Shown: piece after piece, positions 1 through 64,000 of the stretch
Layout: each line of letters starts with the position of its first letter
How positions within the stretch are numbered: position 1 is the stretch's first letter
Source of the DNA: Alteromonadaceae bacterium BrNp21-10
GTDB lineage: Bacteria; Pseudomonadota; Gammaproteobacteria; Enterobacterales; Alteromonadaceae
Assembly: GCA_030418115.1 (NCBI GenBank)
Contig: JAUHQD010000003.1
Location: 1 to 64,000 of the forward strand
Reading direction: 5' to 3'
Length of the DNA stretch: 64,000 nt
The notes under the pieces: model-generated
What the model was told of the DNA's origin: nothing
The model's database searches: none
The model's input: the letters and a program-made list of their open reading frames with translations, nothing else
Program-made: the position numbers and the translations under genes

Positions 1-1
1 C

Positions 2-106
2 TTTATGCTGAATTTACTTGCAGGATTGGTCGCGTATTGCTTAAAAGAAAACAAACCAAGTCTTAATTTAACTGACGTAGAGCGTAATTCTATGGTTATC
101 GCTTAA
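2..106 (+). mobile_element. C-terminal end of a probable IS transposase (cut by the window edge)
   Basis: An open frame enters from the left edge and gives 34 residues before TAA. It contains a hydrophobic stretch (NLLAGLVAYCLKE) followed by NKPSLNL. This resembles the C-termini of DDE transposases (IS982/IS4-like) that end in 'N(F)xVNLxAGLxAYxxxxKKPS'. The family assignment is from memory of the pattern and is uncertain. I could not identify a terminal inverted repeat in the bases after the stop. The next gene is on the opposite strand, with a shared terminator between them. Confidence 0.45.
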
Positions 107-182
107 GCAGATCTGAGGTTAATTAGGTTTAACAGTAGGAAGGAAAGTTTCTAAATTAATTTATTAGGTGAATTTAACTTAA

Positions 183-210
183 AAAAATGCCGCTATTAAG
201 CGGCATTTTT
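183..210. terminator. Bidirectional rho-independent terminator
   Basis: A perfect 12-bp stem (AAAAATGCCGCT / AGCGGCATTTTT) with a 4-nt loop, A-rich on one side and T-rich on the other. It can end transcription of the transposase-like frame from the left and of the PEP-CTERM gene from the right, whose stop codon is about 15 bases away. Confidence 0.85.
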
Positions 211-226
211 GTATAAGTAATTTAAC

Positions 227-1084
227 TTATTTAGCTGAGCGTTTACGCATACCAGCTAGACCAAGTAAACCTAAACCTATAATAGCTAAAGACGTTGGCT
301 CTGGTACTTGCTCAAATTTTAACGTTGTGCCGTTATCCAACACTGCAACTGAAGCATAAGTGTTGCCATCGTTTAAAATAAGACCAGGGTTAAATGGATT
401 ACCAGTTGGTCCTGCTGAACCAGTCGCAAGAGCGAAGGTCGCAGTTGGATCAAGAGGGGCACCAAACTCATCTTTCCAAACATTTTCAAAAACTGCTTGA
501 TTACCAGTATACCAAGCTTCATTAAAAGCAAACTCTAGAGCAAAACCACTCACAACAGATCCACTTAATGCAACCGGCTGAGTGCTTACACCAGCTAACA
601 AGTCAAATTGACCAATAATGTCACCATTATAAGTAACCGTCATTGCATTGGCTGATGCAGTGAAGTTGGTAGTGAATGATGTGGCTTTAAAATCAGTTAA
701 AAAGTCAGGGTCACCTAAAGTTGGTGCGCCACCTGAACCATAAGTAACATCAGAAATAAAACCAGTCAAGTCAAAGCTAAATAGTAGACTATTTAGAAAT
801 ATGTTGTCATCAGAGCCAACATTATCTGTTGTTGTATTGAAATTATAAGTAAATGATTCTGTAAATAAGTCGCCACTATCTAATTTAGTATCATCAGCAC
901 CACCATGGAAGTATTGCTTAACTTCATATGGGTCTTTTGGAAATAATGATAAACCAAAGTTATCAACTGTAATAGTTACTGAATCTTGTTCAGGATCAAA
1001 TTCGATTGGTCCTGCTTGTACAATTGCACTCATGCTTAAAGCAAGTGTGGCTGACATAATGCTACGTAATAGAACCTTTCTCAT
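227..1084 (-). CDS. PEP-CTERM sorting-domain surface protein
   Basis: This 285-residue exported protein has an N-terminal signal peptide (about residues 1-24, ending near SAIVQAG). Its C-terminal tripartite sorting signal is VPEP at about 260-263, then a hydrophobic helix (TSLAIIGLGLLGLAG), then a basic tail (MRKRSAK). Proteins of this kind are cut and anchored or released by an exosortase, by analogy with sortase substrates. The central part is Asn/Thr/Asp/Gly-rich with no enzyme motif I recognise, and is probably a structural or matrix protein. The ATG is supported by AGGAG six bases upstream. A sigma-54 promoter lies just upstream, fitting control by PrsK/PrsR encoded at 14.4-17.8 kb. It is the only PEP-CTERM substrate in the window. 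Confidence 0.93.
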   Translation of the reverse strand: MRKVLLRSIMSATLALSMSAIVQAGPIEFDPEQDSVTITVDNFGLSLFPKDPYEVKQYFHGGADDTKLDSGDLFTESFTYNFNTTTDNVGSDDNIFLNSLLFSFDLTGFISDVTYGSGGAPTLGDPDFLTDFKATSFTTNFTASANAMTVTYNGDIIGQFDLLAGVSTQPVALSGSVVSGFALEFAFNEAWYTGNQAVFENVWKDEFGAPLDPTATFALATGSAGPTGNPFNPGLILNDGNTYASVAVLDNGTTLKFEQVPEPTSLAIIGLGLLGLAGMRKRSAK

Positions 1085-1134
1085 TTTAATCTCCTAAATA
1101 TGTAATGTAAAAAAACTGGGTTCGAATATAACAA

Positions 1135-1150
1135 AGCAACCACTGTGCCA
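1135..1150 (-). promoter_or_regulatory. Sigma-54 (-24/-12) promoter of the PEP-CTERM gene
   Basis: On the minus strand the bases read TGGCAC-AGTGG-TTGCT, an exact match to the sigma-54 consensus TGGCAC-N5-TTGC(A/T). The -12 element lies about 50 bases before the start codon of the PEP-CTERM gene, leaving a 5' UTR of about 40 bases. PrsR, a sigma-54 activator in this window, is the natural candidate activator; that link is inference. Confidence 0.88.
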
Positions 1151-1238
1151 CATTTTAAAAATCAATATAAAACAAAGGTTTAGGTTTCACTTCAAATAAC
1201 TTCATCATAGGGGTTGTAAAAAAAGCTGACATAGAAGT

Positions 1239-3962
1239 TTATAATTCCAGTTCAGTAATTAAAGTACTACGCATTTCGATGAGCGCTTTATTTGAACCAT
1301 TGTAATTATTAAGTTTTACGAACGCTGTATTTTTATCACCGGCCTTTAACAACAATTCAATATAATGTTTGAAGACCGTATCTGGAATCGTAGTTTGGGA
1401 GTCTACTTTAGCGCTGAGTACTTTAAGTGCTGATTGATAATCTTCTTGCTCTTCGAAAATTGTCGCTTTGGTATCTAATAATTCTATTTTGCTGGGTGCC
1501 AGCTTGAGAGCTTGGTTAATTGTTGTTAATGCTTCATCTGCCATGCCTTGCTCTTTGTATGCCCATGCGAGGTTGTTTAAATTTAGCCAACGTAAATCAG
1601 GGAAGTGCTCTAATAAGTACTCATAATGTGCTACCGCTGAGGCGGGTTTGGATTTGAGGTATATTTCCGCTAAAAACATTCTCATGCGTGAATCTAAAGG
1701 AAAATGTTCTAAATGTTTTTCCAATAATGTAATGGCATCATTACTTCTGTCTAAGCGTTTAAGGGCAACGGCCAGATCAAGTGCATTAGAAGTGCTTTGT
1801 TTAGCGTTGTAGCTTATTAGCAAAAAGGGTAAGGCTTGTTCATACTGCTTGGTAGCTAATAGTACTTTGCCTTCTAGTGACGAAATAGCCAAATTGCTGT
1901 TTTCTCTTTTTAATTTATCTAATGTACTTTTGGCGGCTAAAGCATTGCCACTCGCAACCTGCACCGTTGCTTGCCAATAAAGTAGCTCCATATCATTTGG
2001 CAATTGTTTTCTGGCACTGGAAATAATTTCTAAACTTTTTTGATACTCTAACCCTTGATTGTAAAGAGGGATTAGCGCGACTAATGCTTTTTTGTTGTAA
2101 GGTTGGAGTTCTAGGGCTTTTTCTAGGGCTTTAATTGCATCTTCTCTACGATTCAAATTTGCGTAATTTTGCCCTTCTAAAACTAACTTACTTAATTGAA
2201 GTTTGGGTGTATTGATAGGTGACAATCGCGTAAGGGATTCTTTGTACATCTTTTGATCGGCTAACAAGGTGGCAATGAAAAGCTGATTATCTTCGACCTT
2301 AGTGAACTCTGTTAGTGAATCTAAAAAGCTCAACATGGATTCAACATCATGACTCTTTTTAGATAATTGATAGAGCTTTATGTAGCCATTTTTGTTGTTG
2401 GGGTTATGAGTGATTAACTGTTTAGCAATATTAATTGCCTCTGGAATTTTATTTTGCTCTTCAAGCAAGGTAATTTTAAATAGCAGGCTGCCAGCGTTAT
2501 TGGGTTTAATTTCTTCTGCAGCTAAATAGGCATTTTTAGCATTTTCTGTTTGTTTTAGTTTTAAATAAATATTGCCAGCAAGAATATGCCCTAATAAGTC
2601 ATTTGGATTATTTACTATATAGGATTCTACGAGCTTTACGGCCTCTGCAGATTGGTTATTGTTTATATATTGTGAGGCAAGTATAGATGTTAAGTTTATA
2701 TCATTTGGTGATTCACTTAGTGATTTCTCTAACACATCTAATTCTGTCTCTATATTTAGTAGTTGTTTAAAAAGCGTCAGTCTTACATCATCGTTCAGTT
2801 CAGGATCAAGCTTAGATGCAAATGCTTTAGCCGAGTTAACTTGACCATCTTTATACATTTGTAAACCAATTTGCATCATTATTGCTTGCGCGTCTTCGTT
2901 TAGGGCATTGACGGACATTATTGTATTGGCGGCGCTTTCTGTATAACCCAGTCTGAGCTGAGTGGAAGAAAGTAACGTGGCTATTGTATCGTCTTGCGGA
3001 AACGCGCTTTTTAGTGTTTGAAATTCAGCAAGGGCTTGCTCGAATAAGCCTACTTGAAAGGAACTGATTCCTTTAATAAAGCGATTAGTTGGGCTTTGCA
3101 TTCCGGCATCTATCGATTTACTTGCATAGCTTAATGCTTGAGTAAAATCTTTCTCATGATAATGAATTAACGCGGCATATGAATTCCCAAGCGGGTTATT
3201 CGGGGTATTTCGCAAAATATTGGTTACATAAGTAGAGGCTTCATCATACTGCTTATTGGAGATCAAAGAGTTGGCTAGAAGAAAAGGTGTAATTTTATTT
3301 TGAGGACGGGCTTGGTGATATTGCTTTAGGAGCTTAATTGCATTTTTAAATTTACCTTCGTTACCATTTGCCATACCTAGAACTAACATTAGTTCCGGCT
3401 GGCTCGACATAGGAGGCGTTGCCTCAAAAGATGTGGTGGCTTGGTCAATGTCAGCGTTTATTAAGTGATTAATAATATTAAGAGTGTTTTCAGAATCACT
3501 CGCTTTACCTATCTGTTCAAAAGCTAACAGCGCCTCGCTGGTATTATTTTGTGCCAGAAGTAGCAGTGTCTTAAGAATTAATAGATTGTCATCGAGTGTT
3601 AAATCATATTGGTTTATTTTTTCAACCGCGCTTTCAAACTCATAGGAGAAGACATCCAGTAGCACAAGATTATTAATTATTTTTTGTTTGTCCCCCCCTA
3701 AATCTAAAAAGCGATAATACTCTTTTTCTGAACCACTGAGGTTGCCGGTTTTAAAATATAAATTGGCTAATAAAAGTCTAGCCTCAATATCGGATGGGCT
3801 TATTTGAATTAAGTTTTTTAAATCAATTTCTGCAGCACTCAGTTTTCCATTTTTAATATTATCAATTGCTAATGCTTTAAATTCATCGGGTGAATTTGGG
3901 GTACACCCACCTAAAAGTAGTAAAAGTACTGTAGAGCATAGGATTGAGTTTAATTTGTGCAT
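1239..3962 (-). CDS. prsT: PrsT, PEP-CTERM/XrtA-system TPR-repeat lipoprotein
   Basis: This 907-residue lipoprotein has a signal peptide ending in the lipobox LLGGC, so it is exported and lipidated at Cys. The rest is a long series of 34-residue tetratricopeptide repeats. Length, lipobox and repeats match the PrsT family, found only in genomes with the XrtA-type exosortase/PEP-CTERM and exopolysaccharide system. It is presumably a periplasmic or outer-membrane scaffold; its exact function is unknown. I chose the ATG at 3962, which has AAGGA at good spacing, over an in-frame TTG seven codons upstream. It is transcribed toward the PEP-CTERM gene but separated by that gene's own sigma-54 promoter. 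Confidence 0.9.
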   Translation of the reverse strand: MHKLNSILCSTVLLLLLGGCTPNSPDEFKALAIDNIKNGKLSAAEIDLKNLIQISPSDIEARLLLANLYFKTGNLSGSEKEYYRFLDLGGDKQKIINNLVLLDVFSYEFESAVEKINQYDLTLDDNLLILKTLLLLAQNNTSEALLAFEQIGKASDSENTLNIINHLINADIDQATTSFEATPPMSSQPELMLVLGMANGNEGKFKNAIKLLKQYHQARPQNKITPFLLANSLISNKQYDEASTYVTNILRNTPNNPLGNSYAALIHYHEKDFTQALSYASKSIDAGMQSPTNRFIKGISSFQVGLFEQALAEFQTLKSAFPQDDTIATLLSSTQLRLGYTESAANTIMSVNALNEDAQAIMMQIGLQMYKDGQVNSAKAFASKLDPELNDDVRLTLFKQLLNIETELDVLEKSLSESPNDINLTSILASQYINNNQSAEAVKLVESYIVNNPNDLLGHILAGNIYLKLKQTENAKNAYLAAEEIKPNNAGSLLFKITLLEEQNKIPEAINIAKQLITHNPNNKNGYIKLYQLSKKSHDVESMLSFLDSLTEFTKVEDNQLFIATLLADQKMYKESLTRLSPINTPKLQLSKLVLEGQNYANLNRREDAIKALEKALELQPYNKKALVALIPLYNQGLEYQKSLEIISSARKQLPNDMELLYWQATVQVASGNALAAKSTLDKLKRENSNLAISSLEGKVLLATKQYEQALPFLLISYNAKQSTSNALDLAVALKRLDRSNDAITLLEKHLEHFPLDSRMRMFLAEIYLKSKPASAVAHYEYLLEHFPDLRWLNLNNLAWAYKEQGMADEALTTINQALKLAPSKIELLDTKATIFEEQEDYQSALKVLSAKVDSQTTIPDTVFKHYIELLLKAGDKNTAFVKLNNYNGSNKALIEMRSTLITELEL

Positions 3963-4084
3963 TAAGATGTCCTTTTTTGGCAATATGCGATCAGCGGGCT
4001 GGCAAATTTTTAATCAATTAGCGTTAATATTTACATAGATACATTTATTTGTATAAAAAATTAATATCGGGAAAGTTAAATTGA

Positions 4085-5155
4085 TTAAATATTTAGGATC
4101 TCGGATAACGGTAAGCGTAATGTTCTATTAGATTGATCCAATGGAGATGATGTTTTACCAAATCGCAATACCCAGTTAACTTCATTATCTCCTAAGTTAA
4201 GCTTTTCCCTTATTTGAGGTATCTGACTGCTAATAGAGTCTAACTGTATACCCGTTTCGGTTTTAATATTGGTTTGTGGGTTTAAAGGTACATTTAAAAT
4301 GAATGTCGAAATGGTTGACGGTTGAAAAGAATAACCTAAATCGACGAGTTCTAAAATTTTGTTCATCAACTCCATATTAGCCAGTACTTTGTCTTCGTAA
4401 GATATCCCCTTTTTATAAGAAAAAACGAGAATGCTACTTGATGAATGCCAAAGCGCTGCTTGTGATTTCTTCATTGCATTTTGAGCTCCTAATGTTCTAA
4501 ATACTGAGAACAACCAAGGATATTTTTGTAACAGCTTAATTGGCAAGGTTTCAGATTTTTTTAATCCAAGATTTTGCCACGGAAGACCTTTTTTACTGGG
4601 GGGGGAAGAAAAGGTCACTGTCGACATAATGTCTAGTGCAAGTTTTTTGGAGGTCCAGACTAAACTGTCGCAATGAGCAAAAAAATCTAATACATCAGAG
4701 GAAACATTCTTAATTAGTTTACTTTTACTATGGGTATGCTCGATCTCGAATTCATCTAATTCAATTGTCGAATAGTCTAAGTAGGGTCTTCGATCAGTGA
4801 CTCTATCTAATAGTGTGCGTTTAGGATAAGTTTGAAGAGTAATCTCAGGGCATTGAGATTCAGAGACTTTACATAAACTTTGCTTATCAGCATGGACATC
4901 AAAATTCTTAAAATCGTATACGAAATTAACCTGTTTTTGAGACTCTGCGAAACTATTCCTAATATATTCATTTAGAAAACCCAACGTCATTAATATGGTC
5001 GAACTGTCAAAAACTAATGAGTGATCAAAGCTTTTGGCTGAATAGTCGATGTGCAGCGCTTTTTCGTGCCAGCGGAAACTAAAACCTTGGCAGTTATCTC
5101 CACTGGGATAATATTTAGCGGTTTCCATTGCTGCTTTAACGGTTTCTATGTCCAT
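4085..5155 (-). CDS. Nitroreductase-like (Acg/MoeY-type) FMN-fold protein
   Basis: This 356-residue cytoplasmic protein begins with a helix and 'YYPSGDNCQ', the kind of 'aPSxxNxQ' segment that opens nitroreductase-fold proteins and contacts FMN phosphate. Near residue 120 it has 'RVTDRRPY', reminiscent of the 'RRT.R' stretch of Acg-like nitroreductases. It is larger than classical nitroreductases and may be a degenerate two-half version. It lies 22 bases downstream of the ThiF-like gene, in the same direction. In mycobacterial MoeY (Rv1355c) an E1/ThiF domain and a nitroreductase-like domain sit in one polypeptide, so the pairing is meaningful. The substrate is unknown. Oxidation or reduction of an adenylated or acylated intermediate is inference. 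Confidence 0.68.
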   Translation of the reverse strand: MDIETVKAAMETAKYYPSGDNCQGFSFRWHEKALHIDYSAKSFDHSLVFDSSTILMTLGFLNEYIRNSFAESQKQVNFVYDFKNFDVHADKQSLCKVSESQCPEITLQTYPKRTLLDRVTDRRPYLDYSTIELDEFEIEHTHSKSKLIKNVSSDVLDFFAHCDSLVWTSKKLALDIMSTVTFSSPPSKKGLPWQNLGLKKSETLPIKLLQKYPWLFSVFRTLGAQNAMKKSQAALWHSSSSILVFSYKKGISYEDKVLANMELMNKILELVDLGYSFQPSTISTFILNVPLNPQTNIKTETGIQLDSISSQIPQIREKLNLGDNEVNWVLRFGKTSSPLDQSNRTLRLPLSEILNI

Positions 5156-5177
5156 TTTTTTCTCAATTGTTTAAGTA

Positions 5178-6038
5178 TTAAATACCAAAAGCTTTTTTAG
5201 CTTCATGCAGGCGTTGTTGGAACTCGGGGTTCTTATGACCATTAGGGATATGGGTTTCTTGCATTTGATTTAGGTAACCATCCCAATGCATCCCTTTGGG
5301 GGCGGTAACCAATTCGCCTCGATTTAAAAGTATTTTGACCGCGTAGGCGGCAGCAATTCCCGCACTTAAAGTGCAGCCAATGATCGTTGATGGCCCTTTT
5401 TTATCATTTAAATTTAATGTACTGGGGTCAACCAAATATTGTGATTGTAGCCCTGCTGGTGCAAGGCCAAGGTAAAAACGTAAATATTGTTCTGTTTCGG
5501 ACTCGGCATCATTCATGCCGAAATATTCTTCAAAAGTCATGCCGCCGGGCATAAAGCATAAAAATGCCGTGCCCATACCTAAAGGAGCTGCTGTAATGGC
5601 CGGTATGCCTTTGGCCGCACATTGGGCGAATACTTCTCGTCTAGCATTGATGGCAAAAAAGTCCAAGCTGTCGACATACAAATCAACGCCTTCAAGAAAT
5701 TCTGTGGTGTTACTGTTGTTGATACCTGCGGGGAAACTACGAATTTTAACTTGCGGATTGACACTTTTTAGCATGTCTTCAATCACATCTAGTTTTGGTT
5801 GATCAAGGGTATTCATGGTCGCACCAATTTGGCGATTGAAGTTTTCAATTCCATATTTGTCAAAATCAGAAAGGCTAAATTTGCCAATACCAAGTCGTGC
5901 AAGTGTCATGGTGTGTACTCCGCCAACACCTCCACAACCTGCCAGCGCCACGTGTTTTGTCGCTAGGCTTTGTTGTTCTTGTTGACTAAACCAGCCAATA
6001 TTTCTGGAAAAGGCAACGTCATAATCAAAGTGCGTCAT
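5178..6038 (-). CDS. E1/ThiF/MoeB-family adenylyltransferase
   Basis: This 286-residue Rossmann-fold enzyme has the nucleotide loop GCGGVGG at about residues 33-39, the E1-type acidic strand 'SDFDKYGIENFNRQIG' with the conserved Asn-Arg-Gln, and 'YVDSLDF' further on. Family members adenylate a carboxyl group, usually the C-terminus of a ubiquitin-like protein, but some E1-like enzymes act on small molecules or amino acids. I see no CxxC zinc pair, which separates it from ThiF/MoeB proper. Cys in 'IIGCTLSAG' is a possible catalytic thiol. No ubiquitin-like or sulfur-carrier protein is encoded nearby. The gene is 11 bases after the acyltransferase gene and 22 before the nitroreductase-like gene, so it is co-transcribed with them. 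A small carboxylate is the likelier substrate. Confidence 0.85.
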   Translation of the reverse strand: MTHFDYDVAFSRNIGWFSQQEQQSLATKHVALAGCGGVGGVHTMTLARLGIGKFSLSDFDKYGIENFNRQIGATMNTLDQPKLDVIEDMLKSVNPQVKIRSFPAGINNSNTTEFLEGVDLYVDSLDFFAINARREVFAQCAAKGIPAITAAPLGMGTAFLCFMPGGMTFEEYFGMNDAESETEQYLRFYLGLAPAGLQSQYLVDPSTLNLNDKKGPSTIIGCTLSAGIAAAYAVKILLNRGELVTAPKGMHWDGYLNQMQETHIPNGHKNPEFQQRLHEAKKAFGI

Positions 6039-6049
6039 AATCGATCCAT

Positions 6050-6808
6050 CTATTGTGCATAGGGATGAAGTTTAATTTGTTCAATCAGTTGCACCTCTAA
6101 AGACTGAAACAAAGCCAGCATTTCAACATTAAATTTAGAATCAAAATTTTCTCTGGGCAAACAAAACGGCGCACGAATGCCTCGAAAGTCCATTTCTTCA
6201 CCAATCTGCTCAAAGTATAGACCAACTCGTTCCAGTCGTTTTTTAAGTCTGGGTTCCACGACAACAAACATCATGTCGTGATTACACATTTTGGCAAAGG
6301 CGATAATGCCCAAATATAAGCCTATGGCAATATTAGGAAAATTGCGGCGTTCTTCTTCTGAAAATGTACCTTCGCCTGACATATCATTAACAATAAAGGG
6401 TTGTTGTTTTTCACCCACCCGTCTTCTGAAATCTTCCGGCACAGCCAAACGCGACACTTCACCATAACCACCACTCATATAATCTTGCGGTTTAGGCATA
6501 CCTTCAAGAAGAGTTTTCTCAAAGTGATGTTCTAAAGGTAGACTTTTGTATTCATCAGCCGAAGGAGGCAATACTAAACGTACGGTCCCAGCAAATTGAC
6601 CAGTACGCTTATGGCGTAATAGTAGTGAATAGGCATATTCATCAAACTCATCGGTTTCGCATTTGGACTCTTGAGTTGGCTCCCATCCTAATTCTTCGGC
6701 ATAAACTTTATGTCGAATTTTATAACCTTCTTCGCGTAATTCCGGAGTAAGCGCAAAGACAATCTCAAAATATTCATTAAAATTTTCTGCTAAGGATGAA
6801 TTACTCAT
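6050..6808 (-). CDS. PEP-CTERM/exosortase-associated acyltransferase (FeeM-like GNAT)
   Basis: This 252-residue protein has the opening 'RxxGYKIRHKVYAEELGWEP', typical of autoinducer-synthase-like/FeeM N-acyl amino acid synthases, then 'DEFDEYAYSLLLRH' and 'FAGTVRLVLPP', the core strands of that fold. It matches the group annotated as PEP-CTERM/exosortase system-associated acyltransferases. Relatives join a fatty acyl chain from acyl-ACP to an amino acid. The ATG has GAGG six bases upstream. It is the first gene of a tight three-gene set with the E1-like and nitroreductase-like genes, which suggests an acylated product that is then activated and modified. Product and target are unknown. Confidence 0.85.
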   Translation of the reverse strand: MSNSSLAENFNEYFEIVFALTPELREEGYKIRHKVYAEELGWEPTQESKCETDEFDEYAYSLLLRHKRTGQFAGTVRLVLPPSADEYKSLPLEHHFEKTLLEGMPKPQDYMSGGYGEVSRLAVPEDFRRRVGEKQQPFIVNDMSGEGTFSEEERRNFPNIAIGLYLGIIAFAKMCNHDMMFVVVEPRLKKRLERVGLYFEQIGEEMDFRGIRAPFCLPRENFDSKFNVEMLALFQSLEVQLIEQIKLHPYAQ

Positions 6809-6920
6809 TTAAAAACCTCGATTACCTTTCCCTTGTGCTCGAACTAAAGATTATAAATCTATTTGTACGATATTGAATCGCCATCAGTATATATCATCCA
6901 AGCAATTGATTACTTTAAAT

Positions 6921-7775
6921 TTAATTACATCCATAAGACATTACCAATTTTTTTGGGATATAAGACAATGCGGTTAAATAACCTACTTGATATAATGCCT
7001 CTTTTTGTTCTGTAGTCATATAAAAGTCGACAGGTGAAGCATCGCCGGTGTTAATGACAATCGTATTATGCCAGTGACCATCATGTACATACTCTCTTGA
7101 AATCGCTGTCATAAAAGTTCTTATTAACATTTCAATATAACTTTTTAGGGGAAAACGAGAGTTTATTATGGTTCTTTGCGATACTTGTTCACTCTTCAGT
7201 CGAAAGCAAATGACTGGGGTGCCATCCCCCGCCCAATCTTCGTACAAGGCATCTTCGGCAAGAATAGCGCCATCGACTAAAAGGTGATTTTGGTAAGGTT
7301 TAAAACTAAAAACCAAGGGAATCGACATGGAAAATCTTACCGCTTGGGACACCCTAAGGTTTGGCGAAGTAGTTTTGTTGAATACTACCGGACCACCACC
7401 ATTAACATCCGTTGCTAGAATATTGAGGTTGAGCTCTAAATCAGCGAAGGTCACGCCCTTCAGCATATCGTCGATCCACGATTCGAATTTATCGCCAGAG
7501 CAAAGGCCACCATCTTTGAGTAAACGTATTAATGAAAATCCTTTAAATTGGCTAAAATCCGTTTCAAGGGCTAATTTTTTAATCTCGGTGAGTGGCATAC
7601 CCGTGCAGTAAAGGGCTGCGATGATCGACCCGCCAGAAACGCCAACAATATGGTCAAATTTAATTTTTAATTCGGCTAGTGCATCTAAAATGCCAATATG
7701 GGCAAGTAGTCGTGTGCCACCACCTGAAAAAATGGGAACAAGCTTTAAGCTACGATCATCAGGAGGTATTTGCAC
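6921..7775 (-). CDS. Patatin-like phospholipase
   Basis: This 284-residue serine lipase of the patatin family has the oxyanion loop 'GGGTRLLAHIG' at about 18-28, the nucleophile elbow GVSGG at about 44-48 (Ser in GxSxG), and the catalytic Asp in 'VDGAI'. Patatin-type enzymes hydrolyse acyl esters of membrane lipids with a Ser-Asp dyad. No signal peptide is visible, so it probably acts from the cytoplasm. The start is GTG, preceded by AGGA at proper spacing; the overlapping ATG two bases upstream is in the wrong frame. It lies about 110 bases upstream of the acyltransferase, in the same direction. It could release fatty acids for that pathway, which is speculative. Confidence 0.87.
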   Translation of the reverse strand: MQIPPDDRSLKLVPIFSGGGTRLLAHIGILDALAELKIKFDHIVGVSGGSIIAALYCTGMPLTEIKKLALETDFSQFKGFSLIRLLKDGGLCSGDKFESWIDDMLKGVTFADLELNLNILATDVNGGGPVVFNKTTSPNLRVSQAVRFSMSIPLVFSFKPYQNHLLVDGAILAEDALYEDWAGDGTPVICFRLKSEQVSQRTIINSRFPLKSYIEMLIRTFMTAISREYVHDGHWHNTIVINTGDASPVDFYMTTEQKEALYQVGYLTALSYIPKKLVMSYGCN

Positions 7776-7909
7776 ATCAGTCCTATAAGTTGTAAATCAT
7801 TAAAAACTCTACAATTATGGATGATATTTGGGAAATTGCTTGTTCCATGTCAACTAATATTATTTAGTTGGTATAAATCTGAATGATGTATCCGTTTGGT
7901 TTTTTGAGT

Positions 7910-8932
7910 TTAGGGTGACACGTTGTAATAACTTTTATACCAATCTACAAATTTAGCGATACCATGATCAATGGTTGTCTTCGGTTGGTAGTTAACATCT
8001 TCTATTAATGCATCAACGTCTGCAAAGGTATCAGGAACGTCGCCAGGCTGCATTGGTAACATTTCTTTTTCGGCTGTTTTTCCTAAGTGTTTCTCTAAGG
8101 TTTCGATATAACTTAGTAAATGAACTGGATTTTGGGCACCGATATTGTATACCCGCCACGGGGCTTTGCTGTTAGCCGGATCTGGTTTTTTACCGCTCCA
8201 TTTTTCATTGCCTTGGGCTATGTGATCAAGGGTTCTTACAACACCTTCAACTATGTCATCAATAAAGGTGAAGTCACGACGATGATTACCATAATTAAAC
8301 ACTTTGATGGGGTCACCAGCTAGGATTGCTTTGGTAAACATAAACAACGCCATATCAGGTCTACCCCAAGGCCCATAGACAGTAAAAAATCGTAAACCTG
8401 TGGTGGGCAAATCAAACAAGCTGCTGTAGGTGTGGGCCATTAGTTCGTTGGCCTTTTTACTGGCAGCGTATAATGATAAAGGATGATCGACATTGTCATG
8501 CACTGAAAATGGCATTGATTCATTAGCCCCATAGACTGAGCTTGAAGAAGCATAAACCAAGTGTTTTACCTGATTATGTCGACAGCCTTCTAGAATATTC
8601 ATGAAGCCGATAATGTTACTTTCCATGTAAGCATGGGGATTTTCTAAAGAGTAACGTACACCGGCTTGGGCAGCCAAATGGACCACGCGATCAAACTTTT
8701 CTTCTGCAAACAATGTTTCCATTGCCGACTTGTCAGCTAAATCCAATTTTACGAACCGAAAAAGTTTGGCATTTCCGCACTGCTGAATTTGTTGTAAACG
8801 TCCCTCTTTTAAATTGACGTCATAATAGTCATTCATATTGTCTAGACCAACAACATGATCGCCTCTGGCGAGCAGGGACATCGTAGTGTGAAAGCCGATG
8901 AATCCGGCAGCACCAGTAACAAGTATTTTCAT
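7910..8932 (-). CDS. UDP-glucuronate 4-epimerase-type NAD-dependent epimerase
   Basis: This 340-residue short-chain dehydrogenase/reductase has the NAD loop GAAGFIG at about residues 7-13, the acidic residue in '[10 protein letters not shown]' after strand 2, and the catalytic Ser/Tyr/Lys set ('YASSSSVYG' and 'YAASKKANE'). The '[12 protein letters not shown]' segment is characteristic of UDP-glucuronate 4-epimerases (CapI/LspL type) that make UDP-galacturonate for polysaccharides. It lies 12 bases after the UDP-sugar dehydrogenase gene and is co-transcribed with it. Together they supply UDP-uronic acids, which fits the tie of PEP-CTERM loci to exopolysaccharide synthesis. Exact sugar specificity cannot be read from sequence alone. 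Confidence 0.9.
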
Positions 8933-8944
8933 TCTATGGATTCT

Positions 8945-10225
8945 CTACAAGCGAATGTCGGTGATATTCTTCGGGAAAATATACTTTAGATCATAAATAA
9001 CGCGATTGTCTTTACACAACGATAGAAGATCATTTTCGCTAAATTGCTTGAACTCATTATGTGCGACTGCCACGATAATGGCATCGTAATGTCCTGTTTT
9101 GGGTTTCTCTACGAGAGATAAACCATACTCATGCTCTACTTCTGCATTGTTTGCCCAAGGGTCATAGATATCTAAATTAACATGATAATGTTTTAATTCA
9201 GTAGCAATATCGACGACCTTGGTATTGCGGATATCGGGGCAATTTTCTTTAAACGTTAAACCGAGTAATAATACATTGGCGCCATTGACCATTATCTTTT
9301 TGTTCAACATGGTTTTAACTAACTGACCAACAACGTATTCACCCATATGATCGTTTAGGCGGCGACCAGCCAAAATGACTTCTGGGTGATAACCTAGTTC
9401 TTCGGCTTTATGGGTAAGATAATAAGGATCTACACCAATGCAGTGACCGCCAACTAAGCCTGGGCGAAATGGTAAAAAGTTCCATTTACTACCCGCAGCA
9501 AGTAACACTTCTTCGGTATCAATACCTGCTCGGTTGAAGATGATGGCTAATTCGTTAATTAAGGCTATGTTGAGATCGCGCTGGGTATTCTCGATAACTT
9601 TGGCAGCTTCAGCTACTTTAATTGAAGAGGCTTTATGAGTGCCTGCGGTAATAATACTGGAATATAAGTCATCAACCAGTGTGGCAATTTCATCAGTAGA
9701 GCCCGAGGTGACTTTTACAATATTCTCAACACGGTGCTGTTTGTCACCAGGATTAATACGCTCAGGGCTGTAGCCCGCATAAAAATCTTGATTGAATACC
9801 AACCCTGAACCTTGTTCAAGAATGGGAATACAGACTTCTTCTGTTGCGCCAGGGAAAACGGTGGACTCATAAACCACGACATCGCCTTTTTTAAGTACTT
9901 TACTAATGCTTTCACTGGCTTTTTGTAATGGGGTAAGGTCTGGTTGACGGTTTTTATCTATAGGTGTTGGTACGGTGACGATATAGAAATTACAATTGGT
10001 GAGATCTTGCAAGTTACTGGTAAAGGTTAAATGTTGAGACGCACTTAATTCGGTAGCCGATACTTCCAGCGTACTGTCTTTATCATTGTTTAATTCAGCG
10101 ATTCGCGAGCTATTGATGTCAAAACCGTGAGTATCGTATTTACGACCAAAAGCGACAGCTAAAGGAAGACCCACATAGCCTAATCCAATAATGGCTAATT
10201 TCAAATTAGACAATCTTAGTTGCAT
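8945..10225 (-). CDS. tviB: Nucleotide-sugar dehydrogenase, TviB/VipA (WbpO/WbpA) type
   Basis: This 426-residue UDP-sugar 6-dehydrogenase has the N-terminal NAD loop GLGYVGLP, the active-site Cys in '[12 protein letters not shown]' at about residue 261, the central helix with '[17 protein letters not shown]', and a C-terminal UDP-binding domain ('[16 protein letters not shown]'). The overall pattern, including '[12 protein letters not shown]', is that of TviB/VipA enzymes oxidising UDP-GlcNAc or UDP-GalNAc to the uronic acid, rather than UDP-glucose dehydrogenase. It is the first gene of a two-gene operon with the epimerase, so the pair makes one or more UDP-uronates for surface polysaccharide. 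The gene symbol rests on family resemblance. Confidence 0.87.
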
Positions 10226-10295
10226 TTATAGTGCCTTTTATTGTTATTCTTAGTGAATGCATTTGTCTATTATCACTAAATTGAACTAAATTAAC

Positions 10296-11060
10296 ATGCA
10301 TTTTACTAAATTAACTTTTCTTATGCTTATTTGTACCTTGGCTGCTGGGGCATCGGCAAATAGCTTGCCGAAAACAGTCAAAAAGATTAAACCTTCTATT
10401 GTTGGGGTGGGGATCTATGATCCAATTGGTAGTCCCCGAAATCAATTACATGGCACCGGTTTTGCAATAGCTAATGGTTATTATATAGCGACTAATTATC
10501 ACGTTGTAGGTAAGGGGCTAAAGGGTGAATCAAAACAATCACGTATCGTTTTTATTGGAACAGGCTCTCATCCTAAGATTAGTCATGCAGAAATTGTTGC
10601 CTCAGATCCTGCACATGATCTGGCTATATTATTGATTAAAGATAAGGTGCCAGCATTGTTGCTGATGCCAGATGATTTTGTAGATGAAGGGATAGAAGTT
10701 GCATTTACCGGATTTCCAATTGGCTCTGTCTTGGGATTATATCCAGCGACCCACAAAGGACTTATTTCGGCATTAACGCCTGTTGCTATTCCTAGTATTA
10801 ATGCAAACCAATTGAGTATTGAAATGCTTAAAAGGTTACGTAAGCCCTTTTTTATATATCAAATGGATGCAACAGCTTATCCCGGCAATAGCGGTAGTCC
10901 TGTTTATACTACTGATACAGGGGAAGTTCTTGGTATTATCAATAAGGTTTTTGTGAAACAAACGAAAGAGAAAATCTTATCTGACCCAAGTGATATTAGT
11001 TATTCTATTCCGATAAAACATTTAAGAGCATTGGCAAGATCAATTTCAATTGATATCTAG
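10296..11060 (+). CDS. Exported trypsin-like serine protease (S1C type)
   Basis: This 254-residue protein has a signal peptide (cleavage near 'AGASANS', about residue 22). The chymotrypsin-fold triad is visible: His in 'ATNYHVVG', Asp in 'AHDLAILLI', and Ser in 'YPGNSGSPVY'. There is no PDZ domain, so it is shorter than DegP/DegS and is a single-domain periplasmic or secreted protease. It is divergent from the tviB-epimerase operon. It ends only four bases from the stop of the nucleotidyltransferase gene, facing the HPr-rel-A cassette. It might process the exported protein of that cassette or PEP-CTERM proteins; this is inference from position. The Shine-Dalgarno is weak. Confidence 0.86.
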   Translation: MHFTKLTFLMLICTLAAGASANSLPKTVKKIKPSIVGVGIYDPIGSPRNQLHGTGFAIANGYYIATNYHVVGKGLKGESKQSRIVFIGTGSHPKISHAEIVASDPAHDLAILLIKDKVPALLLMPDDFVDEGIEVAFTGFPIGSVLGLYPATHKGLISALTPVAIPSINANQLSIEMLKRLRKPFFIYQMDATAYPGNSGSPVYTTDTGEVLGIINKVFVKQTKEKILSDPSDISYSIPIKHLRALARSISIDI

Positions 11061-11064
11061 AAAT

Positions 11065-12171
11065 TTATTTTTCGTAATGATATCGGCCTAACAATAACGT
11101 TACTAAATATCTATATGACTTTCTTGCTAGATGGGGCAATAAAATTTTGAGGGGCATTTTTAATACGTGTCCTCGAATGAACATAATAAAACGGCTACAT
11201 CGACTCCAGTATGAATCAACTAAATCATGTGATGGTAGTATTGCAAAGTAAATGACGTTGTTGATAAATAAATCGGTCCACTTGCTATATCGGTAATTTA
11301 ATAAATGCAACGACGACTGGGCACGATGGTAATTACCCAAAGAACTTGTCGAAAAAATTTTGTCACGAAGCTTCAAGGCAATATACAAGGTATCGCTAAA
11401 GCCCAGCCTTTCACTCAATTTAATAAGCGAAGTTAAATCACTGTGTTTTTCAAGCTCCATTAATAGTAGATGGATGTCCCAAACATCTCGAAAACTCTTA
11501 GTAAAGTCTTCATTGTAAAACAGGTGGATGACGCTATGTAGAATGATTAATTCGGGGCTTAGTGTTAGGTACCCATCATTAGTGGTTTGAAGATTACTTA
11601 ACAATTCATTTTCAGGAATTAATTTACCAGAAATAGGGGGTAATAATGTGTGGTGAATGTCTAGAGTGGTTCCGCGATATATGTGTTGATAAGGGGGGAG
11701 TTCATGAGCCCACTGTCGATAGTATTGTTCATCATAATCGTCCAGCGTTTTTTCTACCCAATCATTTTGCTTAAGAATATTTTCAATTAATGATAGTTGT
11801 GAGTATGGTACTAGAATGTCAATATCCGACATAACCCGCCCGTAATGGTTTATATCCTTTCTTAATACGTATGCGGCCCCTTTGAGAAATATTGGCTGAA
11901 TATCTGCATTGCCTAAAAATTGCACCAAACTTTCGGACTCTAGATGTATTTGTTGTGTTTGCCTCTTGGCGTAAATTTCCGCTGATTCTAGATGTTTTAA
12001 CGCAAAGTGGGGGACATGATTAAGTAATAACTCTCTATCAAGTAAGTAATAAAATGATGCCAGTAAATCATTACCTCTTAATACTCTTATGAGCGTTTGC
12101 CAATTTTCTAAACTGAGTTTATGTATGTTAGAAGGCGTTGTAAAAAGTTGGATAATATTTGGCAGAGTCAT
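11065..12171 (-). CDS. Nucleotidyltransferase-family protein (NTP_transf_5-like) of the HPr-rel-A cassette
   Basis: This 368-residue protein has the nucleotidyltransferase core: 'FLKGAAYVL' at about 92-100, then 'GRVMSDIDILVP' with the two metal-binding Asp residues. A helical C-terminal half contains 'LHSVIHLFYNEDF'. This is the PF14907-like group found with HprK-related kinases. In lasso-peptide clusters such as pseudomycoidin, enzymes of this kind add sugar- or nucleotide-linked groups to a phosphorylated peptide. Its ATG overlaps the TGA of the kinase gene by four bases, so translation is coupled. A role in decorating a kinase product is inference from that precedent. Confidence 0.8.
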   Translation of the reverse strand: MTLPNIIQLFTTPSNIHKLSLENWQTLIRVLRGNDLLASFYYLLDRELLLNHVPHFALKHLESAEIYAKRQTQQIHLESESLVQFLGNADIQPIFLKGAAYVLRKDINHYGRVMSDIDILVPYSQLSLIENILKQNDWVEKTLDDYDEQYYRQWAHELPPYQHIYRGTTLDIHHTLLPPISGKLIPENELLSNLQTTNDGYLTLSPELIILHSVIHLFYNEDFTKSFRDVWDIHLLLMELEKHSDLTSLIKLSERLGFSDTLYIALKLRDKIFSTSSLGNYHRAQSSLHLLNYRYSKWTDLFINNVIYFAILPSHDLVDSYWSRCSRFIMFIRGHVLKMPLKILLPHLARKSYRYLVTLLLGRYHYEK

Positions 12172-13031
12172 ATTGTTACTAACTCATCGATGAATTTATC
12201 TAGGCCGTCGTAATTGGAATAATTTACTTTATAAAAAGTGCTCTTATCCACAACATTACAAAGAGTTTTATATCCCTGTAATCCTAATACGCTGTAATTA
12301 AAAGAGTTGTGGGCTAATTTTGCGAATCCTTCAATGCTACTAACTTGCTCTATCACAAGTTCACTTGTCGGATTGAACTTAGGGAAAATAACAGCCACGA
12401 TCTCAGCACTTTTCAATTGATTGAATGTTGTCCGATCTATTGTTTTAAGGTGTGCTATATCACCCTTATGTGTTCCATATGTGGTTGGGGAAAAAACAGC
12501 ACTATTGCTAGATTGTTTGATAATTTCAATAGATGAATTTTTTAATGATGCGGGGCGATGCATTGGTAAAACCGTATTGCTACCAATATTAATGATGGCC
12601 ATTTCATCCGAATATAATGTCCAATCTCGTAATCCAAAGTACGCTGCTAAGGTACTTTTTCCTGAGCCCGGCATCGCTGGGAATAGAATGGCCTTATTAT
12701 TTTTAACTAGCACTGATGCATGAATGAGTAAGTATGTAAAATTGTATGATGCAATACACCAATTCATGCCCCATTCAATTGATGGTAGTAAAAGACTTTT
12801 TTTTATTGGATTAAATGGGCGTTGATTATCAATATAAATACAAACTTGTGGCTTAATTATTTTTCGTAAAAATGATGTTGATTTGATGCTAAGCCAATAA
12901 TCTATTGGTTGCGTGACATTGTAATCTAAGCTGGCGTCATAAAGGTTTGATAATTGGGCGCTAATATTATCGGGACAACCTTCAATACAAAAGCGAAAAG
13001 GGCCGATATCTAAAATTGGATCATATTTCAA
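12168..13031 (-). CDS. HprK-related kinase A
   Basis: This 287-residue protein has a Walker A loop, PGSGKST, at about residues 119-125. It is followed by 'LRDWTLYSDEMAII' and 'MHRPASLK', the arrangement seen in the kinase domain of HPr serine kinase (HprK). No HPr partner is encoded nearby. The family is annotated HprK-related kinase A, in systems with a PqqD-like protein. Related kinases phosphorylate the C-terminal serine of lasso peptides (paeninodin). The start is TTG and overlaps the TGA of the PqqD-like gene as TTGA; the next in-frame Met is 88 residues in, so the TTG is accepted. The gene is visibly AT-rich. Confidence 0.83.
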   Translation of the reverse strand: MKYDPILDIGPFRFCIEGCPDNISAQLSNLYDASLDYNVTQPIDYWLSIKSTSFLRKIIKPQVCIYIDNQRPFNPIKKSLLLPSIEWGMNWCIASYNFTYLLIHASVLVKNNKAILFPAMPGSGKSTLAAYFGLRDWTLYSDEMAIINIGSNTVLPMHRPASLKNSSIEIIKQSSNSAVFSPTTYGTHKGDIAHLKTIDRTTFNQLKSAEIVAVIFPKFNPTSELVIEQVSSIEGFAKLAHNSFNYSVLGLQGYKTLCNVVDKSTFYKVNYSNYDGLDKFIDELVTI

Positions 13032-13249
13032 AATTGAATAAGCTTTTTTATCAATAGTTCATCGAGAATGACTCGTAAATTGACATTGCTTTCACTCAAT
13101 CCACGTAGCACTGAAAAATCTATTTCTCTTTTTCTATTTACTAAATTAGGATATTGACTTAGTTCACATTGAATAAAAGTAGTTGAATAATCTATTTTCG
13201 AAAAAGCGATAATGCCGCTTAAATCTGAAGGAACAAAGAGATTCTTCAT
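13028..13249 (-). CDS. PqqD-like peptide chaperone, HPr-rel-A system
   Basis: This 73-residue protein has the size and layout of PqqD/RiPP-recognition-element proteins: short strands, then a helix-turn-helix-like C-terminus ('SNVNLRVILDELLIKKLI'). PqqD-type domains bind a leader or substrate peptide and present it to modifying enzymes. The neighbours (HprK-related kinase, nucleotidyltransferase) match the family known as HPr-rel-A system PqqD-family chaperones. The ATG at 13249 has GGAA at good spacing; an in-frame TTG lies one codon upstream. The sequence is divergent, so the call rests on size, position and C-terminal pattern together. Confidence 0.72.
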   Translation of the reverse strand: MKNLFVPSDLSGIIAFSKIDYSTTFIQCELSQYPNLVNRKREIDFSVLRGLSESNVNLRVILDELLIKKLIQF

Positions 13250-13288
13250 CAATTAATTTCCAAATAAAGTAAATTTAAATGAAATTAA

Positions 13289-14029
13289 CTATCTCCACTT
13301 TCTCTTCCAACCAGTGTCACCAGTATCAGGATTTTCTTCATCTGCAGTTATCGGATCGGTTGGTGCTACTGCCGATTGGCACTCGCTACTTATTGGTATT
13401 TGATAGCTAGTACTACCTTCTGGGCTCCAAGTTGCAGTAAGTGAGTCAAAGTCTGTTGGCGCCTCATTTCCATTTCTAACGTATAGAACACCCCACATAT
13501 GCTGAGTTAGTTCATCTGCAGAGCTAAATTCTGGCGGTAACGTATAAAAGCCATAGTGGGCGTTTAAATAGAAAGCCGCTAAGTTCCATATGCCGCCAGG
13601 ATTGGCTAATGCCTGTCCTAGGTTTAGCAATGCGGACGGAATGTTCCCAGCTCCATTTGACAATCGTACGGTGGTTGAATTTATGTAACTCGCAATCTCA
13701 CATTTTACCTTGGCGATATCATCATCGGAGGCTGCGGAATAAAAACTAAATTTGCTTTGAAATGAATTACCATTCCAATTTTCGAGATCTAAGAATTTTT
13801 CCCAAAAGCCAGGTGAAAGTCCACCGTTAACGTTAGGGAAGTAACAAGTATTACTGATATTACGAGAGCCACCAGATATACCGGATGCATTACACGCGCC
13901 CCACACGGATTGTGCCGGTAAAGAACTAATTAGAAAACCTGCTGAGCTGCGTTTGATAAAACTTCTGCGCGTCTTCAGATTTGGATTTTTTTCTAAATTA
14001 GATATTTTTTTCTCAGTTTTATTACTCAT
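13289..14029 (-). CDS. Tat-exported protein of unknown function, possible HPr-rel-A substrate
   Basis: This 246-residue protein has a twin-arginine signal near residues 20-27 (TRRSFIKR), a hydrophobic stretch (SAGFLISSLPAQ), and a likely cleavage site before 'CNASG'. The mature protein is rich in Asn, Ser, Gly and aromatic residues, has a few Cys (including 'SNTCYFP' and 'SSECQSA'), and ends in an acidic segment (DEENPDTGDTG) followed by the basic WKRKWR. I recognise no enzyme motif. It is the first gene of the cassette, 39 bases before the PqqD-like gene, which makes it the natural candidate for modification. ATG at 14029 with GAGA upstream was preferred over a TTG nine codons earlier. Confidence 0.75.
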   Translation of the reverse strand: MSNKTEKKISNLEKNPNLKTRRSFIKRSSAGFLISSLPAQSVWGACNASGISGGSRNISNTCYFPNVNGGLSPGFWEKFLDLENWNGNSFQSKFSFYSAASDDDIAKVKCEIASYINSTTVRLSNGAGNIPSALLNLGQALANPGGIWNLAAFYLNAHYGFYTLPPEFSSADELTQHMWGVLYVRNGNEAPTDFDSLTATWSPEGSTSYQIPISSECQSAVAPTDPITADEENPDTGDTGWKRKWR

Positions 14030-14411
14030 ATTTTTCTCAATCTTTAAGACACACAACGAGGACTTACTTTAGTTAGTCTTTAAATACTAGCAAAGCAAAA
14101 ATTAGGCCGTAATTTAAGCGTTTGAAATTTAAGTGTTTTTTTTAAATTATTTTTAACAGTGTAAAATATTTCGACAAGTTAATAAACATTCATCATATTT
14201 CATGGAAATAGAGTTATTACCTATTAGATTCTTTAAGTACTATCAAGTCAACTTTGTAAGAAATCATAGATGAATAATTCATTAAATTAAGTTGTATGTT
14301 GGCTTGGTGTTAGGATTTTAATAACTCATGTAGGCAAATCCGAGTCTTAATGGCAAACTGAACCATAATCTTATTCCACCATAAGCAGCCTAGGAAGACG
14401 AAGGAGTCAGC
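14030..14411. other. Divergent AT-rich intergenic region between HPr-rel-A cassette and prsKR
   Basis: This 382-base stretch must carry the promoters of both the Tat-protein cassette (minus) and prsK (plus). It is strongly AT-rich with long A and T runs (for example around 14130-14155). I found no sigma-54 element, no tRNA and no convincing small gene. The only firm site is the prsK ribosome-binding site AAGGAG at 14401-14406. Confidence 0.6.
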
Positions 14412-16457
14412 ATGCTTGCCGAAATTGGCTATGCAGTAAGTGCGTTAGGGTATTTGCTGCTGTTTTTATTATTTCTTACTGTTAGAAAAACGGGGTTACC
14501 TAAAAAGCTGCTTATTGCTGGCGTGTTGGTCAATCTTGTCGCTAGTATTTTCTACGCAGTGCACCAATGGTTTCCATCTTCGTTACCCTCCATGATGCTT
14601 TTAGAAAGTTCAAAGTCGTTAATATGGCTAATATTTATCGCATCATGCTTAAAGGGCAGTCATAACTCATTGTTGAGTATGCTCAAGCAGCCAGTCAATT
14701 TGGTAATTATAAGCTTGCCCTTGCTGGCAATCGGCGCAGCAAATATTCCACTATTATTCGCAGATGAATACAAGCAATGGCAGTTCTTGCTACATACTAT
14801 TATTAACCTTGAAATATTAGTGTTGTTAGAAACCTTCTATCGCCAAGCTGACCAAGAAAAGTGGGCTTACAAGCCATTGGTTATAGCGCTAGGTGGAGTC
14901 GCATTATTTAACTTTGTAATGTTTTCCGAAGCCTCAATGATTACTAATATTGACCCGTTATTATGGGAAGCTCGAGGCTATATCTACGCCATCCTTATAC
15001 CATTTTTAGTAATAGCCATTCGGCGCATTAAAATTTGGGGTATTGATATTTTCGTGTCTCGTGAGGTGGTTCTCCACAGCTCGCTGTTGGTTGTTGCTGG
15101 AGGCTATTTGTTCGTCATGGCGTTAGCTGGTTATGCTATCAAGCTAATTGGCGGTAATTGGAGCCATGTGATCCAAATTGTTTTTGTTTTCTTATCGTTA
15201 ACGTTAATGGTTGCTCTTTTTTTATCTAATCAGTTTCGAACCAAAATTAAAGTGTTTATTACCAAGCACTTTTTTGCTAATCAATTTGATTATCGTGAAG
15301 AATGGTTAAAACTCACACAGATTTTGGATAATCACGAAGGTCAAACCGATGATCATTATTACACCGCGACACTTAGCTTGGTAAATTCTATCAACTGTCG
15401 TGCAGGGTTGTTGTTAAGGCTTAACCAACAGGAATTGCAGTGTGTGGCCAATGTAGATCACGACAACCTCAATAATGTCGATGCTGAATTACTCCAACAA
15501 TTGCTACCCTTTATTCGTGAAAGGCAATGGATCATCGATATAGCCCAGCTTAGGGCTCGGCCTTTCGATTATGAAGGTGTTAAAGTCAATCATGCATTAT
15601 TAAACGGTTGTTCTTTTCACCTGATTTTACCCATTTTTAAGCAAGATGAATTGTGGGGGCTGGCACTTGTGCAAGACGAAGAAGGTCAGCGACAATCACT
15701 TAATTGGGAATTACGCGACTATTTAAAGGTTGTTACGACTCAGGTAGCCAGCTTTATTTTTCAACATGAAGCCTCTAAAGAGCTTGCGGAGAATGCTCAG
15801 TTTGCTGCGTTTAGCCGGATGTCAGCTTTTGTACTACATGATTTAAAAAATGTGTTAGCGCAGATAGACTTGATTTTATGCAATGCCGAGCAGCACAAGC
15901 ATAACCCTGAATTTATTGAGGATACTTTTGAAACCTTGGTACATACCAAGGCACGTATGGAAAAAATGCTCAAACAGTTATCCGATAAAAAAGATGTGAC
16001 CAGCGATCATATTCGGCATTTCTCCATCGCGGCATTACTACAAGAGGTGGTAGAAAAACGTTGCATGACGTCTCAGCCAATACCGCAACTACAAACAGAA
16101 CAGGATTGTGAGCTTAAACAGGATGCAGATAAACTTGGAAATGTACTGTATCATCTGATTAATAATGCGCAGCAAGCAACTGAAAATAATGGTGAAATCA
16201 TAATTGCCACGCAAGTGCATGCTGATAATAATGTGGTCGAGATCAGTATTGAAGATAATGGCTGCGGCATGAGCGGCGAGTTTATTCAGGACCGCTTGTT
16301 CAAACCTTTTGATACTACTAAAGGGAATGCGGGTATGGGCATAGGCGCCTATGATGCGAAGAGTTATGTAGAAAAAATTGGTGGTCAGTTAAGTGTATGC
16401 AGTAAGGTAGGCGAAGGCAGTCGCTTTACACTATTTATACCAACGGGGATGTATTAG
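14412..16457 (+). CDS. prsK: PrsK, membrane histidine kinase of the PEP-CTERM system
   Basis: This 681-residue sensor kinase has a long hydrophobic N-terminus (about 1-285, some eight or nine membrane spans). A GAF-like region follows at about 300-440. The transmitter has phospho-accepting His476 in 'FVLHDLKNVLAQ' and an ATP-binding domain with the N box (HLINNAQQA), 'EDNGCGMSG' and 'GMGIGAY'. Architecture and length match PrsK of XrtA/PEP-CTERM systems. It phosphorylates PrsR, encoded four bases downstream, and the pair controls PEP-CTERM and exopolysaccharide genes from sigma-54 promoters. The ATG has AAGGAG five bases upstream. The sensed signal is unknown. Confidence 0.92.
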   Translation: MLAEIGYAVSALGYLLLFLLFLTVRKTGLPKKLLIAGVLVNLVASIFYAVHQWFPSSLPSMMLLESSKSLIWLIFIASCLKGSHNSLLSMLKQPVNLVIISLPLLAIGAANIPLLFADEYKQWQFLLHTIINLEILVLLETFYRQADQEKWAYKPLVIALGGVALFNFVMFSEASMITNIDPLLWEARGYIYAILIPFLVIAIRRIKIWGIDIFVSREVVLHSSLLVVAGGYLFVMALAGYAIKLIGGNWSHVIQIVFVFLSLTLMVALFLSNQFRTKIKVFITKHFFANQFDYREEWLKLTQILDNHEGQTDDHYYTATLSLVNSINCRAGLLLRLNQQELQCVANVDHDNLNNVDAELLQQLLPFIRERQWIIDIAQLRARPFDYEGVKVNHALLNGCSFHLILPIFKQDELWGLALVQDEEGQRQSLNWELRDYLKVVTTQVASFIFQHEASKELAENAQFAAFSRMSAFVLHDLKNVLAQIDLILCNAEQHKHNPEFIEDTFETLVHTKARMEKMLKQLSDKKDVTSDHIRHFSIAALLQEVVEKRCMTSQPIPQLQTEQDCELKQDADKLGNVLYHLINNAQQATENNGEIIIATQVHADNNVVEISIEDNGCGMSGEFIQDRLFKPFDTTKGNAGMGIGAYDAKSYVEKIGGQLSVCSKVGEGSRFTLFIPTGMY

Positions 16458-16461
16458 GGTG

Positions 16462-17820
16462 ATGGAAAAAGTACTGGTTGTTGACGATGATTTAGGTATT
16501 CAAAAACAATTAAAATGGAGTTTTGCGGATTACGAAGTCTTTTTTGCTGATGATCGTCAAAGCGCCATCAATCAATTACGTCGCCAAGAGCCAAAGGTTG
16601 TCACTCTGGATTTGGGTTTGCCGCCGGATCCTACCAATGCCAGTGAAGGTCTTAAGACTTTAGCGGAAATTATCTCCCTTGCCCCCAATACTAAGGTGAT
16701 TGTGGTTACCGGCAATAACGATAAAGAAAATGCCCTTAAAGCTATTACTATTGGTGCTTATGATTTTTATCAAAAGCCAATTGATTCTGAAACCATTAAA
16801 GTTATTGTTAATCGCGCAATAAATTTATATGACCTAGAAGAAGAAAATCGTCAATTAATTCAATCGTCTTCTACCAGCGATAATCTCATTGGTACTAGTG
16901 AGAATATTGTTAAGGCCAGTCGTATGGCTGAGAAGATCGCCAAAACGGATATATCCACTTTATTACAGGGTGAAAGTGGAACAGGTAAAGAAGTCTTCGC
17001 GCGAAAAATTCATGAAAATAGTGACCGTTGTAATAAGCCTTTTATTGCCATTAACTGTGCCTCTATTCCAGATAACTTATTGGAGAGTGAACTCTTCGGT
17101 TATGAACGTGGGGCCTTCACCGGCGCTAATAAAACCACTAAAGGTAAAATTGAGTGTGCTCAACAAGGTACATTATTCCTTGATGAAATTGGCGATATGC
17201 CCATTAGTTTACAGGCTAAACTCTTGCGCTTCTTGCAGGAGCGTGTAATCGAGCGCATTGGTGGTCGCCAAGAAATTCCCGTGGATATCCGGGTGATCTG
17301 TGCAACACACCGAGATTTATCCACTATGGTTGCCGAAGAAACTTTTCGTGAAGATTTATATTTTCGTCTTGGCGAAATAACTATTCATATTCCGCCATTA
17401 CGGGAGCGAGATAACGATGTTATTTTGCTCGCTCGTGCTTTCCTCAATAATTACAACACCGAATATAATCAAAGTCTGAAAGGTTTTTCCGATGATGCGG
17501 TGGCAGCTATGTTGCAACACCGGTGGCCAGGTAATATTCGTGAGTTACAGAATAAATTGAAATCAGCCATTATTATGGCCGAAGGTAATGTGGTTACTGC
17601 AGAAGATTTAGGTTTACATGTTAATGACGAAAAGGTCAGTAAACCCATGCTCAATTTGCGCGAAGTCCGCGAACAAGCTGAAAGCAATGCTATTCGTGCA
17701 GCCTATCAAATGAGTGATAAAAACATGTCGCGTACTGCCGAATTACTGGGTGTTACGCGACCAACATTGTATTCATTAATTGATAAATATCGACTGGATG
17801 AATTGAAGTCGGAGAGTTAG
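16462..17820 (+). CDS. prsR: PrsR, sigma-54-dependent response regulator of the PEP-CTERM system
   Basis: This 452-residue NtrC-type activator has a receiver domain with the acidic cluster VVDDD and phospho-acceptor Asp50 ('VVTLDLGLPP'). Its AAA+ domain has Walker A GESGTGKE, the sigma-54 contact motif GAFTGA, and Walker B 'LFLDEIGD'. A C-terminal Fis-type helix-turn-helix ('MSRTAELLGVTRPTLYSL') completes it. It matches the PEP-CTERM-box response regulator family and is immediately downstream of its kinase gene. An expected target is the consensus sigma-54 promoter at 1135-1150. A GTG one codon upstream of the chosen ATG is an alternative start. Confidence 0.93.
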   Translation: MEKVLVVDDDLGIQKQLKWSFADYEVFFADDRQSAINQLRRQEPKVVTLDLGLPPDPTNASEGLKTLAEIISLAPNTKVIVVTGNNDKENALKAITIGAYDFYQKPIDSETIKVIVNRAINLYDLEEENRQLIQSSSTSDNLIGTSENIVKASRMAEKIAKTDISTLLQGESGTGKEVFARKIHENSDRCNKPFIAINCASIPDNLLESELFGYERGAFTGANKTTKGKIECAQQGTLFLDEIGDMPISLQAKLLRFLQERVIERIGGRQEIPVDIRVICATHRDLSTMVAEETFREDLYFRLGEITIHIPPLRERDNDVILLARAFLNNYNTEYNQSLKGFSDDAVAAMLQHRWPGNIRELQNKLKSAIIMAEGNVVTAEDLGLHVNDEKVSKPMLNLREVREQAESNAIRAAYQMSDKNMSRTAELLGVTRPTLYSLIDKYRLDELKSES

Positions 17821-17847
17821 ATAAAATTCAAATTTTCTAGTGTTAGC

Positions 17848-17879
17848 AGGGTAATTCAGTACATATCTTGAATTACCCT
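17848..17879. terminator. Hairpin between convergent prsR and DUF445 genes
   Basis: A perfect 11-bp inverted repeat (AGGGTAATTCA / TGAATTACCCT) with a 10-nt loop lies between two convergent genes. There is no clear T-run on either side, so it is a likely but weak terminator. Confidence 0.5.
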
Positions 17880-17914
17880 CATGTAAAATTTAATGGGGTT
17901 TATGTAGTTTTCCC

Positions 17915-18616
17915 TTAGCCAATAAGCGCCGCGATTAAACCAATAATCCCTCCAAAGACACCACCCCAAACAACTAACCAGCCTAAATGCTGTTTAATCA
18001 TTTGCTGGATAATATCCTTCACTAATTGTGGCGTTAATTCGTTTAGACGACTTTCCACGATTTGTGACACTTGTTGATGCATGTCTTGGGTCAAACTAGG
18101 TTGTGATAATTGTTGTTGTAATGCGGCCTTAAAATTGTCGCTGTCGCTGATATCCTGCAGCGCCGATTGCATCTTAGATACGAAAGGCTGCCTTAGTGGT
18201 TCCAGTGCCGCTTCTCCCCCAAACATTCCTAACATTTGTCCAAAAGAAGAGGCTTTAATCACTTCTACTAACGAATCAAAGGTGGGTGCCAAATCTACTT
18301 TTTCTAGTATTGGCGTAAAATTCAGATTTAGCTGACTATGGTCTTTGGCTAACAAACGTTGAATATTTTCTTGGGTAAAGAATTGTTCCATCATTAAATT
18401 ACGGATACCGAGTTTGAATTCTTCGAATCTCTGAGGAATAACCCCTGATCCATACAGCCCGGGAACCTTTTCAAATAACATATGGATGGCCAGCGAGTTG
18501 GTTATTGCGCCAGATAAGGCAAATAACCCTACGGTTTTGACCATCGCATTGTCTAGAACAACACCGACTATAACTAATAATAATGACAATCCGTTGGTGA
18601 CTAACTGCTTATTCAA
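17915..18616 (-). CDS. DUF445-family membrane protein
   Basis: This 233-residue protein has two hydrophobic segments at the N-terminus (about 8-45), a long amphipathic helical middle, and a C-terminal membrane helix (WGGVFGGIIGLIAALIG). The segment 'GAITNSLAIHMLFEKVPGL' followed by 'GSGVIPQRFEEFK' is diagnostic of DUF445 (YheB-like) proteins. Function is unknown; it is an inner-membrane protein. The start is TTG with a strong GGGGGA Shine-Dalgarno upstream and no nearby ATG in frame. It is monocistronic, separated from the metal-efflux operon by a terminator. Confidence 0.85.
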   Translation of the reverse strand: MNKQLVTNGLSLLLVIVGVVLDNAMVKTVGLFALSGAITNSLAIHMLFEKVPGLYGSGVIPQRFEEFKLGIRNLMMEQFFTQENIQRLLAKDHSQLNLNFTPILEKVDLAPTFDSLVEVIKASSFGQMLGMFGGEAALEPLRQPFVSKMQSALQDISDSDNFKAALQQQLSQPSLTQDMHQQVSQIVESRLNELTPQLVKDIIQQMIKQHLGWLVVWGGVFGGIIGLIAALIG

Positions 18617-18654
18617 TGTTTTTCCCCCAGCAACTGTAGTTTGTTTAATTGTTC

Positions 18655-18686
18655 AAATAGAAAGGTTGAGCCATAAGGCCCAACCT
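18655..18686 (-). terminator. Terminator of the czc efflux operon
   Basis: On the minus strand the stem AGGTTG-G-GCC / GGC-T-CAACCT with a 4-nt loop is followed by TTTCTATTTG. It begins about 20 bases after the czcA stop and precedes the DUF445 start. Confidence 0.65.
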
Positions 18687-18706
18687 CTTTATATAATCCC
18701 TAATTT

Positions 18707-23087
<4,381 letters not shown>

Positions 23088-23091
<4 letters not shown>

Positions 23092-24341
23092 TGGGGATCT
23101 TCCAAAAATGATTGTCCAGTCGTACGCTCCAGCATTAGCACGTCGCTATAAATGGCATACAGACGGTTGATTTGATCGTACTCCAAGCGAGCCAATTCGT
23201 TTTGAGCATCTAGTACTTGCAATAATGAGTAGCTGCCACGGGAATAACCGGCATTAATTTCTTTAACCAGCATGGTGGCTAAGGGTAATAACTCTGAAGT
23301 GATGGCTTGAAGGTAACTTTGATTGGTTTTTAAACGCTCGAGTATGGTGTTGGCTAAGGTTCTTAGTTGCACTCTTACTAATCGCTGCTGATCGATAAGT
23401 AAATCACGTTCCGCTTGCATCGATTGTGCATGACCTTGATTAGGGTCGGACAACAGCAGTGGCATGGATACTTTAGCGACTAAACCTGCATCATCAAACT
23501 CATTGTTATAACGCAGTCCTAAACCAACGGTGATATCCGCATTACTGGCAGTGGCTAATGCACGGGCTTTGGCGTCCAATGAACGTTCAGAATCGAGTAA
23601 CCGTAAAAATTCTGGTGCCTGATTAATGGCACTATCCACCGCGGCGGCAGTGGGTAGTTTAGCTAGATTCTGGAACAGGCCATTAACGCCATCAAAATCA
23701 GGCTCGGCGAGCCACATATTACTGAGGTTGGCATAGGCTTCCTGCAGCTTGCCTTGTAACTCATTGGTGTCAGCCTGAAACCGTGCTTGTTGCAAACGAA
23801 TGCGGGTGACTTCAGATGTGGAATTAGCACCTGCAGCAATTCGCTCCTTGGCAATGCGTAGTGCATTATCTAGGCGTGCTTGTTGTTGCACACTCCATTG
23901 ATAAAGTTGCTGTAACTGTACTGCCCGATAAAAGCGCTCGGTGGTTTGAGCAAGGATATCAATCTGCTGATAGGTAAACTCTGCTTCCAGTTGGCGCTGT
24001 TCGGCACTGGCTGCTGCTATTCGCCATTGGCGTTTATCACCTAACTCAATTAATTGGCTAAAGGACAAAGTAGCTTCAGCATGTTTTACGCCGGCACTTT
24101 CGCCGCTGCCGAGTAAATTTTCTAGTTCTAGGGCGACTACTGGATTGGGGCGTATCGACGCTTGCAATACTTGCCCTTCAACCATGCGTTGTCGATAAGG
24201 CAGTTGTTGCAAAGTCGGGTGGTTGTTTTGCGTTAAGGTTAACGCCTGACGTAAGGTCAGTTTGGTCGTGGTTGCAGCAAAGGTGAGTGATGACATCATC
24301 AGCCCCAATATGCACACAGCCACGAAATATAAATATTTCAT
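23088..24341 (-). CDS. czcC: CzcC-type outer-membrane efflux channel (TolC family)
   Basis: This 417-residue TolC-family protein has a signal peptide (about 1-22). Two outer-membrane-efflux repeats of long helices follow, with typical segments such as 'LRQALTLTQNNHPTL' near the mature N-terminus and 'SYSLLQVLDAQNEL' in the second repeat. No lipobox Cys is apparent, unlike CusC. It is the first of the three structural pump genes. GGAG lies seven bases before its ATG. It lies 44 bases downstream of the His-rich czcI-like gene. Confidence 0.9.
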
Positions 24342-24385
24342 GGTAAATCTCCAAGATTAAAGACGGCCGTTAAACGGCAAACGAA

Positions 24386-24709
24386 TTAAGCGTGAAGAGT
24401 AATATTGGGGGGCGGAACTGGCGGTTGATTGTCTTTACTTTGAAAAAAGCACAAGGCTGTTGGGATGGCGGTTGTTGGTTTCTGTGCATGAATAATATGC
24501 GCATCATAACCAATCAAACAACTCACATGAGCATGGAATTGATGCTCGTGATTAGGATCTAGCTCGTTATCCGCTTCAATGTCATGGGTTTGATCATGAG
24601 CATAATCGTAGGCATGATGAGGATCTTCCACGTGTCCAGCAGTCGCAGCACAGGTAAAAAAACTGTGTACGAGGGTAATGATGATCAAAGACCAGATTAA
24701 CCGCTGCAC
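24386..24709 (-). CDS. Small exported His-rich protein, CzcI-like
   Basis: This 107-residue protein has a signal peptide (about 1-24) and a mature part crowded with His and acidic residues ('HVEDPHHAYDYAHDQTHD', 'DPNHEHQFHAHVS'). It ends in a Pro-rich tail (QPPVPPPNITLHA). Layout and position directly upstream of czcCBA fit CzcI-type periplasmic metal-binding or regulatory proteins, though similarity is by composition rather than clear motifs. The start is GTG with AGGA about ten bases upstream; no ATG exists in frame. It is probably the first gene of the metal-efflux operon. Confidence 0.7.
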   Translation of the reverse strand: MQRLIWSLIIITLVHSFFTCAATAGHVEDPHHAYDYAHDQTHDIEADNELDPNHEHQFHAHVSCLIGYDAHIIHAQKPTTAIPTALCFFQSKDNQPPVPPPNITLHA

Positions 24710-25080
24710 TTGAATGGGATCCTATTTTAGCTAGATTGAATGGCAGCAAGCTAACATAGCTGAACTCACTGCTCAACTGGATTCGCATAAACTACCGGTT
24801 TTCACCTAAAGATAATCGGTTTAGCAACAATAGTTGACGAATAATGCTAAGTAAGAATATTTTTGACTGTGAAAAGTGGCTATTTTTACACTCAACGTCT
24901 TCGCCTATATTGCAGCCAATGCTAATATAGGCGAAATGTTTGAATCAAGATTAATGCTTCTGCTGTTACGTTCTTAACCGATACATCGATAACCAGTTGT
25001 ATCTCTAGCAGTCAATAATGGTTTCAACACGAAATTAGCAGTTAAGCACTGGCCTAGTGCAATAGTTAGGAATAAATTAG
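24710..25080. other. Divergent intergenic region (czc operon / ilvE) with an 11-bp inverted repeat
   Basis: This 371-base region lies between the divergent czcI-like and ilvE genes and should hold both promoters. The only strong feature is a perfect 11-bp inverted repeat with a 12-nt spacer at 24901-24934 (TCGCCTATATT / AATATAGGCGA). It lacks a T-run and could be a regulator site or a structured leader. No regulator gene of the czc operon is present in the window. Confidence 0.55.
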
Positions 25081-26154
25081 ATGTCTATAGTTGTAAAGCC
25101 ACTCGACGCTGATAAGCGTGGGACTTGTCCTGCTGAATTTAGTTTTGGCGCTACCTTTTCTGATCACATGTTTAGCCAAGATTATGAAAAAGGCAAAGGC
25201 TGGTTTAATGCCGAAGTTAGTCCCTATCATGCGTTAACTTTAGATCCTTCAGCGGCAGTATTGCATTACAGCCAAGAAATATTCGAAGGTCTCAAAGCCT
25301 ACCGTAATCAACAGGGCAACATTAATTTGTTTCGCCCCTTTGAAAATTTCAAACGCTTTAATCGCTCGGCAAAACGTATGGTGATGCCAGAAGTAGATGA
25401 GCAGTTCCATTTGCAAGCTTTGAAAGCATTGATTGAACTGGATCACGCATGGGTGCCGACGCAGCAAGGTTCATCGTTATATATTCGCCCAACGATGATA
25501 GCCACTAGTGCAAAATTAGGCCTAGGTGCTAGCGCTAATTATACCCATTACATTATTGTTGGCCCTGCTGGCGCTTACTTCCAAGGTGGCTTTAATCCTA
25601 TTTCGGTGTATATCGCCGATAAATATCGCCGAGCAGTTGCAGGTGGTGTAGGTGAGGCTAAAACTGGTGGTAACTACGCCGCTAGCTTATATGCATCTGA
25701 AGAAGTGGCACAACTGGGCTACTCACAAGTGTTATGGCTTGATGCGGTAGAAGGGCGCTTTATTGAAGAAGTCGGCGCAATGAATATTTGTTTCGTCTAC
25801 GACAACAAACGCATTGTTACACCATCACTTAGCGGCAGTATTTTACCTGGCATTACTCGTGATTCCATTTTGAAACTTGCGCCTACTTTAGGCTATGAAG
25901 TTAGTGAAGAGCGCTTGGATGTAAATCAAATTGTGGCCGATATCGCCAGCGGAAAAATTACCGAATGTTTTGGTTGTGGTACCGCCGCGGTTATCTCGCC
26001 AGTAGGTAAACTGTGCTTAACCGGCAAGGACTACATTATCAATAACAACCAATCCGGCGCCGTGTCTAAGCATTTGTACGACGTATTGACCGGTATTCAA
26101 TACGGCACAGTAGCAGATCCCTTCGGCTGGATAGAAGAAATTGTGGTTAAATAG
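25081..26154 (+). CDS. ilvE: Branched-chain amino acid aminotransferase
   Basis: This 357-residue PLP enzyme of fold type IV transfers the amino group between glutamate and the keto acids of Leu, Ile and Val. The PLP-lysine segment 'GEAKTGGNYAAS' is at about residues 193-204. The long form with 'SQEIFEGLKAYR' and 'GCGTAAVISPVG' matches the BCAT group related to eukaryotic enzymes rather than the roughly 310-residue E. coli IlvE. It is monocistronic, with AGGA before the ATG and a strong terminator after it. Regulation is not visible; no leucine-rich leader peptide was found upstream. Confidence 0.93.
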   Translation: MSIVVKPLDADKRGTCPAEFSFGATFSDHMFSQDYEKGKGWFNAEVSPYHALTLDPSAAVLHYSQEIFEGLKAYRNQQGNINLFRPFENFKRFNRSAKRMVMPEVDEQFHLQALKALIELDHAWVPTQQGSSLYIRPTMIATSAKLGLGASANYTHYIIVGPAGAYFQGGFNPISVYIADKYRRAVAGGVGEAKTGGNYAASLYASEEVAQLGYSQVLWLDAVEGRFIEEVGAMNICFVYDNKRIVTPSLSGSILPGITRDSILKLAPTLGYEVSEERLDVNQIVADIASGKITECFGCGTAAVISPVGKLCLTGKDYIINNNQSGAVSKHLYDVLTGIQYGTVADPFGWIEEIVVK

Positions 26155-26199
26155 CAATTAATAAAAAGTAAGTAATGCGCTAGGCAATACAGATAAAGC

Positions 26200-26224
26200 A
26201 AAAAGGAGCCATCGGCTCCTTTTT
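26200..26224. terminator. Bidirectional terminator between ilvE and glmS
   Basis: A perfect 11-bp stem (AAAAAGGAGCC / GGCTCCTTTTT) with a 3-nt loop and A/T tracts on both sides, between the convergent ilvE and glmS genes. Confidence 0.9.
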
Positions 26225-26246
26225 GTATTTGTTAATTAACATCCCG

Positions 26247-28079
26247 TTATTCTACGGTCACGCTTTTTGCCAAATTTCGTGGCTGGTCGACATCGGTGCC
26301 TTTAATTACGGCTACATAATAAGACAGTAGTTGTAATGGCAATGTGTAGATAATCGGTGCAATGATGTCGTCTACATGGGGCACGTTAATTACGCGCATG
26401 GTTTCATCACTTTTGAAGTTGGCCTGTTTATCGGCGAATACATACATAATGCCGCCGCGGGCGCGTACTTCTTCAACATTGGATTTCAGTTTTTCTAATA
26501 GCTCGTTGTTTGGTGCAACCACTATTACCGGCATGTGTTCATCAATAAGCGCTAATGGGCCGTGTTTTAACTCACCAGAGGCATAAGCTTCGGCGTGAAT
26601 GTAGGAAATCTCTTTAAGTTTTAACGCACCTTCCATTGCGATAGGGTATTGATCCCCTCGGCCTAAAAATAATGCATGATGTTTGTCGGCAAATTCTTCA
26701 GCTAGGGTCTCAATTTCGTTGCTGAGATTAAGGGTTTGTTCCAGCTTGGCTGGCAAGGTATGCAGCGAGGTAATAATGCTGGCTGTTTGCTCTTTGCTCA
26801 TACCATTATGCTGGCCAATGGCGGTGGTTAGCATTAACAGTCCGGTTAACTGGGTGGTAAAGGCTTTGGTAGAAGCTACACCAATTTCGGCACCGGCCAT
26901 GGTCATAAAGGCTAAGTCAGATTCGCGTACTAAGGACGATCCCGGTACGTTACAAATACTCAAACTGGCCATGCAGCCATTGTCTTTAGCTAAGCGCAAT
27001 GCGGCTAAGGTATCGGCGGTTTCACCAGATTGGGAAATAGTAACTAATAAAGTATTGGGATGAATGAAGGATTTGCGGTAACGGTATTCCGAAGCAATTT
27101 CTACATTACAGGAGACATTAGCATATTGTTCCATCCAGTATTTGGCGGTCATGCCGGAGTGATAACTGGTACCACAGGCAATAATTTGAACATGCTGTAC
27201 TTTAGCTAGAATTTCATCGGCTTTTACGCCAAAAATTTCGGTGTTTAATCCATTCTCGGTTAAGCGCCCTTGCAAGGTATTACGCACAACTACAGGTTGT
27301 TCGTGGATCTCTTTCAGCATGTAATGGCGATAACCCGCCTTGTCACCGGCATCATGCTGAATATCCGATTCAATTACTTGGCGCTGAACGGGGTCGCCGT
27401 TGGTATCATAAATACTCACCTTGGTACGGCTGATTTGTGCCACATCGCCTTCTTCTAGGAAGATGAAACGACGAGTTACCGGTAATAAGGCTAATTGGTC
27501 AGAGGCTATGAAGTTTTCGCCAATGCCTAAACCAATCACTAACGGGCTACCAGAGCGGGCAACAATAACGCTAGTGGGGTCTTGCTTGTCCATTACTACA
27601 GTACCGTAGGCACCGTGGAATTTTTTGACCGCAGTTTGTACCGCGGTTAATAAACTATCGGTAGATTGCAGTTCTTTTTCAATTTGGTGAGCAATGGTTT
27701 CGGTATCGGTATCGGACGTAAAGCGATAACCATCGGTGGTTAACTGTTGGCGCAGAGTTTCGTAGTTTTCAATAATGCCGTTGTGTACAACCGCAATGCG
27801 GTCATTAGAAAAATGTGGGTGAGCATTGGCTTCGGTTACACCGCCGTGAGTCGCCCAGCGAGTGTGAGCAATACCCACGGAGCCTTTGATTGGGTGCTCT
27901 TCAATAGCATTGGCCAATTCTTTTACCTTACCAATACGACGCAAGCGCGTAAGGTTGGCGTCGTTGTCCAATATGGCAACACCAGCGGAATCATAGCCAC
28001 GGTATTCTAAGCGTCTTAAGCCTTCCAGTAGTATTTCAACCACGTTACGTTCTGCTACGGCACCTACAATCCCACACAT
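26247..28079 (-). CDS. glmS: Glutamine-fructose-6-phosphate aminotransferase
   Basis: This 610-residue enzyme makes glucosamine-6-phosphate from fructose-6-phosphate and glutamine, the first step to UDP-GlcNAc. The N-terminal glutaminase starts at Cys2 (MCGIVGAV), which becomes the nucleophile after Met removal. Two SIS sugar-isomerase domains follow ('CGTSYHSG', '[10 protein letters not shown]'), and the C-terminus '[13 protein letters not shown]' is canonical. It lies 11 bases after the DeoR-family regulator gene, with GGAGAG before the ATG. It feeds glmU, encoded about 1 kb upstream, and probably the nucleotide sugars used by the tviB-epimerase pair. No glmS ribozyme is present. Confidence 0.97.
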
Positions 28080-28090
28080 ACTTTACTCTC

Positions 28091-28864
28091 CTATAAATCC
28101 TGTTCCGAGGCACAAATTACTTTCACGCCCTGTTGTTGTATACGCTCTTTGGCGGCTGATGATATGTCATCATCCGTGACTAATACCGATACCATATCCC
28201 ATGGTAATTCGACATTAGGTATTTTATGTTGCAATTTACTTGATTCTGCCATCACTATAACTTGCTCAGCGACGTCGGCCATAACGCGGGTTAGGCTGGT
28301 TAATTCATTAAAGGTGGTGGTGCCGCTGTCGATATCTAACCCGGTTGCACCCACAAAAGCTTGGTCAAAGTTGTAAGCTCGGAGTATTTTTTCGGCCATT
28401 TGCCCTTGAAAAGAATGGGACTGAGGATCCCAGGTTCCACCGGTATTCAATACAGTAATTTCTTGCTCTTGATTCACTAAACTTTGGGTGACCGACAATG
28501 AATTGGTCATGACAATTAAGCCGCGCTTTCTTGTTAAGTAAGGAATTAAGGCGGCGGTAGTGTTGCCACTATCAATAATAATACGAGAATGATTGTTGAT
28601 CAGGGATTGTGCAGCTTTGGCGATAGATTTCTTTCGATTCGAAATTTTAGGGTTTTCATTACCATTTCGAGCACCTGAGAGCTTCACTGCACCACCATGC
28701 TTGCGCAGCAATAATCCACTATTTTCTAAGATATTGAGATCTTTACGGATAGTGACTTCTGATGTGCCAAAGCGCTGAGTTAATTCGTCTACAGTCACCT
28801 GTTCTTGGGCATCCAGTAGCGAAATTATATTGTCTCGGCGTTGTTGAGTGTTTCTTTTAATCAT
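28091..28864 (-). CDS. DeoR/GlpR-family transcriptional regulator upstream of glmS
   Basis: This 257-residue repressor-type protein has an N-terminal winged helix-turn-helix ('VTVDELTQRFGTSEVTIRKDL', about 22-42, with the DeoR signature). Its C-terminal sugar-phosphate sensor domain has the 'IIDSGNTTAALIPYL' motif. It is co-transcribed with glmS. DeoR-type regulators in this position are expected to sense an amino-sugar phosphate and control glmS and themselves. An inverted repeat over its 5' end (28863-28901) is a candidate operator. The ATG has no strong Shine-Dalgarno. Confidence 0.87.
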   Translation of the reverse strand: MIKRNTQQRRDNIISLLDAQEQVTVDELTQRFGTSEVTIRKDLNILENSGLLLRKHGGAVKLSGARNGNENPKISNRKKSIAKAAQSLINNHSRIIIDSGNTTAALIPYLTRKRGLIVMTNSLSVTQSLVNQEQEITVLNTGGTWDPQSHSFQGQMAEKILRAYNFDQAFVGATGLDIDSGTTTFNELTSLTRVMADVAEQVIVMAESSKLQHKIPNVELPWDMVSVLVTDDDISSAAKERIQQQGVKVICASEQDL

Positions 28865-28901
28865 CTATTCGAAATTTATTTTATTTCAAAACGAAATAGA
28901 T
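28863..28901 (-). promoter_or_regulatory. Candidate DeoR-type operator (autoregulation)
   Basis: An imperfect inverted repeat, ATCTATT-CG ... CG-AAATAGAT, spans the 5' UTR of the DeoR-family gene. Its arms contain TTTCG-type half sites on the minus strand (TTTCGTTTT and TTTCGAATAG), like the TTTCG repeats bound by DeoR-family repressors. The position over the translation start region suggests autorepression; this is inference. Confidence 0.45.
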
Positions 28902-28937
28902 AATATAGGTAAATTAAGTTGATTGCTAATAATTTGT

Positions 28938-28991
28938 ACAAAAAAAATCATGTCCCCTAGTGCTGGTGAATGAAGAGTTAGCACCGGGGAC
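28938..28991 (-). terminator. Terminator of glmU
   Basis: On the minus strand GTCCCC-G-GTGCT pairs with AGCAC-TA-GGGGAC around a loop and is followed by ATGATTTTTTTT. It lies just downstream of the glmU stop, so glmU is transcribed separately from the deoR-glmS pair. Confidence 0.75.
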
Positions 28992-29026
28992 TGTCAGTTA
29001 TTTAAGGAATACGTTAGCGAATGGGC

Positions 29027-30388
29027 TTAGGATTTTTTCACTGGCCGTTGCCAACCTTCGATATTGCGTTGCTTACCACGGGCAATGGCTAATTCTCCAT
29101 CTGCTATAGATTTACTAATTGTTGAGCCAGCACCTACAGTGGCGTTTTTGCCAATAGAAACTGGGGCAACCAGTGAACTATTAGAACCAATAAATGCGCC
29201 ATCGCCTATGTGGGTTTTTGATTTATTCACACCGTCGTAATTACAAGTAATAGTACCCGCACCAATATTTACGCCAATACCCACTTCGGTATCACCCAAA
29301 TAGGTAAAGTGATTGGCTTTAGAGCCTTTACCTAAGGTCGATTTTTTCATTTCCACAAAGTTGCCGACTTTGGCATTTTCATGGAGCACTGCGCCGGGGC
29401 GTAAACGGGCAAAAGGTCCTACAGAACAATTCTCTCCCACTTGTGCTTGTTCAATTATACTGTTGGCTTCAATCACGGCGCCGTCGGCAATTTGGCAATC
29501 TCGCAGAATGCAATTAGCACCAATAGTAACGTTGTTGCCAATCACTACATTACCTTCAACAATCAGGTTAATATCAAAATGTACATCCAGACCTACCTTA
29601 AGAGTGCCTCGCAGGTCAAAACGGCTGGGATCACTGAAGCTCACACCGTCGGTCATTAATCGTTGTGCTTGTTGCCATTGATAAGCGCGTTCAATATTGG
29701 CTAATTGCTGACGATTGTTAATACCTTCCACTTCCACGGCAGAATCGGGATGAGAGGCTTTAATGATTTTGCCTTCGTTGGCGGCCATGGCAATAACATC
29801 GGTAAGGTAAAACTCACCTTGGGCGTTATTGCTATTGAGGTTTTGCAACCAGCGTTTTAAATCTGCGCCTTGCATTACCATCATGCCGGTGTTGATTTCG
29901 TTAATGGCTAATTGTTCTGCGGTAGCGTCTTTATGTTCAACAATGGCTTTAACCGCATCACCTTCACGGACAATACGCCCCATACCGGTGGGATCATCCA
30001 GATTAACGGTTAACAGGGCTAAATCGGCATCGTGTTTGGTTTTAAGTAAGGTATCTAAGGTACTGGCTTTGATTAGTGGCGCATCGCCCACTAATATCAG
30101 CACATTTTCATTATCTTGAATAAATGGTGCGGCTTGTTGAACGGCGTGGCCGGTGCCGAGTTGTTCCGCTTGTAAGCACCAATTAAGATTGTTATGCACA
30201 ATAGTTTGTTGCAATTGCTCGCCGCCGTGACCATAAACTAAATGAATATTGTCGGCACCCAATTGGGTAACGGTATCGATAATATGTTGTAACATCGCTT
30301 TACCGGCAATGGAATGTAGGACTTTGGGTAAAGAGGATTTCATGCGAGTGCCTTTACCGGCGGCTAAAATTACAACAGAAAATGCCAT
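29027..30388 (-). CDS. glmU: Bifunctional GlcN-1-P acetyltransferase / UDP-GlcNAc pyrophosphorylase
   Basis: This 453-residue cytoplasmic enzyme makes UDP-GlcNAc in two steps. The N-terminal uridylyltransferase domain opens with '[19 protein letters not shown]' and has the metal-site 'LVGDAPL'. The C-terminal half is a left-handed beta-helix of hexapeptide repeats ending in the acetyl-CoA site ('[11 protein letters not shown]'). The length is standard for the family. AAGGAA lies seven bases before the ATG. UDP-GlcNAc supplies peptidoglycan, LPS and, here, the TviB-type dehydrogenase. A strong terminator follows. Confidence 0.97.
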
Positions 30389-30560
30389 CTAACGTTCCTT
30401 CAGATTATGTGAGTGTCGCAAAGCTTAAAAGTCTACCTGATCTCTGTTTAAAATCCATATGACAAATTTATTAGGCTAGTATTAACAATCCATTGGGCTT
30501 TGCTAAATAATATGGCACAGTAGTGCCTGAACGATTGTAATTCAGATAAGGGATATATCG

Positions 30561-31979
30561 TTGTTAGACAGAAAGTCATTAAACCGCATGTTGATTTCAC
30601 TTTATGTGGCTATTGTTTTCGCTATTGGCGTGGCTGCGCTTTGGGTTATTAGTGATATTGCTGCTAATCAAAGCTATAAACAACAGCAAGCCATTTCCCC
30701 GGTATTTACGGTAATAGAGCAAGAGCTGTTAGAGCCAATGCATATTGCCAAAACCTTAGCTACAGCTAAAATTTACGATAAATATTTCCTTGACGATAAT
30801 CTTACTGATCCGCAAATACTTAGCGAATTAACTGATTTAGAAAACTTATTTGGTTTAGGTTTTTACATTGCTAAAGAGAAAAACCGTAAACAGTACAATT
30901 CCAATGGTTCTTCCTTTGATCTCATCGAAGGCAAAGTGGGTTGGTATTTCGAGTTGCAATCTGAACCCAGAGATTTCCTTGCGGTATTGGGCCAGCGTGA
31001 AGATGTGCATCTGTATATTGACGTGAAGCAGTATAATGCTAAAGGTAAGTTTATTGGCTTTGTGGGTGTTTCCAAAAGCTTGCAGGCATTTTTGGATTCA
31101 TTTGAAAAATTCCGCCAAGCCTATGGCCATGAGTTTGTGTTTACTAATACTCGCGGCGAAATTGTTTTGTCTTCCAAAGCGGAGCTTTTAGCGGAAAATC
31201 TCAAATTTAAGAATGTGGATATCCTGCCTTGGTATGAACAATTTCTAGAGGGTAAACAAAGTTCGGAAGAACGCAGCAAACTAGTGCCAACCGATGATGG
31301 TGATTTGCTGATTTCTCAGGTTATCATCGAAGCACTAGACTGGAAGCTTTACGTCATTACGCCATTGTCGGAACGACAATCAGAACTCAATAAAACCTTC
31401 ATTTTCTACGTGGCGTTGTTATTTTTATTCTTGGTGGTCTTTTATAAAGTCACCCAATATATTACTCGGCAATATCTACGCACCCTTGATCAAAAGGTCA
31501 ATTACGATCCCTTAACTAAGTTATCTAATCGCAATCATTTGGAGTTTCGCTTTAACGCTTTGGTTGCGCGTAAAGGTCAGATTGGCTTTATTGTGATGAA
31601 TCTGAATAATTTTAAACGCATCAATGAAATCTATGGCCATAACGCCGGCGATAAAGTACTGCACACAGTGGGGCAGCAACTTAAGTTATGTCTTGGTAAA
31701 CAGGCTGTAGCGGGGCGCTGGAGTGCGGACGAGTTTCTTATTTTACTACCTGAAACCACCCCAGAGCGTGCGTTGGTTATTGCCAAACGTTGTAAGAAAA
31801 TGTTGTCGGCTTTAACCATTCAGTTATCGAAATCTAGCATCGAAATATCCGCCAGTTTTGGGGTAACCACTGCTACTCAAAATAAAGACTTTAATGCTAT
31901 GTTAGACGTCGCCGACAAAGCGTTGGATAAGGCTAAGCATGACGTTGAAAGTAAAATATATTTCCTTTCTAGCGATTAG
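30561..31979 (+). CDS. Membrane sensor with degenerate GGDEF domain
   Basis: This 472-residue protein has an N-terminal membrane span (about 10-32), a periplasmic Cache-like sensing region (about 35-270), a second span ('FIFYVALLFLFLVVFYKV'), and a GGDEF fold from about 310. The signature is SADEF (388-392) in place of GGDEF. The two metal-site Asp residues of the 'xDxDxFK' segment are Asn (N347, N349 in MNLNNFKRIN). Diguanylate cyclase activity is therefore unlikely; it may bind GTP or c-di-GMP as a receptor or act through protein contacts. The start is TTG with AAGGGA upstream; an ATG nine codons later is possible. It is convergent with ogt. Confidence 0.85.
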   Translation: MLDRKSLNRMLISLYVAIVFAIGVAALWVISDIAANQSYKQQQAISPVFTVIEQELLEPMHIAKTLATAKIYDKYFLDDNLTDPQILSELTDLENLFGLGFYIAKEKNRKQYNSNGSSFDLIEGKVGWYFELQSEPRDFLAVLGQREDVHLYIDVKQYNAKGKFIGFVGVSKSLQAFLDSFEKFRQAYGHEFVFTNTRGEIVLSSKAELLAENLKFKNVDILPWYEQFLEGKQSSEERSKLVPTDDGDLLISQVIIEALDWKLYVITPLSERQSELNKTFIFYVALLFLFLVVFYKVTQYITRQYLRTLDQKVNYDPLTKLSNRNHLEFRFNALVARKGQIGFIVMNLNNFKRINEIYGHNAGDKVLHTVGQQLKLCLGKQAVAGRWSADEFLILLPETTPERALVIAKRCKKMLSALTIQLSKSSIEISASFGVTTATQNKDFNAMLDVADKALDKAKHDVESKIYFLSSD

Positions 31980-31980
31980 T

Positions 31981-31999
31981 GCGCAGCGCTTCACTGCGC
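31981..31999. terminator. GC hairpin between convergent sensor gene and ogt
   Basis: GCGCAG / CTGCGC form a 6-bp stem with a 7-nt loop right after the sensor-gene stop, overlapping the ogt stop codon. There is no T-run, so termination is only a possibility. Confidence 0.35.
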
Positions 32000-32452
32000 C
32001 ATAGCCGAACGTTCAAGTTCGAGTAAAAATGCCTTCTTATCTAACCCGCCGGCATAGCCGGTTAGGGTGCCATCTTTACCAATAACACGATGACAAGGCA
32101 CCACAATGGCGATGGGGTTTTTACCATTAGCCGCACCGACAGCGCGCACCGCTTTAGGGTTATTCAACATATTGGCAATATCAGCGTAGGCTGCGGTATC
32201 TGCATACTTTATTTGCACTAACGCAGCCCATACTTGTTGTTGAAATACAGTCCCTTGGGTGCGCAGTGGTAAATCAAATTGTTGACGAGTTCCGGCAAAG
32301 TATTCGGTCAATTGTTGTTTGGCATTGTGCGTATGTTGATTAGCAAGAATTTGATGTCGCTGCTGTTCTACAAATTCTATGCGTTGTATACCTTCTTCAC
32401 TGGCGACAATTTCCACCCAGCCTAACGGGCTGGTTACATAATCAATATTCAT
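31991..32452 (-). CDS. ogt: Methylated-DNA-protein cysteine methyltransferase
   Basis: This 153-residue suicide repair protein removes alkyl groups from O6-alkylguanine onto its own Cys. The active site is the canonical 'IVVPCHRVIG', preceded by 'VRAVGAANGKNP', the DNA-binding helix-turn-helix side. The length is typical of Ogt. I placed the start at the ATG at 32452 because it overlaps the TGA of the Ada-AlkA gene by four bases (ATGA coupling). A longer in-frame version from 32491 would add 13 residues. Alkylation repair of O6 lesions and N-alkyl bases is thus encoded as one unit. Confidence 0.93.
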   Translation of the reverse strand: MNIDYVTSPLGWVEIVASEEGIQRIEFVEQQRHQILANQHTHNAKQQLTEYFAGTRQQFDLPLRTQGTVFQQQVWAALVQIKYADTAAYADIANMLNNPKAVRAVGAANGKNPIAIVVPCHRVIGKDGTLTGYAGGLDKKAFLLELERSAMAQ

Positions 32453-33804
32453 GCGTGGCTCCATAATAAAAAGGTTAAATAGCTGCCCCATGGCGAGGCA
32501 AGGTCGGGGTTGATGTTAAATTGTGCCAATTGCTTTTTGATTACTAAGTCTGAACCTAAAAATACATCAGGGTCGGATAATCCGCGCATTTTGGCGTAGC
32601 TTACCGTCCACGGGCCAATGCCTTTGATATTTTGCCACTCGCCTAAGGGTAAATTCGGTTGTGCTGCCACGGCCTCGGCGAAGCGCTTTAATGTTTGACG
32701 TCGTGAATCTGGCATCTTAAGAAATAATAAAGACGATTGCGCAACGCTTTGCGGTGTGGGGAATAACCATTTTTGTTGAAATTGATCACCGCATTGCTCA
32801 ACCAAAGTTTGGGTGAGTTTTATTGCCGCAGTAACCGAAATTTGTTGTCCTAAAATGGCACGGCAACCTGCCTCAAAAGAATTCCAAATACCCGGCAAAC
32901 GCAAACCGGGTCGCCATTTATCCGCGGGTAATCCGGCATTGAGTAGTTGTGATTCAATGATTTGATTATCGGTATCCACGTCGAGTATGCGGCGGATTGT
33001 GGCAAGCATGCCGTGTAATTCGGTCATATTATCCAGTTCAATATCAACTAAGAAATAATGTTTGTCTGGTACTATTTTCGCTTTGAAAAAACCGACACTC
33101 TGACTTAGTTGTACGGTTCTGGCGTAAAAATTATCGCCGATAAATTCCATATTGCTGATCGCGCGAGTCGCGAGAAAATCGCGTAAATGTGGCCAATCAT
33201 AAGGGGGACGATACGCCAGTTTGAGTTGTAATTGCGTGGCTGTGGTTTTGGCTTGGGTTCTGATTTGCGAGGGGGTTAACAACATATTTTTACGCAAATG
33301 ACTTTGTAACAATCGTGCAGAATTAAAACCACTGGCGAAGGCGACTTGTTCCACACTCAGGTGTGTTTCGTGCAGCAACTTTTTGGCGAACAGTAATCGA
33401 TGATAAATCTGAAACTGCTTAGGGGCGATACCTACTTTAGCTTCAAATAATTGGCGTAAATAGCGATCACTAACCCCTAACTTGTTGGCGATTTCGAGCA
33501 TAGTCAAATGCAAATTATGGGTGATAAGATTTAGGCCTCGCTCCACCGTAGTATCAACACCACGCCAGGCAAAAGAGTGGGGTGCGCTGTCTGGACGGCA
33601 ACGTAAGCAAGGCCGATAGCCCGCTTGCATGGCTAGTTCAGATTTATCGTAATAGCTGACATTTTCTTCTTTTGGCAGTTTTGCCGGGCATATAGGCCGA
33701 CAAAAAATACCGGTGGATTTTACTGCCACATAAAATTGGCCATCAAAGCGCGGGTCACGACTTAATCGAGCTTGTTGAAAAGCAATAGAGGCATTTGGCG
33801 GCAT
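32449..33804 (-). CDS. Ada N-domain / AraC-type HTH / AlkA glycosylase fusion
   Basis: This 451-residue protein has three parts. The first (1-75) is the Ada zinc domain with four Cys ('FCRPICPA' and 'CLRCRPD'), which takes methyl from phosphotriesters. The second (about 85-185) is an AraC-type helix-turn-helix. The third (about 190-451) is an AlkA-type HhH-GPD glycosylase with 'GIWNSFEAGCRAILGQQIS' and the helix-hairpin-helix 'IKGIGPWTVSYAKMRGLSD', followed by the catalytic Asp in 'PDVFLGSDL'. It is both the adaptive-response sensor/activator and a 3-methyladenine glycosylase. The O6-methyltransferase half of classical Ada is absent and supplied by the overlapping ogt. Confidence 0.92.
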   Translation of the reverse strand: MPPNASIAFQQARLSRDPRFDGQFYVAVKSTGIFCRPICPAKLPKEENVSYYDKSELAMQAGYRPCLRCRPDSAPHSFAWRGVDTTVERGLNLITHNLHLTMLEIANKLGVSDRYLRQLFEAKVGIAPKQFQIYHRLLFAKKLLHETHLSVEQVAFASGFNSARLLQSHLRKNMLLTPSQIRTQAKTTATQLQLKLAYRPPYDWPHLRDFLATRAISNMEFIGDNFYARTVQLSQSVGFFKAKIVPDKHYFLVDIELDNMTELHGMLATIRRILDVDTDNQIIESQLLNAGLPADKWRPGLRLPGIWNSFEAGCRAILGQQISVTAAIKLTQTLVEQCGDQFQQKWLFPTPQSVAQSSLLFLKMPDSRRQTLKRFAEAVAAQPNLPLGEWQNIKGIGPWTVSYAKMRGLSDPDVFLGSDLVIKKQLAQFNINPDLASPWGSYLTFLLWSHA

Positions 33805-33903
33805 GGTAAGTGTAACTAGGTAGCTAACAAGAATGTACTTAGTGTAACCATTTAAAGCGAACTAATGCGATAAAATCGGAAGTGAGTAGCACGTTTTTAC
33901 AGG

Positions 33904-34140
33904 CTAGTTGAAAAGTGTTTGCAGCCAATGATTAAGCCAATTTGATTTAGCTTTTTTGTTCGCCTGCGGATTCTTTTGCTGCCAGCGTTTTTGGGTGGCT
34001 AAGCGTTGTTGACGACGGATATCTGCTTGATTGGCATTTTGCGCGAAGCGCTGTCTACTTTCGGTGTCCATATCACTCAAAAGCCCTTGGCTACGAGAAA
34101 TCTTAAATTTTGGTCCCGAAGATTTCGGTGAGCTACACAT
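33904..34140 (-). CDS. Small basic protein of unknown function
   Basis: This 78-residue, Lys/Arg/Gln/Asn-rich protein has no signal peptide and no motif I recognise. Its middle ('RQRFAQNANQADIRRQQRL') is probably helical, and it ends in a hydrophobic patch (NWLNHWLQTLF). A clear CAGGAGA Shine-Dalgarno eight bases before the ATG supports it as a real gene. It lies between speA and the Ada-AlkA gene on the same strand, with gaps of about 100 bases on both sides, and may be transcribed alone. The high positive charge would suit nucleic-acid or ribosome contact, but that is a guess. Confidence 0.6.
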   Translation of the reverse strand: MCSSPKSSGPKFKISRSQGLLSDMDTESRQRFAQNANQADIRRQQRLATQKRWQQKNPQANKKAKSNWLNHWLQTLFN

Positions 34141-34205
34141 AGGCTTGTCTCCTGTTCATCAACCTGTTAATGAATAGAACGACTTTTCGGTATGAATATT
34201 TCACC

Positions 34206-34243
34206 TTGCTAGCAGGCTATCGACAAACTCAGCCTACTAGCAA
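34206..34243 (-). terminator. Hairpin after speA
   Basis: TTGCTAG-C-AGGCT / AGCCT-A-CTAGCAA form a 12-pair stem with one mismatch and a 12-nt loop. It begins eight bases after the speA stop. The following bases are A/T-rich but lack a run of T, so it is a probable rather than certain terminator. Confidence 0.5.
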
Positions 34244-34250
34244 AGGAAGC

Positions 34251-36203
34251 CTATTTTTGCGGATTGCTTTTACTAGGGGTTTTTAAGTAGGTATAACCAT
34301 CTAGACAGTTTTCATAGAAGTCAGTCCATTTAACCCCTTCACGGGGTTTGATGTCGCCACTGGCAATACGTTTATCAATTAATTTTTTCACATTGTGAGC
34401 CATTAATGATGGATTGTATTGCATGATGGATAACACATCATTGACCGACGAACCGTTGACGAATTCTTCTATATAGAAATCTTCAGGATCATCATCATAA
34501 CTATAAATATGCACTTCATTTAAGCGGCCGAATAAATTATGCATATCCCCCATCACGTCCTGATAGGCGCCGGTTAAGAATAAACCCACATAATAATCTT
34601 CATCTTCTTTGAGTTCATGTAAGGGGATAAAGTCAGTGGTGCCATAATCACCAATAAACTGGTCAATCTTGCCATCGCTGTCGCAAGTAATATCCACCAA
34701 TGAACAATTTACCGTTGGCTCTTCATTCATGCGGGTTAATGGGGCTATGGGTAATAATTGGTCAATAGCCCAAGTATCCGCCGCTGATTGGAACACGGAG
34801 AAATTACATAAGTATTGAGAAGACAACGCATAATCCAATTCCTGTAGCTCTTCAGGGATAAACTCTACATGACGTAAGCGTTTTTGCACTTTCTTCATGA
34901 TGTCCCAATACAGGGTTTCGATTTTAGCCAATTCAGGTAAAGACACCACGCGAAGTTTGAAGGCGTCTACCGCTTGTTCTTTATATTGTGATGCGTCGTT
35001 GAACAGTTCCTGGGTGTTTTCATTAGGATCATCAATTTGCACCGATACGCTACGCATATTTTTTACTAAAACATGCTCGTTTTCTTGTTCGGTTGTTTCA
35101 AACTTATTGCTATCTAGTGATGAACCACTGCTGCGTATTTCGCCAACAATCGGTGTGATCACGCAGCTATGATGAGCAGTAATAGCGCGGCCACTTTCAC
35201 TAACAATATTGGGGTGCGGGACTTTTTCTAAATCACAGACTTCTTTAATGCCATAAACCACATCGGCCACGTACTCTTGCATGCTGTAGTTGCGCGATGA
35301 ATCGTTAGTGGACTGACTGCCATCGTAATCAATCCCTAAACCACCACCGACGTCAATGTACTCAAGGCCAACGCCCATACGATGTAATTCGGCATAAATG
35401 CGCCCACCTTCACTGACGGCTTCTTTAACCGAGCGGATATCGGTGATCTGACTGCCGATGTGAAAATGTAATAGTTTCAAGCAATCCAGCATGCCTTGTT
35501 CTTTTAAATAATTGGATGCATTGATCACTTCAGCAATGGTTAAGCCGAATTTAGCCCGTTCACCGCCAGAGCTTGCCCACTTGCCACGACCTTTAACGGT
35601 CATTTTTGAGCGTAATCCAATAATGGGGTCAATTTTAAGTTCTTTGGAAATTCTTACTAATGCAATCAGTTCCGAGTACTTTTCCACGACGACAATGATT
35701 TTACGTCCTAGCTTACGGCCTAGTAATGCTAAACGCATAAACTCTTCATCTTTATAACCATTAAGGATCGTCAGCGATTCTTCATTGGTGTTATAAGATA
35801 AAACAGTAAGTAACTCTGCTTTGGAGCCAGCTTCAAGGCCGTAATTAAAGGCTTCACCTGCCTCAACCACTTCTTCAACCACTTCGCGCATTTGGTTAAC
35901 TTTAATCGGGTAGACACCCATGTATTGGCCGTTATATTCCGCTTCTTTAATAGCATCCCTAAAGGTTTGATTCAGCTGTGCTACTTGTGAGCGAAGAATG
36001 TCATGGAAACGCACAACCACCGGGAATTGAATACCTTCCTGTTGGATTTCTTCAACGACGGTTTTGAAATCAATACGAATGTCGGTATTGGTTGGATCGG
36101 GAGTAACATGCAAGTTGCCGTTTTCACCAATTTCAAAGTAGCCGCCGCCCCAACGTTTTACTCGATATAGACGTTCAGCGTCTTCAATTGTCCATTTAGC
36201 CAA
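34251..36203 (-). CDS. speA: Biosynthetic arginine decarboxylase
   Basis: This 650-residue PLP enzyme decarboxylates arginine to agmatine, the first step of putrescine and spermidine synthesis. It opens with 'YRVKRWGGGYFEIGENGN'. The PLP-lysine is in 'GVYPIKVNQMREVV' (about residue 99), and other PLP-barrel motifs include 'LHFHIGSQI', 'YIDVGGGLGIDYDG' and 'SESGRAITAHH'. Length and motifs are those of SpeA. The start is TTG with GAGGA eight bases upstream; the nearby ATG is out of frame. It is divergent from lptM-lysA. No agmatinase gene (speB) is adjacent. Confidence 0.95.
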   Translation of the reverse strand: MAKWTIEDAERLYRVKRWGGGYFEIGENGNLHVTPDPTNTDIRIDFKTVVEEIQQEGIQFPVVVRFHDILRSQVAQLNQTFRDAIKEAEYNGQYMGVYPIKVNQMREVVEEVVEAGEAFNYGLEAGSKAELLTVLSYNTNEESLTILNGYKDEEFMRLALLGRKLGRKIIVVVEKYSELIALVRISKELKIDPIIGLRSKMTVKGRGKWASSGGERAKFGLTIAEVINASNYLKEQGMLDCLKLLHFHIGSQITDIRSVKEAVSEGGRIYAELHRMGVGLEYIDVGGGLGIDYDGSQSTNDSSRNYSMQEYVADVVYGIKEVCDLEKVPHPNIVSESGRAITAHHSCVITPIVGEIRSSGSSLDSNKFETTEQENEHVLVKNMRSVSVQIDDPNENTQELFNDASQYKEQAVDAFKLRVVSLPELAKIETLYWDIMKKVQKRLRHVEFIPEELQELDYALSSQYLCNFSVFQSAADTWAIDQLLPIAPLTRMNEEPTVNCSLVDITCDSDGKIDQFIGDYGTTDFIPLHELKEDEDYYVGLFLTGAYQDVMGDMHNLFGRLNEVHIYSYDDDPEDFYIEEFVNGSSVNDVLSIMQYNPSLMAHNVKKLIDKRIASGDIKPREGVKWTDFYENCLDGYTYLKTPSKSNPQK

Positions 36204-36539
36204 TGTAGTAGTCCTCAGAGACTGATTAAACGCTTCGCAAATAGCCGCGCGTTTAGTTATTAAATGTTGATGCAGCCAGGCTTTGCACTACACATCGTGA
36301 AATTTGAATATTGCTACAACCTAGGCTGTTAGCCGAAAGGTTATTATTGTAGCCCATGCTATTTATGCAAAAGGCAATATTATAGTGGTTAGATGACAAC
36401 TCTCACAATAGCAGTAGGGAACTTTAAGCAGTTGATCACAAAAAGCTATTGAAATTTTGCGTTTTGATGGGGGGAATCACTTTGCTTTTGGGTTAGCCGA
36501 TGTCATCATAGCGGCAGACATTTTTCCCAATAGTTACTC
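36204..36539. other. Divergent intergenic region between speA and lptM
   Basis: This 336-base region holds the start regions of speA (minus) and lptM-lysA-dapF (plus). An inverted repeat, CTACAA-CCT ... AGG-...-TTGTAG, lies at 36314-36352. I found no lysine riboswitch-like conserved core and no convincing gene. In many relatives cyaY is the divergent neighbour of lptM; here it is not. Confidence 0.5.
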
Positions 36540-36698
36540 ATGCGCGATTTCAGAAAATATACCGTTGTAGTGCTCGCGTTCGTATTCCTATATGGCTGCG
36601 GACAAAAAGGCCCGTTGTTTATGCCTGAACCGGCGAAAACCAACAGCCTGCCAGATACAACGAAACAACCTGAACCATCCGCGGACAACAAGAATTAA
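36540..36698 (+). CDS. lptM: LptM (YifL), small lipoprotein of LPS-translocon maturation
   Basis: This 52-codon lipoprotein has a short signal peptide with basic start (MRDFRKY), a hydrophobic core (VVVLAFVFL), and lipobox YGC, followed by 'GQKGPLFMPEP'. The CGQKGPL segment is the hallmark of LptM/YifL. In E. coli LptM is an outer-membrane lipoprotein that helps oxidative maturation of the LptD/LptE translocon. It sits directly before lysA and dapF, the conserved gammaproteobacterial order; the stop is eight bases before the lysA ATG. Its small size makes it easy to overlook. Confidence 0.92.
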   Translation: MRDFRKYTVVVLAFVFLYGCGQKGPLFMPEPAKTNSLPDTTKQPEPSADNKN

Positions 36699-36706
36699 TT
36701 AAATTT

Positions 36707-37957
36707 ATGGATTATTTTACTTACCAAAACCAGCAATTGATGGTTGAAGACGTCAATGCTGCTGACATTGCTACTGAGCACGGTACGCCTTGCTATGTTT
36801 ATTCTCGCGCTACTATTGAACGTCATTGGCATGCTTTTGATAAGGCGGCCGGTGCCCATCCCCATTTAATTTGTTACGCGGTAAAGGCCAACTCTAATAT
36901 TGGTGTGTTGTCCGTATTAGCCAAATTAGGCTCGGGTTTTGACATTGTCTCAGGTGGTGAATTAGCACGGGTGCTTGAAGCTGGCGGTGATGCAGCAAAA
37001 GTGGTGTTCTCTGGTGTGGGTAAAACCGAACAGGAAATCGCGTTTGCGTTGGACCAAGGTATTAAATGTTTCAACGTAGAATCCATACCTGAGTTAGAAC
37101 GTATTAATTCTGTGGCCAAATCCATGGATAAAATTGCGCCTATTTCATTACGTATTAATCCAGATGTGGATGCCAAAACTCATCCTTATATTTCAACGGG
37201 GTTAAAGGCCAATAAATTTGGTATTGCTCGCGAGTTGGCTATCAGTACCTATCAACAAGCCAATGCTATGAGCAACTTGAAGATTATCGGTATGGATTGC
37301 CATATTGGCTCGCAATTAACCACTATCGAGCCTTTTGTGGATGCCTTAGATCGTTTATTGCTGCTAATTGATGAATTAGCCGAAAACAATATTGTGATTG
37401 AACATCTGGATGTGGGTGGTGGCTTAGGGGTGACCTATAAAGATGAAACGCCCCCTCATCCTAATGATTATGCCGCTGCCTTAGCCAGTCATATGCAGGG
37501 TCGTGAAAACCTTGCGCTGATTTTTGAACCCGGCCGGGCGATTATGGCCAATGCGGGCATTTTATTGACTAAAGTGGAATTTTTAAAGCAAGGCGAAGAA
37601 AAGAGCTTCGCCATTGTTGATGCCGCCATGAACGATTTATTACGCCCCGCATTGTATTCTGCTTGGCAAGCTATTGTGCCCTTAGATTTAAGCTTACAGC
37701 GTGATAAGGCTCTGTACGATGTAGTCGGGCCGATTTGTGAAACCGGTGATTTTCTCGGTAAAGATCGTGAGTTAGCCATTGCGCCAAATGACTTTTTAGC
37801 AGTGCGCAGTGCCGGTGCTTATGGCTTTGCCATGTCTTCGAATTACAATAGCCGCTGTCGCGCCGCAGAAATTTTAGTGGATGGCAAAACGGTACATGTC
37901 GTGCGTGAACGTGAAAAATTGTCGGATCTATGGAAAGGTGAGTGCAAAATCGCATAA
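36707..37957 (+). CDS. lysA: Diaminopimelate decarboxylase
   Basis: This 416-residue PLP enzyme makes L-lysine from meso-diaminopimelate. The N-terminal barrel carries the PLP-lysine in 'CYAVKANSNIGVL' (about residue 61), the phosphate-binding 'VGGGLGVTY' and 'FEPGRAIMANAG'. The C-terminal domain has 'GPICETGDFLG', the active-site Cys-Glu contributed across the dimer. It is the second gene of lptM-lysA-dapF-DUF484-yigB. The Shine-Dalgarno is poor, so it may depend on readthrough translation from lptM. Confidence 0.97.
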   Translation: MDYFTYQNQQLMVEDVNAADIATEHGTPCYVYSRATIERHWHAFDKAAGAHPHLICYAVKANSNIGVLSVLAKLGSGFDIVSGGELARVLEAGGDAAKVVFSGVGKTEQEIAFALDQGIKCFNVESIPELERINSVAKSMDKIAPISLRINPDVDAKTHPYISTGLKANKFGIARELAISTYQQANAMSNLKIIGMDCHIGSQLTTIEPFVDALDRLLLLIDELAENNIVIEHLDVGGGLGVTYKDETPPHPNDYAAALASHMQGRENLALIFEPGRAIMANAGILLTKVEFLKQGEEKSFAIVDAAMNDLLRPALYSAWQAIVPLDLSLQRDKALYDVVGPICETGDFLGKDRELAIAPNDFLAVRSAGAYGFAMSSNYNSRCRAAEILVDGKTVHVVREREKLSDLWKGECKIA

Positions 37958-38017
37958 ACCTGCGTAATGTAGCGCTCAATATTGAATAATTTTATATAAG
38001 AACGTGTAGTCACATAG

Positions 38018-38848
38018 ATGCGAATTCAGTTTTCAAAAATGCACGGTTTAGGCAATGACTTCATGGTCATTGATAACGTATCGCAGAATGTGTTTTTTTC
38101 TAAGGAAAAAATCCAGCGCTTAGCTGATCGCCATTTTGGTATTGGTTTTGACCAATTGCTGATGGTGGAACCGCCTTATGATCCTGAACAGGATTTTCAT
38201 TACCGCATTTTCAATGCCGATGGTTCTGAAGTTTCCCAGTGTGGTAATGGCGCTCGTTGTTTTGCTCATTTTGTCAAAATGAAAGGCTTAATCAACCGTA
38301 ATAAAATTATGGTGAGTACTAAAGCTGGCAGTATGGTGTTGCATTTAGAAAAAGACGGTCAGGTGACGGTGAATATGGGACAGCCCGAATTCATCCCGGC
38401 GAATATTCCTCTTATTGCGAATAAGCAAGAGGGGACGTATCTGATCCGCGCCGGTGATCATACTGTGATGTGTGGTGCCGTGTCGTTGGGTAATCCCCAT
38501 TGCGTGATTAAAGTCGATGATGTGAAAACCGCGCCGGTGGAAACATTAGGCCCTTTGCTGGAACGTCATGAACGTTTTCCTGAAGGGGTGAATGTGGGCT
38601 TTATGCAAATAGTGTCACCCACCCATATCAAGCTACGCGTGTATGAGCGTGGTGCAGGTGAAACCCTAGCTTGTGGTAGTGGCGCTTGCGCTGCAGTAGT
38701 GATCGGTCATAGCCAAAATAAACTTGGCAAAGAGGTTTTGGTGGATTTGCCCGGCGGTAGTTTAAAAGTTCGTTGGCAAGGACGCGATGAGGTGGTTAAA
38801 ATGACTGGACCAGTTGAACATGTTTTTGATGGAACAATAAATATATGA
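38018..38848 (+). CDS. dapF: Diaminopimelate epimerase
   Basis: This 276-residue cofactor-independent racemase converts LL- to meso-diaminopimelate for peptidoglycan and lysine. The two catalytic Cys are in '[13 protein letters not shown]' (about 75) and '[12 protein letters not shown]' (about 219). The opening '[16 protein letters not shown]' is canonical. It sits 60 bases after lysA, and its TGA overlaps the ATG of the DUF484 gene (ATGA), so those two are translationally coupled. Confidence 0.97.
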
Positions 38849-39537
38849 ATAAAACTTTGAAAAGGGACCCCGTGCATTTTGAGCTTGCTGATGTTGCTGA
38901 AGCACCAACTTCGGCGCTGCAAGTTCAGCAATATTTATTACAGCACCCGGAATTTTTTGAAGTTAATCCTCAGTTGTTGGATAAAATTAAAATATCCCAT
39001 GCCAAGCGTGGTTCGGTATCGTTAGTTGAACGTCAGGCCGAACAACTGCGCGAACATGTTAATATATTACAAAAACAAATCAGTGAGTTACTTAGTGTGG
39101 CTCGTCAGAATGAGCGCATCTACCGGATCTATGCTGACCTCAATCTAAGCTTATGTAAGTGTAAAAGCTTAGTGGATGTGCAAGCGGCATTGAAAGAAGC
39201 ATTACTACAGCAACTGGATCTTGATGAAATCTCTCTGCGCTTATTTGGCTCAGATAATGATTTACCAGAAACCAGTAAACACCATTTATTGAAAAAACGC
39301 TTTAACAATAAAATTTATTACTTAGGCCGTTTAAGTCATGCCGAACGTAATATGCTTTTTACTAATAGCAGTATCGAGTCCGTGGCGATGATGTTGCTGG
39401 GTGAACGTGGCGAAATGGGCTTGCTGGCCATTGGCAGTGTTGAACCACATCATTTCCATCCGGGGATGGATACCTTATTGATGGCGCAATTACAGCAATT
39501 TTTGACTTTAATCGTGCCGCAACTTGCTGAGTTTTAG
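38845..39537 (+). CDS. DUF484-family protein (GAF-like)
   Basis: This 230-residue cytoplasmic protein has an N-terminal helix with '[19 protein letters not shown]', the DUF484 signature, then a coiled segment ('[20 protein letters not shown]') and a GAF-like C-terminal domain. Function is unknown. In most gammaproteobacteria it sits between dapF and xerC. Here the gene after it is yigB, only 38 bases away, so xerC is missing from this site. The start overlaps the end of dapF. Confidence 0.9.
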
Positions 39538-39575
39538 CGTTAATTAGTCGTCAATAATTTTTGCTAGGATAACCC

Positions 39576-40301
39576 ATGATTTTTTATCGCCCATGGCGTC
39601 CAGTTCAAGCCTTATCCTTTGATCTCGATGATACTCTTTATCACAATGATCCAGTGCTGTTTACAGCCGAAGCTAACACTCTCAAATATCTACAACAATT
39701 TTCCGCTTGCGAGCATACCGACAAAGCATTTTGGCAAAACGCCAAAGGACAAGTACTAAGTCACAACCCATCGTTGAATAAAGACATGACCCTGCTACGT
39801 AGGGCCAGTTTAGAATATGGCTTAGAGCAATGTGGTTATCAGGGGCAAGAGTTGTCGGCTAAAGTGGAGTTGGCTTTTCATGAGTTTTACCGTTTAAGAA
39901 GCGATTTCAAAGTGTCAGAGGAGGTGCAACAAACCCTTGGTGTGCTATCACAACGTATGCCCTTGGTGGCGATTACCAATGGCAACGTGAATGTAGACTC
40001 CATTGGATTGGGTGGCATATTCCAGCATTGTTTTCACGCTAGTATTAAACAACCCATGAAACCACACCCCATTATGTTCGAGCGCTGCTCAGCGGTGTTG
40101 AATATCGCACCCCAGCAGATACTCCATATTGGCGACAATCTCATTAAAGACGTTTATGGAGCGCTTAAGGTGGGCTTTAAAAGCGCATGGCTAGCGGTCG
40201 ATCGTGAGATGATATTGACCGATGAGCCGCAGCGAGTGCTGCCGCATATCCAATTGGCAAATTTAGGTGAGTTACTTGATTTGTTTGTGGATACAGATTG
40301 A
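39576..40301 (+). CDS. yigB: HAD-family hydrolase, YigB-like (FMN phosphatase type)
   Basis: This 241-residue haloacid-dehalogenase-fold phosphatase has motif I 'SFDLDDTLY' (nucleophile Asp and acid Asp), motif II 'VAITNGN', motif III Lys near 'ASIKQPMKPHP', and motif IV 'LHIGDNLIKDVYGA'. YigB of E. coli dephosphorylates FMN and other small phosphates. The position at the end of the dapF-DUF484 cluster is the conserved location of yigB. AGGA lies seven bases before the ATG. It is convergent with hslU. Confidence 0.9.
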   Translation: MIFYRPWRPVQALSFDLDDTLYHNDPVLFTAEANTLKYLQQFSACEHTDKAFWQNAKGQVLSHNPSLNKDMTLLRRASLEYGLEQCGYQGQELSAKVELAFHEFYRLRSDFKVSEEVQQTLGVLSQRMPLVAITNGNVNVDSIGLGGIFQHCFHASIKQPMKPHPIMFERCSAVLNIAPQQILHIGDNLIKDVYGALKVGFKSAWLAVDREMILTDEPQRVLPHIQLANLGELLDLFVDTD

Positions 40302-40332
40302 GCGTAGTTTGTCCCAAATATGCTGTTCATTA

Positions 40333-40364
40333 GTAGGAAGAGGACGGGCTGATGCCCGACCTAC
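40333..40364. repeat. REP-like palindrome between yigB and hslU
   Basis: The 32 bases GTAGG...CTAC enclose a GC-rich stem CGGGC-TGAT-GCCCG, the shape of the short extragenic palindromes ('GTAGGTCGGGC..GCCCGAC') common in gammaproteobacteria. It lies between convergent genes and may also act as the terminator or mRNA 3' end protector. Confidence 0.6.
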
Positions 40365-40377
40365 ATATGGATTTTCA

Positions 40378-41709
40378 CTAAAGAATAAAACGGCTTAGGT
40401 CTTCGTTCTCTACTAAAATATCTAATTTATCCTCAACGTATTTGTCATCAATAATCAATGATTCACCGTCTTTTTCTGAGGCGTCGAAGGAAATATCTTC
40501 CATCAGTTTTTCCAACACCGTATGCAAGCGACGAGCGCCGATATTCTCGGTTTTTTCATTTACTTGCCATGCGGCTTTGGCAATGCGCTGAATACCTTCT
40601 TCGGTAAATTGAATATCCACGCCTTCGGTTTTCATTAGTGCTTTGTATTGGGCAGTTAAAGAGGCATTGGGCTCCGTCAAAATACGCACAAAGTCTTCTG
40701 CAGACAGTGCACTCAATTCAACGCGGATCGGCAAGCGACCTTGTAATTCAGGGATCAGATCTGACGGTTTCGACATTTGAAATGCACCGGAAGCGATAAA
40801 CAAAATATGGTCGGTTTTGACCATGCCGTGTTTAGTACTTACCGTTGAGCCTTCAACTAAAGGCAACAAATCCCGTTGCACGCCTTCACGGGACACATCT
40901 CCGCCAGAAGAGTTACCATCGCGTTTACAAATTTTGTCGATTTCATCAATAAATACAATGCCGTTTTGTTCCACGGCATCGATGGCTTTTTGTTTTAAGT
41001 CTTCCTGATTAACCAAGCGTGCGGCTTCTTCTTCAATTAATAACTTAAAGGCATCTTTGATTTTGAGCTTTTTAGTTTTCTTTTGATTACCCGACAGGTT
41101 TTGGAACATGCCTTGTAACTGATTGGTCATTTCTTCCATGCCAGGAGGTGCCATGATCTCAACACCCACTTGCGGTGCGGCCACATCAATCTCGATTTCT
41201 TTATCATCGAGTAGACCTTCCCGTAGTTTTTTACGAAACGCCTGACGGGTGCCTTTATCTTGGGCTTGTTCTTTTTCGCCCCATACACTTTCTGGGCGTG
41301 GTAGTAATACATCAAGAATACGCTCTTCGGCAGATTCTTCAGCGCGGAACTTAACCTTGGTCATTTCCTGCTCTTTGGTCATTTTTACTGCCATATCCAC
41401 TAAGTCGCGGATTATGGTTTCGACTTCTTTACCTACATAACCGACTTCGGTGAATTTGGTGGCCTCGACCTTAATAAAAGGCGCGTTGGCGAGCTTCGCT
41501 AAGCGGCGAGCTATTTCGGTTTTACCGACACCTGTGGGGCCGATCATCAGGATATTTTTTGGGGTAACTTCCTGACGTAAGTCTGGCTCAAGTTGCATAC
41601 GACGCCAGCGGTTACGCAAAGCGATGGCAACGGCGCGCTTAGCACCATCTTGGCCGATAATATGGCTATTGAGTTCGTGAACGATTTCTCTTGGGGTCAT
41701 TGCTGACAT
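40378..41709 (-). CDS. hslU: ATPase subunit of the HslUV protease
   Basis: This 443-residue AAA+ unfoldase forms a hexamer that feeds proteins into HslV. Walker A is '[15 protein letters not shown]' (about 56-70), the pore loop is in '[14 protein letters not shown]', Walker B is '[11 protein letters not shown]', and the I domain lies between. The C-terminal residues end in RFIL, the HslV-activating tail. The length matches the family. It is 12 bases after hslV, with AAGGGAAG before the ATG. Confidence 0.98.
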
Positions 41710-41721
41710 TGGGGCTTCCCT

Positions 41722-42246
41722 TTAGTAATCCAGTTTTTCAACCGTATGATTGTTGTTGGTAAACACACAAATATTGCCAGCGATGGTAAGCGCTTTGGTG
41801 GCAATGTCAGAGGCACTTAATTCGGTGTTTTCGAGTAAAGCGGTAGCTGCCGCTTGGGCAAAGGGGCCGCCAGAACCGATGGCTATTAGATCATGTTCCG
41901 GCTGAATCACATCACCGTTGCCGGTAATAATTAACGAAGCGGTGTGATCGGCGACCGCCAATAGCGCTTCTAATTTACGTAATGCGCGATCGGTGCGCCA
42001 ATCTTTGGCGAGTTCAACAGCTGCGCGTGTCAGATTACCTTGATGAGCTTCGAGCTTAGCTTCAAAGCGTTCAAACAGAGTGAAGGCATCAGCGGTACCA
42101 CCGGCAAATCCTGCTAACACTTTGTCATGGTATAAACGACGTACTTTGCGAGCATTACCTTTCATTACGGTATTGCCTAGAGAGACTTGGCCGTCACCGG
42201 CAACGATTACTTGATTATTGCGTCTGACTGAAACGATCGTGGTCAT
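41722..42246 (-). CDS. hslV: Peptidase subunit of the HslUV protease
   Basis: This 174-residue threonine protease subunit starts MTTIVSVRR; removal of Met exposes the catalytic Thr. '[15 protein letters not shown]' and '[14 protein letters not shown]' are typical. The start is fixed at 42246 by this required N-terminus and an AGGAA six bases upstream; the open frame extends further upstream but cannot be coding for active HslV. The gene is preceded by a 5' UTR with a hairpin and a sigma-32-type promoter, so it is heat-inducible. Confidence 0.98.
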
Positions 42247-42262
42247 AACGGTTCCTAAATAC

Positions 42263-42288
42263 GAAAAAAACACCGCCAAGCGGCGGTG
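42263..42288 (-). promoter_or_regulatory. hslV 5' UTR hairpin (I-box-like), possibly also the terminator of the upstream gene
   Basis: On the minus strand CACCGCC-GCTT-GGCGGTG forms a 7-bp GC-rich stem, followed by seven T. It lies between the sigma-32 promoter (42303-42331) and the hslV Shine-Dalgarno, so it is inside the hslVU leader. In E. coli an inverted repeat in the hslVU leader stabilises the mRNA. The same hairpin plus T-run could also terminate the dienelactone hydrolase transcript from upstream. Confidence 0.7.
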
Positions 42289-42302
42289 CATTGATAACCA
42301 CT

Positions 42303-42331
42303 ATGTAGGGGTAAGCTCGCTACAATTCAAG
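42303..42331 (-). promoter_or_regulatory. Sigma-32 heat-shock promoter of hslVU
   Basis: Minus strand: CTTGAAT, then 13 bases, then CCCCTACAT, close to the sigma-32 consensus CTTGAAA-N(13-15)-CCCCATNT. The expected start of transcription is near 42296, giving a leader of about 50 bases. Heat-shock control of hslVU is established in E. coli. Confidence 0.78.
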
Positions 42332-42363
42332 AGCTATGGCTAATTCTTTGCAACTATAGAGCT

Positions 42364-43101
42364 CTAACGTAACGTCCGCTGAAAGAATTGTTGGGCTTTA
42401 GTGTACATTTCCAGTGCTAGCGCGGGATCATGGCGTTCACCTTCATCGCGCATAAAAGCGTGTTGGGCATTCACCTCAAACCATTGGTAATTCATGTCAA
42501 TGGCTTGAAAATGCTGCAGTAATTTTTGTCTGCCCTCAAGAGGAACGTGTGGATCTTGTTTACCTAGTACCAATAACACCTCACCTTGAATATCCTTGGC
42601 ACGAGTGAGACTGTCATTGCCTGCATCACAGGGTAAGGTATTGCTGTGAATATCGGTGGGGTATAAACAGAAAGCCGACAAAATGTGCGGATTCAATGCT
42701 GCACGGAAGGCTAAATGTCCGCCAATACACACGCCCATGGATCCTACTTTACCGCTGCAATAGCTTTGCTCGGTGACAAAATTGATCATCGCTTGGGTAT
42801 CGTCATCGTGGGCTTCTAAGGTCTTAGTAAATTTATCATTATTGCCTTTATCTTTACCGGCATCATCATAAGCCAATATGGTGCCCATGGGGTTCAGCTC
42901 ATGGAATACTTCAGGCACTAATACCACAAAACCTAGCCCAGCCAGTAAGTTCGCGCTGCGGGCAATAGGTGCGGTAATTTGGAATATTTCTGAATAGAAA
43001 ATAATGCACGGAAACTCACCCGTTTGTTGGGGGCGAAATACCTGTACTTGCATATCACCACTAGGGGTATTTATTGTTTGGTTATGTTGTTGGGTAATCA
43101 C
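42364..43101 (-). CDS. Dienelactone hydrolase-family protein
   Basis: This 245-residue alpha/beta hydrolase has the Cys-Asp-His triad of the dienelactone hydrolase family: nucleophile in 'GVCIGGHLAF', Asp in 'LGKQDPHVP', and His in 'NAQHAFMRDE'. No signal peptide is visible. The natural substrate is unknown; many family members outside chloroaromatic pathways are general carboxylesterases. The start is GTG with GAAGGA upstream. It lies between ftsN and hslV, which are normally adjacent in gammaproteobacteria, so it is an insertion into that neighbourhood. Confidence 0.87.
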   Translation of the reverse strand: MITQQHNQTINTPSGDMQVQVFRPQQTGEFPCIIFYSEIFQITAPIARSANLLAGLGFVVLVPEVFHELNPMGTILAYDDAGKDKGNNDKFTKTLEAHDDDTQAMINFVTEQSYCSGKVGSMGVCIGGHLAFRAALNPHILSAFCLYPTDIHSNTLPCDAGNDSLTRAKDIQGEVLLVLGKQDPHVPLEGRQKLLQHFQAIDMNYQWFEVNAQHAFMRDEGERHDPALALEMYTKAQQFFQRTLR

Positions 43102-43140
43102 AATCTGTCTTCCTTCGGTCTTTATGTTAATTTTTGCAGG

Positions 43141-43674
43141 TTATGTCCCGCGCCAAATCTGACAGGTGGCTATTTTAAGTTTACGTGCTTGGTGGCGATG
43201 ACGTTCTGCATCACGCTTGCTGTCATAGGGACCTAACACCACGCGATGCCAAAGACCATTTTTGCCATTACTTGCACGAACCTGCGCTTCTAAACCTGAA
43301 AAGGCTAGCTTGGCACGCATTTCTTCAGCTTGAGTTTCGCGACGAAAAGAACCGCACTGCATAATATAAGGACGTGTATCACCGTCTTCGACTTCTTCAG
43401 GCAACTCGACTTCAATATCTTGCTGATCTAATGACTCTATAAATTCCCATTGTTCTTCTGGAGCAGCAGGTAATGGATCGAGTTCCTGTGCAATTTCTTT
43501 AATTGGGGACTGCTCTTCTTTCGGTGCAGTGCCATTTATTGACCATAAAAAATAACCAAAGCCGCCAATGAGTATTGCGGTAATCAGCAGCCGTGGCCAC
43601 GGCAAACTTGGTTTAGCGGGCTTTTTTTCAGGGGCGGTAGTTTTGCCGCGGGAAACGTAATCTTTTGGAGCCAT
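43141..43674 (-). CDS. ftsN: FtsN-like SPOR-domain cell-division protein
   Basis: This 177-residue bitopic protein has a short cytoplasmic start 'MAPKDYVSRGK', which resembles the FtsA-binding tail of FtsN, and one membrane span (LLITAILIGGFGYFLWSI). A periplasmic acidic/Pro-rich linker and a C-terminal SPOR domain ('YIMQCGSFRRETQAEEM', 'HRVVLGPYDSKRDAER') that binds denuded septal peptidoglycan follow. Location just before hslVU supports the identity. The ATG at 43674 was chosen over a TTG 19 codons upstream because the conserved N-terminus starts there. It is shorter than E. coli FtsN (319 residues). Confidence 0.9.
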   Translation of the reverse strand: MAPKDYVSRGKTTAPEKKPAKPSLPWPRLLITAILIGGFGYFLWSINGTAPKEEQSPIKEIAQELDPLPAAPEEQWEFIESLDQQDIEVELPEEVEDGDTRPYIMQCGSFRRETQAEEMRAKLAFSGLEAQVRASNGKNGLWHRVVLGPYDSKRDAERHRHQARKLKIATCQIWRGT

Positions 43675-43994
43675 AAATATGTATTTACTATCCGTTAATA
43701 ATGGTGTGGATTGCGCTGCGCTAAAAAACAATGCTATTGATGCAAGAGCAGGCGTGACTAGCCACAGATTGTACCTACAAAATATTAAGGCACAATGCCT
43801 AAGTGAAGGCCTAAGTGGGTTAATTTAGTTGCACTGGGTAAAAGCCTTAGTTCTGCTCTAAAGATTCAATTTCTGGTGACTATTTGGAGAAAAGGTTAAC
43901 GTATTGTTAACAGATAAAGTTTTGTATTTATTAGAGTTTTCTTGCAAACTGCTTATCACACCAGCTATCAATATCATCAACTGAAGGAATACCA
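43675..43994. other. Divergent intergenic region between ftsN and the Amt fusion gene
   Basis: This 320-base stretch has no convincing gene. It contains two GTTAAC copies separated by five bases (43895-43911), a symmetric element that could be a regulator site, and the Shine-Dalgarno GAAGGAA for the downstream fusion gene at about 43983. Confidence 0.45.
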
Positions 43995-46900
43995 ATGCAA
44001 TACGCTTGGTTGCTCACAGCAGCATTTTTAGTTTTTATTATGCAAGCCGGTTTTCTATGCCTTGAAAGTGGCAAAATCCGCAGTAAAAACAGTATTAATG
44101 TCGCCGCTAAAAACATTTCTGACTTTATTTTATCCACCATTGTTTTTTGGCTCTTTGGTTTTGCACTGATGTTTGGTGACTCATTTTATGGTCTGTTGGG
44201 GACTAGTCAGTTTATTTTTGGTGAGGCCAATTCACCTTTTGAAATCAGCTTTTTCGTTTTCCAGTTGATGTTTTGTGGCACCGCTGCAACCCTGTTGTCC
44301 GGCGCCGTCGCCGAACGCATGTCTTTTATTGGCTATCTTTGGATGACTGTAATTCTTAGTGGCTTAATCTATCCCGTCTCTGGCCACTGGGCATGGGCAT
44401 CGTTTTTTAATGAGAATAATTTAGGTTGGCTGCAAACCTTAGGTTTTATCGATTTTGCTGGCTCTACGGTGGTGCATTCTGTTGGTGGCTCTGTGGCCTT
44501 GGCAGCCATTATCATTATTGGCCCACGTCTTGGCCGTTTCGATTCTAATTCATCATTACCAGTGGGTAATAATTTACCCATGTCGGTACTAGGCACCTTG
44601 CTGATTTGGGTAGGATGGTTTGGTTTTAATGGTGGTAGCACCTTAGTGTTTAATGAGCAGGTGCCACAGATTATTTTAAACACGTGCCTAGCGGCGGTAT
44701 GGGGCGGCTTATTCAGCTCGGCCTGTCATTATTATTTTCATCGTTATTTTGATGTCACCTATATTTTAAACGGTGTGTTGGCCGGATTAGTGGCGATCAC
44801 TGCAGGTTGTCATGCCGTAACTCCAGGTGCAGCAGCAGTGATAGGCGCTGTCGCGGGCGTGATTTTATACGGCGGCACGGTATTGCTTGAAAAATGCAAA
44901 TTAGACGATGCCTTAGGGGTTATTCCCACCCACTTGTTTGCTGGTATTTGGGGCACCTTAGCCGTGGCATTATTTGCCGATTTAGCCATGCTGGAAACCG
45001 GTTTATCACGGGGTGAGCAACTGTTGGTGCAACTTACTGGTATAGCCTCGATCAACTTATATAGCTTTGTGATGAGCTTTATTTTACTCAAGTTAATCAA
45101 TCGTTTTATTACCTTACGGGTCAGTAAGGAGCATGAACTACAGGGTATGAACGTGTCAGAGCATCGGGCGTCCACGGAGCTGATTGATTTGCTCGGCACG
45201 ATGCAGAAACAACAAGTCGAAGGGCAATTTTCCGATCCGGTACCGGTAGAGCCCTTCACCGAAGTTGGGCAAATTGCCCATCAATATAATCAGGTGATTA
45301 ATCGCGTTAATGCCGAAATTACTCAGCGCGATGATGCCATTCAAGACTTTCGTGCTAGCGAACAGCGTAAAAGTGCCATTCTCAATTCCTCCATGGATAG
45401 CATTGTCAGCATCGATTTAGATGGCAATATTATTGAGTTTAACCCCGCTGCGGAGAAAACCTTCGGTTACTTGAAAAGCCATGTGCTTGGGCAAAGTTTT
45501 ATTGATTTATTTGTCAGTAATGATGAGCAAGATAATGCCCGGCAAAGCCTTGAACATAAATTTTCCGCATCTCAAGGGTTATTATACAACCGTCGTAATT
45601 CTATTAGTTTGCGGCGTAGCTCCAATGAGGAGTTTCCAGCGGAAATAACTATTACCGGCGCTAATTTAGGCAGTGAGTTACGCAATGAATTCACTTTGCA
45701 CGTACGCGATGCCACCCGGCAAACCAAACTGCAACGGAAGTTGCGACAATTGGCCTATAGTGACCCCCTCACTGGCTTGTATAATCGAACTTATTTGATT
45801 GAGAGTATTCAAGAGGTTGCCAAAAGAACAAAGATTAAAGAGCTGGCCATTTTTTTTATGGACTTGGATCGTTTTAAGAAAATAAACGATACCTTAGGTC
45901 ACGCTGCCGGCGATGCCTTATTACGTGAAGTGGCCAATCGTCTTGTGCAAGTTACCCGTCCCAATGATGTCATCGCTCGCTGGGGTGGCGATGAATTTAT
46001 CGTGCTGTTAGATGGTTTCGATAACAATGATTTTGTGGTGAATAAGGCCAATGAAATATTACAGCAAATGCGTATCCCGCTGAATTTGGAAGGGCGAGAA
46101 ATTAGCATTCCTACCAGTATCGGTATTGCACTATCTGATGCTGGTAGAGTAGATGCCGGTAAGTTAATTCAACAGGCAGATATTGCCATGTACCACGCCA
46201 AACAATCTGGGCGAGATACCTTTCAGATTTTTAATCAGGACATGGTGACCAAGTCAGTTAGGCAGTTCAATCTCGAACAGGAAATGAGCAAAGCATTGCA
46301 AAGTCGCGATCAGATATTTGTGCTGTATCAGCCCAAGGTAGAAGTGAATCAGCATATTGTCGGCTTGGAAGCTTTGATTCGATGGCAACACCCAACGGAA
46401 GGATTAATCTCGCCGGTGGAGTTTATTCCACTGGCAGAAGAGTCCAATCTGATTATTGATATTGGTGAAAAGGTTATCGATTTAGTGTTCTCCGATTTAC
46501 AGCAATGGCGTGCACAACAATTACGTATCGTGCCGGTGTCCATTAACTTGTCGGGTAGGCACTTGGTGTCTGATCGGCTTATACCGTACATTGAGCAAAA
46601 GCTTAAACAGTATAAAATTGATGGTGAAATGGTCGAAATTGAAATTACCGAAGGCGTGCTGTTGACCGATATTGAACATTGTATTGAGGCTATGAGCGCG
46701 CTGAAAAAATTGAATATCACACTCTCCATTGATGACTTTGGAACCGGCTATTCGTCGCTGAATTATTTAAAGCGCTTGCCCATTGATGTATTAAAAATTG
46801 ACCGCTCATTCGTGGATGAATGTGCCAACACCGTCGAAGATGGACAAATTTGTACTACTATTATCAGCCTCGCGCAGAACCTAGGCTTAAAGGCGGTAGC

Positions 46901-47018
46901 GGAAGGGGTTGAAACCTTAGCGCAGTTACAATTTCTGCAAAGCAAAGGCTGTGCCGTTTATCAGGGGTATTATTTTTATAAGCCCTTAGCCAAAAGTACT
47001 TTGGTTAAGCTTTTATAA
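43995..47018 (+). CDS. Ammonium transporter-PAS-GGDEF-EAL fusion protein
   Basis: This 1007-residue protein has an Amt/Rh ammonium-channel domain (about 1-375), a linker, a PAS domain (about 455-565), a GGDEF cyclase domain and an EAL phosphodiesterase domain. The channel keeps both pore His ('STVVHSVGG' and 'IPTHLFAGIWG'). The cyclase has intact RWGGDEF (GGDEF 664-668) with the RxxD inhibition site (RPND). The phosphodiesterase has EAL 792-794, DDFGTGYSS at about 913 and 'AEGVE'. Both c-di-GMP activities look possible. It probably senses or transports ammonium and adjusts c-di-GMP. The ATG has AAGGAAT upstream. There is no neighbouring glnK. Confidence 0.93.
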   Translation: MQYAWLLTAAFLVFIMQAGFLCLESGKIRSKNSINVAAKNISDFILSTIVFWLFGFALMFGDSFYGLLGTSQFIFGEANSPFEISFFVFQLMFCGTAATLLSGAVAERMSFIGYLWMTVILSGLIYPVSGHWAWASFFNENNLGWLQTLGFIDFAGSTVVHSVGGSVALAAIIIIGPRLGRFDSNSSLPVGNNLPMSVLGTLLIWVGWFGFNGGSTLVFNEQVPQIILNTCLAAVWGGLFSSACHYYFHRYFDVTYILNGVLAGLVAITAGCHAVTPGAAAVIGAVAGVILYGGTVLLEKCKLDDALGVIPTHLFAGIWGTLAVALFADLAMLETGLSRGEQLLVQLTGIASINLYSFVMSFILLKLINRFITLRVSKEHELQGMNVSEHRASTELIDLLGTMQKQQVEGQFSDPVPVEPFTEVGQIAHQYNQVINRVNAEITQRDDAIQDFRASEQRKSAILNSSMDSIVSIDLDGNIIEFNPAAEKTFGYLKSHVLGQSFIDLFVSNDEQDNARQSLEHKFSASQGLLYNRRNSISLRRSSNEEFPAEITITGANLGSELRNEFTLHVRDATRQTKLQRKLRQLAYSDPLTGLYNRTYLIESIQEVAKRTKIKELAIFFMDLDRFKKINDTLGHAAGDALLREVANRLVQVTRPNDVIARWGGDEFIVLLDGFDNNDFVVNKANEILQQMRIPLNLEGREISIPTSIGIALSDAGRVDAGKLIQQADIAMYHAKQSGRDTFQIFNQDMVTKSVRQFNLEQEMSKALQSRDQIFVLYQPKVEVNQHIVGLEALIRWQHPTEGLISPVEFIPLAEESNLIIDIGEKVIDLVFSDLQQWRAQQLRIVPVSINLSGRHLVSDRLIPYIEQKLKQYKIDGEMVEIEITEGVLLTDIEHCIEAMSALKKLNITLSIDDFGTGYSSLNYLKRLPIDVLKIDRSFVDECANTVEDGQICTTIISLAQNLGLKAVAEGVETLAQLQFLQSKGCAVYQGYYFYKPLAKSTLVKLL

Positions 47019-47049
47019 ATAAAGGCGCAAGCGTGGAACTCTAGCTTTG

Positions 47050-48348
47050 TTATTCCAGCACATAAAAAGGAATGTTGGCATTAGCCACTTGGTTATTGCC
47101 ATTGCTAATAGCCACAAATAAGCGGTAAGCGCCGACGGTGGTTGGCGCATTAAAGCTCAACGCTCCGTCTTTGTCTTGACTGTTAACCAGATTATTGAGA
47201 GGTTGAGGACGAGACTCTGGATCGCCGCCCGCTTTGATATCGGTACTTTCAGGTAATATTTCCCAAGTAATATGTAAGTCGGAAGGTTGATGCAGCAGGA
47301 TGTCGACTTTGGCTTGATAGCTTTGTGCAGCAGTTAATTGAATACTATCGCTGGCATGCAGATCATTAATGCGAAAATCCGCAATAGAAGGTGCCCGTTG
47401 CTCAGGCCAATTGCCGCTCCACAAATAATGCAAACTGTCGACAACCTCATTAGGCTGGCCTTTTTCGGTAAATACGCCGTACCAAGTCGGCGTAGTTTCT
47501 TGTTTTTGCCCCCATAAAAAGGCGTAAGAGCCGAGTGCTCTTTTCGGCGCGCTGGCAATGCCACCTTGATAACGACTGCGATAGGACGCGGCCTTTTCGG
47601 TGCTAGTTTGTTCAATAGGCGCTGACCAGCTGGTTTTATCTATTTGCCAATGACCTGTTGGCCCCCATTCGGTAACAACATAGGCACCGTTATAGCCGAT
47701 ATCTAATAAATGTTGCGGTAAGGTCTCAAGTCCGCCGTAGATATTGACACTGAGGTAATCAATGCTGGGTACACGCTGCATGATCAGATCGGCTTTGGTT
47801 TTATCGATACCGGCGGTGACGGTGGTAATTAGGTGATTAGGATCAAGCTCGCGGATCATGCTGGCGATGTCTTCGATGGCATACCACACATCGGTGTTGG
47901 TGTAGAACAGATCGACTTCGTTACCAATGCCCCAAGCTAATAATGCCGGATAGTCTTTATATTTAAGTACTTGTTCGCGCACCGCCTGTTTTTGCGCGGC
48001 CACGGCCTTGGTATCATTATAATCAAAGCCGTGACGTTCATGACCTAAACTTAAACCCAGCATCACCGTTAACCCGTGTTGTTGGGCTTCGACTAATATT
48101 TTATCTGCATTTTTGCTGCTCCAAGTACGTATGGAGTTACCACCAGACGCTTTGAGCAGTGCCATGTTGCTGCTACCACCAGCGCCTTTGATAAAGTAGG
48201 GTTTATCTTGGCGCATAATCTGATAGTGGCCATTTTGTTGAGTCAACTTGGTGGCAATCGCTTGCTGCTCATTTATTGATGAGGCTTGTTGGCACGCCGT
48301 TAGAAGTAAGGCTGAGGCCAATATTAGCAGTTGCATGTGCTTGAGCAT
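47050..48348 (-). CDS. Glycoside hydrolase-like lipoprotein (TIM-barrel clan A type)
   Basis: This 432-residue protein has a lipoprotein signal (lipobox LLTAC) and a TIM-barrel with 'LLAWGIGNEVD' (acid/base Glu after Asn) and 'AYVVTEWGPTGHW' (nucleophile Glu), the spacing of GH2/GH5-type retaining glycosidases. A C-terminal beta-sandwich (about 320-432) follows. The start is supported by AAGGT. Substrate unknown; a role on beta-linked polysaccharide or exopolysaccharide is plausible. It is convergent with the Amt fusion gene (31-base gap), and no other carbohydrate genes are adjacent. Confidence 0.78.
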   Translation of the reverse strand: MLKHMQLLILASALLLTACQQASSINEQQAIATKLTQQNGHYQIMRQDKPYFIKGAGGSSNMALLKASGGNSIRTWSSKNADKILVEAQQHGLTVMLGLSLGHERHGFDYNDTKAVAAQKQAVREQVLKYKDYPALLAWGIGNEVDLFYTNTDVWYAIEDIASMIRELDPNHLITTVTAGIDKTKADLIMQRVPSIDYLSVNIYGGLETLPQHLLDIGYNGAYVVTEWGPTGHWQIDKTSWSAPIEQTSTEKAASYRSRYQGGIASAPKRALGSYAFLWGQKQETTPTWYGVFTEKGQPNEVVDSLHYLWSGNWPEQRAPSIADFRINDLHASDSIQLTAAQSYQAKVDILLHQPSDLHITWEILPESTDIKAGGDPESRPQPLNNLVNSQDKDGALSFNAPTTVGAYRLFVAISNGNNQVANANIPFYVLE

Positions 48349-48489
48349 TTTTAATTACCTTATCAGAATGGATTAGACGTATTATTATTGCTGATGATAG
48401 CGCTTACATTTTTATACTCTAACGTAAATTAGGCTATCGATATAGTCTAAAGATCGCGATTAAAAAATAGGAGGTTTCGGTAGTTAAAT

Positions 48490-48891
48490 CTAATCGACGG
48501 GTTCGGCTTGCTCAGAGTTAGCGAGCCATGCCATGGCACTTTGCATATCTTGACATATATAGGGGATAGCAGTGACGATGTTACTGATTTGCTGTTGCCA
48601 CTCTTTTACCCGTTTTAAGTCTGCTAGATTACTCATAATAATGGCGGTTTTAATATCACCAAGATGTTGTGCAAACATTTTGATTAATACCGATAGAGTA
48701 GTGATATCTCCATCACTAAGTATGGCGGTATCCGTTTGCCGATGATCAACAACAAGATTATGCTTTGCGTGCCAAAGGGGATGTGAAATTAACTGCATTA
48801 TCATATCCCCTTCTCCTTTGATGGTCATCGCCCCTTTAGTCGTGACGATGAAGGTCTTGGTATTTTTTTCAAACTCAATGGTAAATCGCAT
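48490..48891 (-). CDS. Small protein, possibly STAS/SpoIIAA-like
   Basis: This 133-residue soluble protein alternates strands and helices ('FIVTTKGAMTIKG', 'LVVDHRQTDTAIL', 'KTAIIMSNLADLKRVKEW'). That pattern and length resemble the SpoIIAA/STAS-like single-domain proteins annotated in marine gammaproteobacteria. No catalytic motif is evident. AGGGA precedes the ATG. It lies just downstream of ybiT (a gap of about 40 bases) in the same direction and may be co-transcribed. The assignment is tentative. Confidence 0.6.
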   Translation of the reverse strand: MRFTIEFEKNTKTFIVTTKGAMTIKGEGDMIMQLISHPLWHAKHNLVVDHRQTDTAILSDGDITTLSVLIKMFAQHLGDIKTAIIMSNLADLKRVKEWQQQISNIVTAIPYICQDMQSAMAWLANSEQAEPVD

Positions 48892-48930
48892 GTCGTCCCT
48901 AACTGCAAATAATGGATAACTAAGTTAAAT

Positions 48931-50523
48931 TTAGCTGTTAACACCTTGGCTGCGCAAGTATTCATCGTAGCTACCGGCAAAATTAACGATGCCATCAGCG
49001 GTCATATCAATTACCCGAGTGGCCAGTGACGATACAAATTCACGATCGTGGCTGACAAAAATTAATGTACCGGGATAATTTTCTAGGGCTAAGTTTAACG
49101 ATTCAATAGATTCCATATCCAAGTGGTTGGTAGGCTCATCCATGATCAGAATGTTTGGACGCTGCAGCATTAATTTACCAAACAACATACGCCCTTGCTC
49201 ACCACCGGAGATAACTTTCACCGACTTGGTGATCTCGTTTTGAGAAAACAGTAAACGACCAAGGGTGCCACGCATGACTTGCTCGTCATCGCCTTCTTGG
49301 GCCCACTGATACATCCATTCAATAAGGGTTTTCTCTTCTTCAAAGTCGCTGGCATGGTCTTGTGCATAATAACCAATTTGGGCATTTTCAGACCATTTAA
49401 TAGTACCGGCATCGGCTTCAATGGTGCCAACTAAGGCTTTCATTAAGGTGGATTTACCAATACCACTTGGGCCGATTACCGCCACGCGCTCACCGACTTC
49501 AATCATTAAATCTAATTGTTTAAACAGGGTCTCATCATAGCTTTTGCTAAGATTTTCAACTTCCACTGCAAGGCGATGTAATTTTTTGGTTTGTTCGAAA
49601 CGAATAAACGGATTCTGACGGCTTGAAGGTTTAACTTCGTCCAGTTGGATTTTGTCGATTTGTTTAGCCCGTGACGTTGCCTGCTTGGATTTAGATGCAT
49701 TGGCAGAGAAGCGACTAACGAAGGTTTTTAGTTCGGCTATTTGTGCTTTTTTCTTGGCGTTATCGGAAAGTAAACGTTCACGGGCTTGGGTGGCTGCGGT
49801 CATGTATTCGTCATAATTACCATGGAAAGTACGCAGTTCGCCGTAATCCAAGTCTGCCATATGAGTACAAACACTATTCAGAAAGTGACGATCGTGCGAG
49901 ATGATAATCATGGTGCAATTACGCTCGTTCAGTACCGTTTCTAGCCAGCGAATGGTATTGATATCCAAGTTGTTGGTGGGTTCGTCGAGTAACATGATAT
50001 CGGGATCAGAAAATAGCACTTGCGCCAACAACACTCGCAATTTCCAGCCCGGTGCAATTTCGCTCATTAGACCGTAATGTTGTTCTACTGGAATGCCTAC
50101 CCCAGCCAACAACTCGCCAGCACGGGCTTCTGCGGTATAACCATCCATTTCCATAAACTCGGCTTCAAGATCACCGGCGCGCATGCCATCTTCTTCGGTC
50201 ATTTCTGGATTAGCATAGATGGCATCGCGTTCCGATTTTACCGCCCAAAGTTCGTTATGGCCCATGACTACGGTATCGACCACTGAGTAATTTTCGAAGG
50301 CAAACTGGTCTTGCTTAAGTTTACCAATACGTTCATTAGGCGCTTTGGAAACATTACCGGCGGAAGGCTCTAAATCGCCACCTAGGATTTTCATGAAGGT
50401 AGATTTACCGCAACCGTTAGCACCGATAAGGCCATAACGATTACCTTCGCCAAACTTTACAGAGACGTTTTCGAATAATGGCTTTTCGCCAAATTGCATA
50501 GTGATATTTGCAGATGTCAGCAC
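48931..50523 (-). CDS. ybiT: ABC-F ATPase, YbiT type
   Basis: This 530-residue cytoplasmic ATPase has two ABC domains: Walker A '[16 protein letters not shown]' and '[14 protein letters not shown]'; signature-Walker B '[11 protein letters not shown]' and '[11 protein letters not shown]'. The linker '[19 protein letters not shown]' is the P-site tRNA interaction motif of ABC-F factors, which act on the ribosome. The opening '[20 protein letters not shown]' matches YbiT. I set the start at the GTG at 50523, because it gives the exact 530-residue length of YbiT and has GGAAAAG upstream. The open frame extends 14 codons further to a TTG. Confidence 0.92.
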
Positions 50524-50667
50524 GGTCTTTTCCGGATAAAAAGGCTCAAACACAACATTGTTCAAACCGGAGTAAAAATTCGGCGCGCATTATGTCATAA
50601 ATTACACAGAATTGATTGCGGATAATGAACGCCGTGCAAAATTAGTCCAACGGCGTTCAGGTGTGTC

Positions 50668-51804
50668 TTACTGATTTGGCATGTTATAAGACAGGTGCTG
50701 ATAAAAGCGTAGTATCACGGGGTCTTGCTGTGGTTGGTAACCTAAATCACCGCACAGGGTGGTAATAACCGCCACCAGTTGATTAACAAACTTGCCGTAA
50801 CCACGGCGATGCATATCTTCCTCGGTAGCAATAAACAGCAATTGGATGGTATCGGCCAAGTGATTATTGTTCCATTGAGTAAAGAACTGCTGTGGGTGTT
50901 GCAGCGGGTCAAAGGATAGTTCCAGTAATTCGCCATTTGGTTGCATTTGACTACTGTTTTTTTGTCGAACTAAAGGTACAGACCCATCGGCTATCATTGC
51001 TAACTGACAGAGGCCCAAGTGTTCAGCCTGCTTCTTAAATAACAAGGCAATTTGGGTATACAACGGCTTGAAAGGATTGTCACTTTGCATATCAATATTA
51101 AAGTGCGTTAATAACGCCATGTTGACCGGTAAACTCGCAATCGCAAACGTACTGCTGCCACGTTGTGGCGGCACTATCATGGATTGCTGATGGTAGCGGA
51201 ATGCCATATCGCGAAAACCGTGTGTTTTGGTTTTCTTTTCACCTTTTTGCGCAGAGAAAATATCATAGGTCAGATGTTGGTGATCTTTGATTTTGATCGC
51301 CACCGGCTTCAAACCAATTTGGCGGGCAAATTCAGTAAGTAGTTTGGTGATTTTTTGATGATAGCCAGCGGCGTTATCGCGTATCTCATTGCCAGTAGCT
51401 AAAAATAATAATTCTATTTTTTTAGCTTTAATGTCGGCGTCGTAAAAGCTGCGCATACCTGTGTGGTAAGCCGGATTATAAAAAATAATCAATTGTTTGA
51501 TGGTTTCTATTATCTGTTGCTCTTCACTATAACGTACTCGTACCAGCTTATTGTTGGCAACGAAGTTAACGTTATTGAATTGCATTTCCCGACATAAATT
51601 AAAAAACACATTGCTGATGTAGCGATAAAAATATTCGTATGACTCGGTGGGATTGTCTTTGCCTAACAGCGACTCAATCAGTGCTGGGGTTATTTTAAAC
51701 TCTGCCAATACATATTGATTGTCACGGGCGTTTATCGGCACATGCACTTTATAAGCAGCACTGCGTTTACGGATAAGCGAGTAACGGGTGTTGGTTTGTA
51801 ACAT
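50668..51804 (-). CDS. DUF3083-like family protein of unknown function
   Basis: This 378-residue soluble protein has no signal peptide or catalytic motif I recognise. Its opening ('RSAAYKVHVPINARDNQYVLAEF') recalls the DUF3083 family, which I know only from Shewanella and relatives. Two segments look like repeats of one fold: 'IELLFLATGNEIRDNAAGYH' and 'IQLLFIATEEDMHRRGYGKF' begin with the same pattern (I-x-LLF-x-AT-x-(N/E)), suggesting an internal duplication. AAGGAGAAGG precedes the ATG. It is monocistronic. Confidence 0.65.
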   Translation of the reverse strand: MLQTNTRYSLIRKRSAAYKVHVPINARDNQYVLAEFKITPALIESLLGKDNPTESYEYFYRYISNVFFNLCREMQFNNVNFVANNKLVRVRYSEEQQIIETIKQLIIFYNPAYHTGMRSFYDADIKAKKIELLFLATGNEIRDNAAGYHQKITKLLTEFARQIGLKPVAIKIKDHQHLTYDIFSAQKGEKKTKTHGFRDMAFRYHQQSMIVPPQRGSSTFAIASLPVNMALLTHFNIDMQSDNPFKPLYTQIALLFKKQAEHLGLCQLAMIADGSVPLVRQKNSSQMQPNGELLELSFDPLQHPQQFFTQWNNNHLADTIQLLFIATEEDMHRRGYGKFVNQLVAVITTLCGDLGYQPQQDPVILRFYQHLSYNMPNQ

Positions 51805-52203
51805 TGGCCTTCTCCTTGTTTGAAGTCGCCAAACTTAAAGCCTGTGTATGACAAAAAAAATACAGAAAAAGGATCCTTTGATGACAGCGTTGTGATGTGC
51901 AGAATCAAGAGCAACCTAGGCGGTACATAAGGTAGCCCTATGATCAGTGTCATTAACTGTTTTAGGGCACCAAAGTGACATATTGATTAATGAGCAAAAA
52001 GTCTTTGAGATTGGTTTTTATGAGGTGGGTGTAATAGGGATAAATATGGGCACCAGCCAATTGGGTGAGAATCAGAATATTGTGCTATAACCCAGTTTGG
52101 CGCAGGCAATACTGCAGGCTTTGCTACGGTGAAAAAACGAACGTGAAAATGTTACCGATGGGGTGCTGCTGAAGTACTGTTATTGGTATAACTAAAACGG
52201 CTA
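51805..52203. other. Intergenic region between the glutaredoxin and DUF3083-like genes
   Basis: A 399-base stretch with no convincing gene on either strand. It contains the 5' region of the DUF3083-like gene and, at its left end, the hairpin of the glutaredoxin-like gene (52190-52219). The middle has moderate G+C and several stops in every frame. I see no repeat or RNA motif in it. Confidence 0.5.
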
Positions 52204-52219
52204 TTAAGCCGCTTTAGTT
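52190..52219 (-). terminator. Hairpin overlapping the 3' end of the glutaredoxin-like gene
   Basis: AACTAAAACGGCT / AGCCGCTTTAGTT pair over 13 positions with one mismatch around a 4-nt loop. On the minus strand the 3' arm is GCCGTTTTAGTT. The stem includes the last codons of the gene. Confidence 0.55.
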
Positions 52220-52569
52220 AATTGTTCTAAGTATTTAACAATGCTGTCGGATTCATACAACCATTCAACATTATTATCTTTAGCAATGCGTAGACAAGGT
52301 ACCTTAATTTTGCCACCTTGCACTAGCAAGGTTTGCCGGTGCTGGGGATCATTTTTGGCATCAAGGTAACGTAAGTTAAGTGTATGGCGTTTAGCCGTAC
52401 GGCGAACTTTGACGCAAAATGGACAAGCTTTAAATTGATATAAGGTTAAGCCAGCTGTTTTAGCATCAATCAACGCTTGTTGTTCTTTGCTGCGCTTTAC
52501 CCCACGTGGGGTAAAAATAAAATCTAACAATAAAATAATTCGGCCGATTACCCAGCGTACTACATTCAT
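52204..52569 (-). CDS. Membrane-anchored glutaredoxin-like protein
   Basis: This 121-residue protein has an N-terminal hydrophobic helix ('MNVVRWVIGRIILLLDFIF') followed by a basic cytoplasmic stretch and a glutaredoxin fold. The active site is 'FKACPFCVKVRR' (CPFC), with cis-Pro 'KVPCLRI' and the C-terminal 'LYESDSIVKYLEQL'. CPFC resembles glutaredoxins rather than thioredoxins (CGPC). The extra Cys after the cis-Pro is unusual. It probably reduces disulfides or glutathionylated targets near the inner membrane. ATG with AGGT upstream; a GTG lies one codon earlier. Confidence 0.87.
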   Translation of the reverse strand: MNVVRWVIGRIILLLDFIFTPRGVKRSKEQQALIDAKTAGLTLYQFKACPFCVKVRRTAKRHTLNLRYLDAKNDPQHRQTLLVQGGKIKVPCLRIAKDNNVEWLYESDSIVKYLEQLTKAA

Positions 52570-52715
52570 CACTTTGACCTAAAAAATTAACGGGAAAAAT
52601 TAGGCGCAGACTCTAATGATTTGCGTGGCCCTTGTCTATAGCCATCATCCTAATATTGTCAGCCGTAAAATAATTGTAATGAGGAAGATGGCAAAGGGAA
52701 ATTAGCCAGGGCCCA

Positions 52716-53657
52716 TTAATCAGTCACTGATTTGACAGGATCCTGAGTGACGACTTGATTGCGACCATTATCTTTTGCCTGATACAAGGCAATATCCGAT
52801 TGATTATAAAGGAGCTCAAAGGTGCAGTCGGGCCAGCTTTCAATTAAACCTACGGAGAGGGTTATATTGACTGGATTGTCCTCATCATTAAATGTGGTCG
52901 TCATAATTTGGCTGCATAACCTATTGGTTATCTCCTCTGCTTCTGCGGCTGTGGTGTCGGGTAATAAAATACCAAACTCTTCACCACCAATACGCCCAAA
53001 ATGGTCATATTCGCGCAATGCCTTTTTAACTAATGAGGCTAATTGCCGCAACACATTATCGCCCACTTGATGTCCATATCGATCATTGATTTTTTTGAAG
53101 TGATCAATATCTAACAAACAAAAGGTCAGTTTGTGATTGCTTCTTTTACAGCGGTTTATTTCAGAGTTAACTTTGCCGATGAAGCTGCGACGGTTAGCAA
53201 TTTGGGTAAGTTCATCTGTTGCCGCCAAACTAGTTAATTGATGAGTATGTTCGAACAGCGTCTGCTCAACGACCTTTTGTTTGGTAATGTTTTTTGCTTG
53301 GAGTAATAGCTCCCCGGAAGGCAGTAGTTGTTCCGACATCAGAAACCAGCGGCCATCAATGAGATCTACTTCAAATAAACGAAATTCCCGCACTCTTCTT
53401 TTTTTATTGGCGATCTCTAACCATCGCTCAATGTCGTGGGTTTCAATTCTCGGGCCTTGCTGATTTTTATATGCAATATTGAAAAGCTGATTGAAACTTT
53501 GATTGATAATCTGATCGAACTCAATAAACATGATATCGGCAAACGCTTGATTACAGCCTATAAGAATGTCGTCGGCAGAAAAAATGGCATATCCATCTTG
53601 GGATACGTCAAGAAAGTCACCTATTCGATTCGCCAATGTCAAAAATCCGTTTTGCAT
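52716..53657 (-). CDS. PAS-GGDEF diguanylate cyclase
   Basis: This 313-residue soluble protein has an N-terminal PAS domain (about 10-120, 'DGYAIFSADDILIGCNQAF'), a short coiled linker, and a GGDEF domain with the full active site RIGGEEF. The metal segment 'LLDIDHFKKINDRYGHQVGD' is intact, and the RxxD inhibition site is REYD. It should make c-di-GMP and be feedback-inhibited. There is no membrane segment, so the signal is cytoplasmic. It lies upstream of the glutaredoxin-like gene (about 150-base gap), probably a separate unit. Confidence 0.92.
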   Translation of the reverse strand: MQNGFLTLANRIGDFLDVSQDGYAIFSADDILIGCNQAFADIMFIEFDQIINQSFNQLFNIAYKNQQGPRIETHDIERWLEIANKKRRVREFRLFEVDLIDGRWFLMSEQLLPSGELLLQAKNITKQKVVEQTLFEHTHQLTSLAATDELTQIANRRSFIGKVNSEINRCKRSNHKLTFCLLDIDHFKKINDRYGHQVGDNVLRQLASLVKKALREYDHFGRIGGEEFGILLPDTTAAEAEEITNRLCSQIMTTTFNDEDNPVNITLSVGLIESWPDCTFELLYNQSDIALYQAKDNGRNQVVTQDPVKSVTD

Positions 53658-53801
53658 ACTACCCCTATGTGGTGGTGCTAAATTTTATTAGTGAGCCGTC
53701 TTATTTGGTTAAGTATAGATGTTGATAGCAAAAAGATATTATGCTTGAAATATTACATGAAAACTTACTAAATCAACAACTTGCATAATAAGACCCGGAT
53801 A

Positions 53802-56000
53802 CTACATAAAATCTTGCACATCGACGTCTACCGACCAACGAACTTTGCTGGCATCGGGTAGCACTTCAATTTGTGGCATGGCGTTAAAAAGGGCTTTTTG
53901 CAGATTTCCACGATGGTTGCTTTGCAGTAATAACTGCATACGGTAACGGCCTTGGCGTTTTTCCATTAACGCTGGGAAAGGGCCTAAACATAATATTTGA
54001 GATTGGCCTGAGAATAGCTGTGCTACTTGTGCCAAAAATTGATGGGCTACTTTGGGATTAGTGGCTTCGGCACGTACCAAGGTTTGAAAACTAAAGGGCG
54101 GTAGTTGCGCTGATTTACGTTCCTGTATGGCATAACGGGCAAAATGGCCGTAACCATTGTGGAGTAAATCTTGTAATAGCGGGTGGTCGGGGTTATGACT
54201 TTGTAGCCACATTTCGCCCGTGTTCTCGGCACGCCCAGCACGGCCTGCCACTTGAGTAATTAACTGCGCAAGGTTTTCGGCGGCGCGGAAATCCATGCTA
54301 AATAACGCGCCGTCAACATCTACCACTAACACCATAGTCACATTCGGAAAGTGATGGCCTTTAGCGAGGATTTGGGTGCCGATTAATATTTGATATTCAC
54401 CCTTATTAATATCATCCAACATTTGATGAAAACGGTGTTTACTGCGGATATTGTCACTATCAATGCGCAGGGTTTTGTATTTTGGAAAGAGTTTATTTAA
54501 GCCCTGTTCCAATTGTTCGGTACCAACGCCTAACGACACCATTTGTGGGTTGTTACACGCAGCGCACTGTTGGGGGATGACTTTGGCATCGCCACAATGG
54601 TGGCATTGCAATTTATTGAGACCTTTATGCAAGGTGTAGCTTTTATCACAGCGATGGCAGGTTTCTACAAATCCACATTGATGGCACAACCAGCTAGGCG
54701 CATAACCTCGGCGGTTAATAAACACCATCACCTGATTACCCTGCTGCAAATGCGCTAGCAATCGCGCTTGCATGCCTTTGGCAATACCATAATCCAGCGG
54801 CTGATTTTTAATATCAAAAATTTGCTGGCGCGCCAGTTTGGCATTACCGGCTCGCTCGCTCAGTTGGAAATGTTGATACTTACCACTGAGCGCATTGTGT
54901 AATGTTTCCAATGACGGCGTTGCCGTACCTAATACTAAAGGAATATTTTGTTGGCGTGCACGCATTACCGCTAAATCGCGGCCATGATAGCGAAAACCAT
55001 CTTGTTGCTTGTAGGAATTATCATGCTCTTCATCAACGATAATCATCCCCAATTGTTTAAAAGGAGTGAATATCGCCGAGCGGGTGCCAATCACAATCGC
55101 CAATAGACCTTCTTTGGCCTGCCGCCATACGGCCAAACGTTCATTATCGGTGAGATTGGAATGCAGTAACCCCACCGGCGCATTAAAGCGTTGTTGAAAA
55201 CGGCTCACGGTTTGCGGCGTTAGGCCTATTTCCGGTACTAAAATCAGCACTTGGTGGCCTTGGGCTAATAGCGGCGCAATGGCTTGTAAATACACTTCGG
55301 TTTTACCACTGCCGGTAATGCCTTCGAGTAACACCGGGTGGTATTGATTGTGGTGGCAGCTGATGCCGGTAATTGCTAATGACTGCTCAATATTTGGCCG
55401 CGGTGGTGGATGAGCAGCTAATTGCGATTCAATGTGATCGGCCCAGTCATTGACCACATCGGGGATTTTTTCAACTTCTTCAATTAGGCCTTTTTTGTGC
55501 AAGCCTTTAATAATGGCACTGCTGAATTGTTGTTTTAATTTGCTATCGGCACATTGCTGCTGTTGTAGTAATGCCAGAAGTTGTTGTTGCTTGGGCGAGC
55601 GTTTTAACGTCAAAGGGTCGGTTTGCTCGCCAGCTTGGGTAATCGCCCAATATAGAATACTCGGCATGGTACTGGGTTTGCCATTGCGCAGCAGTACTGG
55701 CATGGCCGAGTGCATCACATCACCAATGGGGTGCTGATAATATTGGCTGGCCCATTTTAATAAGGTCAGCATGGATTCGCTAAAAATTGGCGTGTCATCG
55801 AGAATTTTGTCGATAGGTTTGAGTTTTTCAATAGGCCAGTTGGATGTGTCCTTAATGGCCATCACCACGCCGACTAATTTACGGCGACCGAAACTGACCT
55901 GCACGCGGGCACCCACGCAAGGTTGAGTATCGGTAATCAAGTATTCAAATAGACTACGTTTGGGAATGCCAATTGCCACATCGGCAATAGTGCTGGACAT
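53802..56000 (-). CDS. priA: Primosomal protein N' (replication restart helicase)
   Basis: This 732-residue superfamily 2 helicase reloads the replisome at stalled forks. An N-terminal DNA 3'-end-binding domain precedes Walker A 'LLEGITGSGKTEVYL', the DEEH box 'IIVDEEHDNSYKQQDG', and motif V/VI 'QLITQVAGRAGRA'. The zinc-binding insert has eight Cys ('CHQCGFVETCHRC' and 'CHHCGDAKVIPQQCAAC'). It is divergent from rpmE, as in E. coli. GAGAG precedes the ATG. Confidence 0.97.
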   Translation of the reverse strand: MSSTIADVAIGIPKRSLFEYLITDTQPCVGARVQVSFGRRKLVGVVMAIKDTSNWPIEKLKPIDKILDDTPIFSESMLTLLKWASQYYQHPIGDVMHSAMPVLLRNGKPSTMPSILYWAITQAGEQTDPLTLKRSPKQQQLLALLQQQQCADSKLKQQFSSAIIKGLHKKGLIEEVEKIPDVVNDWADHIESQLAAHPPPRPNIEQSLAITGISCHHNQYHPVLLEGITGSGKTEVYLQAIAPLLAQGHQVLILVPEIGLTPQTVSRFQQRFNAPVGLLHSNLTDNERLAVWRQAKEGLLAIVIGTRSAIFTPFKQLGMIIVDEEHDNSYKQQDGFRYHGRDLAVMRARQQNIPLVLGTATPSLETLHNALSGKYQHFQLSERAGNAKLARQQIFDIKNQPLDYGIAKGMQARLLAHLQQGNQVMVFINRRGYAPSWLCHQCGFVETCHRCDKSYTLHKGLNKLQCHHCGDAKVIPQQCAACNNPQMVSLGVGTEQLEQGLNKLFPKYKTLRIDSDNIRSKHRFHQMLDDINKGEYQILIGTQILAKGHHFPNVTMVLVVDVDGALFSMDFRAAENLAQLITQVAGRAGRAENTGEMWLQSHNPDHPLLQDLLHNGYGHFARYAIQERKSAQLPPFSFQTLVRAEATNPKVAHQFLAQVAQLFSGQSQILCLGPFPALMEKRQGRYRMQLLLQSNHRGNLQKALFNAMPQIEVLPDASKVRWSVDVDVQDFM

Positions 56001-56216
56001 AAACTCTCGTTGAGCAATTGTGTTGTAATGATAGGAATACTATAAAGTAAGCGCCATCCCACGTCATGCTTGTATTTCAACAAAAAATGCTTGATCTGTG
56101 AGCAGTGATACTTTAGGATTCGCGACCCGAATACAGCTACGGCTGTTTTTTAATTAACACGTATGGTGTTCAACTCCGGGTTGGATAGCGATACGGGCCA
56201 ATATATGAGGCTTTCC

Positions 56217-56432
56217 ATGAAAGAAGGTATACACCCAGAATACAACGAAATTACTGCAAGCTGTTCTTGTGGTAATAAAATGGCTATCCGTTCTACTTGT
56301 ACAAAGGATTTGAACCTGGACGTATGTTCAGAATGTCACCCTTTCTACACTGGTAAACAACGTAACGTTGATACCGGCGGCCGTATCGAGAAGTTCAACA
56401 AACGTTTCGGTGGTCTTTCTTCTAAGAAGTAA
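56217..56432 (+). CDS. rpmE: Ribosomal protein L31 (zinc-binding form)
   Basis: This 71-residue ribosomal protein starts '[12 protein letters not shown]', the conserved N-terminus, and has the four zinc Cys ('ASCSCGNK' and '[13 protein letters not shown]'). This is the Cys-plus form used when zinc is sufficient. The start is set by the conserved N-terminus and a GAGG eight bases upstream; the frame is open further 5' but is not part of L31. A strong terminator follows. Confidence 0.97.
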
Positions 56433-56450
56433 GCACACAAAAATGATTGT

Positions 56451-56478
56451 AAAAAAGGCGCTAACCAGCGCCTTTTTT
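56451..56478 (+). terminator. Rho-independent terminator of rpmE
   Basis: A perfect 12-bp stem (AAAAAAGGCGCT / AGCGCCTTTTTT) with a 4-nt loop, ending in seven T. It lies 18 bases after the rpmE stop and is symmetric enough to work in both directions. Confidence 0.92.
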
Positions 56479-56844
56479 TGTGCCGGTTAGTTTTGTTGTC
56501 GGCCCCAGCCGTGCACGCGTAGTTATTCGTTCGTCCTGAGATTCTATGGTTGCGCCAACTGGCATCCATGCCATTTTTCACGCCCCGTCCCGTGGGGCGC
56601 GAGGGTATTTGGAGAGACCCAAATACCCGAAAGGTCTTTTCGCTCCGGCAACTTTCTTGATCCATATTAAAATTATTCTGCTGATATTGAACCGGCGCGA
56701 GGTAATGTCCCTATAAAGCACGCGCCTTGGCGAAACGTCCTGTTTCGCCATTCGATGCAGAACAATTTGAATATGAGAAAGTTGAGTCGCTGAGGAGCTA
56801 TCTGATATTTGGGAGTTAAAAAAGATAAAGTCGCAAATAGATAC
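56479..56844. repeat. Hairpin-rich, repeat-like intergenic region
   Basis: This stretch between rpmE and the NYN gene has three strong hairpins: CGCCCC / GGGGCG (56581-56599), GGGTATTTGG / CCAAATACCC (56603-56628, perfect 10-bp) and GGCGAAAC / GTTTCGCC (56729-56749). Six-frame translation gives Arg/Asn/Lys-rich peptides of the kind seen as spurious ORFs over dispersed repeats in Alteromonadales and relatives. I therefore read it as a non-coding dispersed repeat or structured element, not a gene. Confidence 0.5.
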
Positions 56845-57588
56845 TTAATTAGCCGACGCCTTAGCGGTCGGCTTATTAAGTTGCTTTGCTTTCTTCTTGT
56901 CCCTAACCCATAGGACAGAACCATTTGTTTTCTTCATTTCAAATAAATCTATCGCCATGAACAAATCACTTAGTTTTTTAAAGCCATAGTTCCTTTGGTC
57001 AAAGGAAGCATGATTGGAAATATGCGTACCGATTGGACCTAACATCGCCCAACCATCATCTTCCTCAACAGCTTCAATAGCTTGCCTTAGTAAGTTGATT
57101 AATCTTGTATCACTTTTAATATTCTTTGTTTGCTTTTGAATTGGTAGCTCTTTTTCACTATCTTCGTCAAGATACAGAAAACGAGAGCAGCTATTTACGA
57201 AGGCTAATGGTGCTTTACGTTCACCAAAACCAATCACGAACTTTCCATCAGCTAATGAACGAGTTACTAGCGGGGTGAAATCACAATCAGATGAAACTAG
57301 GCAAATAACATCAATATCTTTTGTATACAGAACATCCATTACATCAATTACTAATGCCATATCCGTGGCATTCTTACCCTTCGTCAGGTCAAATTGTTGA
57401 ATCGGTTGTATTGCAAACTCATGAAGCAAGTCTTCCCAAGGCTTCAAATTTTGATTTTTCCAGTTCCCATAAGCCTTACGAATATTTACAACACCATAAC
57501 GTGCTAATTCAGAGAGCACTTTATCTATCTTTTTGGCAGGTGCGTTATCAGCATCAATGAATACTGCAATTTTTTCCTTATCCTTCAC
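56845..57588 (-). CDS. NYN-domain ribonuclease-like protein with C-terminal LOTUS/OST-HTH domain
   Basis: This 247-residue protein has an N-terminal PIN-like NYN domain (about 1-150) with acidic residues in 'IAVFIDADNAP', 'ATDMALVIDVMDVLY' and 'VSSDCDFTPLV', the expected metal-site set for RNase activity. The C-terminal OST-HTH/LOTUS module (about 170-240, 'DGWAMLGPIGTHISN') is likely RNA-binding. This DUF88/LabA-like architecture is widespread in bacteria and usually of unknown target. The GTG start at 57588 has AAGGAGG at ideal spacing and leads straight into the domain. It stands alone between two hairpin-rich regions, downstream of the Mks operon on the same strand. Confidence 0.88.
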   Translation of the reverse strand: MKDKEKIAVFIDADNAPAKKIDKVLSELARYGVVNIRKAYGNWKNQNLKPWEDLLHEFAIQPIQQFDLTKGKNATDMALVIDVMDVLYTKDIDVICLVSSDCDFTPLVTRSLADGKFVIGFGERKAPLAFVNSCSRFLYLDEDSEKELPIQKQTKNIKSDTRLINLLRQAIEAVEEDDGWAMLGPIGTHISNHASFDQRNYGFKKLSDLFMAIDLFEMKKTNGSVLWVRDKKKAKQLNKPTAKASAN

Positions 57589-58057
57589 GGAAGCCTCCTT
57601 GCGACTTAACAACTCATTATATAGACCTTGTAGGCACGTTACCTTGTAAGGTAAGCGAATTAAGCCTTGGGTCTTTATTAAAATATGTTTTAAATCATAC
57701 CTTAATCGACTCAATGTTAAATTGGAATTGGTTATTTTTAGGCCAAGCGGAGCTTGGCCTATTCCCCATCACAGTTAGTTATATTTTGATTCAGATTAGC
57801 GGGTCGCTATTCGAGGCAGGACGCCGAGAAAACAACGGCAGAAGGGATGTGGATTTGTTGTGGTAGCGACCTGCCTGAATTGAAATATGACGCTTTAACT
57901 GTGTTGGGGTGCCTGGTGAGTCCAGAGAGGACGAGGCAAGCGTCCTCTCTGGTTGCTGTCGCCAACGCGACGCCTAAATTATACTTTTATGAAAAAGCTA
58001 ATTTGCGCAGCAATATCACCCAAGCCAAGAAAAAAACTAGGCGAAGCCGCCAACCAT
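57589..58057. other. Structured intergenic region between the mks operon and the NYN gene
   Basis: This 469-base stretch has no convincing gene. It has a perfect 10-bp hairpin at 57739-57761 (TAGGCCAAGC / GCTTGGCCTA) and a perfect 12-bp hairpin with 7-nt loop at 57922-57952 (CCAGAGAGGACG / CGTCCTCTCTGG). It also has two competing pairings: GGTCGCTA (57802-57809) with TAGCGACC (57864-57871), and AGGCAGG (57814-57820) with CCTGCCT (57870-57876), which share bases. A weak T-tract terminator of the mks operon may lie at 58030-58052. Confidence 0.55.
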
Positions 58058-59275
58058 TTACCGTAAACCCAACTCCACGTCCTCAACAATAAAATTTCCT
58101 GTGTAGACAGGGTGTGGATGGCCGTTGGTATCGAGGGCGAAATATAATTGCTCTTCTTCAGGTAAAGACTGATAGCCATCGATGACACGATAGATCCACA
58201 CCTCTGGATCACAGTCTAATTCTTGCTGTTGCCAGAACTCTAATGCGGTCAGGCGTTCGCCGCTGTCTATTACTTGGCAGAAATAGTCTTCAACGGCTTT
58301 TTTAAGGAGGTTTTCAACCTGCGGTGCTTGGCTTTGTTGGGCGACGTTAATTTTACCGGCTTTGCGTTCTTCGCGGGGCGTGTTGGTTCGTTGTAAGGCT
58401 TTAATGCGCCCGACTAAGGCTTGTAGGTCTGTTTCGTGGGCGATGCTGTTAACGTCGGCGTGGGCAGCGCCCATTAGCTTATTGGCTTGGTTAAACAGCA
58501 TTGGCACGTTGGATAAACTGCTGTAATCCGGTGGATGAAAATCCGGGTGTTGTTCTTGGTGCAGCACAAAGCCTTTAAGTAAACGAGTGCGCCCACGGAA
58601 TTCGCGAAAGCGCCCGAGTAGTTCCAGCAATCGTGCTTGTACTATGGATAACTCTTGGGTCACCCGTGAAAACGCCTGTTGCAGGGTGACGACTAATAGC
58701 AAACGTAGTTCTCGATTACTGCCGGCGGTTTCTGAGAGCTCATCAAAACGGAACAATTCGATTTGTGTGAGTAATTCCGATACCTGACTTTGTGCCAGTT
58801 CATTTTCGCGGATCTTGGCATCAATAGAGGCTACATAGCCAAACTCGTTATTAATGCGACTAAACAACACGCGCACATTGTTACCCAGTGAGTCGGTTAG
58901 GCTGTAAACATGCTCGCGTAAATCGTTGATATGTCCTTGGGATTCGGTAAAACGGCCGTGATGTAGTGCTTCTTTATAATGGCCTGCCAAGGTTTTTAAA
59001 CTGGCTAATGCCGAGCCAATATTGGCGTCGATTTGGCGGTTGCGTTCATCGTGTAGGCTGTTTTCTAGTAGGTTACGTACGGTGCTTTTTAAGCGTAATT
59101 CGGCATCTGGCTCTGGCCGCCAGATAATCCCCAATTTTTTGAGGTTATCGATAACTTGCGGAGTGGTCGCGGTTTCATCTAAGGTGCCGGACAAATACAC
59201 CTGCATAATCACATCGGCGTGGCGGCTCATGGCATTGAGTAGCGTAACCCCCGCTTGATACAGATTCTGGCTCAC
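58058..59275 (-). CDS. mksF: MksF, kleisin-type subunit of the Mks condensin
   Basis: This 405-residue protein is mostly helical with a long coiled middle. It is the third gene of an SMC-like operon, the size and composition expected for the kleisin MksF. Similar proteins are sometimes misannotated as phosphoenolpyruvate carboxylase, whose signatures are absent here. A kleisin bridges the MksB heads and recruits MksE. The start is GTG, overlapping the MksE stop as GTGA, with AAGGG upstream. Identity rests on operon context more than on motifs. Confidence 0.8.
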   Translation of the reverse strand: MSQNLYQAGVTLLNAMSRHADVIMQVYLSGTLDETATTPQVIDNLKKLGIIWRPEPDAELRLKSTVRNLLENSLHDERNRQIDANIGSALASLKTLAGHYKEALHHGRFTESQGHINDLREHVYSLTDSLGNNVRVLFSRINNEFGYVASIDAKIRENELAQSQVSELLTQIELFRFDELSETAGSNRELRLLLVVTLQQAFSRVTQELSIVQARLLELLGRFREFRGRTRLLKGFVLHQEQHPDFHPPDYSSLSNVPMLFNQANKLMGAAHADVNSIAHETDLQALVGRIKALQRTNTPREERKAGKINVAQQSQAPQVENLLKKAVEDYFCQVIDSGERLTALEFWQQQELDCDPEVWIYRVIDGYQSLPEEEQLYFALDTNGHPHPVYTGNFIVEDVELGLR

Positions 59276-59907
59276 AGTAATGACCCTTGCATGGCGGCCT
59301 GTTCGGCTTGCTCACTCAACGACAGCGATTCGGTTTCATCAATAAAGCGCAGTACTTCAAATAAATAATCCACTTTGCCGGTGGCTAAATAGATCTGTTT
59401 TTCAGGATTCGGGCGCAATAAATAACCTATTTCCGTGAGCTTTTTGAATAGCTGCTTTAACTGGCCGTCCACTTCCATGCTGGTGGAGTTAAACAATCGA
59501 TAGCGGGCGATTTTTTGTAGCTGTTCCTTAAACGCGGGGGTGTCTTCAATTTGGGTTTGTAATTCTGGTAGGCGAATGGCCTGCCCTTGGGTAAGGGGCA
59601 TGTCATTACCGGACGCTTGCTGCACTAATAATAACCATTCTACCAATGGCAAAAGCCCTGCTGCTGTCTCTTGAAATTGATTCCCCAGCACTTTGCGCTC
59701 TTGCTCACCCAAGGTCAGGTAAGCGGCGTAAAACACTTCGCCATCGGCACAATGGGTTAAGGTGCGATTAAGGATATTCAATTGCTGTTCCATGCGTTCG
59801 GCTTGGCTGCTGTTTTTCAAATAACGCCAACCGTCTTCATCGCTAACTTGGCAGATAAAAGTACCGGATAGCAATTGTTCCAGCACGCGGCCTTGTTCAG
59901 TCATCAT
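59272..59907 (-). CDS. mksE: MksE, winged-helix (KITE-like) subunit of the Mks condensin
   Basis: This 211-residue acidic protein has two predicted winged-helix segments. The second, around 'LFKKLTEIGYLLRPNPEKQIYLA', has the helix-wing pattern typical of MksE. It begins ATGATG, and the first ATG overlaps the TGA of mksB (ATGA). It is translationally coupled on both sides, as expected for subunits made in fixed ratio. The assignment relies on size, fold pattern and neighbours. Confidence 0.8.
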   Translation of the reverse strand: MMTEQGRVLEQLLSGTFICQVSDEDGWRYLKNSSQAERMEQQLNILNRTLTHCADGEVFYAAYLTLGEQERKVLGNQFQETAAGLLPLVEWLLLVQQASGNDMPLTQGQAIRLPELQTQIEDTPAFKEQLQKIARYRLFNSTSMEVDGQLKQLFKKLTEIGYLLRPNPEKQIYLATGKVDYLFEVLRFIDETESLSLSEQAEQAAMQGSLL

Positions 59908-62900
59908 GCTATTTTCTCCAGTTGTTGACGTTGTTTGAGCCGCTCACTAATGGCGCTGGTGCGTGGCTGCACAATCTGTAGCTGACGGGTGTTTTTATCA
60001 ATAAGGTAGCGATTAGCAAACAGGGTTAACACTTCCGATTCTGGATTTGGGAAGGCGCCAAGCACGCAGATGTCGTTGTTATGGCAGGCATCAAAAATCT
60101 TCTTCACATTACTTTGATGCAAGGTGCCTAATTCGTCGATTGGCCAATGAATGGTAACATCGGCACTGCCCCGCAATAAGCGGGTAAAGGCCAGTAAAAA
60201 CTTACATAGGATCAAATAAGCCATACCATGGCTGGATGATTCATTTAGTTGACGATCGGTACGGATCACCAAATGGCTGTTGCCTTCTTTTAAGTGCAGC
60301 TCAATATCCAGCAGGTTATTAATGCCGCCACCTAAGGCCGCGCGGCCAAGAATATCCATTACCCGACGCATACTTTGTGCGTAATCATCTTGTGGTAATT
60401 GGCTAGCACCGGATTGGATCCACTCATCATATAGCTTTTGGAATTGGCTGAGTTCCGGCCAGAATTCCAGCTCACTAATTTTAGAGCGAATTTTGACAGC
60501 GGATTCGGAAACACCATCGAGGAACAGCTCTTCATCCACTTCTTTACTAATACGTGTGCTTTGACCGGCAATGCGCTTATCGATATCCGCTAACACGTGA
60601 TAATACTGGCTAAGGTCGGCACCGAAGATGCGCCCTTGCTCACGCAAACCTGCCAGTTTTTGCGGTACGATTTCGTTTAATAGGCGGCTTAGGTGGCTTA
60701 CTAGTTTACGGTGATCAAGCAGGCGTAAACCTTGGGGATTGATACTGGTGGATTCTTCGCGAGATTTATCCCAGGTATCGGACAACCCAGTACCAGCTTG
60801 CTGGGCAATGAGTTTGTCAAAATGTTCAACGTAGTTGCGCACATCCGCCAACAGTTGCTCCCGCTGTTGTAATAATTCCTGACCCTCGGAAATCCGTTGA
60901 CCATATTGTTGTGGCTCAAACTTATCATCGGTTTTAGGTGCCGCTGGTAATTTCAAACGAGTAAGACTGTGATGCAAAGTTTGAATGGACTCTTGTTGTT
61001 CCTTGCCCGTTCGTAGGCGTTGCTCTAACTGCACTTGTCGGGCTTTGTCTGCCTCGCGCTGATGGTGATAAGCGGTTTGTTGTTTTTGTAATTCTCGCTC
61101 GGCATGACTGGCGGCTTTTTTGGCCTTTTCTAATTGATTTTGCCAAGTGACTTTATGGCCGCTGAACACAGTTTTATACCAGTGTTGATAGTCTTTGACT
61201 TTGTGGCGATTAACTTCGGTATGCTGGATATCGTCTTTGAGTTTTTTGATTTGTTTTTGTAAACCGCCAATTTCGTCTATATCGACACCGCGTTTATTGA
61301 GTTCGTCCTGTAACCACTGCTCACACTTTTTGCGCTCTAGTTCGGCATTGTTGCGGGTTTTATCGCGGCTGTTACTTAGTTGGCTGATTTGCGAATCAAT
61401 ATCAGCAATGATTTGCTGCCAGTGAAATTGACGTTCGGCTTCGGCTTCGGTTTGTTGGTCGTGCAGGTTATCTAGCGCTTGTGCTTGTTGGGCCTCAAGT
61501 TTGCTTTGTTCTTGCTGGTTTTTCTGTTGGCGTTTTTTGGCCTGCTGCTTACGTTCTGCCAATGCTGCTAGGTATTCTTGGCGACTTTGTTCGCGATCAT
61601 GTTGGGCGCGTTTGCGATTGGCTTCGGCGTTACGACAAGCCGATTCAGCTTTAGTTTGTGACTGCTCACAATTGCGTAATGCTTCGCTGGCCTTAGCCAG
61701 TGATAGTTCGGCTTGGTTATGTTGCTCAATGAGCTCATCTAACTGTAATTTGGCTTGGCTTAACTGTGCCTGTAATTGTTGTTCGCTTTGGGCATACTCT
61801 GGAGCATCTAGATTGTGTAGGTCTAGTGTTAGGCCAAATAGGCTTTCGCTGTCTTCACCGACTTGTGGCTTAAGATCTTTGCGTTTGAGTAAATCAGGAT
61901 TGATGACTTTACCCAGTTTGTTTTCCCAACCGGGTTGCTCATGGCGCAAAAATTCCAGCAAGGTGTTATCACCGGGATAAAGCAGCGCTTCGATTTTATC
62001 CACTTGTTGCTGTTGCTGTTGTTGGCGACGATGGGTGTTATCTAATTCTTCACGTTGTTGTTGGCGCTGTTTGTTTAATTGCTGGCTGGCCTGTTGCGCT
62101 TTGCTCAGATTTTCGCGTGCCCCGTCTTCGGCAATAGTGGCTTCATTGATAGTGGCATCTAGCAAGTCTAACTGGCTTTGTTCAAATTCGTTAAAACCGG
62201 CATTTTTTAAGCTGCTACTTAGCTCGGCTTGTTCAATTTTTAACGCTTGTAATTGCTGACCAAAGTCAGATTTGAGCTGCTGACGTTGTTGGCTGTAATC
62301 ATCACGGATGTTTTGTAAGTCGGTTTGTTCGGCTTGTTTTTGTTGGCCGTGCTGTTGCTGCAACTGCTGAATTTGCTGGTTGTAGTGTTCTAACTCTTGT
62401 TGCAGTTTTTCGTTAAGGTCTGCTAATCGCTTGTGATAAGCCGATTCCACATCTTGATGTTTTTCGGTCAACAACAAATAGTGGCTATTTAAACTTTCTA
62501 GTTCGGTTTGCCATTGTGGCAGCTGTTGCAAATTCTGTTGTAGGCTGTCGATGTTCTGATCTTGCCATTGGTCAAATTCGGCTTCCACCTGGTCAAGGTC
62601 GGTGGTGAGTTTTTTAACATCGGCTTTGGCTTCAGATAAATCTTGATTCAGTGTGTCGCGATCATCGTTCCATTGTTTCTCATTGGTTTTAATATTGTGG
62701 ATGACATCGTTTAATTGCCCATCGGATTCAACAATATTCGCAGCAAGCAAACTTAGGTCTATTGAAAACTGCTGTTGCATGGTGGCTAGGCGCAGCTCGG
62801 CTTGGCTAAGTTGATCGTCCGCTTGCTCCAGTTTTACGAATTCGGGGCGGATGGCATCAAACTCTTGGATCAAATGGGATTCGCGGATCCAGTCTTCCAC

Positions 62901-63584
62901 CCGTTGACGACTTAAATTGGAACTGGGCGGTTGTACGCCGTCTTCTTCCAAAATGGCGGCAATCATGGCTTTGATGGTTTCCATCTTGCCTTCTTTGGAA
63001 TGCACCGCCTTGGCGAGTTTTTCAATATGGCGTAAGTTGCCGGTGCTGCCCGATAAGCTAAATATACGTGCATAACCCAAAAGTTCGCGGCTATTAGCGC
63101 TGCTGGTTAAGGTGCTGCGATCATGTTGAATAATGGCGCGGAATTCTTTGGTATTGAGCAAATTGGTAACCAGCACATTGCTGCGTTTTAAGGTTCGGGC
63201 CAATTCATTCATGGAAACACTGTTGTGCTCGCCGGCTTTGTTTTGGTACAGGTAGTCGCTGAGGTCAAAAGGTTTGGCGATAAAGCGATATTGCACACCA
63301 TTGCCGTTAGAACTAAGCACCACTTGGCAGCTATCACCTTCGGCACGGGCATATTCGTAAATGATAAAACTGGATTCACGGGGTAAATACCAACGCTCGA
63401 AACTGTCACGGGTGGCGGGTACTACGCGGCTAGGGTATTCACCATAAAACACCGGAATTAACCGTTGTAATGTGGTTTTACCGGAGGCATTGGTGCCGCA
63501 AATATTGGTGTGACCGTTGAGTTTGAGTTCTACCACGCCGGGTAGATGGGTATCGATAAGTATGATGCGCTGTAAACCGGGCAT
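59904..63584 (-). CDS. mksB: MksB, SMC-like ATPase of the Mks condensin
   Basis: This 1226-residue protein has an N-terminal Walker A GTNASGKTT (30-38). A long coiled coil runs from about 270 to 950, full of Gln/Glu/Lys and interrupted by a small hinge-like part. The C-terminal head has the signature 'NESSSHGMAYLILCKFLLAF' and Walker B with 'HWPIDELGTL'. The single-chain SMC-like design with folded coils is that of MukB/MksB/JetC. It is longer than typical MksB (about 900-1100). It probably extrudes DNA loops in chromosome maintenance or plasmid control. AAGGAA precedes the ATG. First gene of the operon. Confidence 0.87.
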   Translation of the reverse strand: MPGLQRIILIDTHLPGVVELKLNGHTNICGTNASGKTTLQRLIPVFYGEYPSRVVPATRDSFERWYLPRESSFIIYEYARAEGDSCQVVLSSNGNGVQYRFIAKPFDLSDYLYQNKAGEHNSVSMNELARTLKRSNVLVTNLLNTKEFRAIIQHDRSTLTSSANSRELLGYARIFSLSGSTGNLRHIEKLAKAVHSKEGKMETIKAMIAAILEEDGVQPPSSNLSRQRVEDWIRESHLIQEFDAIRPEFVKLEQADDQLSQAELRLATMQQQFSIDLSLLAANIVESDGQLNDVIHNIKTNEKQWNDDRDTLNQDLSEAKADVKKLTTDLDQVEAEFDQWQDQNIDSLQQNLQQLPQWQTELESLNSHYLLLTEKHQDVESAYHKRLADLNEKLQQELEHYNQQIQQLQQQHGQQKQAEQTDLQNIRDDYSQQRQQLKSDFGQQLQALKIEQAELSSSLKNAGFNEFEQSQLDLLDATINEATIAEDGARENLSKAQQASQQLNKQRQQQREELDNTHRRQQQQQQQVDKIEALLYPGDNTLLEFLRHEQPGWENKLGKVINPDLLKRKDLKPQVGEDSESLFGLTLDLHNLDAPEYAQSEQQLQAQLSQAKLQLDELIEQHNQAELSLAKASEALRNCEQSQTKAESACRNAEANRKRAQHDREQSRQEYLAALAERKQQAKKRQQKNQQEQSKLEAQQAQALDNLHDQQTEAEAERQFHWQQIIADIDSQISQLSNSRDKTRNNAELERKKCEQWLQDELNKRGVDIDEIGGLQKQIKKLKDDIQHTEVNRHKVKDYQHWYKTVFSGHKVTWQNQLEKAKKAASHAERELQKQQTAYHHQREADKARQVQLEQRLRTGKEQQESIQTLHHSLTRLKLPAAPKTDDKFEPQQYGQRISEGQELLQQREQLLADVRNYVEHFDKLIAQQAGTGLSDTWDKSREESTSINPQGLRLLDHRKLVSHLSRLLNEIVPQKLAGLREQGRIFGADLSQYYHVLADIDKRIAGQSTRISKEVDEELFLDGVSESAVKIRSKISELEFWPELSQFQKLYDEWIQSGASQLPQDDYAQSMRRVMDILGRAALGGGINNLLDIELHLKEGNSHLVIRTDRQLNESSSHGMAYLILCKFLLAFTRLLRGSADVTIHWPIDELGTLHQSNVKKIFDACHNNDICVLGAFPNPESEVLTLFANRYLIDKNTRQLQIVQPRTSAISERLKQRQQLEKIA

Positions 63585-63765
63585 GGTATTCCTTGTTGTT
63601 ATTCTTATCCCGCTTTATTGGAAGCGGCTGTGAGCTCGATTCTAGCGTTATTTTCAGCGTAAAAAAACACTATCAGATAGGTTTATCGATTTCTGGATTT
63701 GTTATTTATTCTGCGAATGACGTTTGCTGGGAGTCGTTGTGAATAAGCGACCGAATGGGCAATAT

Positions 63766-63790
63766 AAAAGGCGCAGCCAGCGCCTTTTTA
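63766..63790. terminator. Terminator of the right-edge gene, upstream of the mks operon
   Basis: A perfect 9-bp stem (AAAAGGCGC / GCGCCTTTT) with a 5-nt loop and flanking A/T tracts. It lies 18 bases after the stop of the partial gene at the right edge. The 180 bases from here to mksB hold the mks promoter region. Confidence 0.88.
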
Positions 63791-63807
63791 AATACCGCAA
63801 AGAAATC

Positions 63808-64000
63808 CTAATGTGGGTAAGGGCTTATGGTCGACAACCTTAGTTGTTGTTGGTTGATCGTCGCTCCATTTATGTCTTTGAGGGCCAAGGTTATTTCAGG
63901 ATCTGCTTGTGACCAGTTTATATTGATCGCGCCATAGTTAACTGAGTTGGTGAAGTCGTTCACTCTATATTTATTGGGGCTAACGTCTTTCCACTCTTCG
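63808..64000 (-). CDS. C-terminus of a probable PhoD-like alkaline phosphatase (partial)
   Basis: A 63-codon open frame enters from the right edge and stops at TAG. The end contains 'NYGAIN' followed by an amphipathic strand, 'ITLALKDINGATI'. This matches the C-terminal strands of PhoD-type alkaline phosphatases ('N(F/Y)GxIxIDW...ITLxIxDxxG'). Only the last part is visible, with no catalytic residues, so the call is tentative. It has its own terminator. Confidence 0.5.
   Translation of the reverse strand, partial: EEWKDVSPNKYRVNDFTNSVNYGAININWSQADPEITLALKDINGATINQQQLRLSTISPYPH

Follow-up and report, generated by a model that had tools for sequence, protein, structure and literature searches.

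The gene order of this locus raises the question of what its enzymes modify. Within the window (64,000 nucleotides of contig JAUHQD010000003.1 from Alteromonadaceae bacterium BrNp21-10), four minus-strand open reading frames at 11065-14029 encode a Tat-signal protein, a PqqD-like protein, a kinase and a nucleotidyltransferase (Table 1). NCBI annotation names such a cassette, and a search of openly licensed PMC literature (CC0, BY and BY-SA; preprints and most subscription papers fall outside this scope) returned no function for it. The reading that we favor, with moderate confidence, is that the cassette serves to produce a single modified, secreted protein. Its substrate would be the Tat protein, which would receive a phosphate on a terminal serine and further decoration in the cytosol before export. 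This reading rests on the linkage of the genes and on conservation of the serines and of the active sites.

Table 1. Features of the cassette and its surroundings in the window
Feature	Position	Strand	Basis or remark
Tat-signal protein, proposed substrate, 246 aa	13289..14029	-	ATG at 14029; ORF extends to TTG 14056, a possible start
N-region and twin-arginine signal of Tat protein, MSNKTEKKISNLEKNPNLKTRRSFIKRSSAGFLISSLPAQSVWG	13898..14029	-	Read from sequence
Ser motif CNASGISGGS directly behind signal, C46 to S55	13865..13894	-	Type A alignment
PqqD-like / RRE-like small protein, 73 aa (73-74)	13028..13249	-	ATG; TTG at 13252; position, 4-base overlap
HprK-related kinase A	12168..13031	-	TTG start; TIGR04352 match
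PF14907 nucleotidyltransferase	11065..12171	-	Pfam match
Trypsin-like (PF13365) protease	10296..11060	+	Pfam; adjoins cassette; locus context, not cassette-specific
UDP-GlcNAc 6-dehydrogenase, TviB type (sugar-nucleotide gene, context)	8945-10225	-	NCBIfam/Pfam scans
NAD-dependent epimerase family (sugar-nucleotide gene, context)	7910-8932	-	NCBIfam/Pfam scans
Exosortase-associated acyltransferase (PEP-CTERM context)	6050-6808	-	
PrsT (PEP-CTERM context)	1239-3983	-	
PrsK histidine kinase and PrsR response regulator (PEP-CTERM context)	14412..17820	+	

The enzymes and their known relatives

The ORF coordinates confirm the arrangement given in the preliminary description, namely four genes in one direction with the last three overlapping by 4 bases, at the PqqD-like/kinase junction and again at the kinase/nucleotidyltransferase junction; 36-39 bases lie between the Tat gene and the PqqD-like gene. 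Both enzyme assignments also held. The protein at 12168-13031, proposed as an HprK-related kinase A, scores 261.8 bits against TIGR04352 (HprK_rel_A; cut-off 200), and the NTP_transf_5-like enzyme scores 130.6 bits against PF14907 (gathering cut-off 31.2). The named counterpart is the HPr-rel-A system of NCBIfam (TIGR04352, kinase A; TIGR04353, PqqD family peptide chaperone). The window kinase lies over the equivalog cut-off, and a PqqD-type protein and a nucleotidyltransferase occur in the same order as in the window cassette. However, the names obtained in the NCBIfam scans are those of the kinase and the PqqD protein, whereas none of the scanned Tat proteins reaches the cut-off of any family, and the window PqqD-like protein misses TIGR04353. 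Because the first model is passed and the second is not, the kinase is filed as a member and the window PqqD-like protein is not.

Both enzymes retain their active-site residues. Kinase residues H104, K125, D142 and E143 make up an HprK-type active site and are invariant in the 126-127 kinases covering them, the second acidic residue being E143 rather than the D of the H-K-D-D of HPr kinase. In the nucleotidyltransferase, K97, G98, R112, D116, D118 and D171 are invariant in the 114-115 rows covering them; within its motif GR...SDIDILV, the DxD and a third Asp (D116, D118, D171) are kept in 114/114 rows. Of 18 kinases scanned for the HprK C-terminal domain PF07475, 11 match at E<=0.1 (best 7.5e-5), and the window kinase is not one of them. 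Searches of PDB sequences with the kinase, nucleotidyltransferase and Tat profiles gave a best E of 0.017, to an antibody chain, and no convincing relative for any of the three.

The likeness to lasso-peptide enzyme pairs, drawn in the preliminary description, is reasonable. In PMC9266682, PadeK phosphorylates the C-terminal Ser of the paeninodin precursor and PsmN attaches hexoses to phosphoserine in pseudomycoidin; that paper and PMC8498205 give H-K-D as the catalytic residues of the lasso-peptide HPr-kinase homologs. PadeK and PsmK/PsmN would parallel the cassette in pairing an HPr-kinase homolog with a nucleotidyltransferase on the terminal serine of an encoded precursor, and the window kinase keeps the catalytic H, K and D but has E for the second D. 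The systems differ in two further ways. The candidate substrate here is a Tat-signal protein of ~88-261 mature residues. Moreover, as the preliminary description had it for the cyclase, there is no NCBIfam match to a lasso cyclase among the 21 ORFs of at least 150 aa from 227 to 28864 of the window, and no match to a leader protease model among the window ORFs scanned. An AsnB-like cluster accompanies 23 of 128 cassette loci, and its one scanned member (L077) is an XrtA amidotransferase (TIGR03108, 916.7 bits) that reaches 282.3 bits against the lasso cyclase model, whose cut-off is 525; a lasso-cluster reading of these neighbors was rejected.

A diverged PqqD-like protein

The name given to the small protein fared less simply. 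No NCBIfam or Pfam match, TIGR04353 included, was obtained at E<=1, and profiles from PqqD counterparts fail to recover the window sequence alone (E 1.4 and 7.3). Counterparts from outside the host's family pass the TIGR04353 cut-off in five of five cases; counterparts L098, L100 and L195 have no match to it (E<=0.01). A connection emerges in steps. Twenty-eight rows including the window protein (one of them, L098, a wrong-frame ORF) match the other family members at 98.0% probability (E 2.4e-13), and these in turn match 45 members with a THx-type motif at 98.3% (E 1.2e-14); compared directly, the 28 rows and the THx-motif members give 86.8% (E 4.3e-6).

The AF2 model is confident (pLDDT 86) and has three strands and two helices. 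Foldseek against the PDB gave no match at E<=0.001. VIA-align recovered 8t19, 5v1v and 5v1u, RRE chains by title, along with 5ff5 and 5why, which we take to contain RREs, at Z 2.1-3.2. These are mixed with unrelated chains among 43 at Z>=2, the top row (Z 3.5) being unrelated, and the VIA-align result alone therefore proves nothing. From position, stepwise profile-profile comparison and the fold model, we infer that the window protein is a very diverged member of the PqqD/RRE fold group. A PqqD gene was found in 123/128 loci, an upper bound because wrong ORFs were picked in some of them (e.g., L098, L055, L068 and L071).

Linkage of the cassette to the Tat protein and to neighboring genes

An HMM match to the Tat-signal protein precedes the cassette, in the same orientation, in 118 of the 128 cassette loci, which come from within and beyond the host's class; three weaker HprK relatives (L040, L041, L042) had been removed before these counts, and L093 (the sequence that follows the window) and L094-L096 (kinases with weaker matches) stand outside all counts. 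In L066 and L078 the Tat protein was recognized by eye, with no upstream HMM match; the L078 gene, on the other strand, is the sole strong Tat match elsewhere in the 128 loci. Two loci with no Tat HMM match, L039 and L097, have 59 and 21 bases of upstream sequence covered. No Tat gene was found at six kinase loci (L038, L046, L055, L080 with 1364 bases upstream covered, L081 and L086), and all of these but L038 lack a PqqD match too.

The host's family was surveyed in 246 genomes: 99 have both the kinase and the Tat protein, 145 have neither, one (G596) has the kinase alone and one (G539, a match at a contig end) the Tat protein alone (Fisher p 1.9e-67, not corrected for descent). All 99 genomes carry the two on the same contig, 195-948 bases apart; among the 101 kinase places over the cut-off, 67 were inspected as loci and the rest by distance alone. 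Sixty-five of the 99 Tat proteins are from outside the profile-building set. In one genome the cassette occurs twice (L187, L188), a separate Tat protein going with each copy, and two named plasmids outside the sample (those inspected of 4 plasmid matches) carry the cassette with a Tat protein annotated as 'hypothetical protein'. The tie across genomes anticipated in the preliminary description is therefore borne out, in 99/100 kinase genomes of the family as in the loci at large, and the Tat protein next to the cassette is not a chance neighbor. This linkage suggests that it may be decorated inside the cell before export; co-inheritance with the cassette is no proof of substrate status.

The surroundings of the cassette bear on a different reading, which we consider unlikely: that the enzymes build or prime an exopolysaccharide or other small molecule, with the Tat protein as an unmodified periplasmic partner (acceptor, adaptor or enzyme). 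Sugar-nucleotide genes, a glycosyltransferase-like cluster (assigned by eye; 27/128 loci), AsnB-like genes (23/128) and exosortase-system genes are regular neighbors. In L046 and L081, where no Tat protein was found, a gene judged by eye to resemble a sugar-nucleotide dehydrogenase or glycosyltransferase shares a 4-base overlap with the kinase gene. However, within 8 kb the Tat protein is beside the kinase in more loci than any polysaccharide cluster, the PqqD-type partner and HprK-type kinase point to a polypeptide substrate, and the conserved serines described below would need a separate reason.

The tie to a PEP-CTERM locus, also proposed earlier, depends on the range considered. A strong exosortase occurs in 98/100 cassette genomes of the host's family versus 30/146 others; in the phylum sample, any exosortase occurs in 31/60 cassette genomes versus 50/338 others, and none was found in the remaining 29 of those 60. 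The link is strong in the host's family and weaker phylum-wide. In that family the cassette shares the neighborhood of the XrtA/PEP-CTERM exosortase system (PrsT, PrsK, PrsR and the acyltransferase). It differs from that system in its incomplete co-occurrence across the phylum and in its Tat protein, which has no PEP-CTERM sorting signal match in NCBIfam or Pfam.

The adjoining trypsin-like protease was considered as a cassette member, as it lies within 8 kb in 53/128 loci, and rejected. Since 76/146 family genomes without the kinase have it, as against 97/100 cassette genomes, it is treated as locus context. Its frequency near cassettes favors the very improbable alternative that the Tat protein gives rise to a shorter secreted peptide, its modified end being freed by a protease as the active product, in RiPP fashion. 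The RRE-like protein and the location of the modification motif, close to one extremity of the mature protein, favor it as well. Against this alternative stand the protease's presence in genomes without the kinase and a mature part of ~88-261 residues with kept positions of its own (W, L, N and A in type A), beyond the needs of a leader or carrier.

Conserved serines and a proposed order of events

The signal of the window Tat protein (RRSFIK...VWGA) was recognized by eye, with no Tat-signal match in the NCBIfam or Pfam scans; Pfam TAT_signal matches 4 of the 40 Tat profile rows at E<=1, the window protein not among them. The twin-arginine RR is kept in 78/78 type A Tat proteins, and export is predicted, with a likely signal-peptidase site in the window protein after VWG or VWGA. 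Against the host genome, the Tat profile finds the window protein at E 1.3e-33, the protein itself being one of the profile rows. Its AF2 model, from 9 alignment rows, has a low mean pLDDT of 40.1.

Mature Tat proteins are almost unalignable, and serines near one end are kept nonetheless. They fall in two conserved motifs: SGxxS, which follows the signal, and, in other proteins, C-[WFY]-x-S-[FLVI], which is close to the C-terminal end. In type A, Ser occupies three motif columns in 74, 73 and 74 of 78 proteins, above any other mature position, the third column lying behind a gapped stretch and depending on the alignment. In the window protein and its nearest relatives (L098, L099, L194) these serines are one residue closer together, and S49, S52 and S55 are candidate phospho-acceptors. 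The C, W and S of the C-terminal motif occur in 28/28 type B proteins; because types B and C were recognized via the motif itself, their 37/37 is circular. A common C-x-x-S motif for all types was tried and rejected, and the types are kept apart since Cys is missing from some type A proteins. The Tat fragments L087 and L193 were excluded from the motif counts and from the kinase tree; L044 (labelled type A by default though without the motif) and L157 (kinase row 11% complete) were omitted from one motif analysis.

The tree of the kinases groups 76 of type A in a single clade (99/94) and 9 of type C in another (98/99). Kinase clades track the Tat motif type, an agreement that may stem from descent alone. 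The same pattern bears on the quite unlikely proposal that the serines serve folding, assembly or signal-peptidase recognition and that the cassette acts on a different target. Serines beside cysteines could form a structural turn. Yet the motif sits at opposite protein ends in different kinase clades, among gene clusters within 8 kb only those of the PqqD-like protein, the kinase and the nucleotidyltransferase approach the Tat gene in constancy, and the family scan turned up no further strong Tat relative at a site remote from a kinase. Counting against the Tat protein as substrate are the kinase loci at which no Tat gene was found, the strong divergence of the window PqqD-like protein, and the two kinds of tail, since an acceptor motif differing in place and sequence between clades requires one kinase family to serve both.

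With the Tat protein as substrate, events may proceed as follows. The protein would be made with an N-terminal region and twin-arginine signal, its acceptor serines on a tail at one mature end, right behind the signal in the window and its relatives and close to the C-terminal end in other clades. This precursor would be bound by the PqqD-like protein and delivered to the HprK-type kinase for ATP-dependent phosphorylation of a tail serine, and the PF14907 enzyme would add a nucleotide or sugar unit onto the phosphate. ATP and nucleotide sugars are cytosolic; modification would thus precede export, which fits Tat better than Sec. The product would be secreted into the zone of action of the neighboring exopolysaccharide and exosortase genes. 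Here we infer the identity of the substrate, the order and chemistry of the steps, the role of the PqqD-like protein, export and final function.

A more specific version of this scheme is doubtful but possible. The PqqD-like protein would take the Tat signal region as its leader and act as a proofreading chaperone, keeping the precursor from the translocase until the two enzymes, kinase and nucleotidyltransferase, had installed a phospho-linked sugar or nucleotide on the terminal serine. TorD, DmsD and NapD, the redox-enzyme maturation proteins, are small partners of Tat substrates. The likeness would lie in a small partner holding a Tat substrate until it is matured and then releasing it for export; they differ from the PqqD-like protein in fold and maturation step, and its signal binding is putative. 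If true, this version would connect the leader recognition typical of RiPPs with quality control in the Tat pathway, and it would establish phosphoglycosylation of folded, secreted proteins in bacteria.

Overall, a cassette named by NCBI annotation now has a candidate substrate, candidate acceptor residues and a proposed order of steps. If our preferred reading is true, secreted proteins would be widespread targets of lasso-peptide-type enzymes in Pseudomonadota and would be fully modified before Tat export; in many such bacteria this modification would take place alongside exosortase and exopolysaccharide genes.

Linkage of a Tat-signal gene to the kinase cassette

Our re-reading of the open reading frames bears out the positions of the four minus-strand genes in the preliminary description. 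The kinase belongs to HprK-related kinase A, as had been proposed (TIGR04352, 261.8 bits against a cut-off of 200), and the last gene of the cassette is a PF14907 nucleotidyltransferase (130.6 bits against 31.2). At E ≤ 1, no NCBIfam or Pfam family matches the window's PqqD-like protein or its Tat protein. The host genome, 4.2 Mb in 33 contigs, contains a single match to the kinase family. Matches above the TIGR04352 cut-off occur in 60 of 398 phylum-sample genomes, 100 of the 246 from Alteromonadaceae (the host's family) and none of 14 control genomes. No paper naming this system was found in the open PMC literature, a scope outside which lie preprints and most subscription papers.

Profile–profile comparison connects the PqqD-like proteins step by step. 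Of the counterparts outside Alteromonadaceae, all five that were scanned pass TIGR04353, which matches neither the window protein nor those of loci L098, L100 and L195. An AF2 model of the window protein is confident (pLDDT 86), and its structural matches are weak.

The Tat protein is part of the cassette. We assembled 131 loci (60 phylum-sample loci over the cut-off, including the window, 3 weaker ones, 8 named and 60 more from the family) and removed the three weak kinases. A Tat-signal profile, made from 114 first-pass candidates out of these same loci, gave a same-strand match within 1.3 kb upstream of the kinase in 118 of the remaining 128 loci, 117 of them above 15 bits. Its best matches elsewhere in these loci scored 30.4 and 12.4 bits, the former being the opposite-strand Tat gene of locus L078. 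Ten loci gave no upstream profile match: L066 and L078 have a Tat gene by eye, L039 and L097 offer <60 bases of upstream sequence each, and in the other six no Tat gene was found upstream, with a PqqD match only in L038. The kinases of loci L046 and L081, with no Tat or PqqD match upstream, overlap the preceding gene by 4 bases and possibly have another substrate. The nucleotidyltransferase immediately follows the kinase in 102 of the 128 loci, lies 1.3–2.3 kb farther in 9, has an ORF call heavily overlapping that of the kinase in 5, and was not found in 12, of which L091 and L092 are at contig ends. Four plasmid records match the kinase; both of those examined (Vibrio alfacsensis and Sphingomonas parapaucimobilis) carry the upstream Tat gene, annotated as a hypothetical protein. 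In the former, pVa1 (L195), the cassette adjoins phosphonate-use genes.

The suggested co-occurrence of Tat protein and kinase holds across the family. Type A Tat proteins are those with a serine motif directly after the signal; we searched a profile built from 40 of them against the same 246 genomes (E<1e-4). Both genes occur in 99 genomes, 65 of which contributed no row to the profile, and neither in 145; genome G596 alone has the kinase without a Tat match, and G539 alone a Tat match, at a contig end, without the kinase. The matches in six further genomes are all weak, at 17 to 22 bits, and resemble Tat signals in general. Wherever both genes occur (99 genomes), they share a contig and lie 195 to 948 bases apart.

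Conserved serines and kinase clades

Mature Tat proteins can hardly be aligned, with a mean column identity of 16% in the type A profile. The post-signal positions kept in >90% of 78 type A proteins are three serines (74, 73 and 74 of 78); next in conservation, below that level, is an asparagine (70 of 78). Spacing is constant between the first two serines, and the third comes after a gapped part of the alignment. Of 76 type A proteins, 74 have the pattern S[GN]x1-3S in the 40 residues following the hydrophobic part of the signal, compared with a mean of 28 and a maximum of 42 in 2000 shuffles; 10 of the 76 have it in their last 40 residues. The window protein reads CNASGISGGS.

Types B and C carry a C-terminal Cys-aromatic-x-Ser motif, its serine 1 to 16 residues from the protein end. 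C, W and S of C-W-x-S are invariant in type B (n=28), as are C and ASLQ of C-[FY]-ASLQ in type C (n=9). Since these types are defined by the motif, its presence in them is circular; the informative part is that it occurs in Tat proteins from other kinase clades and in 0 of 76 type A proteins. The protein of locus L037 (CIVSI) resembles it and was left out of the count.

Among 116 kinases placed in a tree, 76 of the type A rows group in a single clade (support 99/94) and the 9 of type C in a second (98/99); the remaining two A-labelled rows are L157 (11% complete) and L044, without the type A motif. This match of clade and motif agrees with adaptation of the kinase to the acceptor end, and also with plain descent. 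Kinase residues H104, K125, D142 and E143 are invariant among the 126–127 kinases covering them, as are nucleotidyltransferase K97, G98, R112, D116, D118 and D171 among the 114–115 sequences that include them. To judge by sequence, both enzymes look active. Of 18 kinases compared with Hpr_kinase_C (PF07475), 11 gave a match at E ≤ 0.1, the window kinase not among them.

The exosortase neighborhood

The window cassette is flanked by the PEP-CTERM genes PrsT, acyltransferase, PrsK and PrsR. Within the family, 98 of the 100 genomes with the cassette have a strong exosortase (>196 bits), versus 30 of the remaining 146; in the phylum sample, an exosortase match occurs in 31 of 60 genomes with the cassette versus 50 of the remaining 338 (Fisher p 2.6e-9). 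Thus, the tie to PEP-CTERM put forward in the preliminary description is real, though not obligatory. The neighboring trypsin-like protease is encoded in 97 of the family's 100 cassette genomes and in 76 of its other 146.

Features in the window and in one compared locus
Locus	Positions	Strand	Feature	Observation
Window	227-1084		Resembles flocculation-associated PEP-CTERM protein PepA	Under cut-off (55.2 of 80 bits)
Window	5178-6038		ThiF/E1-like family protein (PRK08223)	Within PEP-CTERM neighborhood; relative ≤8 kb in 23 of 128 cassette loci
Window	10296-11060		Trypsin-like protease	N-terminal signal; H, D, S motifs intact by eye
Window	11065-14029	minus	Cassette	
Window	43995-47018		Apparent Amt–c-di-GMP enzyme fusion	Single ORF; N-terminal part matches ammonium transporter, C-terminal part GGDEF-EAL proteins
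L048	10181-11881		566-aa TPR protein	Family directly 3' of kinase in 12 loci; weak resemblance to PrsT

A proposed modification before export

According to two reviews (PMC9266682 and PMC8498205), PadeK phosphorylates a lasso precursor at its C-terminal serine and PsmN attaches hexoses to the resulting phosphate, nucleotidyl transfer not being excluded there. Beside the observed linkage and conserved residues, we infer the chemistry, what the PqqD-like protein does and the sequence of the steps. By analogy with PadeK and PsmN, the kinase would phosphorylate the Tat protein on a tail serine, and the PF14907 enzyme would then act on that serine's phosphate. Both steps would take place in the cytosol, prior to export.
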